This document shows, piece after piece, positions 1-64,000 of a DNA stretch of 64,000 nt. The stretch spans positions 124,001 through 188,000 of the forward strand of contig JAWKAU010000039.1 of assembly GCA_033398695.1 (NCBI GenBank), given 5' to 3'. Below the pieces are notes generated by a model. It was not told where the DNA came from. It did not search any database and saw only the letters and a program-made list of their open reading frames with translations. This DNA comes from Orobanche coerulescens. Lineage: Eukaryota; Streptophyta; Magnoliopsida; Lamiales; Orobanchaceae. Both the position numbers and the translations under genes were made by a program. Each line of letters opens with the position of its first letter. Position 1 is the stretch's first letter.

Positions 1-485
1 TGACCGCTCAGAGTCGACAGAAATCATATGCAGATAACCGTCGTCGACCATTAGAGTTCGAGGCTGGTGACCATGTGTTGGTCAAGGTATCCCCGAGTCG
101 TGGTATCTTCCGTTTTGGGAAGAGGGGAAAGTTGAGTCCGAGATTCATTGGACCGTTTGAGATTTTGGATCGAGTGGGCGAGTTAGCTTATCGATTGGCT
201 TTACCTCCGGCGTTGAGCCGAATTCATAATGTGTTTCATGTCTCTCAGTTGCGGAAGTATGTTGCCGACCCGAGTCACATACTTCAGTTCGATGAAATCG
301 AGATCGCGGACGATCATTCATATGAGGAGCGTCCTATACGAGTTTTAGAGCGGTGAATCAAGCAGTTGAGGAATAAGACGATTCCTTTGGTTAAAATTCA
401 GTGGTCTAGACACGGAGTCGAAGAGGCTACTTGGGAAACCGAGGATAGTATGCGGGAGAGTTATCCCGAATTGTTTGACCCTTAG
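1..485 (+). pseudogene. Chromovirus (Ty3/gypsy) integrase C-terminus with chromodomain, element A
   Basis: This is the 3' end of a gypsy pol gene entering from the left edge. The readable protein has the integrase C-terminal GPF/Y-like core (KLSPRFIGPFEIL), then a conserved HNVFHVSQLRKYV block, and ends with a chromodomain-like segment (VKIQWSRHGVEEATWE) that in chromoviruses steers integration towards marked chromatin. The same protein is encoded by element J at the other end of the window. An in-frame TGA at 354-356 falls where J has arginine, between the integrase tail and the chromodomain, so this copy cannot make the full protein. The reading frame otherwise stays open to TAG at 483-485. 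A hairpin, a polypurine tract and the 3' LTR follow at once, which is the normal gypsy order. Family assignment is firm; the exact chromovirus clade (Tekay/Del-like) is an inference. Confidence 0.9.
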
Positions 486-519
486 TTTCGGGGACGAAAC
501 TCTTTTAAGGGGGGGTGTA
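484..519 (+). promoter_or_regulatory. Stop-codon hairpin and polypurine tract of element A
   Basis: The inverted repeat AGTTTCG-GGGA-CGAAACT at 484-501 begins inside the pol stop codon. It is followed by the purine run TTAAGGGGGGG, the expected primer site for plus-strand DNA synthesis. The LTR starts at 520. The same hairpin-plus-tract occurs in elements C (22058-22094) and J (63254-63290). Confidence 0.8.
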
Positions 520-734
520 TGTAATACCCGGTTGTAATTCAGTATTTATCATTCAGTCATTATCACTCAGTAATTTCACTCATTATTGATCATTTGTCAC
601 TCATATTCAGTCATGGTATTCATCATTCAGAGTAATTGTATCGTGTATCAATCGTCATTCATCACTAATCTGATTGGAGTTTCGTGCCGCGTTTATCATC
701 ATTGTCATTTTCGTTGCGAGCTGTGCGTGAGGAG

Positions 735-1302
735 TAGCGCACGCTACATACTCCTTTTAGCGTACGCTAATTGGGTATAGGTAGCGCACGCTACCACTCA
801 GCTTTAGCGCACGCTAAGGTTGTCCTGGCCGCGATCCGGAAAGGTACTTGGGTGCAGGTGAGATTATTTGTAGTGCACGCTACGAGTGGTAAGTAGCACG
901 CGCTAACGGGTTGTAGTAGCGCACGCTATATGTGTGGAGTAGCGCGCGCTAGGGACGGATCAGGTTGAGTCCAGTGGCTACTGGACTGCACTGGATTAAT
1001 TCACAGCGCACGCTATGTGTTGTTGTTAGCGTATGCAACCGATATATTAGCGCACGCTAAACAATGGTTGTAGCGCACGCTATCGGGTCCGATCGAGGTC
1101 GAGGCAGTTTCTGGACTCCAGTGCTGGGCATCTATATTTCGTTAGCGCACGCTAATAATTGGTCTTAGCGCACGCTAGTAGTATGGCCGTAGCGCACACT
1201 ACAAGAAGGTACGTAGCGCGCGCTACCGTGTTCGGACAGTGGGTACTGGACTACCCAAATTACTCGTTAGCGCATGCTACGCACAAGGGCTAGCGCACGC
1301 TA
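735..1302 (+). repeat. TAGCGCACGCTA dyad array in U3 of LTR A (about 18 units)
   Basis: Exact and near copies of the 12-bp dyad TAGCG-CA-CGCTA start at about 735, 758, 782, 805, then 871, 894, 917, 940, then 1005, 1027, 1048, 1070, then 1143, 1166, 1190, 1214, and finally 1268 and 1291. Spacing within blocks is 21-24 bp, mostly 23. The roughly 11-bp spacers are unrelated in sequence, so this is not a simple tandem repeat. Blocks are separated by segments holding a second inverted repeat (968-987). Confidence 0.95.
968..987 (+). repeat. Companion inverted repeat AGTCCAGT-GGCT-ACTGGACT
   Basis: Perfect 8-bp arms with a 4-bp loop sit between blocks of the dyad array. Partial or diverged versions occur in the arrays of L2 (about 7610), both LTRs of C (about 21235 and 33045), the solo LTR in C (about 23410), H (about 36975) and J (about 62603). 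Confidence 0.8.
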
Positions 1303-1314
1303 ACCTGGACTGAC

Positions 1315-1322
1315 TATAAATT
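1315..1322 (+). promoter_or_regulatory. TATA box of LTR A
   Basis: TATAAATT lies 12 bp after the last dyad unit and upstream of the presumed R region. Its placement in the LTR fits the core promoter of the element. Confidence 0.7.
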
Positions 1323-3406
1323 GGACAGTTTAGTCAGAGTTCGTCATTTATTCATCTCATTTCATTCCTTCGGTAATTTTGGGCGATTTCGAGCGATTCG
1401 GAGAGGATTCTTCGAGGTGTATTCATCAATCATCATCTTCAAGCTCATCTTTCGGGTTAATCATCATTTCATCATCTTCATCACATCGAATCAAAGGTAT
1501 TAATCTCTTGGATCTAGAATTTCGGATTTTTGGGTTTTTCCTTCCGATTTCTTCGTGTAAGCTTGGATTATCATTGGAATATGTTAGATATAGATTATCT
1601 ACCTTGGATAAGTATATTCTTATGGATTTAATGGTTATTTTCAGAATTATTTCAAGAACCCTTGGGGTTGACTTCAGTTATTTTGGGGATTTCCGATTGT
1701 CGTTATTATAAACTTGAATTGTGGATTTCCATGAGATTATTGATGTCATTAATAATGTTGTGCTGGTTTGAATCAATCATTTTGGAGTTGGTTCGATAAT
1801 TTGGGTTTGGTTTTAACCAACGGGTATCTCAACGTTTTCGTTAGAGTACATCTACGAGTTCGGATATTGTTGTATCGACGTTTGGGTCGGTTATGATCGT
1901 ATTTGATTCGTGTATTGATCGGTTGTTGGTAATTGTTGTTGTTCAAGGTTGTTCGAGCGACCGAATTTTCAATAGGACGTTGTTCGTGGAAGGACATTGT
2001 CATCGGTATTGAGTAAGTTAATTCTTACTCGGTTAAAAGGATATTCATTCCTTTTGATGTTGTTCATTCATAATCGTAACTCATTCATCATTGTATTAAC
2101 CGTACCAAAACTTGTCATTGTCAATTAATCACTTGATCATAAGGAGCAGCGGTTCCAATCATTTCATTAAGTTGTCATTCATTCCACCATCATTTAATCT
2201 TGGTGAGTCATTATTCATTTTCGTTGTCACTTTTGTCATATTGTGGCATTAGGGTCATCTTGGCGTGCGGTTGGTATGTGTAGGATTTTCATGTCGGGCA
2301 CATTATAGTCGTGTGTTGGTTGGTGGCCTCACATTGGGTGTGCACACGAGTTGATGGCTTCGTGAGACTGATTAGGTACAAGACCACACGTGTATTCGGT
2401 CGATGCTCGTTGGTGGCTTGTGCACGGACACATTTCCATCCCGGACGTAGTGTGGCGCCATTCCTTTGAGCCGTACTGATAGTCGATTCATATAGCATGT
2501 TTGATTGCGTATGTTTCGACAGGATAATTCATAATTTCAGATATATCATGATTGTGTATTTTCAACCCTTGAGGATTGTTGTTACGTATGGCCCGACCCG
2601 TTGGGGATCTTGCTGTGTCATGGCAAGGCTAAGGCACGGGAGAGCACGGTGGCGGCGAGAGTCAGTGATACTAGTAGGGGGCCAGTCTATTCGATCACTT
2701 ATGTTTTCTTCATTTATTCCATTGCAGACATTCCGTTTGAATATTCATTTCACTCGGTGTTGTATATTTTATCTCCATATAAAATATACTTGTATTGATA
2801 TCATCACAGGTATGTTGTATGAAACTCCTCATCAGAGTAATTAATTGTGTAATGTGGTTCGGTACTACATTTACCTGTGTAATTCATTCATTTTCATTCG
2901 CCTGGTGGGTCCCAGTCGGGGGTCCACGGCACTGTAATATCCGCCTAGTTTGGGGTGTTACAAATGAATACTATGCAAAACAGAAATAACTGACTACAAC
3001 TCGACTAAAACTCGACCGTTTCTTCAGAGAGAAAAACAGTGTCGTAACATCGGTATCACACAAATAGAAGCACGAAAAATTCACGAATAAAGAAAAACTA
3101 AGACAAGCAAGGCTATCTAAAAAAAAAAAAATTTTACGCAAAGTAGACCAAAATCTAAAAAGCGAACAACGAAAAGCAAATAAAAGCAAACACGAAAGCA
3201 AAACACTACTACGACCTAAAAAATAGAAACTAGCAAACACACCAAACGAAAATGAACATAAAAATCTAAAAACTAAGCAACAAAAGCCAAAACCACGCAA
3301 CACCAATATGATAAGCACAAATAAAAACAACGGGCACCAACACAAGCAAATAATGATACAAGGCATACAAGGTACTCACACGTAAAGAAATTAACAAAGC
3401 CGCACT

Positions 3407-3422
3407 CCCCCCCCCCAAACTT
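3407..3422 (-). promoter_or_regulatory. Internal polypurine-like tract of element I
   Basis: On the minus strand AAGTTT is followed by a run of ten G. Element B has the same AAGTTTGGGGG both internally (27891-27901) and next to its 3' LTR (29160-29170). By position, downstream of the extra ORF but with no LTR following, this is probably the internal copy; the terminal one was lost with the 3' end. Confidence 0.6.
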
Positions 3423-3490
3423 ATTTCGCATCCCAAAGGAGGAATAAGTTTGAAAAGAGAAAGGAGTGGCTTTGTTAACGGAGTACCTGA

Positions 3491-4168
3491 TCACTGTGGC
3501 GGAAATGGCGGGTTTGTCGGCGAGCTCGGATCATAGCGGGCATGTGAATCGGGGAAAGGAGCAAAGTGGTACATCTCGTGTAGCATTCGATTGTAGTGAT
3601 CCTCCTGGGCCCACCTATCTTCCTGCCTCTTCCTCTCTTGCTCCCTCCAAGCAATCTCCTCTTGTCGCCACACTCTGTCCTCTTCGGCTCGTTTCTCCAC
3701 GAGCTCGTATAATTCATTGACCCGAGTGGCAACAACACCCACCCGAGTCTCAACCTCCCCCAGCCGAGTTCCCAAAGAACCAAACTCGGTTGTCAAAGAA
3801 CGCATACTCGCCAAATGATAATTGTCTTGCGCCTGCATACTCTCTTCGTGCATCTCTCTCTCTCTCTCAAAAAATCTCGACTCAAAAGCCTCAAAATCCG
3901 GAGCTCTCATCTGAAAACTACTACCTCCACCGGTGGGAATCTCGTCACGGCTACCCCCCTCGGGTATATCATCCAGCTCCTCCTCGGCTCCCTCCAAGAA
4001 CGGCTCATCAATGGTCACCTCCCGGCGTTGCCTCTTACGAGACGCATCCAACGGTCGGATAAGTGCCAAATGAGCCCTATAATGTCCAATAAACATCAAA
4101 ATCATAGACCCGATACCATATACTACGATCAACAAATCACACAACCTCCCCAAACTTCGACTCCCCAT
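3491..4168 (-). CDS. ORF3 of element I: 225-residue coiled-coil protein in the env-like position
   Basis: This open frame lies between pol and the 3' end of element I, where Athila elements carry an env-like ORF. I do not recognise its sequence as any known envelope protein. It opens with a short hydrophobic stretch after MGSRSLGRLCDLL (residues about 9-30), then a basic patch (SRKRQRR), an acidic stretch (about 50-75), and a long heptad-rich charged region (about 95-200) typical of a coiled coil; it ends proline-rich. The frame is intact over 225 residues while gag-pol of the same element is broken, which is unusual for a dead copy. A splice-donor-like AAG|GTACTT occurs upstream at about 4612-4620, so the real 5' end could be spliced. 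The function is unknown; a structural role is only a guess. Confidence 0.5.
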   Translation of the reverse strand: MGSRSLGRLCDLLIVVYGIGSMILMFIGHYRAHLALIRPLDASRKRQRREVTIDEPFLEGAEEELDDIPEGGSRDEIPTGGGSSFQMRAPDFEAFESRFFEREREMHEESMQAQDNYHLASMRSLTTEFGSLGTRLGEVETRVGVVATRVNELYELVEKRAEEDRVWRQEEIAWREQERKRQEDRWAQEDHYNRMLHEMYHFAPFPDSHARYDPSSPTNPPFPPQ

Positions 4169-4668
4169 TTCATATTCAAAGGATCAAAATCACAACCCAC
4201 AATAACAAAACCACACACTACGATCATATTAGGACAAATTCTCTCCAATCAAATCTAATTCATCAACAATTCAACTCATATCAATCCCGATTAACAATTC
4301 ATTCAACAAATTTACCCAATTTCAACAAATTGAAATTAGGGTTCTTCCAATTGGGGGTTTTTTCAAAATTCGTTCAATTTCATCAAATAATCCCCAATTC
4401 GAAGTACCCATGAACAATCAAGCATAGATAACATGTTTCCATCAAGATTCTATCAACAATCGGGCATAAAATTCATAGAACATCAAAGTCTAACAAAAGC
4501 CCCAAAAAGTGGATCCCCAATTCGATTTTCATCAAAACTCCAAAAAGAATCCGTCAAAGTGCTTCAAAACATGTATAGAATTGAAAAACAAGAGGATTAA
4601 GTGTCGAAATTAAGTACCTTGATCGAGTTTTTAAGGAAGAACAATAGAAAGAAATCGCCCCTTGTTCT
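4169..4668 (-). other. AT-rich leader before ORF3
   Basis: About 500 bp without coding signal. It is AT-rich and contains a possible splice donor near 4615 on the minus strand. In context it reads as the 5' leader or intron of an ORF3 transcript starting in the module at 4669-5050. Confidence 0.35.
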
Positions 4669-5050
4669 TATCGGCCGATATGTGTGTGTGTGTGTGAAAA
4701 ACGGGTGGTGAAGGTGTTTAAAAGGAGTTATTAATCAACCGGGTCGAAGCGGATACTGGGCCGGGTATGTCCTATCGGGCAGCTGTCGGCGATAAATGGG
4801 CCGATAGGAACTACTGAAACTTACGTACCTTACTATCGGGCGGGATATCGGTCGATGTGGTCTGCCTATCGACCACTGCTTGTAACATTAAAAATTTTTT
4901 TAATTTTCCTCAGCCTATAGGTCGGGCCTATCGGCCGATAGGCTCGACCGATAGGTTCGTCTATCTCAAAAAAATTTCCAACTTTTTCTATTTCGCATAC
5001 TTGGTCCCGTTTTTGCTTGGATATGGCGATTAAAGACCTGCAAGTATCCA
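4669..5050 (-). promoter_or_regulatory. Internal U3-like module with TATCGGCCGATA palindromes
   Basis: The perfect 12-bp palindrome TATCGGCCGATA occurs at 4669-4680 and 4929-4940, the latter inside the 16-bp palindrome CCTATCGGCCGATAGG. Half-sites (CCTATCGG, CCGATAGG and variants) occur near 4772, 4798, 4834 and 4866. The flank at 4940-5050 is a diverged relative of the U3 of the element's own LTR (15225-15345): both carry a TTGCAGG start, similar purine-rich stretches and a GACGAACCTATCGG run. A (TG)n tract sits at 4681-4696. It lies between pol and ORF3, so an internal promoter derived from the LTR is a reasonable inference. Confidence 0.55.
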
Positions 5051-5172
5051 AAACTCGGCGTGCATGGATTAGAACTTAACAAAACTAACAAAGCTGCTAC
5101 GAAACTAGAAACTACAAAAATCACGCAAACGAAAAATCGAAAACAAACGAATAAAACGAACTAATATACATA

Positions 5173-5210
5173 CGTTGGGTTACCTCCCAACAAGTGCTAC
5201 GTTTAACGTC
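5173..5210 (-). promoter_or_regulatory. Conserved post-pol motif shared with element B
   Basis: On the minus strand GACGTTAAACGTAGCACTTG is followed by TTGGGAGGTAACCC. It lies just after the pol stop codon (5232-5234). Element B has a matching block at 27651-27690 (GACGTAAAATAGAGCGCT, then TGGGAGGCAACTC). The role is unknown; conservation outside coding sequence suggests an RNA signal. Confidence 0.6.
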
Positions 5211-5231
5211 TTTAGCTAGACGATACCTCAT

Positions 5232-7208
5232 TCATTCCGGGTCTTCGAGGTAAGTAACATACTTCTCTTCGTGGTGCAAGGGCTTGAAATAGTGCTTCAT
5301 CCGATGTCCGTTCACAATAAACTTGTTCCCATCTTCTTTCATCACGACACATGATCCGTTTTGATTTACTTGAAAGGCGGTGTATGGACGATCCACTTTG
5401 ACATCAACTTCCCTAAATAGACGGCCGAGAATTGAAAACGAGCACTTCGTCTCCGGACGAAGTCCTTCTTCCGAATGCGATCATCGTGAAACTTTTCGCT
5501 CTTTCCTTGTAAATCCTTGCATTTTCGAAAGCCTCGTTTCTCCACTCGTCGATTTCAGACTTCTCTCTTCTCGATCCACTAGCCTCAAGAAATTCAAATT
5601 AATCCGTTTAGTGGCCCAATACGCTTTAACTTCCCACCTCCAGTAAATGACAGGATTTCCCAAAGACGAGCTGGTATGGAGACATTCCAATTGGAGTCTT
5701 ATACGCGGTCCGATAAGCCCAAAGTGCATCATCTAGATATTTAGCTTGATCCTTCTTGTTCGTGACCGTCTTCTCTAAAATTTGTTTGATCTCCCGATTG
5801 GCGAGCTCGGCTTGTCCATTAGCTTGTGGATGATAGGCGGACGTAATCTTATGTTTAACTCCATATTTTGCAAGAAGGGTTCCTAACCACCTATTATTAA
5901 AGTGGCTCCCCCCGTCACTCAACAAAGCTCGTGGAGTCCCGAAACGAGTCAAAATGTTCTTATTAAGGAATTTAATCACCACTTTCGAATCGTTCGTAAT
6001 CGTTGGCATCGCCTCAACCCATCTCGACACGTAGTCGACCGCAAGTAAAATATACGAATAGCCTCGTGATTTTTCAAACGGACCCATAAAATCGATACCC
6101 CATACGTCAAACAACTCTACTTCCATAATAGCGTGCTGCGGCATCTCGTCTCTTTTTGCTATGTTCCCCAATCGTTGGCATCTATCGCAATGTTTCACAA
6201 AATCTTGGCAATCATTATGAATAGAAGGCCAATAGAAGCCACATTGGTACACCTTCATGGCCGTTCGATTCGCTGCAAAATGACCCCCACTCGGTGCACT
6301 ATGGCATTCTTCAATTATCCTTTGCCATTCGCTTTGTCGAACACACATGCGAATAATCCCGTCCGCGCACCTCCGATAAAGAATAGGGTCTTCCCAATAG
6401 TAGAATTTAACGTCATGGAAGAATTTCTTTCTTTGATGAGAAGAAAGACCCGTTGGAACATGCTTGATAGCAAGGAAATTAACATAGTCCGCGTACCATG
6501 GTGTATCGTCGGCCAAGGCTAGGATATGCTCGTCCGGAAAGTTCTCCTTTATTTCGACCCTCAAATCTTCTCCCTCAACCGGCTTCTCGAGACGGGAAAG
6601 GTGATCGGCAACAACATTCTCGCACCCCTTCCTATCCCGGATCTCCATGTCGAACTCTTGTAGAAGGAGTATCCATCTCACTAATCTCGGCTTGAATCCT
6701 TCTTGGCAAATAGATAGCGAATCGGCTGCGTGATCGGTATGAACAATAGTGTGAGTGCCCACTAGGTAAGGTCGAATTTGTCGAATGCATAGACCACAAT
6801 GAGCGACTCTTTTTCCGTCGTGGTGTAGTTCATTTGGGCCGAATCCATCGTCTTACTCGCATAATAAATTCCCCGGAAAAGCTTATCCCGTTTTTGACCC
6901 AAAACGGCCCCAACGGCCCAATCGCTCGCGTCGCACATCAACTCGAATGGTGCACCCCAATCCGGAGTGATCAAGACCGGTGTCGAAATTAAGGCTTGTT
7001 TCAATGTCTCAAACGCCCTCAAGCAATCATCATCAAACTCAAATTTCGCGTCTTTCTCGAGCAAGGAACATAACGGCTTCGTGATTTTTGAGAAATCCTT
7101 AATGAACCGTCTATAGAACCCCGCATGGCCTAGGAAGCTTCGTACTGATTTAACATTGGTTGGAGGCGGTAATTTCTCGATAGCAACCACCTTCGCTCGA
7201 TCAACCTC
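5232..7208 (-). pseudogene. RNase H and integrase part of element I pol
   Basis: Continuing from the RT across the L2 insertion, the protein runs through the RT thumb/connection (FLGHAGFYRRFIKDFSK), RNase H (LMCDASDWAVGAVLGQ; VHTDHA), the integrase zinc finger ([10 protein letters not shown]... CDRC), and the integrase core with catalytic Asp in [11 protein letters not shown], Asp in LLSDGGSHF, and Glu in [10 protein letters not shown]. The C-terminal region ends at TGA 5232-5234. The frame shifts near 6765 (inside RNase H) and again near 5640 (after the integrase core), so the protein is not producible from this copy. The catalytic residues are still present in the separate pieces. The length is normal for an Athila/Tat pol. 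Confidence 0.9.
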
Positions 7209-7213
7209 CAATC
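7209..7213. repeat. Target-site duplication CAATC, left copy, of solo LTR L2
   Basis: CAATC here is repeated at 10461-10465. Removing L2 and one copy rejoins the RT reading frame of element I exactly. Confidence 0.95.
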
Positions 7214-7364
7214 TGTAATACCCGAGACTTCTGTTATGTAATTGGAACTTGTGATATTGTAATGATTGTACTTGATTTGAGTATTATTTTCCGTATTTCA
7301 TAATCCGATGTTGTCGAGCGTTTAATTCCGTGATTGTGAATTAAAGATTGTAAATCTGCGCATG

Positions 7365-7661
7365 TAGCGCACGCTATCAGCTATGTTTAGCGTGCGCTAA
7401 CGTGGGTTCATAGCGCAGGCTACTGAGTGTCCTTAGCGCACGCTATGCGCGGTCAAATTGATTGAGACGTGCGGTAGGTGAGAGCTGGCCGGGGGACCCC
7501 TGTCGGATGGTGTCGGGATGTACCTGGACGTCTTTCGGGGAAAAGCCGAGTCAACGCCTTAGCGCACGCTACAGGTATATGCGTAGCGCACGCTAAGTGC
7601 CGAGTACAGTTTAGTCCAGTGAGCCGTTAGCGCACGCTACGAAAGGGTCTAGCGCGCGCTA
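7365..7661 (+). repeat. Dyad array upstream of TATA in L2 (8 units)
   Basis: Units start near 7365, 7388, 7411, 7434, then 7560, 7584, then 7628 and 7650, spaced 22-24 bp within blocks. One unit has TG instead of CA at the centre. Spacers are unrelated. Confidence 0.93.
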
Positions 7662-7673
7662 ATAGCCATTTAT

Positions 7674-7680
7674 TATAAAT
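7674..7680 (+). promoter_or_regulatory. TATA box of L2
   Basis: TATAAAT, 12 bp after the last dyad unit. Confidence 0.7.
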
Positions 7681-8345
7681 AGAATGACATCCTATTCGTG
7701 ATTTCAGTTCTCTCTACTCCCATTACGAGTTCCTACACTTAGAACATGTCTTCCTTCATCCTAAACATCTCATATCAACATCCTGATTCGTGATTGAAGA
7801 TCGTTTATCATTGGAGATTGTTGTTCAAGCTTTCGGTGTCGGATTGCTTCATTTTCCTCCGTGTTCTTCACTACTTGAGGTAGGTGATTCTTCACTAATG
7901 TTAGTAATGTTCTTAAGGACGTCTGATCATGCTTAGATAGCCAGTTATTTCGTTTATGATCGGTCATCACATGATAGAAGGATACTTTGACATATCGGCA
8001 CTATTTATCTTATGAACCTTTGAACCGTCTTAGTAGATTGGACTCCTAAGCGTTTTCAAATCAATTTATGATCAGTAATCGGATATTACACAGTTGCTAC
8101 GTTGTACACGTTGGAATCATGTGTTTTGGGACTTGGAATAATCGGAACTTAGAATACTTCCTGAAGATCTTAGAAAAGATATGATATTGAGATGACTATC
8201 CGTATATTTGTATTTCACGATCACAAATCTTCCACAAACCTTATTAGCATGATTTGCCCGAAGATAACTTGTATTATCACGGTAGAATTCATGAGTTCTT
8301 CACCATTCAACCGATTTCGGTTTGTAGTATTACGCCATGCAATAT

Positions 8346-8529
8346 TAGCGCACGCTAACACATGTGCGTTAACGTGCGCTATCGGGTCGATTAACGCCCG
8401 GCGTACGTAGCGTACGTTATGAGACGGCCAGTCGATTGCGGACCGTGGCTAGCGACGCTAGTCTTACACGATAGCGTACGCTAACAAGTTCGCTTAGCGC
8501 CGTTACGTGAAATACGTAGCGTCACGCTA
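8346..8529 (+). repeat. Second, degenerate dyad cluster downstream of TATA in L2
   Basis: About eight worn units start near 8346, 8370, 8392, 8408, 8450, 8472, 8494 and 8517, keeping mostly 22-24 bp spacing. The cluster lies about 670 bp downstream of the TATA box, in the transcribed leader. H has a matching smaller cluster at 37977-38034. Confidence 0.8.
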
Positions 8530-9484
8530 AGCGATTCGAGCATTGTATTTTATGAACTTTTGACCGTGAATCGAATTGTTAAACATTCATGCGACGTGAG
8601 ATAAATCCTATATCATTTCTTTTGTTAAGGTTTGGCCTCGTTACGTGATTGATTGAGGAGGACGACCGTCGAGTGTTCATTTCGTGGAAGTATTGCTATT
8701 ATCTTCAAATCGAGGCAAGTACCTTGATATACGAATTATAATTACGTGAAATCATTGTTCTTTGAAGTATATGAATTATGTCATGAATATACGTATTTAT
8801 ATATATATAGATATGTGTGGATATTTATGTAGTATTAATTGATAGAGTTGAAGGCCTAATGTGCAAAGTCTTGATGAATAACGTGTGAGTTATTGTTTAT
8901 TTTGCGTAGTTGCATCGCGAATAAATTATGTGGATTGATGAACTGATTTGATAATTGTGGCAACGGTTGGTATGTGCTTGGTATTTGTAATAATGTGAAT
9001 ACTTGTTATGAGAGACGTCATATCCGGGTACCTCGAGGGCGGGGCGTGCACTCCGGCTTTGTATGGCCGCAATGAGCGGCTCCATATGATTGGTGAACAC
9101 CGGTGTTACTTAATGCGCGAGCAAGGGGCGGCTCTGTGGGAGTGAACGCCGCGCGGTGACATGTGCAATGGGCGGCCAATATAGTGGAGTGAACGCCGGT
9201 ACAGTGTGTGTAAGGGAGGCGCACGCGTGCTTATTGGTAACGGATATTTGAGTAATAGCTAAGACCCCGTTATCAAATGATTTTGAAATTTAAATCTTTG
9301 CAACTTGCTTTGAATGTTGGTCTTGATGTAGACCACGGATTGTGTTTCGGAGTTCGTTCCAATTTGTTTTAAATGTTGGTATCGGGGTTAATTAACCAAG
9401 GATATTTGACGAGATCTCCGAGGGTTAATTAATCAGGGGTCTTGAGCAGGATTTGTCGAATGAGAGGTTGTGCCTTTGATTGTC

Positions 9485-9720
9485 TTGTGTTGATTATTAC
9501 GTGTATTGGGTCGAGGACCCGTGAGATGTTGAGATTTGATCTCGTGATGATATTATTTGGATTGGGCCGAGAACCCCGTGAGATGTTGTAATGATTCACT
9601 TGTGATCTTGCTTTATCATTTGGGTCGAGGACCCCGAATAACGTTGTGATAGTTTTCTTGCAAATTGTTTTCCACATGTTGGGTCAAGGACCGAGAGCTT
9701 TGAGGTATTTTGAAAGTATT
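9485..9720 (+). repeat. Degenerate direct repeats around GGGTCGAGGACCC in L2
   Basis: GGGTCGAGGACCC and variants (GGGCCGAGAACCCC, GGGTCGAGGACCCC, GGGTCAAGGACC) recur four times at about 55-65 bp intervals, with GTGAGATGTT often following. Each core is itself a short inverted repeat. Confidence 0.7.
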
Positions 9721-10008
9721 TCCATTTGATTTTCAAAACCCTAGATGGCCCGAGTCAATATTAATGTTTTCGAACCTGTCTTATCAAAATACTTTTCCTT
9801 TTATAAAAGGGATTTCTCCGACTCCTTGGGCTCGTTTAAAGTTTCATTGGTGTTATGTTCTCAGACGGAGAATATGACAATATGGTTATCTTTCATCTTG
9901 TGTATGTAATACTATTCCGTCTTCGACCATTTGAATGTGTGGTTTGTGTTAAGGTTTCACGACTATTGAGTTTTGTGTTATTATTATTCGTATATCTTGT
10001 GTGTTGTG

Positions 10009-10060
10009 TACTTGCACTAGCAAAATTCCGGTTGCTAACCCCGAGTTTCGGGGTGGGTGC
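10009..10060 (+). promoter_or_regulatory. Conserved U5 hairpin of L2
   Basis: CTTGCACTAGCAAAA is followed by TTGCTAACCCCGAGTTTCGG with GGTGGG after it; the CCCCGA...TCGGGG stem is at 10039-10053. The same block, with different loop sequence, is in C (19173-19215 and about 30975-31020), F (34036-34049) and J (61614-61650), so the stem is kept while the bases change. Confidence 0.65.
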
Positions 10061-10465
10061 CTGTTATGCGCTCGAGTTTTGGCGGCTCAGAGCGATCCAC
10101 AGGATTGGCTGGGAAGGAGATGGAGGACAATGATACTAATCACACCAGAGTTAGAGTCTTTTCTTTTGTTTCATTTTGGTCGGTATTACTCTGTCGTTCG
10201 AGTATTCACCCTTGCATGGGTGTAGTTTTAATTTATTAAATTGAGTTGTCGTTCTTTTCTGTGTTCAAGTTTATTTTTATCATTGAGATGTAAAGTTCAT
10301 TTGTTTCTGAATTGTTTAATGACCTTGTCGGTCTGCGTTGTATTTAGATTGACCCCGGTCGGTCAATCATTTTGTAGTCTAGTAGAGTTTAGCCTTGTAG
10401 ATCCTTGTTAGAAGGGCCTACGGCGTGTAACATTTCCGGATGTATTCTGGGGGTGTTACACAATC

Positions 10466-11744
10466 CTTCCGAAGATACTTTATGCCCCAGCACTACTCCC
10501 TCTTGCACCATGAAGTGACATTTCTCCCAATTTAGAACAAGGTTCGTCTCCTCACACCGGGCAAGTACCAAAGATAAATTTTTCAAGCAATGGTCGAAGG
10601 ATGAACCAAAAACTGAAAAATCATCCATAAAGACCTCCATTATGTTCTCGACTAATCCGTGAAAGATGGCCATCATGCACCTTTGAAAAGTTGCGGGTGC
10701 GTTGCACAAGCCAAACGGCATCCTCCGGTAAGCGAATACCCCATAAGGGCACGTGAAAGCGGTCTTGTGTTGGTCTTCCGGAGCGATAGCAATTTGATTG
10801 TACCCCGAATACCCGTCCAAAAAGCAATAATACTCGTATCCGGCCAAACGATCTAGCATTTGATCAAATGGAAGTGGAAAATGATCCTTCCTAGTCGCCG
10901 CATTAAGTAGCCGGTAGTCGATACAAACTCTCCATCCCGTGACTAGCCTTGTCGCAATTAATTCATCTTTCTTGTCCTTGATCACGGTCATACCCCCTTT
11001 CTTAGAGACGACTTGAGTAGGACTCACCCACTCACTATCGGAAATCGCATATATCATCCCGGCATCTAACAATTTGAGCACCTCTTTTCTCACAACCTCT
11101 TGCATTGCTGGATTTAATCTTCGTTGCGGTTGCACCCTCGGCTTATGATCGTCTTCTAGCAAAATCCGGTGCAAACAAATAGAAGGGCTTATTCCCTTAA
11201 TGTCCGAAATCGTCCATCCAATCGCCCCTTTGTGTTTTCGCAGCACCCGTAATAGCTTCTCCAAGTTAGTAGGTCCGAGAGAAGAAGAAACTATCACGGG
11301 ATAGGACTCGTTCTCGCCCAAGAAGCAATATTGTAAGTGATCCGGCAACGGCTTAAGTTCTAACTTCGGCACCTCGATCGATCGGTCCTCATCGACAACT
11401 CCCCCTTGAACGGGTTTGTTGACATCAAGATAGCATACGTCCCTCTCATTAGATCGAAACTCGTTCGCCTCCAACATTCGAACATACTCTGGCAATTCCT
11501 CGTAAATTTCTTCAACATCGGAATGTGAGTAAATGGATTGTGAAATGCAATGCTCCAACAAGTCGGTCGGGGGCGGCATAATAGACTCAATTGCATAACA
11601 TTCCTCGGGTGCATCCTCGGGCTTCTTCATCGCGTCATAGATGAAAATTTTCAGATTTTGATCATTAACCCGGAAGGTAAGATCACCCTCTTGGACGTCG
11701 ATAAGTGCTCTCCCCGTCGCTAGAAACGGTCTCCCAAAGATCAA
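10466..11744 (-). pseudogene. Reverse transcriptase part of element I pol, split by L2
   Basis: The open frame covers the protease-RT linker and the full RT fingers and palm: VRKEVLKLLDAGMIY, the CIDYRLLN motif, HFPLPFDQMLDRL, CPYGVFAYRRMPFGLCNAPATF, and the catalytic FMDDFSVFG, which replaces the usual Y/FxDD box with FMDD. It ends at VLGHKVSSEGL where L2 enters; the next residues of the protein continue at 7208. RT makes DNA from the element RNA in the virus-like particle. All conserved RT blocks are intact. The upstream join to protease is broken by a stop at 11760-11762. Confidence 0.93.
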
Positions 11745-11759
11745 TGGTTGATTCTCGTC

Positions 11760-12344
11760 CTAGGGAATATCAAGAACTACGAAATCGGCCGGGAAGATTA
11801 AGTGTTGGACTCTAACGAACACATCCTCCACAACTCCCCTCGGATAAGAGATCGACCGGTCCGCCATGAGTAGAGAAATGGTAGTCGGCTTCATCTCCCC
11901 AATCTTCAACCTCTTAAAGATGGATAGAGGCATAAGATTGATGCTTGCCCCGAGATCACACAACACATTACGGAACGTTTGGTCGCCAATCATGCATGTA
12001 AAAGTAAAACGTCCCGGATCCTTCTGCTTGAGCGGAAGCTTGTTTTGAATGATAGCGCTACACTCCTCTGTCAAATTTATTGTTTCAAACTTCGCCAACT
12101 TCCTCTTGCTTGCCACAGCATCTTTCAAGAATTTAACGTACCCCGGCATGTCTCTCAAAGCGTCTAGAAGTGGAATGTTGATATTCACCTTTTGAAACAT
12201 GTCGATAAATCGTTGAAGCTTTTCATCATGTCTCGACTTGGCCAATCGCTGTGGAAATGGAGCTTTTACCTCAAAATCCTTCACATTTGAACCTACAGGA
12301 GCCTTTCGATCGATAGGGGGGTCGATAGGCTCAACTGCTGGCAT
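11760..12344 (-). pseudogene. Gag-protease junction and aspartic protease of element I
   Basis: This 194-residue frame carries a linker (PFPQRLAKSRHDEKLQRF), a helical region, and the retropepsin core CDLGASINLMPLSIF, in which the usual D-S/T-G is D-L-G, the form seen in Athila/Tat proteases. It stops at TAG 11760-11762, just before a flap-distal ILGRPFLATG-like block that resumes in the RT frame. It overlaps the end of the gag frame by about 50 bp in a different phase, so a frameshift separates gag from protease here. Whether that shift is a natural recoding site or damage cannot be told from one copy. Confidence 0.85.
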
Positions 12345-13883
12345 TCTGTCTGGGTATCGGGTGGGCCTATCGGCCGATGGGCCTGCTGTGTTTCATCTTC
12401 CTTCTCGTTCTCGGCTCCCATTTCTAGTACATCCTCGTTTCCAGATTCCTCAACTTCAGCCCCATGATTACTGTACCTCGTCCCACTCCGAAGCTCGATT
12501 GCGTTGCATTGTTGCGTCTTCGGGTTGGTCTCGGTGCTGCTCGGAAAATGGCCCGGCTTATGAAATCCGGCTTGGGCGTTCGCCATTTGACTCATTTGGG
12601 TCTCCACCATCGACATCTGCTTTGTCAAGGCTATCACTGAGTTTCCAATAGATGTCACACTATGCTCGAGAGCCCCGAACCTCTTGTCTGCTTTATAAAT
12701 AAAATCTTTTTGACTCACCTCCAACCGTTCCAACATCTCTTCCATCGGTGTCTTAGCAATCGGCTCTTGAATAACCCCGTTTTTCACGTTAAATCCCGGT
12801 GGTGGCTGAAGAGCATTGTTCGGGTTGGCATAGGAGAAATTAGGGTGATTTCGATTGTTCGGATAATAGTTTCCCCTATTTCCCCCTTGCCGGAAGTTTC
12901 CTCCTTGCACGTAATTCACATCCTCCTCAATTGCAATAGGCTCGTTTAGCTCTTCAAAAACTGCATTGACTCCCAAAGTCTTCTTTTTTAGCATCTCAAG
13001 CTCTTTTTGTTGTCTTTCAAATTTTGCCTTCAAATCACCGTAGGCGTCCTCGTCACCGGATGGGACCTTTCTTCTCGTCATCTTCCTATCGGTCACCTCC
13101 TCGTAATCATTGTTGACCGCTAGCTCGATGAGATTCTTGGCCTCTTCATAATCGTTAGCAAGAAATCCCCCTTTCGATGAATAGTCCAACTCTCTTCTAG
13201 CCTTCCTCGTCAAACCCCGATAAAACCGAATGTAGATTTCCTCCTTGTCAATTCCATGCTGTGGGGATTTGCGAAGTAGCTTCTTAAATCGGATCCATGC
13301 CTCGTATAAGTATTCATCCTCATATTGCTCGAATTGCAAGATATCGTTGATTTGTTTTTGCACCTTCGAGGGAGGATAGAACATCTAAGAACAACCGAGT
13401 CATCTCTCTCCAAGTACTAATTTCCTTCCGATCTAGGCTCTTGTACCAATCTAGCGCATCGTCTTCTAAGGAGAACCGGAATAGGCGGAGCTTAATGACA
13501 TCCGGAGGCACTCCGTTTTGCTTGATGGTGGCACATATGTCCAAAAACGACTCAAGATGAGCGTTTGGATCTTCATTAACTCCTCCTCCGTATGTTTGAG
13601 ACTTCACCGTAGCGATGAGGGACGGCTTAAGCTAGAAGTTGTTGGCATCAATCTTCCCCCAACCTCCTTCTTGATAATCGTCCAGCTTAGGTCGAAAGCG
13701 GGCATTCAAAGGGATCTTCTCGGGACGAGCGAGTTCTCGTGGTGGGTCAACAATGCCGACCATGGTATCAACGAAAGGTATAGAAATAGTCTCGGTTCTC
13801 GCTTCTTGCTTCTTCCTCCTCAAAGACTTCTCGATTTCCGGATCCAAAGGAAATAAGTCCTTTCCTTGGGATCTTGTGATCAT
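12293..13883 (-). pseudogene. Gag of element I
   Basis: The likely start is the methionine of MITRSQGKDLFPLDPE at 13883, 126 bp after the primer site. The protein shows the plant retrotransposon gag domain (DPNAHLESFLDICATIK, DDALDWYKSL, MFYPPSKVQKQIND, ESLYEAW-like LYEAWIRFKKLLRKSPQHG), a coiled-coil segment and a low-complexity NYYPNNRNHPNF region. No CCHC knuckle was seen. An in-frame TAG at 13632-13634 and a frameshift near 13384 break it. The 3' part (12300-12380) contains copies of the CCTATCGG/CCGATAGG motif, read as RPIG in protein, which match the palindromes in the LTR and in the internal module. Confidence 0.85.
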
Positions 13884-14008
13884 GCACCGCCTACAAGGAA
13901 GAGAAAACAAGATGTGAGGAAACGAGATCGAATATTAATAATAATAGTAAACAACCTAAAGTAACAATCTCTTCTTTTTCGAATTATCCCCTTAAGTTTT
14001 CTATCAAT

Positions 14009-14026
14009 TCCCCGGCAACGGCGCCA
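14009..14026 (-). promoter_or_regulatory. Primer binding site for tRNA-Asp, element I
   Basis: Minus strand TGGCGCCGTTGCCGGGGA is an 18-nt complement to the 3' end of plant tRNA-Asp(GUC). It lies 5 bp from the 5' LTR, as in Athila/Tat elements. Element B has the identical site. Confidence 0.92.
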
Positions 14027-15030
14027 AAAATTGATCGCTAGGAATTCGCGTAGTATGGTTTTTAAATCCGATCAATTTTAAAATTTGTAAAACCTCGAAG
14101 TATTTCCAAGGTGTCGAACCCAAGGGAATTGATATGTCGAAAATAAAGGAAGTAACTCTACTCAAAATTTGACTGCTATTTAGGAATCCGAAAATTTGGT
14201 TTGTTTCTAATTATCTAACTTTAAAAATCGAAATATAAAAATTAAATAAGAGATGAATTATCTAAATCAAGCAAATAAAGCAAATTAGCAAGATAAAATC
14301 ACAAGTGAAAGCTAATTGATCCTAGGGTAGTATCATCTAATTGAGTTCACACAATCCATTCACTTGATTCCTTTTCCCCAAATTTTAATTCAATCCTAGA
14401 AATAATCACTCAGCCGATCTAGAATTCCGATCAAGGCAACCTAGAAAGATAGTTAATTTAAACCCTTTTCCCGCTTGTGGCTCAAAGAATTTAAATCACT
14501 TAAAAAGCGCCAACTTATTTATCTATGATTTATCTTACTCCACTTAGGTCTTAAGATTAAATCATATTGTGCATCAAGTATTTCCACTAATCAATTACTC
14601 CTTCCGGGCAAAATCAATTAGCTAACATGCATCGATTAAGGGCCCTTTAATCTAGCATGAGATTTAACACATCTTGATCACAAGCCTAGGATGAAACGTA
14701 AAAAGGTAATCAAAGGAACATCATGTGAACATCAATTAAAATTACTAACCCTAGAATCAATCAATGAATTTAGCCAGACATAATTGAAATTAAACAAGAA
14801 ATAGATGGAGAATGCATATTATTAATATGAAAAGAGAGATTACAACCCGTCCAGATGAACTCTGAGTCTTCAATCTCCGAAAAACAATAATAGTTGCTGC
14901 CTCCAAAAAGTTCTTGCATCAAAGGAATAAATCTTGCTAAAAAAAATGTAAAAATCTGCTAGAGATGATAAAAGATGAAAAAGAATGATAAAGAGTGATG
15001 GATCATAATAAACTAGGGCTAGGGGGAGGT

Positions 15031-15038
15031 CTATATAG
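15031..15038 (-). promoter_or_regulatory. TATA box in the LTR of element I
   Basis: CTATATAG (symmetrical) lies about 100 bp downstream, in element sense, of the palindrome group at 15136-15250. Confidence 0.6.
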
Positions 15039-15135
15039 CCTATGGGAGGTAAAATCCCGATTGGAACTAATCTAGGAAACAAAATCTATCCAAAAGAGTC
15101 ACAATCCGTCAAAACACGAGAGCTCACAGCGACCT

Positions 15136-15250
15136 TATCGGCCCGGCCTATCGGTAGATAGCTTGCCCGATAGTTGGTTCGTGGTCGAATTCACTTGATA
15201 GGGCGGACACCTTTCGACGCACCTATCGGCCGATAGCCGCCCGATAGGTT
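15136..15250 (-). repeat. TATCGGCCGATA motif group in U3 of element I
   Basis: A perfect TATCGGCCGATA lies at 15224-15235. TATCGGCCCGG, CCTATCGGTAGATAG, CCCGATAG and CCCGATAGG half-sites occur at about 15136, 15148, 15166 and 15238. The same palindrome recurs at 4669, 4929 and, with one change, 12367-12380. Confidence 0.8.
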
Positions 15251-15484
15251 CGTCTGTCTCTTGCAAAAATCCGTTTCTTCCGTCCGTTTGACTCGACTCT
15301 CGGTCCTTTGTCTCGTTTTGGGTCCTTTTGGCTCTAAAAACCTGCAAACACACTAAAACCAACCCAAACGCGTAATAAGGCTCGACTAATCATAAATAAG
15401 CCAAATACGAGCACATTAATCACGAAACGAGATAAAAACCTAGTATAAAATCCTAGAAAAATGTGGTAAAATTACCACTTATCA

Positions 15485-16465
15485 AGCAGCCACATTATAA
15501 TCAACTTTCAATAGTTTTGGTTTAATGCCCGACTTTCTCATAAATGCATATGATGCAAATGAATGTGCGAATCCTGGGTCTATCAATGTAAGTGCATGAA
15601 TTCCTGAGATCGGAATGGTACCTGAGACTACATAAGCATCTGCATCAGCTTGTTCTCGTGTCATTGTATACACCCTTCATTGAACTTTACTCTCTGGGTT
15701 TGGGCAATTTCTCGCCATATGTCCAGGATTCTTGCACCTGAAATAATTTTTGGACCCCACAAAACACTCTCTAAAGTGATTTTTCCCACATTTAGTATAC
15801 TTAGGCTTCTCAGTTGTATTCGGAGCATGTCTCGCTATAGTATGCTTTTGATTGACTTCGCCTGGTTTTTGCTCCGATTTCTTCCAATGTGCTGAATTTT
15901 TTGAAGCAAATGCTTGCCTCTTCTGCTGATAAGACCTTTGTATCTCTTTTTCATCAGATTTCGCGAGCATCACTTTATCAACTATTTCTCTGAACTCGGT
16001 TAATGTAGACATTCTCATATCTCTTCTAGTTTCAGGTCGGAGGCCTCTTAGGGAATTACACATCTTCTCAATATTATCCCTAGCAATATAGGGAACATAC
16101 CTGCATCCTTCTTCAAATTTCCGGATATGTTCACAAACAGATATATCCCCTTGCTTCAGCTCCAAAAACTCTTTGACCTTGAGTGGTCGTGCATCCCTGG
16201 TGAAGTATTTATCATAGAAAATTACTGTAAACCTCTCCCATGTCATCTCTTCCATGTCGACTTCAAGTTTGGCTCTTTCCCACCAAGTTCTGGCATCTTT
16301 CTTGAGTTGAAAGACCGCATAACGTATCTTTTCAGTATCATGAATGTGCAAGTAATCAAATATAGCATCAAGTGATTTGACCCGTTCCTCTGCAACCATA
16401 GGATCCGATGCACCATGAAAATTGGGAGGTTCTGTTTTCCTAAATTCTCATAGCTGGTCCATTAA
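15485..16465 (-). pseudogene. Gypsy gag and protease fragment, element G1
   Basis: This is a gypsy gag on the minus strand, truncated at both ends. It carries [39 protein letters not shown], a basic linker, and two worn zinc knuckles ([22 protein letters not shown], which has lost a cysteine). A short frame follows with the retropepsin motif TLIDPGFAHSF, where LIDPG replaces the usual D-S/T-G, as in many chromovirus proteases. Gag and protease are in different frames around 15675. The left cut is the LTR of element I, the right cut the LTR of copia E. A second member of the same family (G2) begins at 35641. Gag packages the RNA; protease would mature the polyprotein. Confidence 0.85.
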
Positions 16466-18045
16466 TGCTGGGTTTTACGTGTATCTCATACAAGAGATTT
16501 GAGAAAAAACCCAACAGAAAAATTATCGAAAAACCTAGATGAGGATCTTCATGCAGTAATTCAATTGATTTAATTAAGAGTTCATTGAATTACCTTAATT
16601 TGAAGAACAAATCTAAATCCAGACCAGAAGCTGATGAAAATCGTCTTCCTCTTCCGGTGATCCACTCACGAACAATTGGTACTAGCCACATTGCTTAGAT
16701 CCTTAGGAATAATATTGATAAACAGTACAACAGATAATTTCTTGCTATAAGGATGGTACTGTTGATCAAAATCAATAAAGGAAAGAAGACAGGATGACCG
16801 AACCGAAACTTCTTGGATAAGAAAATTTGGCCGAACTGTTTGAAGGGGAAAGGGGTCGATTTTTTCTTCCTTTTCTTATGACAACTCATTGACCAAGACC
16901 TTTTATTAATACTAAGTAAACCCTAGAGTTAAAACTCTAGTATTTACTTAGTTACCCCTAAACTTATTAAATAATACAATATATATAATATCTTATATTA
17001 TATATACTACTTATTATTTAATCCTCTAATAAATATAATATCCAATATTATATTTACGATCCCAGTTGATATAATTAAATATATAATATAATATGTAATA
17101 TCATATATTATACACTACTCACTATTTAATTTCTTTAATAAATATAATATCCAATGTCATATCTATTAATTATTCTTGCTTGTCTTTAATTGTCGTATGT
17201 ATGACCCAAAAATTATATTGGCAATCATTTAGTACCTCATTAAATAATAAATCATAAGCGGTCTCTAGCAAGACATTATGACTACCCAAATATTATAAGT
17301 TTATAGTTCATTAAACCATAACGTGTCAAATCCCTTTGTCGCGTGATATCATATTTGAACTAAGGCATGGAAACTTTCATACTTATTATGTTCAAATGCT
17401 TTCTCGATCTTAAGTAGACTGATTGAATCAAATGACTCTTCATTTAAGCATGGCCATGCATTTCCTTCAGTCCTACTTATCGAGGGGCCCAACATATATC
17501 TCTCTCCCTAAAGAGAGGGGCAAATTCCCATATTGATTATTCATTGCCCTCTACATGACTCCCACTAATCCTGATTGCTAACCTTTATGATCACCATGTC
17601 TCATAAGACGTTGGATTACGTCAAGGCATAGCAGTTATAGGGTTGGACTCTATGATAATCTCAGGTTCAATTATTTATTGACATACTGTTATATTGAGAT
17701 TCACTTATGATATTTTCATGCGGTGATCTCAATGCGAGTCTTTCCAGTTTTTTGTTCCCCAACCAATACCCATAAGTTTGATCCGTACCATACGCATAAT
17801 CATCCAATGATTAGCAATTAAACTTATACTATCATTTTAATCACTTGAGTCTCCACTCTACGTGATTGCACCAGGGACATGAATAATCTTATTATTCGTG
17901 AATAACTATTATTGGATTATTATAATATTAAAACATGCACACATTATAATAATCTACGAGAAATAGATGGTATCAAATAACTTCATTAAAATGTGACAAT
18001 TACAAATCTAGGCACATCGAATGTCCTAGGGCACTATTCCCAACA
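16466..18045 (-). mobile_element. 3' LTR of copia element E (1.58 kb)
   Basis: On the minus strand the LTR begins TGTTGGGAATAGTGCCC and ends ...CCAGCA. The polypurine tract AGTGCTGGGAGAT lies at 18046-18058. A diverged, truncated second copy is at 34666-35640 beside a tRNA-Met primer site. The interior is very AT-rich. No dyad array is present. Confidence 0.85.
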
Positions 18046-18056
18046 ATCTCCCAGCA

Positions 18057-18195
18057 CTAGGACCATTCATTCATGACTTTTAGTCCTATCGGTATAGCAT
18101 ACTCAACATGCTTTCTTTGTTAGAGAGTCTTGGTAAGTGGATCAGCAACATTCTCTTCTATTGTTACTTTGCGTATTATAATATCTCCTCGTCAT
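18057..18195 (-). pseudogene. Copia RNase H C-terminus, element E
   Basis: The minus strand encodes the end of a Ty1/copia pol: GDIIIRKVTIEENVADPLTK, then after an in-frame TAA the tail QRKHVEYAIPIGLKV, ending at TAG 18057-18059. VADPLTK is the diagnostic copia RNase H signature. Everything upstream (rest of pol and gag) is missing because LTR fragment F follows at about 18196, and E resumes only at its 5' leader at 34405. RNase H removes the RNA strand during reverse transcription. The copy is dead. Confidence 0.85.
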
Positions 18196-18810
18196 TTTTC
18201 ATTTCAGTTCTTATCCTCCGGCGACCTAGGCGACTCCAAGGGTGTGAAGGCGGGGATTTCGACTGAATATGCTCTGATATCAACTCCTTTCAACTCCTAA
18301 CATGGATTTAACTTTCTAACATCTTCCACCGTCCGAATCGAGGTGAGACTTTGTAGAACCCTAATTTCAGGAATTTTAGGGGTTTTGTTGGATTTCGTTT
18401 TTCTAATCGATTTAGCTTCGATTGATGGTAGATTATAGTTATATAATCGTGATTCCATGTTTTCCTCTAAGTTTTGTGGATTAATTCCGAGTTTTCCTTC
18501 GTTGATCGAGTATAACCTATTATGCCTCCCTAGTGTTTGGTACATTGTTCCTAAGGGTAGAACTTAGGATGATTCTTGGTTTTCTAGTGAATTTGTAGTT
18601 GATTGAGTCTTGATATTTGTTAGGAATGGAATTTGGAGAAAGTTCGGACCGAAGCCTTTTTTGTTCATCGTTTCCTTCGCACTTTAGAAATCAAGGCAAG
18701 TACATTATTGCGATGATTTATGGCCTGCATTTCTGTGACGAAAATGTGATTTTGTGTGATGTGAGATGTCCACTCGGGGAAGGTTCGATGGGCCCTCCGG
18801 GGACCGGCAC
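18196..18810 (+). mobile_element. LTR fragment F, left part
   Basis: This is a plus-oriented gypsy LTR lacking its start, continuing at 33797-34404 after the insertion of element C. It contains leader-like sequence with a splice-donor-like GAATCGAGGTGAGA and a G-rich stretch near 18770-18810. The array and TATA region expected upstream are missing. The left junction with copia E is approximate. Confidence 0.6.
18806..18810. repeat. Probable target-site duplication of element C, left copy
   Basis: GGCAC here against GGTAC at 33797-33801, one mismatch. Confidence 0.7.
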
Positions 18811-19172
18811 TGTAACACCCCCAATCCGCTCAGGGATATTACACGCCGTAGACCCTCTCCTCGAGGATCTACCAGGCTGATAACTAAAATCAAACATCTA
18901 AACATCGCCTTTAAGGCTAAAATGACTCAGTAGACCGATTTGGTCTTTCAATAATAACATACAACTCAATTCCAAACACATACCCACGCAGGGGTCAAAA
19001 TACAATAAACTCCCATACAACGGGGAAAAGATACTGCAGCGGAAAAGAAAATACAACTAGATCAATACGACATCAACGGATCCTCGTGTGATTAGTATCG
19101 TTCATCTTTCATCATCCTTCGTGCCGACCCTGTGCTATGCTCCAAAACCTGAATGCAAAAATAGACATCCAC

Positions 19173-19215
19173 CCCCCGAATACTCGGGGGTTAGCAAAAC
19201 TCCACTGTTTTGCTA
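19173..19215 (-). promoter_or_regulatory. U5 double hairpin in the 3' LTR of C
   Basis: CCCCCGAATACTCGGGGG (19173-19191) is followed by GCAAAACTCCACTGTTTTGC (19194-19213); both are stem-loops. The same pair is in the 5' LTR near 30975-31016. The first matches the GCTAACCCC hairpin in L2, F and J. Confidence 0.7.
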
Positions 19216-21051
19216 GTGCAAGAACAAAGTGCAAATACGAGCCATAAAATTCACATTCCACGAATAAAAATAACCAGGAATCCTCAAAGATTCAAATACA
19301 ACAGGATGAACACTTCCCGAGGCAAGAGTTTGAGTAAAGACTTCCCAAAATTTCAAGATCAAAATATCGATGGAAACAATTTGTAAAATGATTTGAAATA
19401 CCATCGGGAGTTTTAATAGAAAACAATTTAGGATTATCAAATCCTACTTTTCAAAATCCAAAAGACGAAAGGGGTCATCGCCCCAAAGGTTTACTTTTCG
19501 AAAAATGACCTTTACCAAACCGTTGGGATTTTAGCCCCAAATCCATAAAATGACTTTTACAAAACCATTGGGATTTTAGCCCCAAATCTCATCAACTCAC
19601 AGTACACAAGAATGACCACAAGGTTCGCCTCCCAACATCAAAATCCACAAATAAAGGATTTAACACAAACAACAAAATACTCTAGTGCCATCCTAGCCAA
19701 GTAGGCCAAACGAACAACTTACCTCTTACACACTTAGTCAATGCATGCACTCATGAAAACCGTTCGAAAGCACTCATTTCCGGAAATGCCATAATCAAAT
19801 CACATTTTCAAAATGCACCACAATTAACCGTCGATCCACGTCTCTGTGGACCCCTACCGAGACCCCGTCGGATCTAACCCGTAGTGGTTAAAAGCAAGCT
19901 CGTCGATCCACGTCTCTTGTGGACCCCTACCGAAACCCCGTCGGATCTAACCCGTAGTGAGCATACACACACACACGTTACTCATGCAATACTAACATGC
20001 TAAGAATGTAAGTTCATTAAGAATACTCACTAGAGATGGCCATTAACTCGACACCATTATCAAACTCTTCAAAAACACCACAACAATGATTAAATACGGA
20101 ATACACGATCCCATAACTTTAAACACAGGAGTATCATCATCAAAGACTTCAACGTTCAAAATAATCAAATCATAATGAATTCCCAAAACACAACGTTCAC
20201 AAAACACACACGCATTTTGAAAGAGAGCCTTTAACGAGTCTTTTGAAACTTCATTTCAAATAACCAAACAAACACATCAAGACGACCACCGATCATCATA
20301 TCCATAAAATGAGAAAAGTATGGGCAAGATACTTGCCTCGAATAACCACAACGCGGAGAGTCGGCCGAAGTAGGTTGGCACGAACCGACTACGAACTCGC
20401 CGACTCCACCGAACGACAATCCACAACAATGAACTACGAACGAAAACAATAACAACGAAAATGAATTCCAAAGTATGACCCAAAGCCGCTGAATTCAAAG
20501 AACAAATGACGAAAGTTCAAGGATTTTCCCCAAAACGGCCAAGAACACGATTCGTCCCGTCAAAACCCGAAAACGGAATTCCAAGTTGAAATATGGAAAT
20601 ACAATCCATAGAATATGTTTAACAACATCATTTAACCATAATCGATCCATCGAAAACGGATGAAAAACGAAACCGAGGACAATTCCCCTAAAAAGTCAAT
20701 TCGAAGGAAATCAAGAAATATACTTCGATTCGACGAAGAACAATGGATTAAATGATGTTAAACACAAGAATACTACCAAGATTAATCATACCCATCATGA
20801 ATTAATCAACAACACGGAACGAATCGGACAAAAATGCAAAACCCCCCAAATTCACGAAATTAGGGTTCTAAGGTAAGATTACCTTGATTCGCTGGATCAA
20901 AGGATGATAACGGATGATTGATTGATGTTATGAACTCAAGAATTTCGTGGATTTGATGTTAAACAACATGGCTTCGTCCTCTATGAATCGCCAGTCGCGG
21001 ACGGAGAAGGAAGGAAGTGAAAAATGAATGAAAACGCGACTGCTCGGTCAC

Positions 21052-21058
21052 ATTTATA
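21052..21058 (-). promoter_or_regulatory. TATA box, 3' LTR of C
   Basis: Minus strand TATAAAT, 11 bp from the nearest dyad unit (21070-21081). The same arrangement holds at 32865-32871 in the 5' LTR. Confidence 0.7.
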
Positions 21059-21069
21059 CTGGGCCGGAC

Positions 21070-21479
21070 TAGCGTGCGCTAGCCTTCCCGAACTAGCGTG
21101 CGCTATCGGCCGAGTACCCTCGGCCAGGGCCCGCACGACCCGGCACCACCGACCAAACCTGCCGACCAAACCTGCCGACCCAACTCCCGATAGCGTGCGC
21201 TACGACCGGAAGCCTGCGCGCGCTAGCCGGCCTGTCCAGTAGCCTCTGGACTAAACAGCTCGCCCTGGTAACGTACGCTAGTCGTCCGACAGCGTGCGCT
21301 ACCCCTGCCGGTTAACGTGCGCTACGACCGACCGTAGCGTGCGCCACCTGCCGATCCTGACCGAGTCCAGAACCTCAGAACCCCACTGCCCAGACCCGAT
21401 AGCGTGCGTTAGGCCAGCCGATAGCATGCGCTACACCTGACGGTTAGCGCGCGCAGCCTTCCGGCCGTAGCATGCGCTA
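21070..21479 (-). repeat. Dyad array in the 3' LTR of C (about 12 units)
   Basis: Read on the plus strand as TAGCGTGCGCTA and variants; on the element's own strand the centre is CA as in A, L2 and H. The first two units start at 21070 and 21094. Units near the middle have TA centres or lost arms. The companion inverted repeat GTCCAGTAGCCTCTGGAC is at about 21234. Confidence 0.9.
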
Positions 21480-22057
21480 CGCCGGTTCCTGCCGCACCTG
21501 TCCGAACGGTGCACGCAATCGTCCGGCCAGTCCCGCAACCGTCCGGCCAGTACCCGACCACCAGGGCTCGACGACTCGATTTCCAAAAACGTAAGGAACG
21601 AACACGATGAAAAGTTCGCGGACAACATCAATGACCCGAAATGAAAACATAATACTATAATTAATCATACGCGACCAAAAAACGGGTCGAGACAACAATT
21701 ACAGATACGGATACCCGTAACTTTCAAGAAATTACCAAAATGGCCCAAAATACCCGGAAATCATGATACGTGATCGAATAACCAAACCGAAGTTCACAAC
21801 ACGTCTAACAAAGTTAAACGGACTTACGGGAAACTCGAAACAGCAGTTTCGAATGAGATTCGCAAGAATCGAACTCAAGTGCGGAAAAGTCGCTAAAAAG
21901 CACGGAACTCAACAAAACGACACCGAAACAAACTCGGATGTCAAAAAGTGTAGAATTAATCATTCTCAGAATGACGAAACGGTCATGAGCGAGTCGTCAA
22001 AACAGACTCCGAACGAAAAAAGAAATTTACCGAAAATTGAAAATTGCGGATATTACA

Positions 22058-22094
22058 TTCTACCCCCCTTAAAAGAAGTTTCGTCCCGAAACTT
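22058..22094 (-). promoter_or_regulatory. Polypurine tract and hairpin of C
   Basis: Minus strand AAGTTTCG-GGA-CGAAACTT (22076-22094, perfect 8-bp stem), then TCTTTTAAGGGGGGTAGAA, then the LTR. The hairpin is retained although C has no pol stop codon to carry it. Confidence 0.85.
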
Positions 22095-22839
22095 AAAACA
22101 AGTAGGGAGAAGCAATATCCCGCCAGGAAAACTCAACAAGATATGCAAGAAACGCGTAACTAACTCCCAACGGCGAAATGTTACAAACAACGCAACGAAA
22201 TATACGGTGTGAAAACACGCTCCACGACGACCAACACAGCGTCGCCGTTAGGGATATAATAAAACCAACAAATGACAAGCGTCATCAAATGGATAATACA
22301 ATCAAGTCAATTATCCGAACAATCACAAAACACAACGAACGAAAATCAATACGATTGACCAACCCAACGGTACATCAATCAAAACGCGAGCCAACCGCTG
22401 AACAAATACGGAATTCCACTGCCCAAGGGTTGGAAAATCGAAAACGAGACCAATTTCCCAAACTTGAAGGAATTACGAAGGAGCCTGAACGCTCAACAAT
22501 GACGAAACGAGAACAAAAACCAAACAAACAAACGATCAAGACAACAAAAATCGAACAATCATGTCCGAAACACGAAGGATAATAAAATTCAAACAACAAC
22601 TCCCAGGATGATCTGGTGAGAACTACAAGACATGCATTCCCATAAGATCCACAGGAAAGGGAATAGCGATTGAAAAGTCACAACGACAAATGAGTTATTC
22701 CGAAAAGATACCACACTCGTTCGATAAACAAAAACAAGGGGCAGGACAAGCTCAGAAATGTCAACGAACATAAATGAGTCGACAAAGTAGAATATACAGA
22801 AGTTCAAAATCCGATCCACTTCGAATAAAAGAACTAGTA
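22095..22839 (-). other. Non-coding interior of C, 3' part
   Basis: No recognisable coding sequence, RNA gene or repeat. The open frames here (for example 22178-22582) have no recognisable domain and biased composition. Confidence 0.5.
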
Positions 22840-22978
22840 GAACCCGTTGGAATATTTATTCCACACATTATTTAATTTGTGTTTTGATGATTAAAGTTGC
22901 TAAATAACAAAACAACATCGAGGCGAAGCAAAACGACGAAGCAGACGAAGACGCAAAAAGTTTCAATCTGGACTGCAT

Positions 22979-23521
22979 TAGCGCACGCTAAAGCATATAT
23001 GTTAGCGCACGCTAACGGGAAGAAATCTGCATTCCAGCCAAGTTTCGATGTAGGCTGCAGTGAAGTCAGCTGTTGAGATAGCGCACGCTACACGGTATCA
23101 TTAACGCACGCTATCGAGCCTTGTTACCGTTGTGAAGGAATTCAAACACAGTATAACGTATGAAATGAAGTCAGCTTTAGCGCACGCTACAAAGTATGAA
23201 TAGCGCACGCTAAGAAGTTTGAATCAAGTCAATCAGAACGTTGGAAAGATTCGGCGGAAAGTCAAGCATCAAACGGATAGTTTGACAAGTAAAGGCAACG
23301 GATATATTACGTTAACGCACGCTACTCATTCATGGTTAACGTACGCTAAGTAAGTGAGATAACGTACGTAAGGCAGAAGGCATAACGTACGCTAAAGAAG
23401 AAACGAAGCTACTGGACTGAAAGTGGGAACAGTCTAGCGCACGCTACATGAAAGATATTATGCACGCTAAAACAAAAATGTGCGATAGCACACGCTAAGA
23501 AGGAATAGCTAGCGCACGCTA
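22979..23521 (+). repeat. Dyad array in the copia-like solo LTR (about 14 units)
   Basis: Units start near 22979, 23003, 23079, 23102, 23178, 23201, 23313, 23337, 23360, 23383, 23435, 23457, 23486 and 23510. The within-block spacing is 22-24 bp. Several units have TAACG in the left arm. Confidence 0.93.
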
Positions 23522-23563
23522 GCTAGTCAACTGGCAGCAACGGCTAGTAAGGAGGAAGAAGGC

Positions 23564-23570
23564 TATAAAT
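23564..23570 (+). promoter_or_regulatory. TATA box of the copia-like solo LTR
   Basis: CTATAAATACC context; 42 bp after the last dyad unit, further than the 9-12 bp in the gypsy LTRs. Confidence 0.7.
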
Positions 23571-24087
23571 ACCAAGGAGTTGGTATTATTCCACACAACA
23601 ACATTGAGCAAAGCATCCATACGTGTTATATCATTGTAAACATTATAGTTGTTGTTCTTGAGCTTGATTAAGAGTGATTGAGTGTTATACACAAGATCAT
23701 ACACGAGCGAGAAAAAGAAAAGATACGATTTGATTCGGTGTTATTAGGATCAAGGATCCAGCATTGTTAGAATCACAATCGCTATCTTAGTGAGGTTTAT
23801 CTAGTACCGATAGAAAGCTAGAGTGGTTGATTCCTTATCCAATAGAAAAGGAAAAACGGTTTTACTCGGATCGATAGAAGACGAGCTTGTAACGGTAATC
23901 CCTCGACCGATAGAAGAGAGGCGTAGAGGTTTTGATCTTAAGCCTAAAGAAAAAGATACATCGAGAGAGGACGTAGGCTTCGTTAATAGCCGAACCTCTA
24001 TAAATCCTTGTGTGATTTATTTTCCGCAATTTATTTTCGCTTCCGCATAAAACGGCGCAAATATCCGATATGGTACCCAACAGAACC

Positions 24088-25471
24088 AAATGATGTCACT
24101 CCCGAACAAGGTTCACAAGAATCAAATTGAACCCGAAAAAGTCACATCGATAACCAGATCGACCCACAACAAGATCACAGCTCGTTCGAACGATGAAACC
24201 AAAATACAGAACAAGTTCATAAAGTGTCAACGAACATGAGCGAATCGATAGACTGGAGAAAGAGAAAATAAAGAAGTCAAAATAGTACGGGCATTACCTC
24301 CGACCTCGTCCACGAAATTCACAAAAACGGGAGCAAGGTAACAAGACATTAAACAACCGACACATAACGGAACCATCACCGATGCACACGGTCATACCAA
24401 ACCAAGCTCTAACAGCTCGCACATGCGCGACAACGCAGAAATCACCACGAGGCGACAACATTCAACACCAACATCCCGCCTCTCACAGGGGGCTAGCACA
24501 ACCAATGTGTGGAAAGCGACTCAACGCTCACATCGCCAATTCGATCATACTCGGGAGAAAGTATCAAAATGACAACGCGAACATCATACATACATACCCA
24601 GCCCTCAAACGGGAATGGATAGGTTTTAAAAACGAAAACCTCATTTTGAAAATAATTTAGAAGAACACCGGTTGATCTTGAGTATCACCTTTCAAAAAGT
24701 ACAAACGTGAAACATCGTTATCGAGACATTGGAGAACCATTTCGCATTTGATAAAAATGAGGACACTTTCTCTTAGTGAAAACTTTCAGAATATTCGACC
24801 CTCGGGTCTAAATAAAAGTGTTTCTAAAACATTGAAAATATCTCAAAGCATTTTGGTCCTCGAAGTAGAAAATTTTTGAAATATATTGTGGCATCTAGGA
24901 TATACCACAAGAAAATAACTCATTTGAAAAGTATGTCTCGAAATTTATTTTTCTAAGATACTCAAGGTTTTCAAAAATCCAATAGGTCAGAATGCCCAAA
25001 ACTCGCACATATCGACGTTCACTAAAACAACTCCTAGTACACGCATCAAAACGTTTAAAATCAAGACAATACATGTCTTTAAATGGAAATAAACGATAAA
25101 ATACCATAGTCGAAGACCGCCTGGGATTCAGAACAACACCACTGACCCCATTCGAGGCCTCTAAGGACCCTCCCGCACTGGCTAGTGAACAAGTCGAACG
25201 CGTATAAGCACAAAGCTTCCACAATAGAACTTGTAAAATGTGCAAATCGATTCGAAAATCATCAGCAACAGACAAAAACAACAATAAAAAGACATCACAA
25301 GCGACGACACTCCTCGTATAAATCAAATACGAGAGTCGACTAAATACATATCGTGAAATCAAAATCCACATAAGGATTCCACCACTTAACAAATAATCAT
25401 AAAAATAGCTCTTGTCACACGAGGCACAACACAAAGAAGGGAGACTTACTTCCACAGGTCGCACGAAGATG
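24088..25471 (-). other. Non-coding interior of C, middle part
   Basis: About 1.4 kb of C between its two insertions. The longest frame (24895-25464, minus, 189 residues) has no recognisable domain and is probably chance. Nothing else is seen. Confidence 0.5.
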
Positions 25472-25476
25472 ATGAT
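25472..25476. repeat. Target-site duplication ATGAT of element B, left copy
   Basis: ATGAT is repeated exactly at 30460-30464. Confidence 0.95.
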
Positions 25477-25645
25477 TGTTAGGCGTATTTTTATGCGCTT
25501 TTATATCATTATTTTATATCCATCTTGAGCCTAAATCAGCATAAATGAGCTTTTAATGCATTATTTTTATATGTTTTGTAGGAAATCGGAGTCCGGAAGC
25601 CAAAACGATGAAAAACGGGCGAAAATAGCAGTTTTTAGTCATGAG

Positions 25646-25746
25646 CCGCGGCACACACCAAGTGAACCGCGGCACACGAAGACAACCAGCGAATGATGTG
25701 CACACTGTACTGTGTGCCGCGGCACACACCAAGTGAGCCGCGGCAC
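25646..25746 (+). repeat. Paired CCGCGGCAC boxes in U3 of element B
   Basis: CCGCGGCAC starts at 25646 and 25667, and again at 25717 and 25738, so each pair is 21 bp apart, with ACACCAAGTG between boxes in both pairs. CCGCGG is a 6-bp palindrome. The TATA box is about 200 bp downstream. The 3' LTR has the same set near 29344-29445. Confidence 0.88.
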
Positions 25747-25946
25747 AGAAAGCGCAAAAAGACGCCACTGTCAGGGTTCTGAGAAAAGTAAGTATGCTGA
25801 ATTTTGATAATTGGGCCGCGGATGTACATCAGCTTTGGGCCGCTTGGGCTTTTGTTTTTGTTTTGCCGTGAGGAGCACTTTGAGGGAAGGAGATTTTTGA
25901 TGACTTTTTCGTGGGACACCTACTGAAGGAGGGATAAGAGATATGA

Positions 25947-25956
25947 TATAAAAAGG
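25947..25956 (+). promoter_or_regulatory. TATA box of element B 5' LTR
   Basis: TATAAAAAGG; repeated in the 3' LTR. Confidence 0.7.
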
Positions 25957-26777
25957 CACAGCAAAGAGAAAAAAAGGAGAGGTGGGGGGCGGAGGAAGAA
26001 ATCAAGGAGAAAACAAGGTGTAGATTTGTGGGGCAACAACAAGACCACGGATCCCTACGGTTTTTCTGCATCTTAGTTTTTAGATTTATTCGAGTAGGAT
26101 TTTGATTGTAGCCAATTTCATGACGGTTTGATTATTTATTATTATTATTTCGATTTACTCGTTATTCTATTGAATTGGATTCTTCTTACTGTTCTTAATG
26201 CTTTTTAATTATCTAGGCAACAGTTAATTTGTTTTGAATGTCTTTATGGATTCGGGAGATGAAATTTAGGCATAGTTCTTGTTAGACGAATCATAATTTT
26301 CGTGAGATAGGGATATACTCATGCGAATTGTGAAGCCTGTTATTGTGGGAATTCTTGAACTGTTTTAGCTATTAATTATCTGATTCGAATAGGGATATAT
26401 CGAGTTAGTAATTCGTAGTATTTTATATCGACCTTGGGAAAGGCTTTAGAATAATTTAGGAATTCCTGGCTTACAATCAATTGAATAACAGTGAATTGAA
26501 TCGAATAAATATCATTCCCGATTGTTTGAGGTGAAAATCATAATCCTACCCCTTATTAGTATTATTATTATTATTATTAGTACTATTATTTACTTCCTGC
26601 AATTAGTTTAGATATAAACTCTATTTAATTGTTCTTCAAATAAAATTGTGAGTTGACTAAATTTTGGTACTTAGTGAAATCAGTCCTCGAGGGAACGATA
26701 CTTTACTTATCACTTAATTACTTGTTGACACCGTGCACTTGCGGCATATTGTGAGGGATTTTCCCACAACAAGTTTT

Positions 26778-26795
26778 TGGCGCCGTTGCCGGGGA
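26778..26795 (+). promoter_or_regulatory. Primer binding site for tRNA-Asp, element B
   Basis: TGGCGCCGTTGCCGGGGA, an 18-nt complement to the plant tRNA-Asp 3' end and identical to that of element I. Confidence 0.93.
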
Positions 26796-26885
26796 CTGAT
26801 TTTTTTCGCTAATATCAATACCAAGCGACTCTAATTTTAATTTGAAGTTTTTCTTTTTTAGTCTCTATATTTTTATTTCTTCATT

Positions 26886-27383
26886 ATGTTTTCCTATGAG
26901 TATCGTGGCCCTTGGCATTTCATAAATTTCGATGTTCTTAATAATTTGCCAAATAGGGTCAGTCAGCCCCCTCCCCCAAAACAAAAGACCATGCTTGAAG
27001 AATGTGTAGACACTCTTAAAAATCCTGATAGTACTCTTTTTGAGCTAGAATGTGCACGTCGTGGTCTTGAGATTCACTATGGTTATTTTCCGGCTAATAT
27101 ATTTAGTAGTGAAGATGAAGGGGAGGTTGAGATGAAAGACATGTTAAGTTTTAGGGTCGATCCCCCAGCACCCGATAATTACATAAAGTGTGATGAGCCT
27201 GTAGAAGAAGTTACCATTGATGATGTTTCCCAAGAAATTTCATTAAATTGTCATCAAACTTCGACTAATAAGGTGAACACTTATGTGCCTAAAATTTTAT
27301 TAACGGTGCCATGCATAATTTTTCCTAAATCCATAATGGGAGAGATTGACCCCATTACTCATGATTTTATTGGTGATTCTTGA
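26886..27383 (+). CDS. 165-residue ORF of non-autonomous element B, unknown function
   Basis: This is the only sizeable intact frame in B, placed 90 bp after the primer site where gag would start. The start ATG at 26886 follows a TTTATTTCTTCATT leader. The protein begins MFSYEYRGPWHFINFD, has a proline-lysine stretch (PPPPKQK, about 29-36), a segment resembling a short helical repeat (LEECVDTLKNPDSTLFELE), an acidic middle (SSEDEGEVEMKD), and a mixed hydrophobic end. I recognise no gag, zinc knuckle, protease or RT motif. It could be a remnant of an element-specific leader protein or a much reduced gag. That the frame is open in a young element hints it is used, but one copy cannot show this. 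Confidence 0.5.
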   Translation: MFSYEYRGPWHFINFDVLNNLPNRVSQPPPPKQKTMLEECVDTLKNPDSTLFELECARRGLEIHYGYFPANIFSSEDEGEVEMKDMLSFRVDPPAPDNYIKCDEPVEEVTIDDVSQEISLNCHQTSTNKVNTYVPKILLTVPCIIFPKSIMGEIDPITHDFIGDS

Positions 27384-27650
27384 GTTCTAATGAGGTTGTG
27401 CATGATAATGCTTTATTATTTGCCCATTCGAACTCTGCTTATTTTTTCATGCCTTATCATTATTATATTCTTCCATCATTTTTTGGTTGTCCGCATAATT
27501 ATTCTTATTCATTATTTTTGGCAACCGGGCATGAGTCAAAGCCGCCCTTGTGGAATAAGAGGCTTATTGATTGCAAGAAGGGGGCATTTGGCAATCTCCC
27601 TAGAAAGAAACCACGTTAGATTTTTTTTTTTTTTCGCCACGTCATGCTCA

Positions 27651-27690
27651 AGACGTAAAATAGAGCGCTGGATGGGAGGCAACTCATCAT
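27651..27690 (+). promoter_or_regulatory. Post-ORF conserved motif of element B
   Basis: AGACGTAAAATAGAGCGCTG, then GATGGGAGGCAACTCATC, matching the block after pol in element I (5173-5210). Confidence 0.6.
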
Positions 27691-27890
27691 TTTTACTTGC
27701 TTTTTAGTTAGTTGTTTTTTTTATTATTTTTCGTTTTTAATTTTTCTTTGTTTTGTTATTTCATTTGGATTCGTGTATTCTTGTTGGCCCTTATTTCTCT
27801 GATATTTCTTTTTAACCCCTATGAGTTATTATTCTTCATATTCTAGTCTTTCTTGATTTAATGTCTATCGTTATCTCATGACTAGAGACT

Positions 27891-27901
27891 AAGTTTGGGG
27901 G
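27891..27901 (+). promoter_or_regulatory. Internal polypurine-like tract of element B
   Basis: AAGTTTGGGGG, identical to the terminal tract at 29160-29170 but 1.27 kb upstream; it corresponds to 3407-3422 in element I. Confidence 0.65.
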
Positions 27902-28423
27902 TCCCTTGTGATGTTGGGAGTTATTTGAAGTATGGATTGACCGACGTTTCCACTCAGACATGTGCGGGTGTTCAAGAAGACATTTGGAATAAGTTTCACT
28001 TTTCCTTATCTCTTTTATTTTCACATGAGTTTTATTATTGATAATGTTATGTGTAGTGGACTTTATTTTGCATGCTGTTGATGGTTTTTGCAAGCTTGAA
28101 TTTTTCGTGAATTTTTCATGCTTCCATGTGTAAAACTGATGTTACGATACTGATTTCTCTTTGAAGAAACAGTTGACTTTTGGTTGAGTTGCAGTCAGCG
28201 ATTTCTGTTTCTGTTGAGTATTCATTTAGGTCCGAAATTTTATCGTTTTTGTAGAAATTTTAGCAGATAAGAAAGGAGACATACGTGTTTGCAAATCACC
28301 GTTTATACGTTTGGTTAAACTTTTCGCGTAGCTAGTCGTCCAGTACTACGAGTCTTGTTGGCATTTGGATTGAGTTTAGGGTCGGACAGTTTTTCCAAAA
28401 AGTCGAGATACTATTTGTTCTAT
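27902..28423 (+). other. Non-coding 3' region of element B
   Basis: About 500 bp, T-rich, with no recognisable coding sequence. Confidence 0.5.
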
Positions 28424-28700
28424 GATGGGAAGTTTAGTAACCGGGGGTATTCACGTGACCCGTTGTTTATTCTCGCGTAAAACGACGACCCTGAATAGAT
28501 TAATAATTTAGAAATATCGCATTATCGATGATGGGAAGCCTAGTAACCGGGGGTATTCACGTGACCCATTGTTTACCCTCGCGTAAAACAGCAACCTTGA
28601 CATGCGAGACTGGCTATTCGAGTTTTTTTCTCCGCTGTAGAGGGGGGCTTAGTAACTAGAAGCATCCATGTGCCCCATGAGTGTCTTTTACGTCAAACGG
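28424..28700 (+). repeat. Imperfect direct repeats in the 3' region of element B
   Basis: GATGGGAAG followed by TTTAGTAACCGGGGGTATTC and ACGTGACCC starts at 28424 and again at 28530 (period 106 bp). A third, more diverged unit (GGCTTAGTAACTAGAAGCATC) starts near 28643. Confidence 0.8.
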
Positions 28701-29159
28701 TTCCCCGATACATGAGAATGGAAATCCACCCTAGGATCATCCCGATGAAATATCCCGAGAACCGAAACCTAGTGGTTAACTCGAATCATATTATTGATCA
28801 TACATAAGGGAATGTTGTCCTAGGTGTAATTTTGATAATGAAACTCTTGAATTTTGCCACTAGACTATGGGACTGGGCGAATTGGCTTGTTTAATCTAAC
28901 CCTTCATATTGACGGTCGGTTAAATTCACGATTGTTAATCTTCGAGCTTGATTTTCATCATGAACGATTGATTAGGACTGAAATTGGTTACTTTGTGGAA
29001 TCAGTGTCCGGGACGTGACTCACTATTACGATACTTGTATTATTCTTTGAGATTTTCAGGGTAGTATTGATTAAGTTGAGCACTATGGATTTGCATGATT
29101 ATTCACGATACATTTTGTTTAAAATTGAAAATTGTTTGCTTGAGGACAAGCAAAGGCTC

Positions 29160-29170
29160 AAGTTTGGGGG
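29160..29170 (+). promoter_or_regulatory. Terminal polypurine tract of element B
   Basis: AAGTTTGGGGG, 4 bp from the 3' LTR start at 29175. Confidence 0.88.
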
Positions 29171-29174
29171 TATT

Positions 29175-30459
29175 TGTTAGGCGTATTTTTATGCGCTTTT
29201 ATATCATTATTTTATATCCATCTTGAGCCTAAATCAGCATAAATGAGCTTTTAATGCATTATTTTTATATGTTTTGCAGGAAATCGGAGTCCGGAAGCCA
29301 AAACGATGAAAAACGGGCGAAAATAGCAGTTTTTAGTCATGAGCCGCGGCACACACCAAGTGAACCGCGGCACACGAAGACAACCAGCGAATGATGTGCA
29401 CACTGTACTGTGTGCCGCGGCACACACCAAGTGAGCCGCGGCACGAGCGCAAAAGACGCCCTTGTCGGGGTTCTGAGAAAAGTAAGTATGCTGAATTTTG
29501 ATAATTGGGCCGCGGATGTACATCAGCTTTGGGCCGCTTGGGCTTTTGTTTTTGTTTTGCCGTGAGGAGCACTTTGAGGGAAGGAGATTTTTGATGACTT
29601 TTTCGTGGGACACCTACTGAAGGAGGGATAAGAGATATGATATAAAAAGGCACAGCAAAGAGAAAAAAAGGAGAGGTGGGGGGCGGCGGAAGAAATCAAG
29701 GACAAAACAAGGTGTAGATTTGTGGGGCAACAACAAGACCACGGATCCCTACGGTTTTTCTGCATCTTAGTTTTTAGATCTATTCGAGTAGGATTTTGAT
29801 TGTATCCAATTTCATGACGGTTTGATTATTTATTATTATTTCGATTTACTCGTTATTCTATTGAATTGGATTCTTCTTACTGTTCTTAATGCTTTTTAAT
29901 TGTCTGCATGATTAATTTGTTTTGAATGTCTTTATGGATTCGGGAGATGAAATTTAGGCATAGTTCTTGTTAGACGAATCATAATTTTCGTGAGATAGGG
30001 ATATACTCATGCGAATTGTGAAGCCTGTTATTGTGGGAATTCTTGAACTGTTTTAGCTATTAATTATCTGATTCGAATAGGGATATATCGAGTTAGTAAT
30101 TCGTAGTATTTTCTATCGACCTTGGGAAAGGCTTTAGAATAATTTAGGAATTCCTGGCTTACAATCAATTGAATAACAGTGAATTGAATCGAATAAATAT
30201 CATTCCCGATTGTTTGAGGTGAAAATCATATTCCTACCCCTTATTAGTATTATTATTATTATTATTAGTACTATTATTTACTTCCTGCAATTAGTTTAGA
30301 TATAAACTCTATTTACTTGTTCTTCAAATAAAATTGTGAGTTGACTAAATTTTGGTACTTAGTGAAATCAGTCCTCGAGGGAACGATACTTTACTTATCA
30401 CTTTATTACTTGTTGACACCGTGCACTTGCGGCATATTGTGAGGGATTTTCCCACAACA
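29175..30459 (+). mobile_element. 3' LTR of element B (1285 bp)
   Basis: Nearly identical to 25477-26771. Small deletions occur in the CCGCGGCAC region (near 29445) and in a TTATTATT run. Confidence 0.94.
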
Positions 30460-30464
30460 ATGAT

Positions 30465-30596
30465 CGCCCCACGATACTAACCACGACCAACAAACTCAAA
30501 TGACGCGTCGCGACACGACTCAGTCAGATAAAATCCGACGAAACAAGACTCAAACAACACGACTTGACCCGACAGCCTAGGTTTTCCTCAACTTAA
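30465..30596 (-). other. Leader of element C between primer site and element B
   Basis: About 130 bp of 5' untranslated sequence, no coding signal. Confidence 0.5.
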
Positions 30597-30608
30597 GCTC
30601 CGATACCA
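30597..30608 (-). promoter_or_regulatory. Primer binding site for initiator tRNA-Met, element C
   Basis: Minus strand TGGTATCGGAGC, one change from the usual TGGTATCAGAGC, 4 bp from the 5' LTR. Confidence 0.88.
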
Positions 30609-30612
30609 TTTA

Positions 30613-33600
30613 TGTAACACCCCCAATCCGCTCAGGGATATTACACGCCGTAGACCCTCTCCTCGAGGATCTACCAGGCTGATAACTAAAATCAAACATC
30701 TAAACATCGCCTTTAAGGCTAAAATGACTCAGTAGACCGATTTGGTCTTTCAATAATAACATACAACTCAATTCCAAACACATACCCACGCAGGGGTCAA
30801 AATACAATAAACTCCCGTACAACGGGGAAAAGATACTGCAGCGGAAAAGAAAATACAACTAGACCAATACGACATCAACGGATCCTCGTGTGATTAGTAT
30901 CGTTAATATTTCATCATCCTTCGTGCCGACCCTGTGCTATGCTCTAAAACCTGAATGCAAAAATAGACATCCACCCCCCGAATACTCGGGGGTTAGCAAA
31001 ACTCCACTGTTTTGCTAGTGCAAGAACAAAGTGCAAATACGAGCCATACAATTCACATTCCACGAATAAAAATAACCAGGAATCCTCAAAGATTCAAATA
31101 CAACAGGATGAACACTTCCCGAGGCAAGAGTTTGAGTAAAGACTTCCCAAAATTTCAAGATCAAAATATCGAGGGAAACAATTTGTAAAATGATTTGAAA
31201 TACCATCGGGAGTTTTAATAGAAAACAATTTAGGATTATCAAATCCTACTTTTCAAAATCCAAAAGACGAAAGGGGTCACCGCCCCAAAGGTTTACTTTT
31301 CAAAAATGACTTTTACCAAACCGTTGGGATTTTAGCCCCAAATCCATAAAATGACTTTTACAAAACCATTGGGATTTTAGCCCCAAATCTCATCAACTCA
31401 CAGTACACAAGAACGACCACAAGGTTCGTCTCCCAACATCAAAATCCACAAATAAAGGATTTAACACAAACAACAAAATACTCTAGTGTCATCCTAGCCA
31501 AGTAGGCCAAACGAACAACTTACCTCTTACACACTTAGTCAATGCATGCACTCATGAAAATCATTCGAAAGCACTCATTTCCGGAAATGCCATAATCAAA
31601 TCACATTTTCAAAATGCACCACAATTAACCGTCGATCCACGTCTCTGTGGACCCCTACCGAGACCCCGTCGGATCTAATCCGTAGTGGTTAAAAGCAAGC
31701 TCGTCGATCCACGTCTCTTGTGGACCCCTACCGAGACCCCGTCGGATCTAACCCGTAGTGAGCATACACACACACACGTTACTCATGCAATACTAACATG
31801 CTAAGAATGTAAGTTCATTAAGAATACTCACTAGAGATGGCCATTAACTCGACACCATTATCAAACTCTTCAAAAACACCACAACAATGATTAAATACGG
31901 AATACACGATCCCATAACTTTAAACACAGGAGTATCATCATCAAAGACTTCAACGTTCAAAATAATCAAATCATAATCAATTCCCAAAACACAACGTTCA
32001 CAAAACACACACGCATTTTGAAAGAGAGCCTTTAACGAGGCCAAACCGAAATCTTTTGAAACTTCATTTCAAATAACCAAACAAACATATCAAGACGACC
32101 ACCGATCATCATATCCATAAAACGAGAAAAGTATGGGCAACATACTTGCCTCGAATAACCACAACGCGGAGAATCGGCCGAAGTAGGTTGGTACAAACCG
32201 ACTACGAACTCGCCGACTCCACCGAACGACAATCCACAACAATGAACTACGAACGAAAACAATAACAATGAAAATGAATTCCAAAGTATGACCCAAAGCC
32301 GCTGAATTCAAAGAACAAATGACGAAAGTTCAAGGATTTTCCCCAAAACGGCCAAGAACACGATTCGTCCCGTCAAAACCCGAAAATGGAATTCCAAGTT
32401 GAAATATGGATATACAATCCATAGAATATGTTTAAAAACATCATTTAACCATAATTGATCCATCGAAAACGGATGAAAAACGAGATCGAGGATAATATCC
32501 CCAAAAAGTCAATTCGAAGGAAATCAAGAAATATACTTTGATTCGACGAAGAACAATGGATTAAATGATGTAAAACACAATAATACTACCAAGATTAATC
32601 ATACCCATCATGAATTAATCAACAGCACGGAACGAATCGGACGAAAATGCAAAAACCCCTAAATTCACGAAATTAGGGTTCTAAGGTAAGATTACCTTGA
32701 TTCGCTGGATCAAAGGATGATAACGGATGATTGATTGATGTTATGAAATCAAGAACTTCGTGGATTTGATGTTAAACAACATGGCTTCGTCCTCTATGAA
32801 TCGCCAGTCGCGGACGGAGAAGGAAGGAAGTGAAAAATGAATGAAAACGCGACTGCTCGGTCACATTTATACTGGGCCGATCTAGCGTGCGCTAGCCTTC
32901 CCGAACTAGCGTGCGCTATCGGCCGGTATCGGCCGAGTACCCTCGGTCAGGGCCTGCACGACCCGGCACCACCGACCAAACCTGCCGACCCGACTCCCGC
33001 TAGCGTACGCTACGACCGGAAGCGTGCGCGCGCTAGCCGACCTGTCCAGTAGCCTCTGGACTAAACAACTCACCCTGGTAACGTACGCTAGTCGGCCGAC
33101 AGCGTGCGCTACCCCTGCCGGTTAGCGTGCGCTACCCCTGCCGGTTAGCGTGCGCTACGACCGACCGTAGCGTGCGCTACCTGCCGATCCTGACCGAGTC
33201 CAGAACCTCAGAACCCCCTGCCCAGACCCGATAGCGTGCGTTAGGCCAGCCGATAGCGTGCGCTACACCTGCCGGTTAGCTCGCGCGACCGGCCGTGGCG
33301 TGCGCTCTGGCCGGTTCTCGCCACTTTGTCCGGCGGTGCCATAATCGTCCGGCTAGTCCCGAATCGTCCGGCGGCGATGCGACCACCAGGGCTCGACGAC
33401 TCGATTTCCGAAAATGTACAGAACGAACACGACGAAATTACAGATACGGATACCCATAACTTTCAAGAAATTACCAAAATGGCCCAAAACGCCTGGAAAT
33501 CACGATACGTGATCGAATAACCAAACCGAAGTTCACAACACGTCTAACAAAGTTAAACGGACTTACGGGAAACTCGAAACAGCAGTTTCGAATGAGATTC

Positions 33601-33796
33601 GCAAGAATCGAACTCAAGTGCGAAAAAGTCGCTAAAAATCATGGAACTCAACAAAACGACACCGAAACGAACTTGGATGTCAAAAAGTGTAGAATTAATC
33701 ATTCTCAGAATGACGAAACGGTCATGAGCGAGTTGTCAAAACGGACTCCGACCGAAAAAAGAAATTTATCGAAAATCGAAAATTGCGGATATTACA
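30613..33796 (-). mobile_element. 5' LTR of element C (3184 bp)
   Basis: Collinear with 18811-22057. It differs by scattered substitutions, an 80-base absence near 33440, and changes in array unit number. Confidence 0.92.
32883..33307 (-). repeat. Dyad array in the 5' LTR of C (about 13 units)
   Basis: Matches 21070-21479 but has one extra unit: the segment CCCCTGCCGGTTAGCGTGCGC with TA after it occurs twice in succession near 33112-33157 and once in the 3' LTR. A 10-bp duplication (near 32923) and a 13-bp difference (near 32985) also distinguish the two arrays. Confidence 0.9.
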
Positions 33797-34404
33797 GGTA
33801 CTTTGGGGACAGGTCGGGACGCGGTATTCTCACCTGGGGATTGGCTCAACGGGCCCACAGGGACTTGGCCGGGTGGTCTTGTCACGAGAATTACCTTCGA
33901 GCGATGGTTTTGACTGATGATTGATTATGGATATTCCGGAATATCGTGATTAATGTTTTGAGTTTTGAAAGAATTTGGAAATGGCTACCTATTAAAATGT
34001 TAAAATATTGTACTTGCACTATCAGTTATTGCTAACCCCTCGTTGGGGTGGAATGTTTATGAATTTCAGGTGATCTCGAGGACAAGGAGCTTACAAGGGG
34101 TGCACACGGAGCAGACGGGCAGACTAGATGTTAAAGATATCGAGTCAGTAGTTGTTTTGGAATAGTCTGTATTAATTTTATATATACAATGTTGCATTTT
34201 ATGTCGTTGTAGCGTGTCGGGTAATAATCATGTATTATGTTTGGATTGAGTAAAACTTTCACTTTTTGACTGGAGCCACGGCCCAACTGTCTTTTTGGTC
34301 ATGTATACGTATTATCGTGTTATTGTGTATGTGTTACGTCATCCTGGTAGGCCCTGGTGGGTCCTACGGCGTGTAATTATCCGCAATAAAATTGGGGTGT
34401 TACA
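33797..34404 (+). mobile_element. LTR fragment F, right part
   Basis: Continues F after element C. It contains the U5 hairpin GCTAACCCCTCGTTGGGGTG (34031-34050), the CCTGGTGGGTCC...ACGGCGTGTAAT signature, and the end ATTGGGGTGTTACA at 34404. No primer site follows, so F is a 3' or solo LTR remnant. Confidence 0.75.
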
Positions 34405-34651
34405 CCTTGACCCGACACGGACCCGATCCTGTCCGTTGACCCGTTTCACTGTGCTGTTTTAGAACAGTTTTCTACAGCATATTTTTACGATAAACAGCTT
34501 AGAAAATTAATTTTTAACGATCTGACTTAATCAAAGTAAATCAGAAAAATATTTATAAAATCTCTATTTTATAAATATGATCAAGTGCAAAAATTTATAT
34601 ATTTAAAATATATAAACACATTCTACATAAATAATAAAATACTTGCAAGTT
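34405..34651 (-). other. 5' leader remnant of copia element E
   Basis: AT-rich untranslated leader next to the primer site of E. Gag-pol that should follow is gone except for the RNase H end at 18057-18195. Confidence 0.55.
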
Positions 34652-34664
34652 GGCTCCGATACCA
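34652..34664 (-). promoter_or_regulatory. Primer binding site for tRNA-Met, copia element E
   Basis: Minus strand TGGTATCGGAGCC, one base from the LTR end (CCAACA at 34666-34671). Confidence 0.85.
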
Positions 34665-34665
34665 C

Positions 34666-35640
34666 TGTTGGATTTTTTGTGTATCTAATACAAGAAATTT
34701 GAGAAAAAACACAGCAGAATAATTATCGAAAAACCCATATGAGGATCTTCATGCAATAATTTAACTGATTTAATTAAGAGTTCATCGAATTATCTTAATT
34801 CGAAGAACATATCTAAATCCAGACCAAAAGCTGGTGAAAATCGTCTTTCTCTTTCGGTGATCCACACACGAACAATTGGTACAAGCCGGATTACTAGATC
34901 CTTACAAATAATATTGATAAACAGTACAACAAATAATTCCTTAGTACAACTAAGGGAAGAAGACAGGATGACCGAACCGGGATTTCTTGGATAAGAAAAT
35001 TCGACTGATCTCTTTGACGGTGAAAGGGGTCAATTTTTCTTCCTTTTCTTATGACAACTCCTTGTTCAAGACCCTTTATTTATACTAAGTAAACCCTAAG
35101 GTTAAAACGCTAGTATTTGCTTAGTTACCCCTCAACTTATTAAATAATATAATATGTATAATATTTTATATTTTATAGTATTACTTATTATTTAATCCAC
35201 TGATAAATATAATATCTAATATTATATTTACCATTCTCAGTTGATATAATTAAATAATATAATATAATATATAATATCATATATTATACACTACTCATTA
35301 TTCAAATTCTTTAATAAATATATTATCCAATATTCTATCTATTAATCATTCTTGCTTGTCTTTAATTATCATATGTGTAACCCAAAAGCCTTATATTATG
35401 TTAGCAATCATTTAATATCTTATTAAATGATAAATCATAAGCAGTTTCCAGCAAGACATTATGACTACCCAAATAATATAAGTTTATAGTCCATTAAACC
35501 ATTTAACGTCTTAAATCTCTTTGTCGCGCGATATCATATTTGAACTAAGTCATGAAAACTGTCATACTTATTATGTTCATATGCTCTCTCGATCTTAAGT
35601 AGACTGATTGAATCAAATGGCTCTTCATTTGAGCATGTAC
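34666..35640 (-). mobile_element. Truncated 5' LTR of copia element E
   Basis: Aligns with 16466-17456 of the 3' LTR, then stops abruptly at about 35640. The missing part is the LTR start (U3). The sequence beyond belongs to a G-family gag rather than to a clean target-site flank. Confidence 0.82.
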
Positions 35641-36078
35641 ATCTGCAACCATAGCATCAGACCCACCATGAAAATCAGGAGATTCTGGTTTCCTAAATTT
35701 CTCGTACACTGCTGGTCCATTACTGCTTCTTGGTGGAGGTTTTCGATTTTGTTCCTGGTTTCTTTATTGCATATACAGTTGTTGTTGTATTTGGTCATCA
35801 TACATCCTTGTCTCTTGCTGCATCAGCTCAGCTAAATTCTCAAGAAGATTCTGGTTTGGATATGGATCAAAGTCTTCCTTTTAGCTGCCATAACTTCCTT
35901 TGTGTTACCCAATCTCACCCGTTCATAAGCCAATAACAGACACACGATGATGATAATGACAACTAATTAATTGTAATTTACTAAACATAATACTCGACAG
36001 ATAAAAAAGTTGACCATATCCCCCCGGTCGGGAATGTCCATATGACATCTTCTGTTTGCAGGAAAGATTTAAACCTTC
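35641..36078 (-). pseudogene. Gag N-terminus and leader of gypsy element G2
   Basis: On the minus strand a start codon near 35890 (MAAKRK) is followed, after a one-base frame change, by DPYPNQNLLENLAELMQQE, a Q-rich stretch (DDQIQQQLYMQ), a stop, and then a gag start [14 protein letters not shown]. That last block aligns with 16388-16465 of G1 at about 80-85% identity, so this is a different family member, not the missing half of G1. Upstream is about 190 bp of leader and then the tRNA-Met primer site. The frame change and stop make it non-functional. Confidence 0.75.
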
Positions 36079-36090
36079 GCTCTGATACCA
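36079..36090 (-). promoter_or_regulatory. Primer binding site for initiator tRNA-Met, element G2
   Basis: Minus strand TGGTATCAGAGC, 4 bp from the LTR. Confidence 0.9.
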
Positions 36091-36094
36091 CAAC

Positions 36095-36266
36095 TGTAAC
36101 ACCCCCTAACCTAGCAGCTGAACTGAAAAGGGGTCTGTGCCACTAAGTTGGGAAGTATCACTCTTAATACTTTGAAAATCATGATTTTAAATTTCTAAAA
36201 GCATTAACTTGGAAAATAACGCAAACTGATATCATTCTTTCAAGACAGCACAAAATCTTAAGTTTA
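36095..36266 (-). mobile_element. 5' LTR of G2, U5 end
   Basis: Begins TGTAACACCCCCTAACC (plus strand) next to the primer site. It is interrupted at 36267 by solo LTR H and resumes at 40893. Confidence 0.8.
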
Positions 36267-36579
36267 TGTAATACCCGAATTTTCAGTATGAATTTTTTGC
36301 GTTATTTTATCTAAGATATACTGGATGGCTTGGTGTCTATACAGTATGGATAAAATAAATTGAGAACTGAGACAGTTGTATTTGTACTCGTATAACTGTC
36401 GTAGTGGTTCGACAATTATTTTGAGGATACCGTGTATCAGGTTATCGTACTTTTGATATTGGATATATCGTATGATGATGTTATTGGATTCAGTACATGT
36501 ATTTAGTATGCAGTATGTTCGTATTTTGATATGTCGAGATGGACGAGGAGAACTGGAAAATGGCTAAGTATAGCCTGAT

Positions 36580-37070
36580 TAGCGCACGCTAATGTTCAAG
36601 TATAGCGCACGCTATCGTTCATGGTTAGCGCACGCTAGAGGCGGAATGTAGCGCACGCTAAATGCAGTCAGATCGGAAGGAATCTGCGTGTAGACCCGGC
36701 TGCTTTCGGCGCACGTTCTCGTAAGTTAACGGTTGTTGTCCTGAAGTATTAGCGCACGCTAAAGCATGAGGCTTAGTGCACGCTAATTGTAGATCGGTAA
36801 AAGGGAATCTTATCCTTGTTAGATCGGCATGTGGGGCACATGCGGTACGTAGACTGTAGCAAGTCAACTGATATTAGCGCACGCTAAATGTAAGGACTTG
36901 CGTACGCTAAACAGTGTGAAATACGTACGCTAATGCATGGGCATTACGTACGTAAGCTCATGTTCGAGGCAAGACAGTGGCCTCTGGGCTGCGATAGCGC
37001 ACGCTAACAAAGTCGGTTAGCGCACGCCAAGGCCGTAGCGCACGCCAAACATAAGGTTTAGCGCACGCTA
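36580..37070 (+). repeat. Dyad array in H (about 14 units)
   Basis: Units start near 36580, 36603, 36626, 36649, then 36750, 36774, then 36875, 36898, 36921, 36944, then 36995, 37018, 37036 and 37059. All but one within-block step are 23-24 bp. The companion CAGTGGCCTCTG lies at about 36975. Confidence 0.94.
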
Positions 37071-37081
37071 GTAATACACTT

Positions 37082-37090
37082 TATAAAAAG
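37082..37090 (+). promoter_or_regulatory. TATA box of H
   Basis: TATAAAAAG, 11 bp after the last dyad unit. Confidence 0.75.
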
Positions 37091-37976
37091 GGGACAGACG
37101 GGTGTTATGAAACATTCTCGTCCATTTCTTTCCTTTCACTCGATAGAGAGAGCTTTGGGAGGTACTTGAGTTCCTAAAACACTATGAGATGATGATCTTT
37201 AACGAGATTAAGATGGAGAGCATGGATTCAAAGCTTTGTTCTTGAAATTATTAATGAGTCTTGAAATGGAGTTCATAGAGAGAGAGTCTTGAGGTTCCAA
37301 ATACTGGATTATGATGGAGTTGAGCTTCCTTATCAACATTTGGAGCTTGGAAATGATTGGGAACGGATTCAACCTTGATAATCCATCCTTTTCTTCAAAG
37401 AGGTAATTAATCTTCACTTTGGATTTCGTTTTGGGGATTGAATATTGGTGTTCTTGAGTTGATACTTATCATATTAATGAGTTGATAAGTATGATTTCGA
37501 GATGGCTTCCTGGGTAACATTGATGTTATTGTTGGTATGCGGATATTGATATGTTTTGTATGGTTTTGAATGGTGTTCAGGAGATATGTCGATTTATGTC
37601 TCCCTTCATTTCGGATTTGATGTTAAGATGATATACGGATATATATGACTTAGGTGATTAATTACATGTTAGCATATCGGATTATGATGGTTGTCATGAA
37701 CGTGATTATGGAATCATGGTACTTTTAGTGTTCTTGGTATATATATCATCAAAGAGGAAGGATATATGTTGGTTTGATTATTAACATGGATAAGATAATT
37801 GAAACTAAACATTATGTTGATTGTAGTGATTGAGTTCGTATGATAAGATATGGATCATGATGATGAGTTTTGATCTGGAAAGTTATTGTTAATCTTGGAG
37901 TAATATTTCCTTTTCATTCGAATTCGTAGTCGCAAGGTGTTATTCGATGCTTGGAATGCATGCCACTGTACAGCAT

Positions 37977-38034
37977 TAGCGCACGCTAAGCTTACTGGAT
38001 AGCGCACGCTACGTTATGCGTTTAACGCGCGCTA
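37977..38034 (+). repeat. Second dyad cluster downstream of TATA in H (3 units)
   Basis: Units at 37977, about 38000 and 38023, 23 bp apart, preceded by ATGCCACTGTACAGCAT, a relative of the sequence before the second cluster of L2. Confidence 0.85.
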
Positions 38035-39500
38035 AGTAGGCAGACAGCGTAGTATTTTCGTGTTGTGATTATGAATTCATGATGGGTTGAACTGGATTGT
38101 TTAACACTGTGTTTAATCGAGATATTGTGGAATTGTTGGGTTATTGATCGGTTATTGATTGATAATTATGATTTATCGGATTTCGGCTTGTATTGTTGAT
38201 ATGAGTTCGTAATTGTTTGAGTTGTATTGTTCGATTTTGTAAATGATCGAGGTATTGTTGAACCATTGAGTTTGATTGGTTGGTTATACCGGTTATTGAT
38301 TATTATCGGATATGTTGTCATTTGATTATTGCATTAGGTCGCGATAATTGAGCGTTGATTATGGCCGTTGTGTTGCGGTCAAGGTTGGAGAGTTCGTAGG
38401 TTGCTTTTGGTCGGGGCTGAGGAGCTCGGAGACGAAGGCAATGGATTCAGTAATGACTTCGTGGTATCGGTATCGAGGCAAGTTTATACTTGTTCAGTTT
38501 ATAATATTTGATGAATGGTATCGTTTTCATTTCATTTATAATTCGTATGGCGATGTTGTTAGAAAGGTAAGTTGTCGGTTAACGAGTTGTATATCGTGCT
38601 CTGGCTTGTATTAAATCATAAGGTATATGATTTAATTGTGTTCAAGGAAGACGTGAGTTATCTTTGGTCAAGGGTATAATATATCGGATATCGAGGATAG
38701 TTAACGTGATGACATAAGTATCAGGATAAAGGTTTATTGGTATTGAATGGATGGTACCTTATTTGAGATTATTTGAATAACTGTGTATTCGTTCAGGGAT
38801 GTTGCTCGTGGAAAGAATATTGTCTTCAGCTTTGAGGTAATTCTAGTATTATTCAGTTATGAGGATAATTGTTTTGAGGAATTATTGTATATGTGTTGTA
38901 CGTTGATGTTTCGTATGCTGGGATTCGTATTGATTACTTCGCTGAGGGATGATGATCCCAGGGTTGATTGTATTGAGATCATTGATCATGTTGATTATTT
39001 GTCGGGGATGATGATCCCAGGATTATTGTCTTGAATATTGATTAGTCGTGTCGACATTTCACTGTCAGTCTGTTGTTTCACTTCGGTGAGTCTTTTGATC
39101 CTTATTGGATATGTGATTCTTTGAGTTTCGTTGTCATGTTGCATCGTGACATATCTGGAATCATATCTGCGTTCCGATTGGTTATTGTGTAGGATTTTTA
39201 GCCAGGCGCATGATGGTTATGCGTGGATCTAATTTCCGCATTAAACCGTGCACACGAGACATAGTTCGTGAGGCTAATTAGGTACAAGACCGCACGTGTA
39301 TTTGATCGATACCCGGGGTGGCTTGTGCACGGACACATTTCCGGATCGGGCGTACTGTGATGTCCATCTTTGAGCCATACCGTTTGGTCGTTCATACTTC
39401 CATGTATGATTGGATATGTTCGACGGTTTGCGACTGGTTGTTCATACGCCCGAAGGGTATGTTCGACAGCCAGAGTTATTTCTTTGAGATCCATTATTGT

Positions 39501-39895
39501 TGATCATTTGGAGTCTACCTTGTTGAGGGTATTCTCGGTTATTGTTGGTCCTTTGTTGATCATTTGGAGTCTACCTTATTGAGGGTATTCTCGGTTATTG
39601 TTGGTCCTTTGTTGATCATTTGGAGTTTATCTCGTTGAGGGAATTCTCGGTTATTGTTGGTCCTTTGTTGATCATTTGGAGTTTACCTCGTTGAGGGAAT
39701 TCTCGGTTATTGTTGATCTTTGTTGATCGTGTTTGGAGTTTACCATGTTGAGGGTATTCTCGGTTATTGTTGATCCTTGTCGATCGTATTGGAATTCATC
39801 ATGTTGATGATAATTTCGGTTGTACTTTGACCTTGGGTTGGTCATATTGGAACTCATCATATCGATGATATTCTCAGTGATGTATTGGTTGATCA
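39501..39895 (+). repeat. 56-bp minisatellite in the leader/U5 of H
   Basis: TGATCATTTGGAGTCTACCT with TGTTGAGGGTATTCTCGG following recurs at 39501, 39557, 39613 and 39669 (period 56), then decays at about 39724, 39781 and 39838. Confidence 0.9.
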
Positions 39896-40892
39896 TTGTT
39901 ATTAATTGTATGAGCATTCGGACTGTACGTCGATGTTCGGGATTTGTTATCATTATCATGTGGTAGTTGATCTACAGATATGTTGTGTATTATTGGTTTG
40001 TCTAGGTTGAGATTTGATTGTGTAATCCGGCGGACAAGATTTGGCACAGATTGGATTATTTTCGCACTTATGAGTTATGAGGACGATTTGAGGACACTTG
40101 GTATTGTTTGAATACAGTACAGTATAATTGTTGTTGAGTTCTTTTCGTCATTTGAGAATGCGAAATGTGAATTATGGTAAGGATCGATTTGGTATGGATT
40201 GCCATGGATTGGTAAGGTTATGACGATAAGTTTACATTGGTAGTATTCTTACAGTATTATTACATTAGTATGTAATTATTTATGATGATGTGATCATTAT
40301 CATTATCGAGTATTGTGGCTGACCCCCTCGTGGGCTTTATTTTTAGGTACTCGGAGATCGATCTAGTAGCGGTCGTGAAGGGATGAGCTTCCCGATGTGA
40401 TACTGCCGGTGGCATGTTTTGGAGTATCGAGTATTTCTTTTCTGGTTATTCATTTCCGCTGCAAATGTGTATTTTGAACTGTGTTTTTATCCGCTGCGTG
40501 TGTATATTTCAAAATGGCTTTTCGGTATCTTTATCCGCTGCGTGTGTGTATTTTAAAAGGGGTTTTTGGAATTTTACGAACTTGGGTTATTTTCGTCAAA
40601 CTCTTTTTCCCAAATTATTTTATCGGTACGTTTAAGTGGTAGCTTAACGTACATTTTGAACTGTCGAGAATTGGCACTTCGCCTTGTATTTTCAAATGGT
40701 ATTTTATGACGGTATTTGAGAACTTTGTTTTTGAAAATATTTGAGTATTTGCAAAATATTACCATCATCGGCCTCTTTGGCTTTTTGAACGTTTTTGAAT
40801 TGGTTTTGTAAACGGTTTTTAGCCTGGTGGGTTCCAGCGCGGGGCCCACGGCGCTGTAATATCCCGGATGGTTTTGGGGGTGTTACAGTTTA

Positions 40893-43034
40893 TACCTAAA
40901 CAAAATCATAGTAGATCGGTTTTATTCAAGACAAAAAAAAGTCTACCAGGAGATGGGCAAAATAGTTGGGGAACATGGCATATAGACAAGTCTCCGATTG
41001 GACGCTCTAAAGGTATAGGCAACCACTAAACATGTGATTCATCACCTGTATCATAAGAACCTAGTGATCTAATAAGATAAAACTTTTGTAATAGCAAAGT
41101 ATCACATATCACATTCATCAACGAATAAGTACTTTATATGATATAGTCATGTTCGTGAAAAATCCTTTCATCGGGTACCCATACTTTCTTCATCGGGTAC
41201 CCGTGAAGTGTGGTACCCGTGAAGTGTGATATGCCATGGTTTATGGAATCTATTCATATAATTAGCCAATAAAACATGTATACAGGGGTTCTCATACTGG
41301 TTTTTCAACCAATGGTATTAGCTGTATTCATCGTTTTTCATTTACTATGGGTTTTCTTGACCAATTTTTAGCCGCAAGTATTTGCCACCATGTGTTGGGT
41401 CCGCCGGTCCCCCGCATCCCGTGCTTACCCACCATCAATCAAGTACCATACTTTCTTTTCTTAAATATTCTTTCACATATACATCCCATGCATTATCATT
41501 CAATAACAGTCACATATGAAAAATATCAATCAATATATGATCCTTATGACACAACAAGGAAAAACCGCATCTTACCTCAGATCCAGCTACGTATTGAAGT
41601 GAAAAGATCAGGTTCTCTCGCTAGATTGATGTGCTAAAAGCCCTGAATTAGTTAACTGTATTGCACTTAACATTCCCCATGAATGCCACAAATGTTGAAA
41701 TATTATTTGAGATCATCTATGACTTATCCCTCCACACTAGTTACGCGACAATTAAGTATGTATATTGACATATACTAAGTATAAGCCTTATATTCTTCTC
41801 AGATCCTCATACAAGAAAACTTATTTTAAAAAATATGAACATATATAATTATTTATGTAACATATTCTACAACAACACAATTGTTCAAGAGAAATTATCA
41901 ATACCTTGAAATAACTAAAAGTTGTTTTGCTTATAACGACTTGATTATAAATTGGATTTGCATCAAACTTGATATAACATCTATAACATACTTTAAAACA
42001 AATATATGGAAACCTCAGCCTGAAAATTAAATGATTTATACACAATTCATAGATATTTCAAAAAGGTGGCATAATTGAGTTCTTTGTTGTCTAGTGACGA
42101 TTTAAGCTCTATAAATGCATACTAAACACAGGGTTAGTCCATGAATGAACTTTTAACATCATTATGACATGTTAAGGACTTGAACAAACTCTCCCTTTTT
42201 CGAAATAATCAAGAAAGATTGCAAGAACATGAAGAAAACAAAGGAAATTCACCTTGATTGTTAAAAGCATATGAGGTGTTGGTGTTTTGCTGAATGCTCT
42301 TTGAATTATTGGTGAAGTTTCGAAGTGCTAGGCTTATTGATGAATTTCAGACTGCGTGTGAGGGATTAGAATTGATTTTACCCCTCATCCAAGTGAGTTA
42401 AGTATGTTTAGAGTGTGAAATGTCAAAAATATTCCCGAATAGCTTCTCAAAATCAGGTTTGAAAGATTGGATCGGTTCAAGTGGTTATAGACCAGTTCTT
42501 GGTTGGTTTGAACCGTTTCCTAGTAGGTATTGACCATATTTAGGGTATGGGTGGCCGGTCTAGTGGTTTTGTAGAAGTTTAGGGTGTGTTTTTATTGTTT
42601 AGACTCGGTGACTTATGCATAAAGTGCTGAAATTGCTAATGAGGAAGTTTATTGTCAAGCTAAACCTTCATACCTATAACACTATAGATAAGAATGTAAG
42701 GGCTCATTTATCAATATGATATGATAATGATAATAAAATAAAAAATAAGTTCAATTGGGTCCGGTCGCAACTGGGACGAATAGAGAAGTGACATATCCAC
42801 TTACTTACCAGATGATGCCATATGCAACTGCGATTTAAATCATCTATAATGTTAATAAGAATCAATATACTTGACACGTTTTATTGGGTTAAACAAATGT
42901 ATCTACTTGAATCATCTAATCTAAATTTACTCAACATAAACACCACTAAGCTCTAGGATTAAACCGGTTAACCTACGATAGACATGTCACTGACTCTATT
43001 AGTACTTCTAAGTTTACCACCTGTACTTAGAGTT
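40893..43034 (-). other. Rest of G2 LTR and unassigned repeat DNA
   Basis: About 2.1 kb continuing the LTR of G2. A leader-like block with CACCTTGATTG near 42250 resembles leaders of other LTRs here. Short direct repeats of GGGTACCCGTGAAGTGTG lie near 41175-41230. The outer end of the LTR could not be found. No gene is seen; the 96-residue frame at 41347-41637 has no recognisable domain. Confidence 0.4.
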
Positions 43035-43502
43035 AATTTCAGATGTTTAACACGCTTCAACACAGTGAATTTAAATAAAGTGAATCATGAAATATGAAAG
43101 TAATGCAAAAAATGCAGTTAACAAATAAAATCACTTTGTAGAAATGCACATCGATCTTCGTTACCCGAGAAATTGAGCTTCTCACCACAATGAGATATTT
43201 ATAATGGCATATTTTATCATGTTAGGAGGAATAAATCACATGTTTCATGTATCATAGACATAAAACATAATTTCAGATGTTTAACACGCTTCAACACAGT
43301 GAATTTAAATAAAGTGAATCATGAAATATGAAAGCAATGCAAAAAATGCAGTTAACAAATAAAATCACTTTGTAGAAATGCACATCGATCTTCGTTACCC
43401 GAGAAATTGAGCTTCTCACCACAATGAGATATTTATAAAGACATATTTTATCATGTTAGGAGGAATAAATCACATGTTTCATGTATCATAGACATAAAAC
43501 AT
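43035..43502. repeat. 234-bp tandem duplication
   Basis: 43035-43268 and 43269-43502 are almost identical, differing at a handful of positions (for example TAATGG versus TAAAGA near 43200 and 43435). Confidence 0.95.
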
Positions 43503-44084
43503 AATTAAGCACATAAATAACAAGTATTCATGCTCATGAAATGTTTACTTATATGACATGGTTTCTTAATGCATATTATGTAAATGCATTTAGGTATAGA
43601 ATGGTTATTGGCTTAGAAGGATATAACCAGACATTAGATTATCGAATCTTTAGGGTATTGTAAGAACCATCTTTTGTGATTAAGACTTGATTTCCTACCG
43701 ATTCACATATTATTTGGAGTCTTAGTACTGAATTTACAAGGAGTGCATATCAACACAATAAATAGGTAGTTAAATGTAATTGAGATGGAGCGAACCTTCC
43801 AACAAGGTATCCCGCTATGCAGTTTTAGTTGTGTGATTGCTGGAGGTGTAAGTTTTATCTATTCATTGTTCCTTTAGGAACTCGTCAAACTCGTTGCTCA
43901 TATATTCATACAAAATTTTAGATCAAATTATCAACAGATTACCGATAAATTAATTTTGCAACAAAGTCTTGTCTCTTTTTGCCCTTTTCCATTGTAGCCC
44001 GTCTCCAATCAATCGCTATTTAGCGACAGATGACATCCATCCGTCGCAAATTTATGTCTCTAAGTAGCGTATTTACTGGGGTGT
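43503..44084. other. Unassigned AT-rich stretch
   Basis: Nothing recognisable in about 580 bp. Confidence 0.4.
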
Positions 44085-44260
44085 TTGAATTTTTCAAAAG
44101 CTTTGATTTTATGTTTTATTGAGTACACAAAATCATACCTAGATCGGTCATTCATAAACATAATGAATGCTAAATCCATCTCGTACCGCTTCCAAAACGC
44201 CACACGTTGGTATGCACCAATCTGAATATTTCAGCGGCTCCTTCAAAAGTTCCATTGAAG
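44085..44260 (-). pseudogene. Copia integrase relic
   Basis: On the minus strand a frame reads MNDRSRYDFVYSIKHKIKAF, which fits the Ty1/copia integrase core around the first catalytic region (D-x-SRY-x-x-VY-x-IKHK-x-AF). A second frame just upstream reads RLVHTNVW, corresponding to the LVHTDV start of the same core. The two pieces are out of frame and the flanks cannot be followed, so this is an old, isolated fragment. No LTR could be linked to it. Confidence 0.6.
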
Positions 44261-44866
44261 GGAAGATTTCGTCATTTTATCTTTAATTATGTTAGTAAAA
44301 AATAGAAAAATATACATTGAAATAAATCTATATATTACATAATGTTATTTATGTATATACTAGTGTAGAATAAAGTATGATCGAATGATATAGCGGAAAT
44401 GATGGAAAAATGAGGAGGCCCCCAGAGTGGATATTGAAAATAAAACTCACCAAATAATAGGTTTATGAAGGAGTGTTGTGGAAATAGTCTCAGGAAAAAA
44501 TATATTTCTTGGGTTGATTTTTATTAATTATTTGAGCCCTGTTTATATAAAATTTAATGTGCATAATTTCAAAGATACATACATATGTAAATGATATACC
44601 AGTTCCATTTTTTAAGAGATGTTGCTTGATTTTTTTTTTAATATTAAACACTGACCATTTATTTTTTAGATATTATACAAATATATAAAAATTATATCAT
44701 TATATTTGTTTATCATTAAAATTACGTCTCAAAAACTAAAACAACATCTATGAAAATAAAGATATAGTAAAATTTAAATAAATCTTGATGGCGGTTAAAG
44801 CACCCCCCCTATTTATAACATATAGGCCATTGTTTTACTTAAATATTTGATAATAATAACAATTGA
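44261..44866. other. Unassigned AT-rich stretch
   Basis: No coding or structural signal recognised in about 600 bp. Confidence 0.4.
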
Positions 44867-44875
44867 GATGCAAAG

Positions 44876-45271
44876 GAGTGTGATTTTGTTCACCCTCCTA
44901 AAAAGAGTGTGAACTTACCCTTCATAAATGAAAGGTAATTTTGAGATATAAAAATTAATTTTTTTTATTTTTGTTTCTTCTATGTTATTCTATTTATCGA
45001 GATCTTTAATTTGAGTATAATTTTGATAAATAATTTCTTTTTTAAAAAAATTATTTTCATAAATAAAAAAATTAATTTCTCACTCAAAATAAAATATTTT
45101 TCAAAACTAAAAAATTCTGTATCAAAATTATACTCAAATTAAAGATCTCGACAAATAGAATAATATTGAAAAAATAATAATAAAAAAAATTTAATTTTTA
45201 TATCTCAAATTTACCCTCTATTATGGAGGGTAAATTTACCCTCTTTTCAGGAGGCAAACAAAATCACACTC
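44876..45271. mobile_element. Foldback MITE with near-full-length inverted arms (396 bp)
   Basis: The left end GAGTGTGATTTTGTTCACCC pairs with the right end, and the match continues inward through GAGATATAAAAATTAA and GATCTTTAATTTGAGTATAA, so most of the element is a long hairpin. Flanks GATGCAAAG (44867-44875) and GACGCAAGC (45272-45280) agree at 7 of 9 bases, fitting a worn 9-bp Mutator-type duplication. No coding capacity. Confidence 0.8.
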
Positions 45272-45881
45272 GACGCAAGCAAAGAGCATGAAAAAATTAG
45301 AGTAGCCACCTGGGTGGGGTCCTATAACTAACATTTACTTCTTTTTTCTACCGAACACTGACACTACTACTAGAGGTGGCCACGGTTCCACGGTTCCGGA
45401 AATGGGAACCGGAACCGAACCAGTAAATTAATGCTACGGTTTCGGTTCGAACCGAACCGGATTCGGTTCGGTTCGAATCGGATTCTCGGTTCGAACCGTC
45501 CGAACCTATTTTTTTTTAGTTCACTTTAATTGTTTTTATAATGAAATAATCAATATAAAATAAAAGAAACAATTTTGAAAAAGAACCGAAAAGAAATAGA
45601 AGAGATTTGGGCAACTATTTCTTATTATTCCTTAGATAATAGTTTGTGGTATTTATAACTAAGTCCTGTCGGTTCAATAAAGGCGTAAGGGGAAAGAACC
45701 GAAAAGAAAACCCATGAATGAGTATTAAACTCTTTTAAAAAATACATTTAATTTCATAAATTACTAATGATAATCCTAATTACTAATAATAAAGTCTTCT
45801 ACATGTCGAAGTCGAAGTCATCGTCGAAGTCTTCGCCTTCGGTGCATTGGCTCGCATCGGTGGTCTTGGCCTCGGTCGTCG

Positions 45882-48327
45882 TTATTGGGTATTCTTGGAA
45901 CAAATCATCCCATTTGTTCTCTTGCTCTCTTGCTTCGGCCAATGTATGATCTTTGAGCAATAGTTGAGCTTCAAGATTATGTGGTGCCAGTTGGGATCTT
46001 CGTCGTCGAGCATGTATCCTCCCTCGCTAAAGGCTTTCTCGACCGCTACCGTTGATGCCGGGACAGAAAATATCTCTTTCGCCATGATTGCAAGAATGGG
46101 GTATTGACCTTGCTTGATTGACCACCAATTTAACACGTCCACGTCATTTGGCCCTGCATTAAGTAATTCCCCTCCCTTCGGCTCCCTAAGGTATTCTTCT
46201 AGTTCGGAAAATTGGGGTTGACTACTATGACCTTTATTTGCGAAAAACTATTGAAGCATTTGACCCGCTTGAGTACTAGTGTGAAATCCATATATGGTTG
46301 ACTACTGCTCTTAACAGTTTGTTTACGACTAATATTTCCACTATATTTTGAAGTATATATTCTTGAAAAAGATTTTGTAAATCACAATAAAGACTAGTTT
46401 TGATTTCCATAAAATTTGGCAATTCTAAAGTTTCATAAGTAAGACTTTGACAATATTTTATTTCTTCAAAAACTTTATAATAAATTTCCAAAAGATTGCA
46501 CACACCTTCGTATTTGAAGGACGGGTCTAAACATTTTGCAATTAAAAAAACGTTAGGAATTTGTTTAAAATATATTATCCATTTTTTTACCATGAGAGTA
46601 ACGGGTAATTGTAAATTTTGAAAAGTACTACAATGAGCTAATTGAGAAATTATCATAGTACAATGATAAAGAACACGTGAACAAGTAGGATAATAAACAC
46701 CCGATAGGTCTTTAGTAGCCGTTTCAAAAACTTGAAGTAGTTGAACAAGATCGTAACATTCATCCCAATAACTAGGCAATAAAATCATAGAATTAACTTC
46801 AGTTGTAAAAAAATGTACTAATAAATTCTTAAATTCGTACGTTGAATTTAACATTTCATATGTTGAATTCCACCTAGTGCATACATCTATGTTAAAGCAC
46901 TTGCTACGTCTAATTTGAGTTTTACAAAATTTGAGCCATAACCTATGTAATTTTTGTTTATCACGTAATAATTCAACAGCTTTCCTAATTGGATTTATTG
47001 ATCTATCTAAATGTTTAAGGACACACAAGTTTAATATATGAGCAATGCAACGGGTATGAAAATCCTTGTAAAGTAGCATTACATGCAGCAATTAAAGAAG
47101 GTACCGTACCAGTATTAGCACTTGCATTGTCAAAACCAATTGAAAATATTTTTTCGGTAATCTTAAATTGTTGCAAAATTTTTAAGATAATAAGTGCAAT
47201 ATTTTCGGCAGTATGAGCACAATTAAATTTTTTGAAACATATAACACGTTTGTTTAAGTTTCATTGCAAATCAACCCAATGAAGAGTCATACCCATGTAA
47301 GAATTTTTTTTAAAAGCACATGTCCAAATATCAGAGCAAACAGAAACTCTATGTGGTAAAGTAGTTAAAATATTTCGTAGTTGTATTTTATATCTTTTAG
47401 CTAGTCATAGTGGTACGTGGTATTCGTTTAGGTAAAGGATTATATGCTAATTTCATTGAATTTTCAAAACGCATGCTATCGGCAAATTGAAAAGCAAGAG
47501 ATTCCGTACTAACAAATCGAGCCATTACTTCCCTAGCAAAAGTATCATTAAACTTAAAAAGAGAGATTTCGGGCGTACCTTGCTCGCCGGGAGTGGAGGT
47601 GGGTTGCGTTTGTTTACCTTTGTTGGGAGGATGCACATTTCTAATGTGCTTGTTGGGAGGATGCACAAATTTGGCAAACGGCCTTTGTAATTGTTTTGCC
47701 ACTATCGGGATCTTTCACTTGTACTTTTTTGAAGTACACCGTGAAGACGTTGGAACGCGGAGTTCGTTCCTAGTCATAGTGGTACGTGGTATTCGTTTAG
47801 CTAAAGGATTATATGCTAATTTCATTGAATTTTCAAAACGCATGCTATCGGCAAATTGAAAAGCAAGAGATTCCGTACTAACAAATCGAGCCATTACTTC
47901 CCTAGCAACAATATCATTAAACTTAAAAAGAGAGATTTCGGGCGTACCTTGCTCGCCGGGAGTGGAGGTGGGTTGCGTTTGTTTACCTTTGTTGGGAGGA
48001 TGCACATTTCTAATGTGCTTGTTGGGAGGATGCACAAATTTGGCAAACGGCCTTTGTAATTGTTTTGCCACTATCGGGATCTTTAACTTGTACTTTTTTG
48101 AAGTACACCGTGAAGACGTTGGAACGCGGAGTTCGTTCCTTCTTCCCCGCCATTGATCGCCGAGCCCGGTGGTCCGATCCAAGGCCGCCATCTTCAAACT
48201 CGTCCATATCGTCCTCCAAATCAATGGGCTCGTCTTCTTGGAAAGTGGATGGAATTACTTCATCGTCATCTTGTTGAGCAAGGCTTGATGCAATTTCAAA
48301 ATCGAAGTGGATTTGTTCCTCCTCCAT
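45882..48327 (-). pseudogene. hAT transposase, degraded
   Basis: In order on the minus strand: an acidic N-terminus and start of a BED-type zinc finger (VFTVYFKKVQ; AVCQIC, 48010-48327), then the catalytic domain in pieces: VCSDIWTCAFKK with the first Asp (about 47335), FSIGFDNASANT with the second (about 47135), RCIAHILNLCVL and CTRWNSTYEML (46276-47091). Last is the C-terminal dimerisation domain WWSIKQGQYPILAIMAKEIF followed by SVPASTVAVEKAFS (45957-46142). The frame is broken in the zinc finger, again near 47250 by a stop, and between the catalytic and C-terminal parts. A 123-codon in-frame duplication (47402-48139) adds further damage. The protein would cut and paste the transposon; this copy cannot. 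Confidence 0.88.
47402..48139 (-). repeat. 369-bp tandem duplication inside the hAT transposase
   Basis: 47402-47770 and 47771-48139 match with only a few differences (for example GGTAAAGG/GCTAAAGG and CAAAAG/CAACAA). The period is exactly 369 bp, 123 codons, so the frame passes through the join. Confidence 0.93.
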
Positions 48328-49272
48328 TTATTCACGTTCACGACGATTGGGCACCCTTCGAAATTGAGAATTCCGAGTAGGATCTTCACTACCGACGTAG
48401 GTTGATTCGTCGGGATCCTCTCGAATAACAACACCAAGTAAACGAAGAGGGCCTCGCGGTCTATTTCCAATAGTACAATCGTACTTCATAACATTTTTGC
48501 CCTTACCACTACGACCCGAGCCGGAATCGGAAGAAGCTATTTGTGTAGGGAAAATGCGTAATAAATTGAGAGTAATAAAAATGAGTAAGAGTACAAAATG
48601 CTTAGTAGAGCTGAAAGTTGGTGTGAAAAATGGTGAGGATTGGGAGAGTATTTATAGGGAGAAATTAGAGGTAAAATTGGGAGAAAATTGAATTTGAAAT
48701 TCAAATTTGAAATTTGAAAAAATAAAAAATTTATAGGAAGCACTGCTTCCGAAGCAGCCTCCCATGTGCAAACTTTGCACTGCAAAGTTGGTTTCAAAAT
48801 TTCAACGGTTCCCTTTTTCAACGGTTCTCCTGCTGCAGGCTGCCACCTTGGCCGGTTCCCTTTTTTTCAACGGTTCCCGATTCCGGAACCGTGTGAACCG
48901 GCGGTTCCGAAAGGTTCGCGGTTCCACGGTTCGGTTACGGTTCCGAACCGAAGCTGCCGTTACATTTTCGAACCGAACCAACCGTCTGACACGTTTCGTT
49001 CGGCTCGTAACTGCCTAACACGGTTCCGGTTCCAGAACCGTCCTATACGGTCCGGTTTCACGGTTCGGTTCCCGGTTCCGGGTTTTTTTGCCACCTCTAA
49101 CTATCACCATGCGTTCGTAAATGATATAAACCACATGGATGACTACACACAAAAGGAATGGAAAAATAGAGGAGAACAAGTTCATCTCCAATCTAAAAAG
49201 TTACTCAAAATGGCTAAAGACTTATTTTTAAAATAGTTAAAAGTTAAGCGACCGTCGATGTTACAATTAAAG

Positions 49273-51077
49273 TCAGGTTCGTGGGCTCAAGGATAGTGTA
49301 ATGTCCTGGAAAACTTTGAGCCTCTTCTCCACCTTCCTCTTTGGTGGTACTCCATCATCGTAGTCAACAAGCCTTTTCTCAGCGCCATTTCTGATTTCAT
49401 GCCCAGAACCACCTAAGACAGCCGCAATTATTGCATCATCAAAGTCCTTGCTGTCTGGTAGCAAATCATCCCAACTCTCATCCGATTTCAACTGCTTTCG
49501 CATTTTATTTCCCACTGGGTTTGCCACATTTCCAGACCTTGTCCTCTTAAAACTCTCCGCAGGAGCGACAAATCTGGACGAATAGAACGGCAGCGCATCA
49601 ATATTGAGTGAGTTAACCAGATTAACCCCCCCGACTGGCGGCCTGACATGGTTTGTTATGATGATGTTGGTGTTTGTATTCTCATCATGGGTATTAAAAA
49701 CAGCTTGATCTTCATGATGACGTTTGATAATAGTAGAAGAACCAGTGTGGTGGTCGTGGTGGTGGTCTTTCTTGTCTTTGCAAGGTTGAGGCTGCCAGAT
49801 ATCAGAAGAACCCAAGAATGCATCAAAAAGCTTTCTCTGTTGGACCCTATCCCCTCCTCCCCTGCTCATCATCTCGGACTCGAGATCTCTCAGCATTTCC
49901 TGGGCTCTCTCGTAGGCCTTGAGATGGGAATCAACACCTCTCGGCCCATCGGCCACAGCGGGCTTCACTCTCCTAAGGGTTTCTTTTGCCTCCCCTATTC
50001 TCCCTTGCTTCATAAGACAGATCCCAAGATTGCACATTTTGTTATTATCAGGTGCAAGCAAAAGGGCTCGCCTATAGGCTTCCTCTGCTTCTATATAATT
50101 ATTTTGCTGCATCAGCGCCCATCCTAAGTTACCCTGCACCAGTATTATATAGACATGTATATGTATTACAAGGCATAAATTATATCCCTACAGTGTAAGG
50201 TGACCTAAAGTTGCGAATTATATATACAGTATATAAATATATACCAGCAACCGAGTGGCCTCTTGCTCGACGGAGACCTGAAATTTCTTGCCCTGTGATC
50301 TGGCTGTTTTTGTGCGCTTTCCATTGAAGGCAATCCCCTGCTGAATTAGATACAATTTGTGCCTCAGCAATGCAATCTGGTCATCCAATCTTCCACATCT
50401 CTGCACAAAACACAATTCATTAATTAATGCGCACACACACACACATACATATATATAAACATATATATATATATACATATATATAAACATATATATATAT
50501 ATATTAGTTCTACGGTTCTACCTGAACCAAATGAAAGTGTGGAATGCAGTCTTGTTCAGTAAAGACACATACACATACCTTATAAAGGTCTAGTAAGATA
50601 TTGTCGAGGGATTCTTGGGCTTGCTCAGAACAGCGGATGCGCAATGACTTGATAGCTTCGATGGCTTCCTCAGACCTGTTTTGCTGCTTCATAACAATCG
50701 CCATATCCTTCAGAGCACTATCCACTCTGTCTCCTGCATTTATTGCTGCCCAAAATAACGGTATTGCCCTCTCCGGATCCTTATCCACCAGCTGATGAAC
50801 ACCCAATTCAATTCAATACAGTTAAAAAATAATGAATCAATTAAGAAATAACAACAATAGAATCGGCTCTCAAGTAATTTAATATCTCAATCCCATAACT
50901 ACTTACTTGAACATTTTTTGCTCTGACATATGGGGTGTCACCTACTGGGACTTTGTGGGCAACATGGAAGGACTCCGTACGGATTCTGGAGACCCCATGA
51001 AGAGGCTTGGCAGGTGACGAAGGAGCAGATTTTGTTGGACGGAATCCCGGTGGCGCATTCCACATTTTCTGCATCAT
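49273..51077 (-). CDS. POLLENLESS3/MS5 (TDM1)-family TPR protein, four exons
   Basis: The only host gene recognised. Exons on the minus strand: 50907-51077, 50579-50791, 50245-50400, 49273-50133, joined by GT-AG introns, all phase 0, giving about 466 residues (a second start at 51065 gives MWNAPPGFRP, the usual family N-terminus). The N-terminal KVPVGDTPYVRAKNVQ block, TPR-like helices (ERAIPLFWAAINAGDR; RSEEAIEAIKSLR; NYIEAEEAYRRALLLAPDN; CLMKQGRIGEAKETL), and the C-terminal KRLKVFQDITLSLSP follow the family. Known relatives include Arabidopsis MS5/TDM1, needed to exit meiosis in pollen mother cells, and POLLENLESS3-like proteins; this one looks closer to the latter by its full N-terminus, a judgement from memory. 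No frame damage is seen. It ends 174 bp from the hAT transposon and starts 449 bp from copia element D. Confidence 0.92.
50427..50508. repeat. CA/TA microsatellite in intron 2 of the TPR gene
   Basis: (CA)n followed by interrupted (TA)n runs between exons 2 and 3. Confidence 0.9.
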
Positions 51078-51300
51078 CTGGTCTGAAGAACGTGGTGGAA
51101 TGGGAAAAAAATGGGAAGAGAGATAGAGAGAGAGATAGGTGGGAGAGACAGAAGCGAATCGGAGAGAAGAAGTGAAGGCAGGAACGTGTGCTTTAGACGG
51201 TCATTTGCGATATCTTTTTTGAAATTTTGGACCGTTGGAGTTTACCGTTTTAAAACTAGCCGTTGTGCTGTGATTTTTAACTTGGTTATAACACAATATT

Positions 51301-51303
<3 letters not shown>

Positions 51304-51358
<55 letters not shown>
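51304..51358. repeat. GA microsatellite, about 27 repeats
   Basis: Uninterrupted (AG)n about 230 bp upstream of the TPR gene start codon. GA runs in plant promoters can bind GAGA-type BBR/BPC factors. Confidence 0.95.
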
Positions 51359-51360
<2 letters not shown>

Positions 51361-51520
51361 GGATGCGTATCTTTATCCATTATGTTTTAATATTTATTTT
51401 TATTATACAGTATTATACATTAAAAATCTATACAAATTAATATTATTGGACCGTAGTGATTCTATCTTAGAGAGGCATGAATTGATCAACAAATTAATAA
51501 TTTATTAATTATCTGATAAG

Positions 51521-51525
51521 TTAAT
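51521..51525. repeat. Target-site duplication TTAAT of element D, left copy
   Basis: TTAAT is repeated exactly at 60096-60100. Confidence 0.94.
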
Positions 51526-52865
51526 TGTTGGTATAATTTACTAAAATTATATCGATAAATTTGAATTCATATAATTATACCATGAAGTATAATAATATTT
51601 GATGATTTTCTATTATACCTGTAGATCCAAAAGCTTGTCTTGGACTCGTCCGTGTCCGTCAAATAACAACTTAAGGGATCGCATATTTTGAATCTCCGGT
51701 CTGGCAAATCTGAGAGATAGTGAAGGAATGATACTGACGAAATCACGAGAACGGATCTGCGCGACGAAACCCTTTCCCAAGCTCTGGAGATTAGCTGCCA
51801 TGCAAATAATAATAATAATAAAATAAGAGCTCTCCCTTTCTCGTTGAAGAATGAATAGAAAGCTATATCTATGGGGGAAATCTGAATGTGGGCGATGTTG
51901 AGTCCAGAAAATCTGTCTCCTTAAAGCAAATTCGCCTCCACCGCAGTGTATAGCGTCTGCCTCCCAAGATAAAACAACATCTCGATGCGTTGATATATCG
52001 ATCATCGCATCCACAGCGAACTAGAATAAACCTGAACTACCACCGACGCGACCCAAATTATGAATAGAAATTATTTCCGAAAATAAAATTTTGAAGTCGG
52101 AATTTTTGGCTGGGAAAAAACGGACGAAAATTTTTCGGTATCAAAATAAGACCCCTCACATCTGTATTTATAGGTGAAGATGAGAGAGAGACATGTGCTG
52201 GAGGAACTCTATACCGACCGAAATTGGTATTTGGAGGAACTCTAAACCGATCAAAATTGGTATTGGGAGGAACTCTAAACCGATCAAGATTAGTATCTCA
52301 ATACTTAACCAGATCTGTTTAATTCGATTTTATCCGGATCCGAAAAATTCGAAATTTATTAATTGAGGTATTTTCGGTAAAATAAAATTTTACCGAATAA
52401 AATTGCAGTAAAAAAATAACTTCGAGACATTTCGCCCAAATCGCCCTTCGACCGAGATCGAGACCGAGCCGAGCCGAGCCGAGCCGAGCCGGACGGACGG
52501 CGGCGGCGGCGCGCGCGCGTGTGTGTGTACGCGCGAGGGGCGCCTAGTCACACATCCACACATGTCTCACTTTTTTGAACATGCCTTTGTCCACATCTCC
52601 TTATATACTCGCAATTTTTCCCTTCTTTTTCCAATGTGGGATAGCATCCCAAACTCATTTCTAAAGGGTTCACTTTGGAACATTATATCTCATTCATACC
52701 TCAATCATTTTGAGTGTTCTTACATGTTTTGGAAACCTCGTACGGAGTACTACGTATTCCAACTAAGTCCCGACTTTAACTCGTAATCGAGCCCACTCAA
52801 AATTTCCTCTCAAATGGGCTGCTCAAAACACCCCATTTCCTCTAATTTATCTTATATTTCCAACA
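51526..52865 (-). mobile_element. 3' LTR of element D (1340 bp)
   Basis: TATA candidates on the minus strand are TATATAA at 52601-52607 and TATAAAT at 52166-52172. A GAGCC-repeat plus (CG)n(TG)n block lies at 52450-52540. It has about 65 bp more than the right LTR near 52349-52420. A 133-residue frame (51613-52014) is probably chance. Confidence 0.9.
52450..52540. repeat. GC-rich simple-sequence block in the left LTR of D
   Basis: Tandem GAGCC, then GGACGG, CGG, (CG)n and (TG)n. The right LTR has a different version (tandem GACCC, 59700-59765), so the block has changed since insertion. Confidence 0.9.
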
Positions 52866-52874
52866 ATCCCCTTA

Positions 52875-54761
52875 TGGAATTCGGTGATTAAAAAACGAGT
52901 TACGCAGCGAAAATAAACCGGTCAAACCGGATAAAAACCAAACCCCAAAACCGGATCGATCAAGCATCGTATAAACGAATATAAATATATGAAGATAAAT
53001 TAAGAAATCATACCCTCGTAGACCTTTGATAATATCTTCTTGATTCCGAGTACGAACACGAATCCAATCGAACAAGCTTTTGGAAATTCCCCAGCACCGA
53101 AAACACCGTGCCTCTACGTATCACGCGTCGGAAGATGACCGGAAAATATTTCTATCAATTTATACTCTAAGTATACGGCTAGAAATTGATAGAATTAACT
53201 TAAATATATTTTTATAAATACTCTAAGTATTTTTATAAAAATTGTTTTCTCTCAAAATACACTTAGAACTCAAAATGTATAAAGTTAGAAAACTTTTCTC
53301 TCACTCCCTTTCTCAACTCACGGCTGAACCCTTCAATTATAAATGAGGGAGATGATGTTTATTTTATAAACAAAACACACACCTCATCAATTATTTCAAA
53401 AATAAATAATGAAGTAATAATACATCAAATGTATTATTAAGTCCCCACATTTATAAAAAAAATCACCAAGTCAATTGATGAAAGTGGGGTGGTGGCTAAG
53501 GGAGGAGAAAAAGAAGTTGGTTCGTTTCGGTCCGTGAAACGGACCCTCGTATATCTAATCCGATAGATAAACCTTGGTATGTTTCAATATTAATATAATT
53601 AATTAATCTAATTAATTAATTATATTAAAAATAAATTCTCTAAGAAATAATATGAATAAATTAATTACCTAGTAATTTATTTAATTCACGAGACCGATTT
53701 AATTTATCCAATAAATTGAATTAGACATCCAATGTCTAATATTAACCAAGAGAGAATAAGCTAAATATAATCCGTCGTCAATTCCTGTGCCGCGACTCTG
53801 TAGGTTCGTCTTAGTTAGCATTGAGAGGATCCAATGAGTGTTAGCACCACTTAGCCAGTCTCGTGGCCCACACCGTAACCTAACTAAGAACGAATGATAG
53901 GATCATTCCAAAACCATTATGTCGTGAATACCGTATACGTATAAACCCTTCAATCATATGTCCCGGTCAAGTATTAGGGTCACGGTAAAGTCAAACCCTC
54001 ATCAGAACTTGACTCTATGCTTTGTTAATGCAACCGAGATCATCGAGCTCTCGTGTATCAAATATAACTAGCTCAATGCTTTGGCCAAAGACTTATGATC
54101 TTATTTGCCATTAACCGCAGGACATTTACCCGCTCACTAACGGGAGAAAGAATCCTATCTTGGTATTCGAGAGGCGCTACTTGCCCACTAAGTTGCATTT
54201 CGAGGTTGACCCCACCAACCGGCGATTAGATCGAACTACTCTAATGACTAACTTAATGTCACAAGCACATCTCCTACTGAAACCTCAAGTCAAAGGTCCA
54301 CGTATACCTATCACAATCTTTCGATTCAGTCATTGACAATCCCTGAGTGATTTCCATGTGACCGAATCGAGTTGAGTCGTGTTCGAGTATACTAATCCCA
54401 TTAGCATACCTATAACGTGTGCTCCCACTAACTGTTAGTGAAGACAGGCACTCTACATGTCAAAGTACACGTTATACAAGTCTTGTCTAAACTTACTGCC
54501 CAGTTAAGTTTTATCGACTTGCGAACTAGTTAAGCATTCGAGCTCTAAACACTTCTAGTGCCTATCTCCTTATCACCATAAGGAGTAGAATGTTCTCTCT
54601 CAAATGCAAGGACTATTATTCGATATACCAAATCACAATGCCAGTGATATACAATAATATAGAAATAATAATTGCCTTATTAAATATAATATTCATAATT
54701 ACAATACAATTGCTCTCATTCTCTCATCCTCTGAGTGGCATTCGAGGGCATATTCCTAACA
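52875..54761 (-). mobile_element. LTR of the inner copia element of D
   Basis: On the minus strand it begins TGTTAGGAATATGCCC right after a purine tract (54762-54770, TGTGGGGGA) and ends near CGAATTCCA at 52875, next to the tract of D. The length of about 1.9 kb and the left limit are approximate. TATA-like TTTATAATT occurs near 53335-53345. Confidence 0.65.
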
Positions 54762-55366
54762 TCCCCCACATGAATGAGATTGATGGTCCAGCAGCACACG
54801 TCAGACACGGAGTTTGACTTGGTGATAGTTACTGCGGTTAGGCATTGCATAGGATAGGTAGAGTATGCTCCTTGAACCTTCCCTCGAAAAGATATATTCT
54901 CCTTACTGGTTAGACAGTGTGACTAGATGCCTTTGAACTGTCCGACCGTTTGCGTAAGTGATCGTATATCCTTCACAAGTTCCCTCCCTGATTTATTCTG
55001 TTTTCATTATTATGCCCATTTTGGCCGTGGACACCGTCCTGGTTCTGCGGGAGTTTCAAGAGAATTGTGCCTTGCAATTCTCCTTTGAAGCGGCCCCTCT
55101 TCACTCCAACATAGGTGATTCTCGTTAAGTGTTTTGAGTAAACCCGTATTTTACTCCACCCGACTATACGTTGTCGACTTAAGAATCATTAAAAGCATAA
55201 GCTTAACCTCTCCCTACGGGTATCACTGTTTTCATCCTAGGAATGGTCGGTTCGGGGTAACCCCCACAGTGATCGTGCCCAGTTTTATGAATTGGTTGTC
55301 CCATTGAACCTAGATCTTGGGATCTCTAGTCAGCTTAGGTTGGGTATCCTCCATAAAACCATTAGC
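54762..55366 (-). other. 3' untranslated region of the inner copia element
   Basis: Between the pol stop and the polypurine tract at 54762-54770. No coding sequence. Confidence 0.6.
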
Positions 55367-55655
55367 TCATGGCAATAAACCCATTCCTCTTGATGATTTA
55401 TCAACAAGGTCTTTTGATAACCCTTTGGTTAGCGGATCCGCGATGTTATCTCTTGACGAATCGCAGTCAATATTGATAACCAATGTTGATAGCAAAATGG
55501 TATCATGTCTTTGCCTCATAGGACGAGACTTACCATTATTCTTTTGTTCTGTGCCCTGTCAATCGTAGATTAACTATCACGATAAATACATATTTCGGTC
55601 ACAGTTTTGCCCATTTTGGAATATCTTCTAGAAATTGGTAGTGCATTATGCCTCT
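55367..55655 (-). pseudogene. Copia RNase H relic inside D
   Basis: Minus-strand pieces in several frames match the end of a copia RNase H: IPKWAKTVTE, CIYRDS, STIDRAQNKR, DNIADPLTKGLSKDLVDKSS, and the terminal RGMGLLP before TGA at 55367-55369. DNIADPLTKGL is the copia signature. Frame changes and stops are frequent, so the gene is long dead. The region to the right, where the rest of pol should lie, is too decayed to follow. Confidence 0.8.
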
Positions 55656-57794
55656 CATGCATATTTGTCTAAGGTTATGAACTCATATTCCTTTATAAAT
55701 CGAGCAATAACCATCTATATTAAAGATTTCCATACCACTGCTGCACTAGCTAGTGTGAAACATATTCATTATTTAGACATTAAATTCATAATGTCAGATA
55801 TCCAATTTGCGTTACTATATCATTTTATAGTTTTTGAATATCTCATATCATGCAGCATATACACACAAGTAATCTTTATATCATTGTAATCACCAACTGA
55901 TGATTAGTTTCCTGATTACTCGTGTATCCACATAGTCTACTCACGATATAGACTGTGTTTAGTCTTGTACAATTCACTTAGTACATTAGACTTTTAGTTA
56001 CTCTTGAAAGATCAGTTGCCTTTGTGTTTGGATAGATGCACCATATCCATTGGCATTCCAATTGATTCCGTTGATCTTTCCAAGATTCATGTCATCATAG
56101 TATGACTGACCTCATACGAGACATTGTGAACGACTTGAGATTTTACATCTTAAAGTCATCTCTTTTGGTCTCATATATTTATCTTTTCAGACTTTGTTGA
56201 ATTGATCCCCTTGTCATTACTTACATCAATGACTCGATCATTCAAATTCATTCTTAAAATGACATAGTCATCATGTGTATTTGACATATACACACTTGAC
56301 ATATTCATTGTCTTGAATCTTTTTGACATTATAAATTGGCATTTTTAACGTTTTGAAATTACGTTACCAACTATTAACCGAGACTTCAATTTCTTATTGA
56401 TCAAATTACTAATTTTAAGCGTCCCCAAAATTAGCAATTTTTCATTAACTACATTACCAAATTTGGGCGTCCCCAAATTGGTACGTTTCGGTCATTTAAT
56501 CACCATATTTGAGTGTTGTCAAATTGGGGATTTTATCACATCCTTTGAAGTCATTGCTTGACACCACAATGTCAAAGATTTTATGCCACTACTTTAGTGT
56601 CAATTTAGATTCATAATACTTTCACTAAGTTGCAGACTTTCAATCGCCGCGTTAGGCACATATGCCTTTGGTTCTTCCAAGTTGGCTTTTCTCAAAGACG
56701 CCATTTAGAAAGACTGCATGTATGTTCATTTGATATACTTCTACATGTATATCATAATAATGAACTTTCTTCTCGTTACTAGAGAATATATCTCAAAGTA
56801 CTTTAGGCTCTCATATTACTACAACGTCAGTTAGTATTTTCGCCTCTTATTTATCCATGGATCCATTTAATTTATTTTCGAATTTATGTTGGATCCTAGC
56901 GGTATCTATTCCAGAGGAAGATCTACCGATCATTAAACAAAATTCTGCACAACGTAATTATTCTTTCTCTTATATGACCATATAAAGAGTGTATATGGCA
57001 TTGTAAGTTATCTTCTAGCACGCATGCTAGAAATTTCAGACGTAGTGATTTTCCAAGTTCAAGCCTTTTTGCTTCAACCTTTAAAGCCACTTGGTGATTC
57101 ATTCCACATTGATAAATCCACGGTATCTCATAATTGATTTAGTTTTAAATCAGTTATGCGTTTGATACACGCTTTTCCTCAACTCGATTAGTACATACTG
57201 ACATGTCAGACTATCAGATTTTTGCACTACGAATTTATACGCATCTTGCATCATGTGCATATCCAGTGAAGATGCAGTCGACCGTCTTGGATCAGACCTT
57301 CACTTGCTTTGGATTAGGAACTTTTACCCTACCCATACACCCCCACATTTTTAGTATTCTAAAATTGTTTTACTACATTTCAGAGCTAATAGGAAATTTC
57401 AATTATTTCCTAGCATGGGATCTTGATTTAAGTTAACTAGTCTCCACATGATTGATATCCTCATATTCAGAGCTAATTTGAACTGATTAACATCGTTTTT
57501 GCGTTTCCGTTAGAACACAATTCAACCATCTTAATTTCCGGATTAAGTTGGTTTTGTATCTCAAGCTTTTAGAGTGTAAATTTCTCTTTTTAGCTTCATC
57601 CTTACTCATTATCGAGTACACATAACAAATGTATCACTATATTTGTAGATTGATCACATTTCTTATTACAACCTCTCATAAGAGTAGGTTTCATCATCAT
57701 TTAAAACCTCCCTGGTTTTAACATTCTATAAAAAAACTTTTATGTTTTTAGCACTAAAGTTCAATTATTGAATTTCTCCGAATTTTCAGCATAT
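55656..57794 (-). other. Decayed body of the inner copia element
   Basis: AT-rich, about 2.1 kb. Position implies degraded gag-pol, but I could not align blocks with confidence. Confidence 0.4.
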
Positions 57795-57808
57795 GGAGCT
57801 GATATCAA
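57795..57808 (-). promoter_or_regulatory. Possible tRNA-Met primer site, degraded
   Basis: Minus strand TTGATATCAGCTCC resembles TGGTATCAGAGCC with changes. It would mark the 5' end of the inner copia element. Confidence 0.4.
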
Positions 57809-58842
57809 TATTTGCCGCGTTAGGTATCACATGGATCACCGTAATAGTCCCGTGTGTCACTGCCGCAGCAAAACGACACCAACACGAGAATATATAATTT
57901 AACTGAAAGAACAAATCCAACCAAAAAAAAATTATAATTCTCAAGCCGACCCACAACCTGTACTCACTAGGTACCAGGCCCGTTAGGTTTTTTTTTAACG
58001 TCCGAGCATTCACGAGAGTTTAACATTCCAATGATTATTTATTTGCAAATAATCAAACGATAACTAAACAAGATTAATTATAAAATGATGTTCGAATAAT
58101 CATTCGTGCAACCTAATATCCAATTATATGGTTAATACTTTCTTGTATCGGTCAGGAGTGTACAAAAGTGATGGGCAAATCACACAATTCACGTAAGACG
58201 TGACTCTATTCCATAAATTTAAAGGTCAACTAATTGTTAACTATATAATTTAACAATTAAATTATTGACATAGCTTACGTGCCATATAGTGCCATTAATC
58301 ACATAAAATTCCTTTTATATCACGTGAGCCCATAAGCACTTTCTAAATAATAATAAGTTAATTATTTAGAACAAGTGAACACATATATATAAGATACAAG
58401 CAATTTGAATTTTCTTGTAAAAATGCATGGCTCACTTGCCAAAATTATATAAAGATAATAAATGAGAACAACCTCCAGATTAATACCACAACTTGCAAAT
58501 CAAGTTACAATTTGCAAACCATCCAATTACTTAATCAAATTCTCAAAATTGGACCCAAAACCAAAATTTGTTTCATAGCTATTGGAAACCAAGTCAATGC
58601 CTTTTCACATATCATGGAGTCCGCTCAGTGGAGCATCATCTCCGATATCTCATGACGCCCATGAGAAGATCCCAAAATAATTTCGAAATAATAAAGCAGT
58701 CTTCAAGAGTTTGATCATATCGAAACATGTTTAAAATTAATTTCCAGCATAAACCAATTTTCCATAGATGGAAAATAAAGCACAGATACGATATTTATGA
58801 ATTCGAAATTTATGCTACGAAGTAATCAATTTGCTTTAAGAT
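57809..58842 (-). other. Copia-like LTR or leader sequence inside D, unassigned
   Basis: AT-rich, with LTR-like TATA runs and GATATAAAAGGAATTTTATG near 58310-58330. It does not match the LTR at 52875-54761, so the two ends of the inner element are not a pair. Confidence 0.4.
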
Positions 58843-60095
58843 TGTTGGTATAATTTACTAAAATTATATCAATAAATTTGAATTCATATAATTATACCAT
58901 GAAGTATAATAATATTTGATGATTTTCCATTATACCTGTAGATCCAAAAGCTTGTCTTGGACTCGTCCGTGTCCGTCAAATAACAACTTAAGGGATCGCA
59001 TATTTTGAATCTCCTATCTGGCAAATCTGAGAGATAGTGAAGGAATGATACTGACGGAATCACGAGAACGGATCTGCCCGACGAAACCCTTTCCCAAGCT
59101 CTGGAGATTAGCTGCCATGCAAATAATAATAATAAAATAAGAGCTCTCCCTTTCTCGTTGAAGAATGAATAGAAAGCTATATCTATGGGGGAAATCTGAA
59201 TGTGGGCGATGTTGAGTCCAGAAAATCTGTCTCCTTAAAGCAAATTCGCCTCCACCGCAGTGTATAGCGTCTGCCTCCCAGGATAAAACAACATCTCGAT
59301 GCGTTGATATATCGATCATCGCATCCTCAGCGAACTAGAATAAACCTGAACTACCACCGACGCGACCCAAATTATGAATAGAAATTATTTCCGAAAATAA
59401 AATTTTGAAGTCGGAATTTTTGGCTGGGAAAAGACGGACGAAAATTTTTCGGTATCAAAAGAAGACCCCTCACATCTGTATTTATAGGTGAAGATGAGAG
59501 AGAGACATGTGCTGGAGGAACTCTATACCGACCGAAATTGGTATTTGGAGGAACTCTAAATCGATCGAAATTGGTATTGGGAGGAACTCTAAACCGATCA
59601 AGATTAGTATCTCAATACTTAACCAGATCTGTTTAATTCGATTTTATCCGGATCCGAAAAATAACTTCGAGACGCCGAGACAAATCGCCCAAATCGCCCT
59701 TCGACCGACCCGACCCGACCCGAACGGACGGCGACGGCGCGCGCGCGAGTGTGTGTGTGCGCGCGAGGGGCGCCTAGTCACACATCCACACATGTCTCAC
59801 TTTTTTGAACATGCCTTTGTCCACATCTCCTTATATACTCACAATTTTTCCCTTCTTTTTCCAATGTGGGATAGCATCCCAAACCCATTTCTAAAGGGTT
59901 CACTTTGGAACATTATATCTCATTCATACCTCAATCATTTTGAGTGTTCTTACATGTTTTGGAAACCTCGTACAGAGTACTACGTATTCCAACTAAGTCC
60001 CGACTTTAACTCGTAGTCGAGCCCACTCAAAATTTCCTCTCAAATGGGCTGCTCAAAACACCCCATTTCCTCCAATTTATCTTATATTTCCAACA
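58843..60095 (-). mobile_element. 5' LTR of element D (1253 bp)
   Basis: Nearly collinear with 51526-52865 apart from the GC block and a deletion near 59660. TATA is at 59831-59837 (minus). Confidence 0.9.
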
Positions 60096-60100
60096 TTAAT

Positions 60101-60504
60101 AACTTATGAATTGAAAGAGGCATTTATATGTATAATGAGACTTTATTAAAATAAAAATAAAAAATGAAGGATACAACTCGGTGTAACAGAAAAGTAAAAA
60201 AAAAAAAACACTTTTAATCAAAAGCATAATTAATTTGAATTTATTACTACTAAGATATAAATTATATTACATAATCTAATATATTTTATATAAGTATTAC
60301 AAAAGTATCATGGCACTAAATTAATATAAAAGGCACGAGTTGAGTTCGCATGCTAAATGCAATATTCAGGTAATAATACTAGTTACAGTAAGCATCATTC
60401 ACTGGATATTGGGAGTTGAATTACTGAACTGTTGTATCAAATACATCAACTTCATAATTATTTTCTTCGTATAGATTTATAAATAATTTTTTAAACATTA
60501 CAGT
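60101..60504. other. AT-rich intergenic stretch
   Basis: No recognisable feature in about 400 bp. Confidence 0.5.
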
Positions 60505-61232
60505 TGTTGACGTCTGATTTGGTCAACGTCACGTGTACTGACCGGGACAAATGGGTCGAAGACACGTAGAAAATAACAAATAAAGTGGAAGATATTTGAT
60601 CACTAAATTTTATTAATGATCTTTTGATAGCATAGAGCCGAGCAGAACAATGTGTGCCGGTCTATCCAATTTGCTTGTTAATTACAAGTCTTTTTTATTC
60701 TTTTTCAGTATATCTCTTATCTCTCTTTTTTCTCTCTCTTATTAATGCTCAGAATCCAAAAGATCCTTTTTTACTGTACATTTCTCCTATATATAGACGA
60801 GCTGAGGTGGGAGATGACAGTGGCGCATGTTTGGGGAATACGCCATAACACTTGTCGATCTGCATTTAACTCTTGACACGTGGCGGCCTATAAGGAGTGC
60901 CTTGGGAAGGGCGTGATCGCATGCGTTAATTGGCATGCGGATCTGCTTTGCCGACTTAGGTGATGTCTATCCGACAGTCGGTCCTCGGTCCCCGCCGCCG
61001 GTCGGCTTGGAGTCTCGCGCTGTTCGGCCGCCTCGCTGTAATCTCGAACAGGACATTTAGTCCTTTCTCGCTCGGCCTTCTGGATCGAATCTGGTCGGCC
61101 TTGAGTCACCGTCTGCTCTGCTTTTAGCGAGCCCGGTTGGAAATCGGGTTTTTGTCCGGCCCGACTTCTTCTCGCTCGGCGGTTTAGCCGCTGGAGTGCC
61201 TACGTGGATTACGAGTAGGATGGGCTACAACA
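60505..61232 (+). mobile_element. Possible LTR fragment
   Basis: TGTTGACGTCTGATTTGGTC at the left, CTATATATAGAC as a TATA-like site (about 60787-60800), a GC-rich downstream part and GGGCTACAACA at the right look LTR-like. The flanks (ACAGT and AGG then element J) do not show a duplication. It could equally be a promoter or other repeat. Confidence 0.35.
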
Positions 61233-61613
61233 AGGTGTAACACCCCAAGACATTCGGGCGTATGACATACGGACCCCACACCGTGGAATCCACCAGGCTA
61301 ACATACCAAACAAGACATTCGACAACGACAACAACGATCAATAATACGACAATTCAAATAAGATTACAATCCGACAATAAATTCCAACATTAATCCATTT
61401 CCCAAACAGGAACACAACATTAACAATTTTGTAAAAGAAGTACTCGAGTACTTAAACCAGTTTTTATAAAACAAAATCCCCAAAGCAAGATATCAAATAT
61501 TCGACATATAGAACATCAATAATCAACTTAAGACGATCATGCTCGCCCATCATCCTCATACGGCTCTAGTGCTCGCTTGTCCCCACGATTAATACGAAAT
61601 ACAAAAAGTATTT

Positions 61614-61650
61614 CCCCATTTAAGGGGTTAGCGACAAATTCTAGTGCAAG
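61614..61650 (-). promoter_or_regulatory. U5 hairpin of J
   Basis: CCCCATTTAAGGGG with GCTAACCCC sense context, followed by the CTTGCACTAG block; equivalent to L2 10009-10053. Confidence 0.65.
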
Positions 61651-62537
61651 TACAATCCATTTGAACTACATTCTAATCGATGAATATATGCGCCAAAAGT
61701 CATTTTAGAAAACATTTTATATTAGGAATATTTATGATGTACACACAAAACACATTATCTCCAACAAATCATAATTCAAAGTTAACCGTTGCACGAGACT
61801 CACGGCCACCGTACTCGCAGAGCCGTCGGACATCCACGGTGGCTAACCACGATTCGTGATACGCACACACACGGCAATACGTATCCCTAGAGGCCCCGTC
61901 GGACCGTCCCTAGGTGAACATACACATATCTCCCCACAACAACCACATATAGCCATAATTCAAATACTAGAACATGTAAACAAATGTAAAGTACTTGCCT
62001 TTGAGACATTCTTGAAGAAACGGAGATGAAACACGACTACGAACGGTCCGGTGGAAAGCGGCGGTTCCTAAACGAAGGATCAATACGTTCAGTCCCAACG
62101 GACAACAATATTCTCTTGGAATACACCCATAACCTCGTTTACAATATAAGACTATAGTCGGTCAATTGATACGTTCGAGTGTTTACGAAAAATCTCCCCG
62201 TATCGATACTTCACAGATTAAAATCATGGAATTTGGTTTTGGAATCATTCAACAATCACAAACGGTGAAGAATATCATAACATCTGGAATAATTCGGTTC
62301 CAATTAGCAAAACCCGGAAAAACCCCCAAATTTGACGAGTTAGGGTTCTGGCGAAAATACCTTGATTTCGGATGATGGATGACGATTATGCTGATGATAA
62401 TATGTTGGCACGACTCTACGGTGATGGAATGTGAATAGAACGCCGATCAGGACTGATGGAAATCGCCTCTGAGGTCGCACGTCGAAGAAACGAAGGAAAA
62501 AGAATGAAACTGCTGCTCTGAAAACTGCCCGCTGGGC

Positions 62538-62545
62538 TTATATAA
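62538..62545 (-). promoter_or_regulatory. TATA box of J
   Basis: TTATATAA, 9 bp from the nearest dyad unit at 62555. Confidence 0.65.
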
Positions 62546-62554
62546 TTGTGAAGT

Positions 62555-62712
62555 TAGCGCACGCTAACTGTCATATATAGCGTGCGCTAACGGGGTCGTG
62601 ATAGTCCAGTGGCTACTGCCACCATTCGTTAGCGTACGCTAACAAAAGGGGGTTAGCGTACGCTAACTGCTTATCGGTAGCGCACGCAAGGGAACAGGGG
62701 TAGCGTGCGCTA
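62555..62712 (-). repeat. Dyad array in J (6 units)
   Basis: Units start at 62555, 62578, 62630, 62654, 62678 and 62701 (23-24 bp apart, one gap of 52). Two units have TA centres, and CA and TG centres are mixed. The companion AGTCCAGTGGCTACT is at about 62602. Confidence 0.92.
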
Positions 62713-63253
62713 CCTACACAGCAGTTCAGCACTGCTGATGTCACACCAGCAGTAAGCTGCTGTCGAGGGTCTAAAACACGAAACGTACGACGAGACCAGA
62801 ATCCAGGAACATAGACGCGAAGCATACAAGACGACGGAGCTAGGCGCTGAAAGAAAATACAATTCCGACCACCGGAGGGTCCGTTATGCGATAACGAAAC
62901 TAAGATTCCCTAAACTATTAGGAAATTACAAAAATGGCCCAAGTGCCCGAAAATCACGAAACGACGTCGGATTTACAAACCGAAAGTCTCCACATGACCA
63001 ACTCAACCATACGAACTTGTACAAACCAAGAAACAACGAAAACGAACGAGTTTTACAAGAGTCGAACGTTCATACGGCAAAACATGTCATAAAATGAAAT
63101 TACGTGAAAACACCATCAAAACTCGTCCAGATGGAAAAACTCCAAGAACAAAATAGATTCAAAATGTCGAAACGGTTACAAGCGAGTTGATAAAAATAAA
63201 CATACACCAAAAATGGAAACTGCTAAAAATAGAAAAAAATTACGGATATTACA

Positions 63254-63290
63254 TTCTCCCCCTCTAAAATAAAGTTTCGTCCCGAAACTT
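63254..63290 (-). promoter_or_regulatory. Polypurine tract and stop-codon hairpin of J
   Basis: Minus strand AAGTTTCG-GGA-CGAAACTT (63272-63290) overlaps the pol stop (63289-63291), followed by TATTTTAGAGGGGGAGAA and the LTR. Confidence 0.88.
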
Positions 63291-64000
63291 AAGAATCAAA
63301 AAGATCGGGGTATCTCGAACGCATATCCTCCTCTAGCTCCCACGTCGCTTCTTCTACTCCGTGCCTAGACCATTGCACCTTAACCAAAGGAATGGTTTTG
63401 TGCCTTAACTGTTTGTCACGACGCTCCAAAATTCTGACGGGCCTCTCTTCAAACGTAATATCCTTCTCGATCTCCACGTCCCCAAAGTCAATAATGTGGG
63501 ACAGGTCCGGAACGTACTTCCTCAACTGAGAAACGTGAAATACGCTATGAACATGACTCAAATACGGAGGTAAAGCTAAACGGTATGCCAACTCACCGAC
63601 TCTCTCCAATATCTCGAAGGGCCCAATATACCTCGGACTGAGCTTCCCCTTTTTCCCAAAACGGAAAACTCCCTTCGTCGGAGACACTCTCAACAGAACA
63701 TGATCTCCCACCTCAAACTCCAAAGGTCTACGCCTAACATCCGCGTAAGACTTTTGTCGACTCTGAGCAGCCAACATCCTCTTTCTAATCAATTCGACTT
63801 TCTCCTCGTCTCCAACACAAGGTCCGCCTGCCAACCAAATCGGACGGCTCATCCAAACATATCGGTGATCGGCAACGTCGGCCATAAAGTGCCTCATACG
63901 GTGCCATCTTAATCGACGCGTGCCAGCTATTATTATAAGCAAACTCAATTAAGGCCAAATGCTCCTCCCAATTACTACTCCAGTCTAACGCACACACGCG
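63289..64000 (-). pseudogene. Chromovirus integrase C-terminus with chromodomain, element J
   Basis: The minus strand encodes the end of the integrase core (LALIEFAYNNSWHASIKMAP, YEALYGRRCRSPICLDE), a linker, the GPF/Y region (KLSPRYIGPFEILERVGELA), the VHSVFHVSQLRKYVPD block and the chromodomain (VKVQWSRHGVEEATWELEED), ending at TAA 63289-63291. It is the counterpart of element A at 1-485 and lacks A's stop between integrase and chromodomain. A frame change between about 63790 and 63870 separates the core from the C-terminus, so this copy is probably inactive. The remainder of pol lies beyond the right edge. Confidence 0.88.

What the first reader, a model, noticed from the sequence alone, without database searches (positions are those of the whole stretch)
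735..1322. A 12-bp dyad repeated in a 23-bp register in LTR promoters
TAGCG-CA-CGCTA occurs about 18 times in U3 of LTR A. Start-to-start spacing within blocks is 21-24 bp, mostly 23, and the roughly 11-bp spacers are unrelated. A constant motif with fixed spacing and free spacers points to selection for protein binding on one face of the helix, rather than ordinary tandem duplication. About 90 exact or worn copies occur in seven LTRs in this window.
Basis: seen in the sequence. Interest (0 to 1): 0.88.

Follow-up and report, generated by a model that had tools for sequence, protein, structure and literature searches.

The report
Paired palindrome grammar in retrotransposon promoters
A 12-letter palindromic DNA word occurs 1.3 million times in this plant genome (likely a broomrape); in the retrotransposon promoters examined it stands mostly in pairs 23 letters apart and, in most of them, in step with the TATA box, and it is likely the landing site of a still unidentified protein that would switch these elements on.

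Summary
TAGCGNNCGCTA has 53 exact copies in the window, all in seven LTRs; with up to 2 mismatches 18 lie in LTR A and 88 in all seven. Of 81 gaps, 50 are 22-24 bp (null mean 5.1, maximum 14). Genome-wide: 1,320,899 exact copies against 3,402 for the reversed pattern; 409,914 pairs 23-24 bp apart against 21,995 in the 18 bins at 25-42 bp.
New here: (1) the unit is a doublet of dyads; 110 of 133 blocks hold 2 or 4, and middle gaps of tetrads vary more than outer gaps. (2) The TATA box takes the next slot, 22-24 bp after the last dyad's start, in 6 of 7 window LTRs and at 92,534 places genome-wide. (3) A second dyad, AGTCCAGTNNNNACTGGACT, shares many of these promoters: 16,376 copies against 1. 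(4) Five chromovirus-type LTR families and one unrelated, probably copia, LTR share the module.
Most likely a homotypic promoter-proximal enhancer for a dimeric host factor. Closest known: Sirevirus palindromic RM boxes. 'One face of the helix' is not supported; 23-bp unit gain or loss does occur.

The parts
520..2962 (+). LTR A, 3' LTR of a chromovirus-type Ty3 element (TGTAATACCCG...GGGGTGTTACA)
   Evidence: ends read; integrase and chromodomain-like tail upstream (1-483) read by eye only; frame 1 of that stretch holds stops
735..1302 (+). Array A: 18 dyads in blocks 4,4,4,4,2
968..987 (+). Second dyad AGTCCAGT-GGCT-ACTGGACT between blocks of array A (this copy served as the query)
1233..1252 (+). 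Second dyad, degenerate copy (4 mismatches)
1315..1320 (+). TATAAA, 24 bp after the start of the last dyad
7214..10460 (+). LTR B, solo LTR, 5-bp target duplication CAATC
7365..7661 (+). Array B, blocks 4,2,2
7674..7679 (+). TATAAA, 24 bp after the start of the last dyad of B
8346..8529 (+). Second, worn array of LTR B, about 0.7 kb downstream of its TATA box
18811..22057 (-). LTR C, 3' LTR of the same minus-strand element as E
   Evidence: target duplication GGCAC/GGTAC (one difference)
21070..21479 (-). Array C, blocks 4,4,2,2
21053..21058 (-). TATAAA, 23 bp after the start of the last dyad of C
21233..21252 (-). Second dyad in C (2 mismatches)
22845..24082 (+). LTR D, solo LTR with copia-type ends (CGTTGG...CCCAACA, target duplication GAACC), nested in the C-E element
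   Evidence: superfamily inferred from recalled LTR ends
22979..23521 (+). Array D, blocks 2,2,2,4,4 (with two weak sites of 3 mismatches)
23399..23418 (+). Second dyad in D (6 mismatches, half-site ACTGGACT intact)
23564..23569 (+). TATAAA of D, 54 bp after the start of the last dyad: the exception to the register
30613..33796 (-). LTR E, 5' LTR of the C-E element; PBS-like sequence next to its lower end
32883..33307 (-). Array E, blocks 4,5,2,2; the 5-block has one 23-bp unit more than C
32866..32871 (-). TATAAA of E, 23 bp after the start of the last dyad
33043..33062 (-). Second dyad in E (2 mismatches)
36267..40887 (+). LTR F, solo LTR, target duplication GTTTA
36580..37070 (+). Array F, blocks 4,2,3,4
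36971..36990 (+). Second dyad in F (6 mismatches, weak)
37082..37087 (+). TATAAA of F, 23 bp after the start of the last dyad
37977..38034 (+). Second array of LTR F, about 0.9 kb downstream of its TATA box (3 dyads)
61236..63253 (-). LTR G, 3' LTR of a chromovirus-type element (SH3_Tf2-1 hit and a sub-threshold chromodomain hit in the adjacent ORF 63292-63948)
62555..62712 (-). Array G, blocks 4,2
62603..62622 (-). Second dyad in G (4 mismatches)
62539..62544 (-). TATATA of G, 22 bp after the start of the last dyad

Best explanation
The arrays lie just upstream of a TATA box in the LTRs and are likely a promoter-proximal enhancer made of repeated binding sites for one still unidentified dimeric host protein, predicted to sit as two dimers on each pair of 12-bp dyads 23 bp apart. 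Shown: the dyad TAGCG-YR-CGCTA; its pitch; grouping mostly in doublets and tetrads; the TATA box in the next slot (22-24 bp) in most arrays examined; a second dyad AGTCCAGT-NNNN-ACTGGACT in many of the same arrays; the same grammar in LTRs that outside the arrays align only in short blocks, or (D) not at all. Inferred: a symmetric half-site pair means a homodimer; the doublet means a dimer of dimers; the fixed step to the TATA box means that the bound complex touches the TATA-binding machinery and raises transcription of the element; the second dyad binds a second factor. Arrays probably grow by tandem duplication of 23-bp units (one unit gained or lost between C and E), after which spacers drift and dyads are kept while the lineage still transposes. 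Once inserted and dead, copies are not protected.
For: Motif and pitch. Position: array 5' of a TATA box, in LTR orientation, in 7 of 7 window LTRs; start-to-start offset 22-24 in 6 of 7, in 13 of 18 arrays of 17 other loci, both strands looked at, the two LTRs of L050 counted apart, and 92,534 genome-wide places in 3 bins (reversed control 7) against 58,234 in 18 bins at 25-42 bp (control 14), some of which are the same TATATA run read two bases on. Offset histogram in held sequence: 12-21 x2, 22-24 x24, 25-26 x7, 27-40 x0. Doublets: 2 or 4 dyads in 110 of 133 blocks; tetrad outer gaps exactly 23 in 78 of 106, middle gaps in 20 of 53, variance 0.78 against 4.32. Second dyad: 16,376 against 1; in the window 7 places with up to 6 mismatches, all inside the arrays. 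Selection: shared variants in 13 of 87 variable motif columns against 149 of 450 non-motif columns, Fisher p 5e-4. Sharing: D has no blastn match to the other LTRs once the motif is masked.
Against: No binding protein, expression or methylation data were available. D's TATA box is 54 bp away; 5 of 18 other arrays lack the register. Counting 23 and 24 bp together, outer and middle tetrad gaps do not differ (86 of 106 against 40 of 53, p 0.41). The second dyad is within 4 mismatches in only 8 of those 18 arrays and 8 or more mismatches away in 5. Within families, spacer length changes per substitution were not fewer inside blocks than between (8.3 against 6.1 per 100). In the LTR pair C/E the dyads differ at 11 of 144 sites, no better than upstream U3 (37 of 488) and worse than other array bases (9 of 248). 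Motif columns were picked by matching the motif, which favours low divergence there. Family members are not independent. The centre is CA in 63 of 88 sites, more orientation bias than a symmetric dimer needs.
Confidence: 0.6

Rival explanations
1. Anti-silencing platform: a protein bound to the CpG-containing dyads keeps the LTR unmethylated or removes methylation, as VANC proteins do on VANDAL transposons; activation is indirect.
For: Dyads carry two or three CpGs; CpG observed/expected 1.22-1.54 in arrays against 1.08 in the rest of the window. VANC targets are short motifs accumulated in tandem repeats of non-coding TE DNA, and VANC6 motifs also occur in AT9TSD1, which is not a VANDAL (PMC5735166, passages).
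Against: The register with the TATA box is not required by this reading. The VANC motifs named in those passages (YAGTATTAY; AGTTGTCC/AGTTGTAC) differ from this one. No methylation data here.
Confidence: 0.2
2. Host repressor sites: a host protein recognises the dyads to silence the elements, and the repeats persist as by-products of duplication.
For: 1.32 million copies genome-wide would make an efficient silencing address.
Against: Elements that lose the sites would escape, yet arrays are large, shared between families and show fewer shared variants in dyads than outside.
Confidence: 0.08
3. RNA-level element: the U3 copy at the 3' end of the genomic RNA folds into hairpins used in packaging or processed to small RNAs.
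For: Array A folds better than shuffles as RNA (z -4.57, 100 shuffles; only A was folded). Palindrome arrays pair with one another by construction.
Against: A 12-bp dyad with a 2-base centre cannot close a full hairpin on itself (recalled minimum loop 3), and a fold does not explain the TATA register or the doublet pitch.
Confidence: 0.06
4. Mere minisatellite: a 23-bp unit spread by slippage and the dyad is the slowest-changing part.
For: LTRs C and E differ by one 23-bp unit, spacer included. Spacer length is not protected within families. Tandem Repeats Finder reports several short 22-24-bp arrays.
Against: Spacers show almost no similarity within arrays (0.345 against 0.294 shuffled). After insertion the dyad is not slower than its surroundings, so a low mutation rate cannot explain its conservation. 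Block parity and TATA register are unexplained.
Confidence: 0.06

Closest known systems
Sirevirus repeated motif (RM) boxes (Bousios et al. 2010, PMC2829016; outline, sections 7, 9, 11, 13 and passages read)
   Same: Palindromic boxes in 3-14 copies in the 3' LTR, clustered upstream of a TATA box, CpG-rich, flanking sequence divergent
   Different: Reported as specific to Sireviruses (Ty1/copia), with a CGG-CCG core (Tnd-1 excepted) and one consensus per element. Here mostly chromovirus-type Ty3 LTRs, core GCG-NN-CGC, one motif shared by several families of one genome, a doublet unit, a second dyad and a TATA box in register; the parts read mention no such grammar
CpG islands in LTRs of Del (Tekay) chromoviruses (Cruz et al. 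2014, PMC4029996; outline, section 21 and passages read)
   Same: Probably the same lineage (inferred); CpG-rich, variable 5' LTR region
   Different: That paper reports predominantly no CpG island in the cluster that holds all its eudicot Del elements, and its main text does not hold words beginning with tandem or palindrom
VANC target motifs of VANDAL transposons (Hosaka et al. 2017, PMC5735166; passages read)
   Same: Short motif multiplied in non-coding TE DNA through tandem repeats, read by a sequence-specific protein; one such motif also occurs in an unrelated TE family
   Different: Different motifs, DNA transposons, reader encoded by the TE; no TATA register named in the passages seen
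Su(Hw) site array of the Drosophila gypsy element (recalled, nothing read)
   Same: About a dozen similar sites with unrelated spacers in a Ty3-type element, bound by a host protein
   Different: Zinc-finger insulator downstream of the start site; not palindromic, not in step with a TATA box

Membership tests
Sirevirus RM boxes | Host element is a Sirevirus (Ty1/copia) | tested here: not met
   G: adjacent ORF hits SH3_Tf2-1, chromodomain below cut-off; A, B, C, E, F, G share TGTAATAYCCG...GGGGTGTTACA ends. D is copia-like by its ends only, lineage not settled here
Sirevirus RM boxes | Palindromic repeat in many copies in the LTR upstream of the TATA box | tested here: met
Sirevirus RM boxes | CGG-CCG core signature | tested here: not met
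   core is GCG-YR-CGC; table 3 of PMC2829016
Sirevirus RM boxes | Clusters form CpG islands | tested here: inconclusive
   CpG observed/expected 1.22-1.54, GC 0.44-0.67 in arrays; the CpGplot criteria were not run
VANC-type anti-silencing targets | Motif YAGTATTAY or AGTTGTMC read by a TE-encoded protein | tested here: not met
   motif differs; an encoded reader was not looked for
Minisatellite / tandem repeat | Whole unit, spacer included, conserved between copies | tested here: not met
   spacer identity 0.345 within arrays, 0.294 shuffled; local exceptions in several LTRs
Ty3 chromovirus (Tekay/Del) | Integrase with C-terminal chromodomain | tested here: inconclusive
   G: Chromo 21.8 bits, cut-off 25.1; A read by eye; B and F are solo LTRs, and the interior of C-E was not tested
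Transcription-factor binding array | A protein binds the dyad | not testable with these tools
   needs EMSA, DAP-seq or pull-down

The most novel reading that the evidence does not exclude
One host regulator has been captured by several unrelated LTR retrotransposon lineages of a parasitic plant through a shared promoter grammar, doublets of a 12-bp dyad at 23 bp with the TATA box as the next slot plus a second dyad, so that 1.3 million sites answer to one factor and this shared switch powered the growth of a 3.6-Gb genome.
Probability: 0.3. Interest if true: 0.87.

Novelty: new variant of a known kind. Interest (0 to 1): 0.66.

Why it matters
Plant LTR promoters are hard to study because their sequences hardly align. 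Here a plain grammar (dyad, doublet, pitch, TATA slot, second dyad) can be read from sequence and recurs across families. It makes the question of what switches on the abundant retrotransposons of a large genome directly testable with one oligonucleotide probe, and it extends palindromic LTR boxes beyond the Sireviruses. With 1.32 million exact copies, a large part of any such factor's sites in this genome would probably belong to transposons.

Tried and rejected
Same-face helical phasing: 23-24 bp is not a whole number of turns; Rayleigh test of 19 larger gaps (typed from the earlier listings, E left out) p 0.085 at 10.5 bp; the best period of the scan was 12.0 bp (p 0.0076 over the scanned periods), for which I have no structural reading. 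Protected spacing within families: not seen. Exact strings in papers: 31 papers hold at least one of six strings, 20 listed, none of the listed titles about plant retrotransposons. Plant relatives in public collections: viral contigs gave 4 stretches and genome contigs 21, all of viral or prokaryote records, GC 0.46-0.72. Proof that D is copia: the genome search with its R-U5 part was asked for twelve times and never answered; in held sequence D had one 36-bp match, to motif-like bases of array F. LEAFY-type CCANTGG in the second dyad: in only two of the seven window copies, A and G. Literature searches for the same thing; absence of a description rests on these listings and on the passages read only.

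Rows dropped or chosen: E left out of the spacer, parity and larger-gap tests because it is the partner LTR of C, but kept; LTR pairs L050a/b and C/E skipped, while L062/L063 and L065/L066, which may also be LTR pairs, were not; columns with a mixed motif call dropped. Of 20 stretches asked for, 3 do not exist; of the 17 got, 8 hold a dyad and L050 alone holds 36 of the 75 sites. L051-L060 were picked by hand from the first hits on C1 and L061-L067 because spacers looked like families A, B, C and F.

Full report
What was checked. Over the window 53 exact copies (0 in 100 shuffles) and 88 with up to 2 mismatches fall in seven LTRs and nowhere else. Gaps of 22-24 bp are 50 of 81, against a mean of 5.1 and a maximum of 14 in 2,000 random placements.

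Where we are. The host is a plant, likely an Orobanche (broomrape): the TPR gene at 49276-50187 matches Orobanche minor at 93% identity and O. gracilis at 83%, with Rehmannia next at 69%. The genome held has 3,646,015,169 bp in 1,279 contigs. Ty3 elements of the Tekay clade are abundant in Orobanche (9.74-12.7% of diploid genomes; PMC4381496, passages). LTR limits: A 520-2962, B 7214-10460 (solo), C 18811-22057 and E 30613-33796 (read as the two LTRs of one minus-strand element), D 22845-24082 (solo, nested), F 36267-40887 (solo), G 61236-63253. A-C and E-G have chromovirus-type ends. With the motif masked, A/F, B/C, B/E, C/F, E/F, C/G and E/G share blocks of 46-184 bp at 69-83% identity, so these are distant relatives; C/E align throughout. 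D has different ends and no such match. That D is copia rests on recalled LTR ends.

Genome-wide scale. Exact TAGCGNNCGCTA: 1,320,899 places against 3,402 for the reversed pattern. Pairs at 23-24 bp: 409,914. Pairs at 25-42 bp: 21,995 over 18 bins, about 168 times fewer per bin. The tool calls such counts lower bounds. Seventeen stretches (162 kb, chosen by coordinates) show the same gap peak, 23 x27 and 24 x11; 8 of 17 hold a dyad and one, L050, holds 36 of 75 sites.

Motif and spacers. Motif positions carry 1.38-2.35 bits, positions around them at most 0.30 (82 sites with up to 1 mismatch). Spacers are barely more alike within arrays (0.345) than between arrays (0.308) or shuffled (0.294). 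The centre is a pyrimidine-purine step in all 88 sites, CA in 63.

Doublets. Over 31 sources (7 window LTRs and 24 loci, E and both L050 LTRs included) block sizes are 1:12, 2:57, 3:9, 4:53, 5:1, 6:1, that is 111 of 133 even and 110 of size 2 or 4. In 53 tetrads the outer gaps are exactly 23 in 78 of 106, the middle gap in 20 of 53; variance 0.78 against 4.32, Levene p 5.8e-5; with window families only (24 outer, 12 middle gaps) p 0.03. Counting 23 and 24 together the two do not differ (86 of 106 against 40 of 53, p 0.41) (all). Copies of one family are not independent, so the smaller test is the safer one. In the window alone (E left out) even blocks are 23 of 27 at the 3-mismatch setting and 23 of 31 at the strictest. 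The unit is therefore most simply read as a pair of dyads; tetrads are two pairs with a looser joint.

TATA register. The first TATA box after the last dyad begins 24, 24, 23, 54, 23, 23, 22 bp after that dyad's start in A-G: 6 of 7 in register, D the exception. In 17 other loci of the genome 13 of 18 arrays have it at 22-24, 5 do not. Genome-wide, 92,534 places at 22-24 bp (reversed control 7) against 58,234 over 18 bins at 25-42 bp (control 14), part of which are the same TATATA runs. In held sequence the counts are 2 at 12-21 bp, 24 at 22-24, 7 at 25-26 and 0 at 27-40.

Second dyad. AGTCCAGT-NNNN-ACTGGACT was found by reading and k-mer counts. With A's own copy as query, 7 places in the window have up to 6 mismatches, the query included, and all lie in the arrays of A (2), C, D, E, F and G; 60 shuffles give 1.2 on average, maximum 4; at up to 4 mismatches 5 against 0. 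The F and D copies are weak; B has only a half-site. Elsewhere it is within 4 mismatches in 8 of 18 arrays and 8 or more mismatches away in 5. Genome-wide exact count 16,376 against 1.

Evolution. The LTR pair C/E shows what happens after insertion: dyads 11 differences in 144 sites (8 transitions), other array positions 9 of 248, upstream U3 37 of 488, downstream 45 of 2,256. Dead copies are thus not protected at the dyads. Between copies of one family (A 7, B 3, C 5, F 4, some of them LTR pairs) motif columns differ 3.5-12.3% and non-motif columns 10.9-28.0%; variants shared by two or more copies are 13 of 87 variable motif columns against 149 of 450 non-motif columns (Fisher p 5e-4). Motif columns were chosen by their match, which biases this test in favour of the claim. 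One 23-bp unit is present in E and missing in C; which way the change went is not known, but it shows that whole units come and go. Length changes per substitution were not fewer inside blocks than between them, so strict selection on spacing within families is not shown.

Mechanism. The simplest reading is a homotypic promoter-proximal enhancer: a dimeric host protein binds each dyad, two dimers share a doublet, and the last doublet stands in a fixed step to the TATA box. Protein, expression and methylation are not tested; the factor is unknown. Rivals (anti-silencing, repression, RNA structure, plain minisatellite) are given with their tests.

Known relatives. Sirevirus RM boxes (PMC2829016, outline, sections 7, 9, 11, 13 and passages) are the same kind of thing: palindromic, many copies, CpG-rich, upstream of a TATA box. 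Membership fails on two defining features, the CGG-CCG core and the Sirevirus host element. Del elements of eudicots were reported as predominantly without CpG islands in their LTRs (PMC4029996, section 21). I found no description of this motif, the doublet unit or the TATA register in the searches made, which cover an open-access library only and whose hits I mostly saw as listings.

Noticed in passing
window 1-64000: CpG observed/expected is 1.11 for the whole window and 1.08 outside the arrays, high for old, presumably methylated plant transposon DNA.
   Followed up: no
window 8346-8529 and 37977-38034: LTRs B and F carry a second dyad array 0.7-0.9 kb downstream of their TATA box; role unknown.
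   Followed up: partly
window 25476-26772 and 29174-30460: A pair of 1.3-kb direct repeats, 98% identical, probably the LTRs of a nested element, without the dyad: not all LTRs here carry it.
   Followed up: no
window 43034-43506 and 47401-48140: Two recent tandem duplications, units of 234 and 369 bp, 98% matches.
   Followed up: no
L005-L025: Prokaryote genomes hold TAGCGNNCGCTA pairs 21-25 bp apart (the pattern allowed only these distances); they may be double operators for dimeric regulators (recalled). One Tannerellaceae MAG repeats TAGCGGCCGCTA at 23 bp on three contigs (L010, L016, L018).
   Followed up: partly
listing: Three of the four listed papers that hold TAGCGTGCGCTA are on Epstein-Barr virus (search listing only); likely the EBNA1-bound Qp region (recalled), a dimer bound to a similar dyad.
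   Followed up: no
window 46279-47091: ORF that reads like a hAT transposase remnant by eye; no Pfam hit.
   Followed up: no
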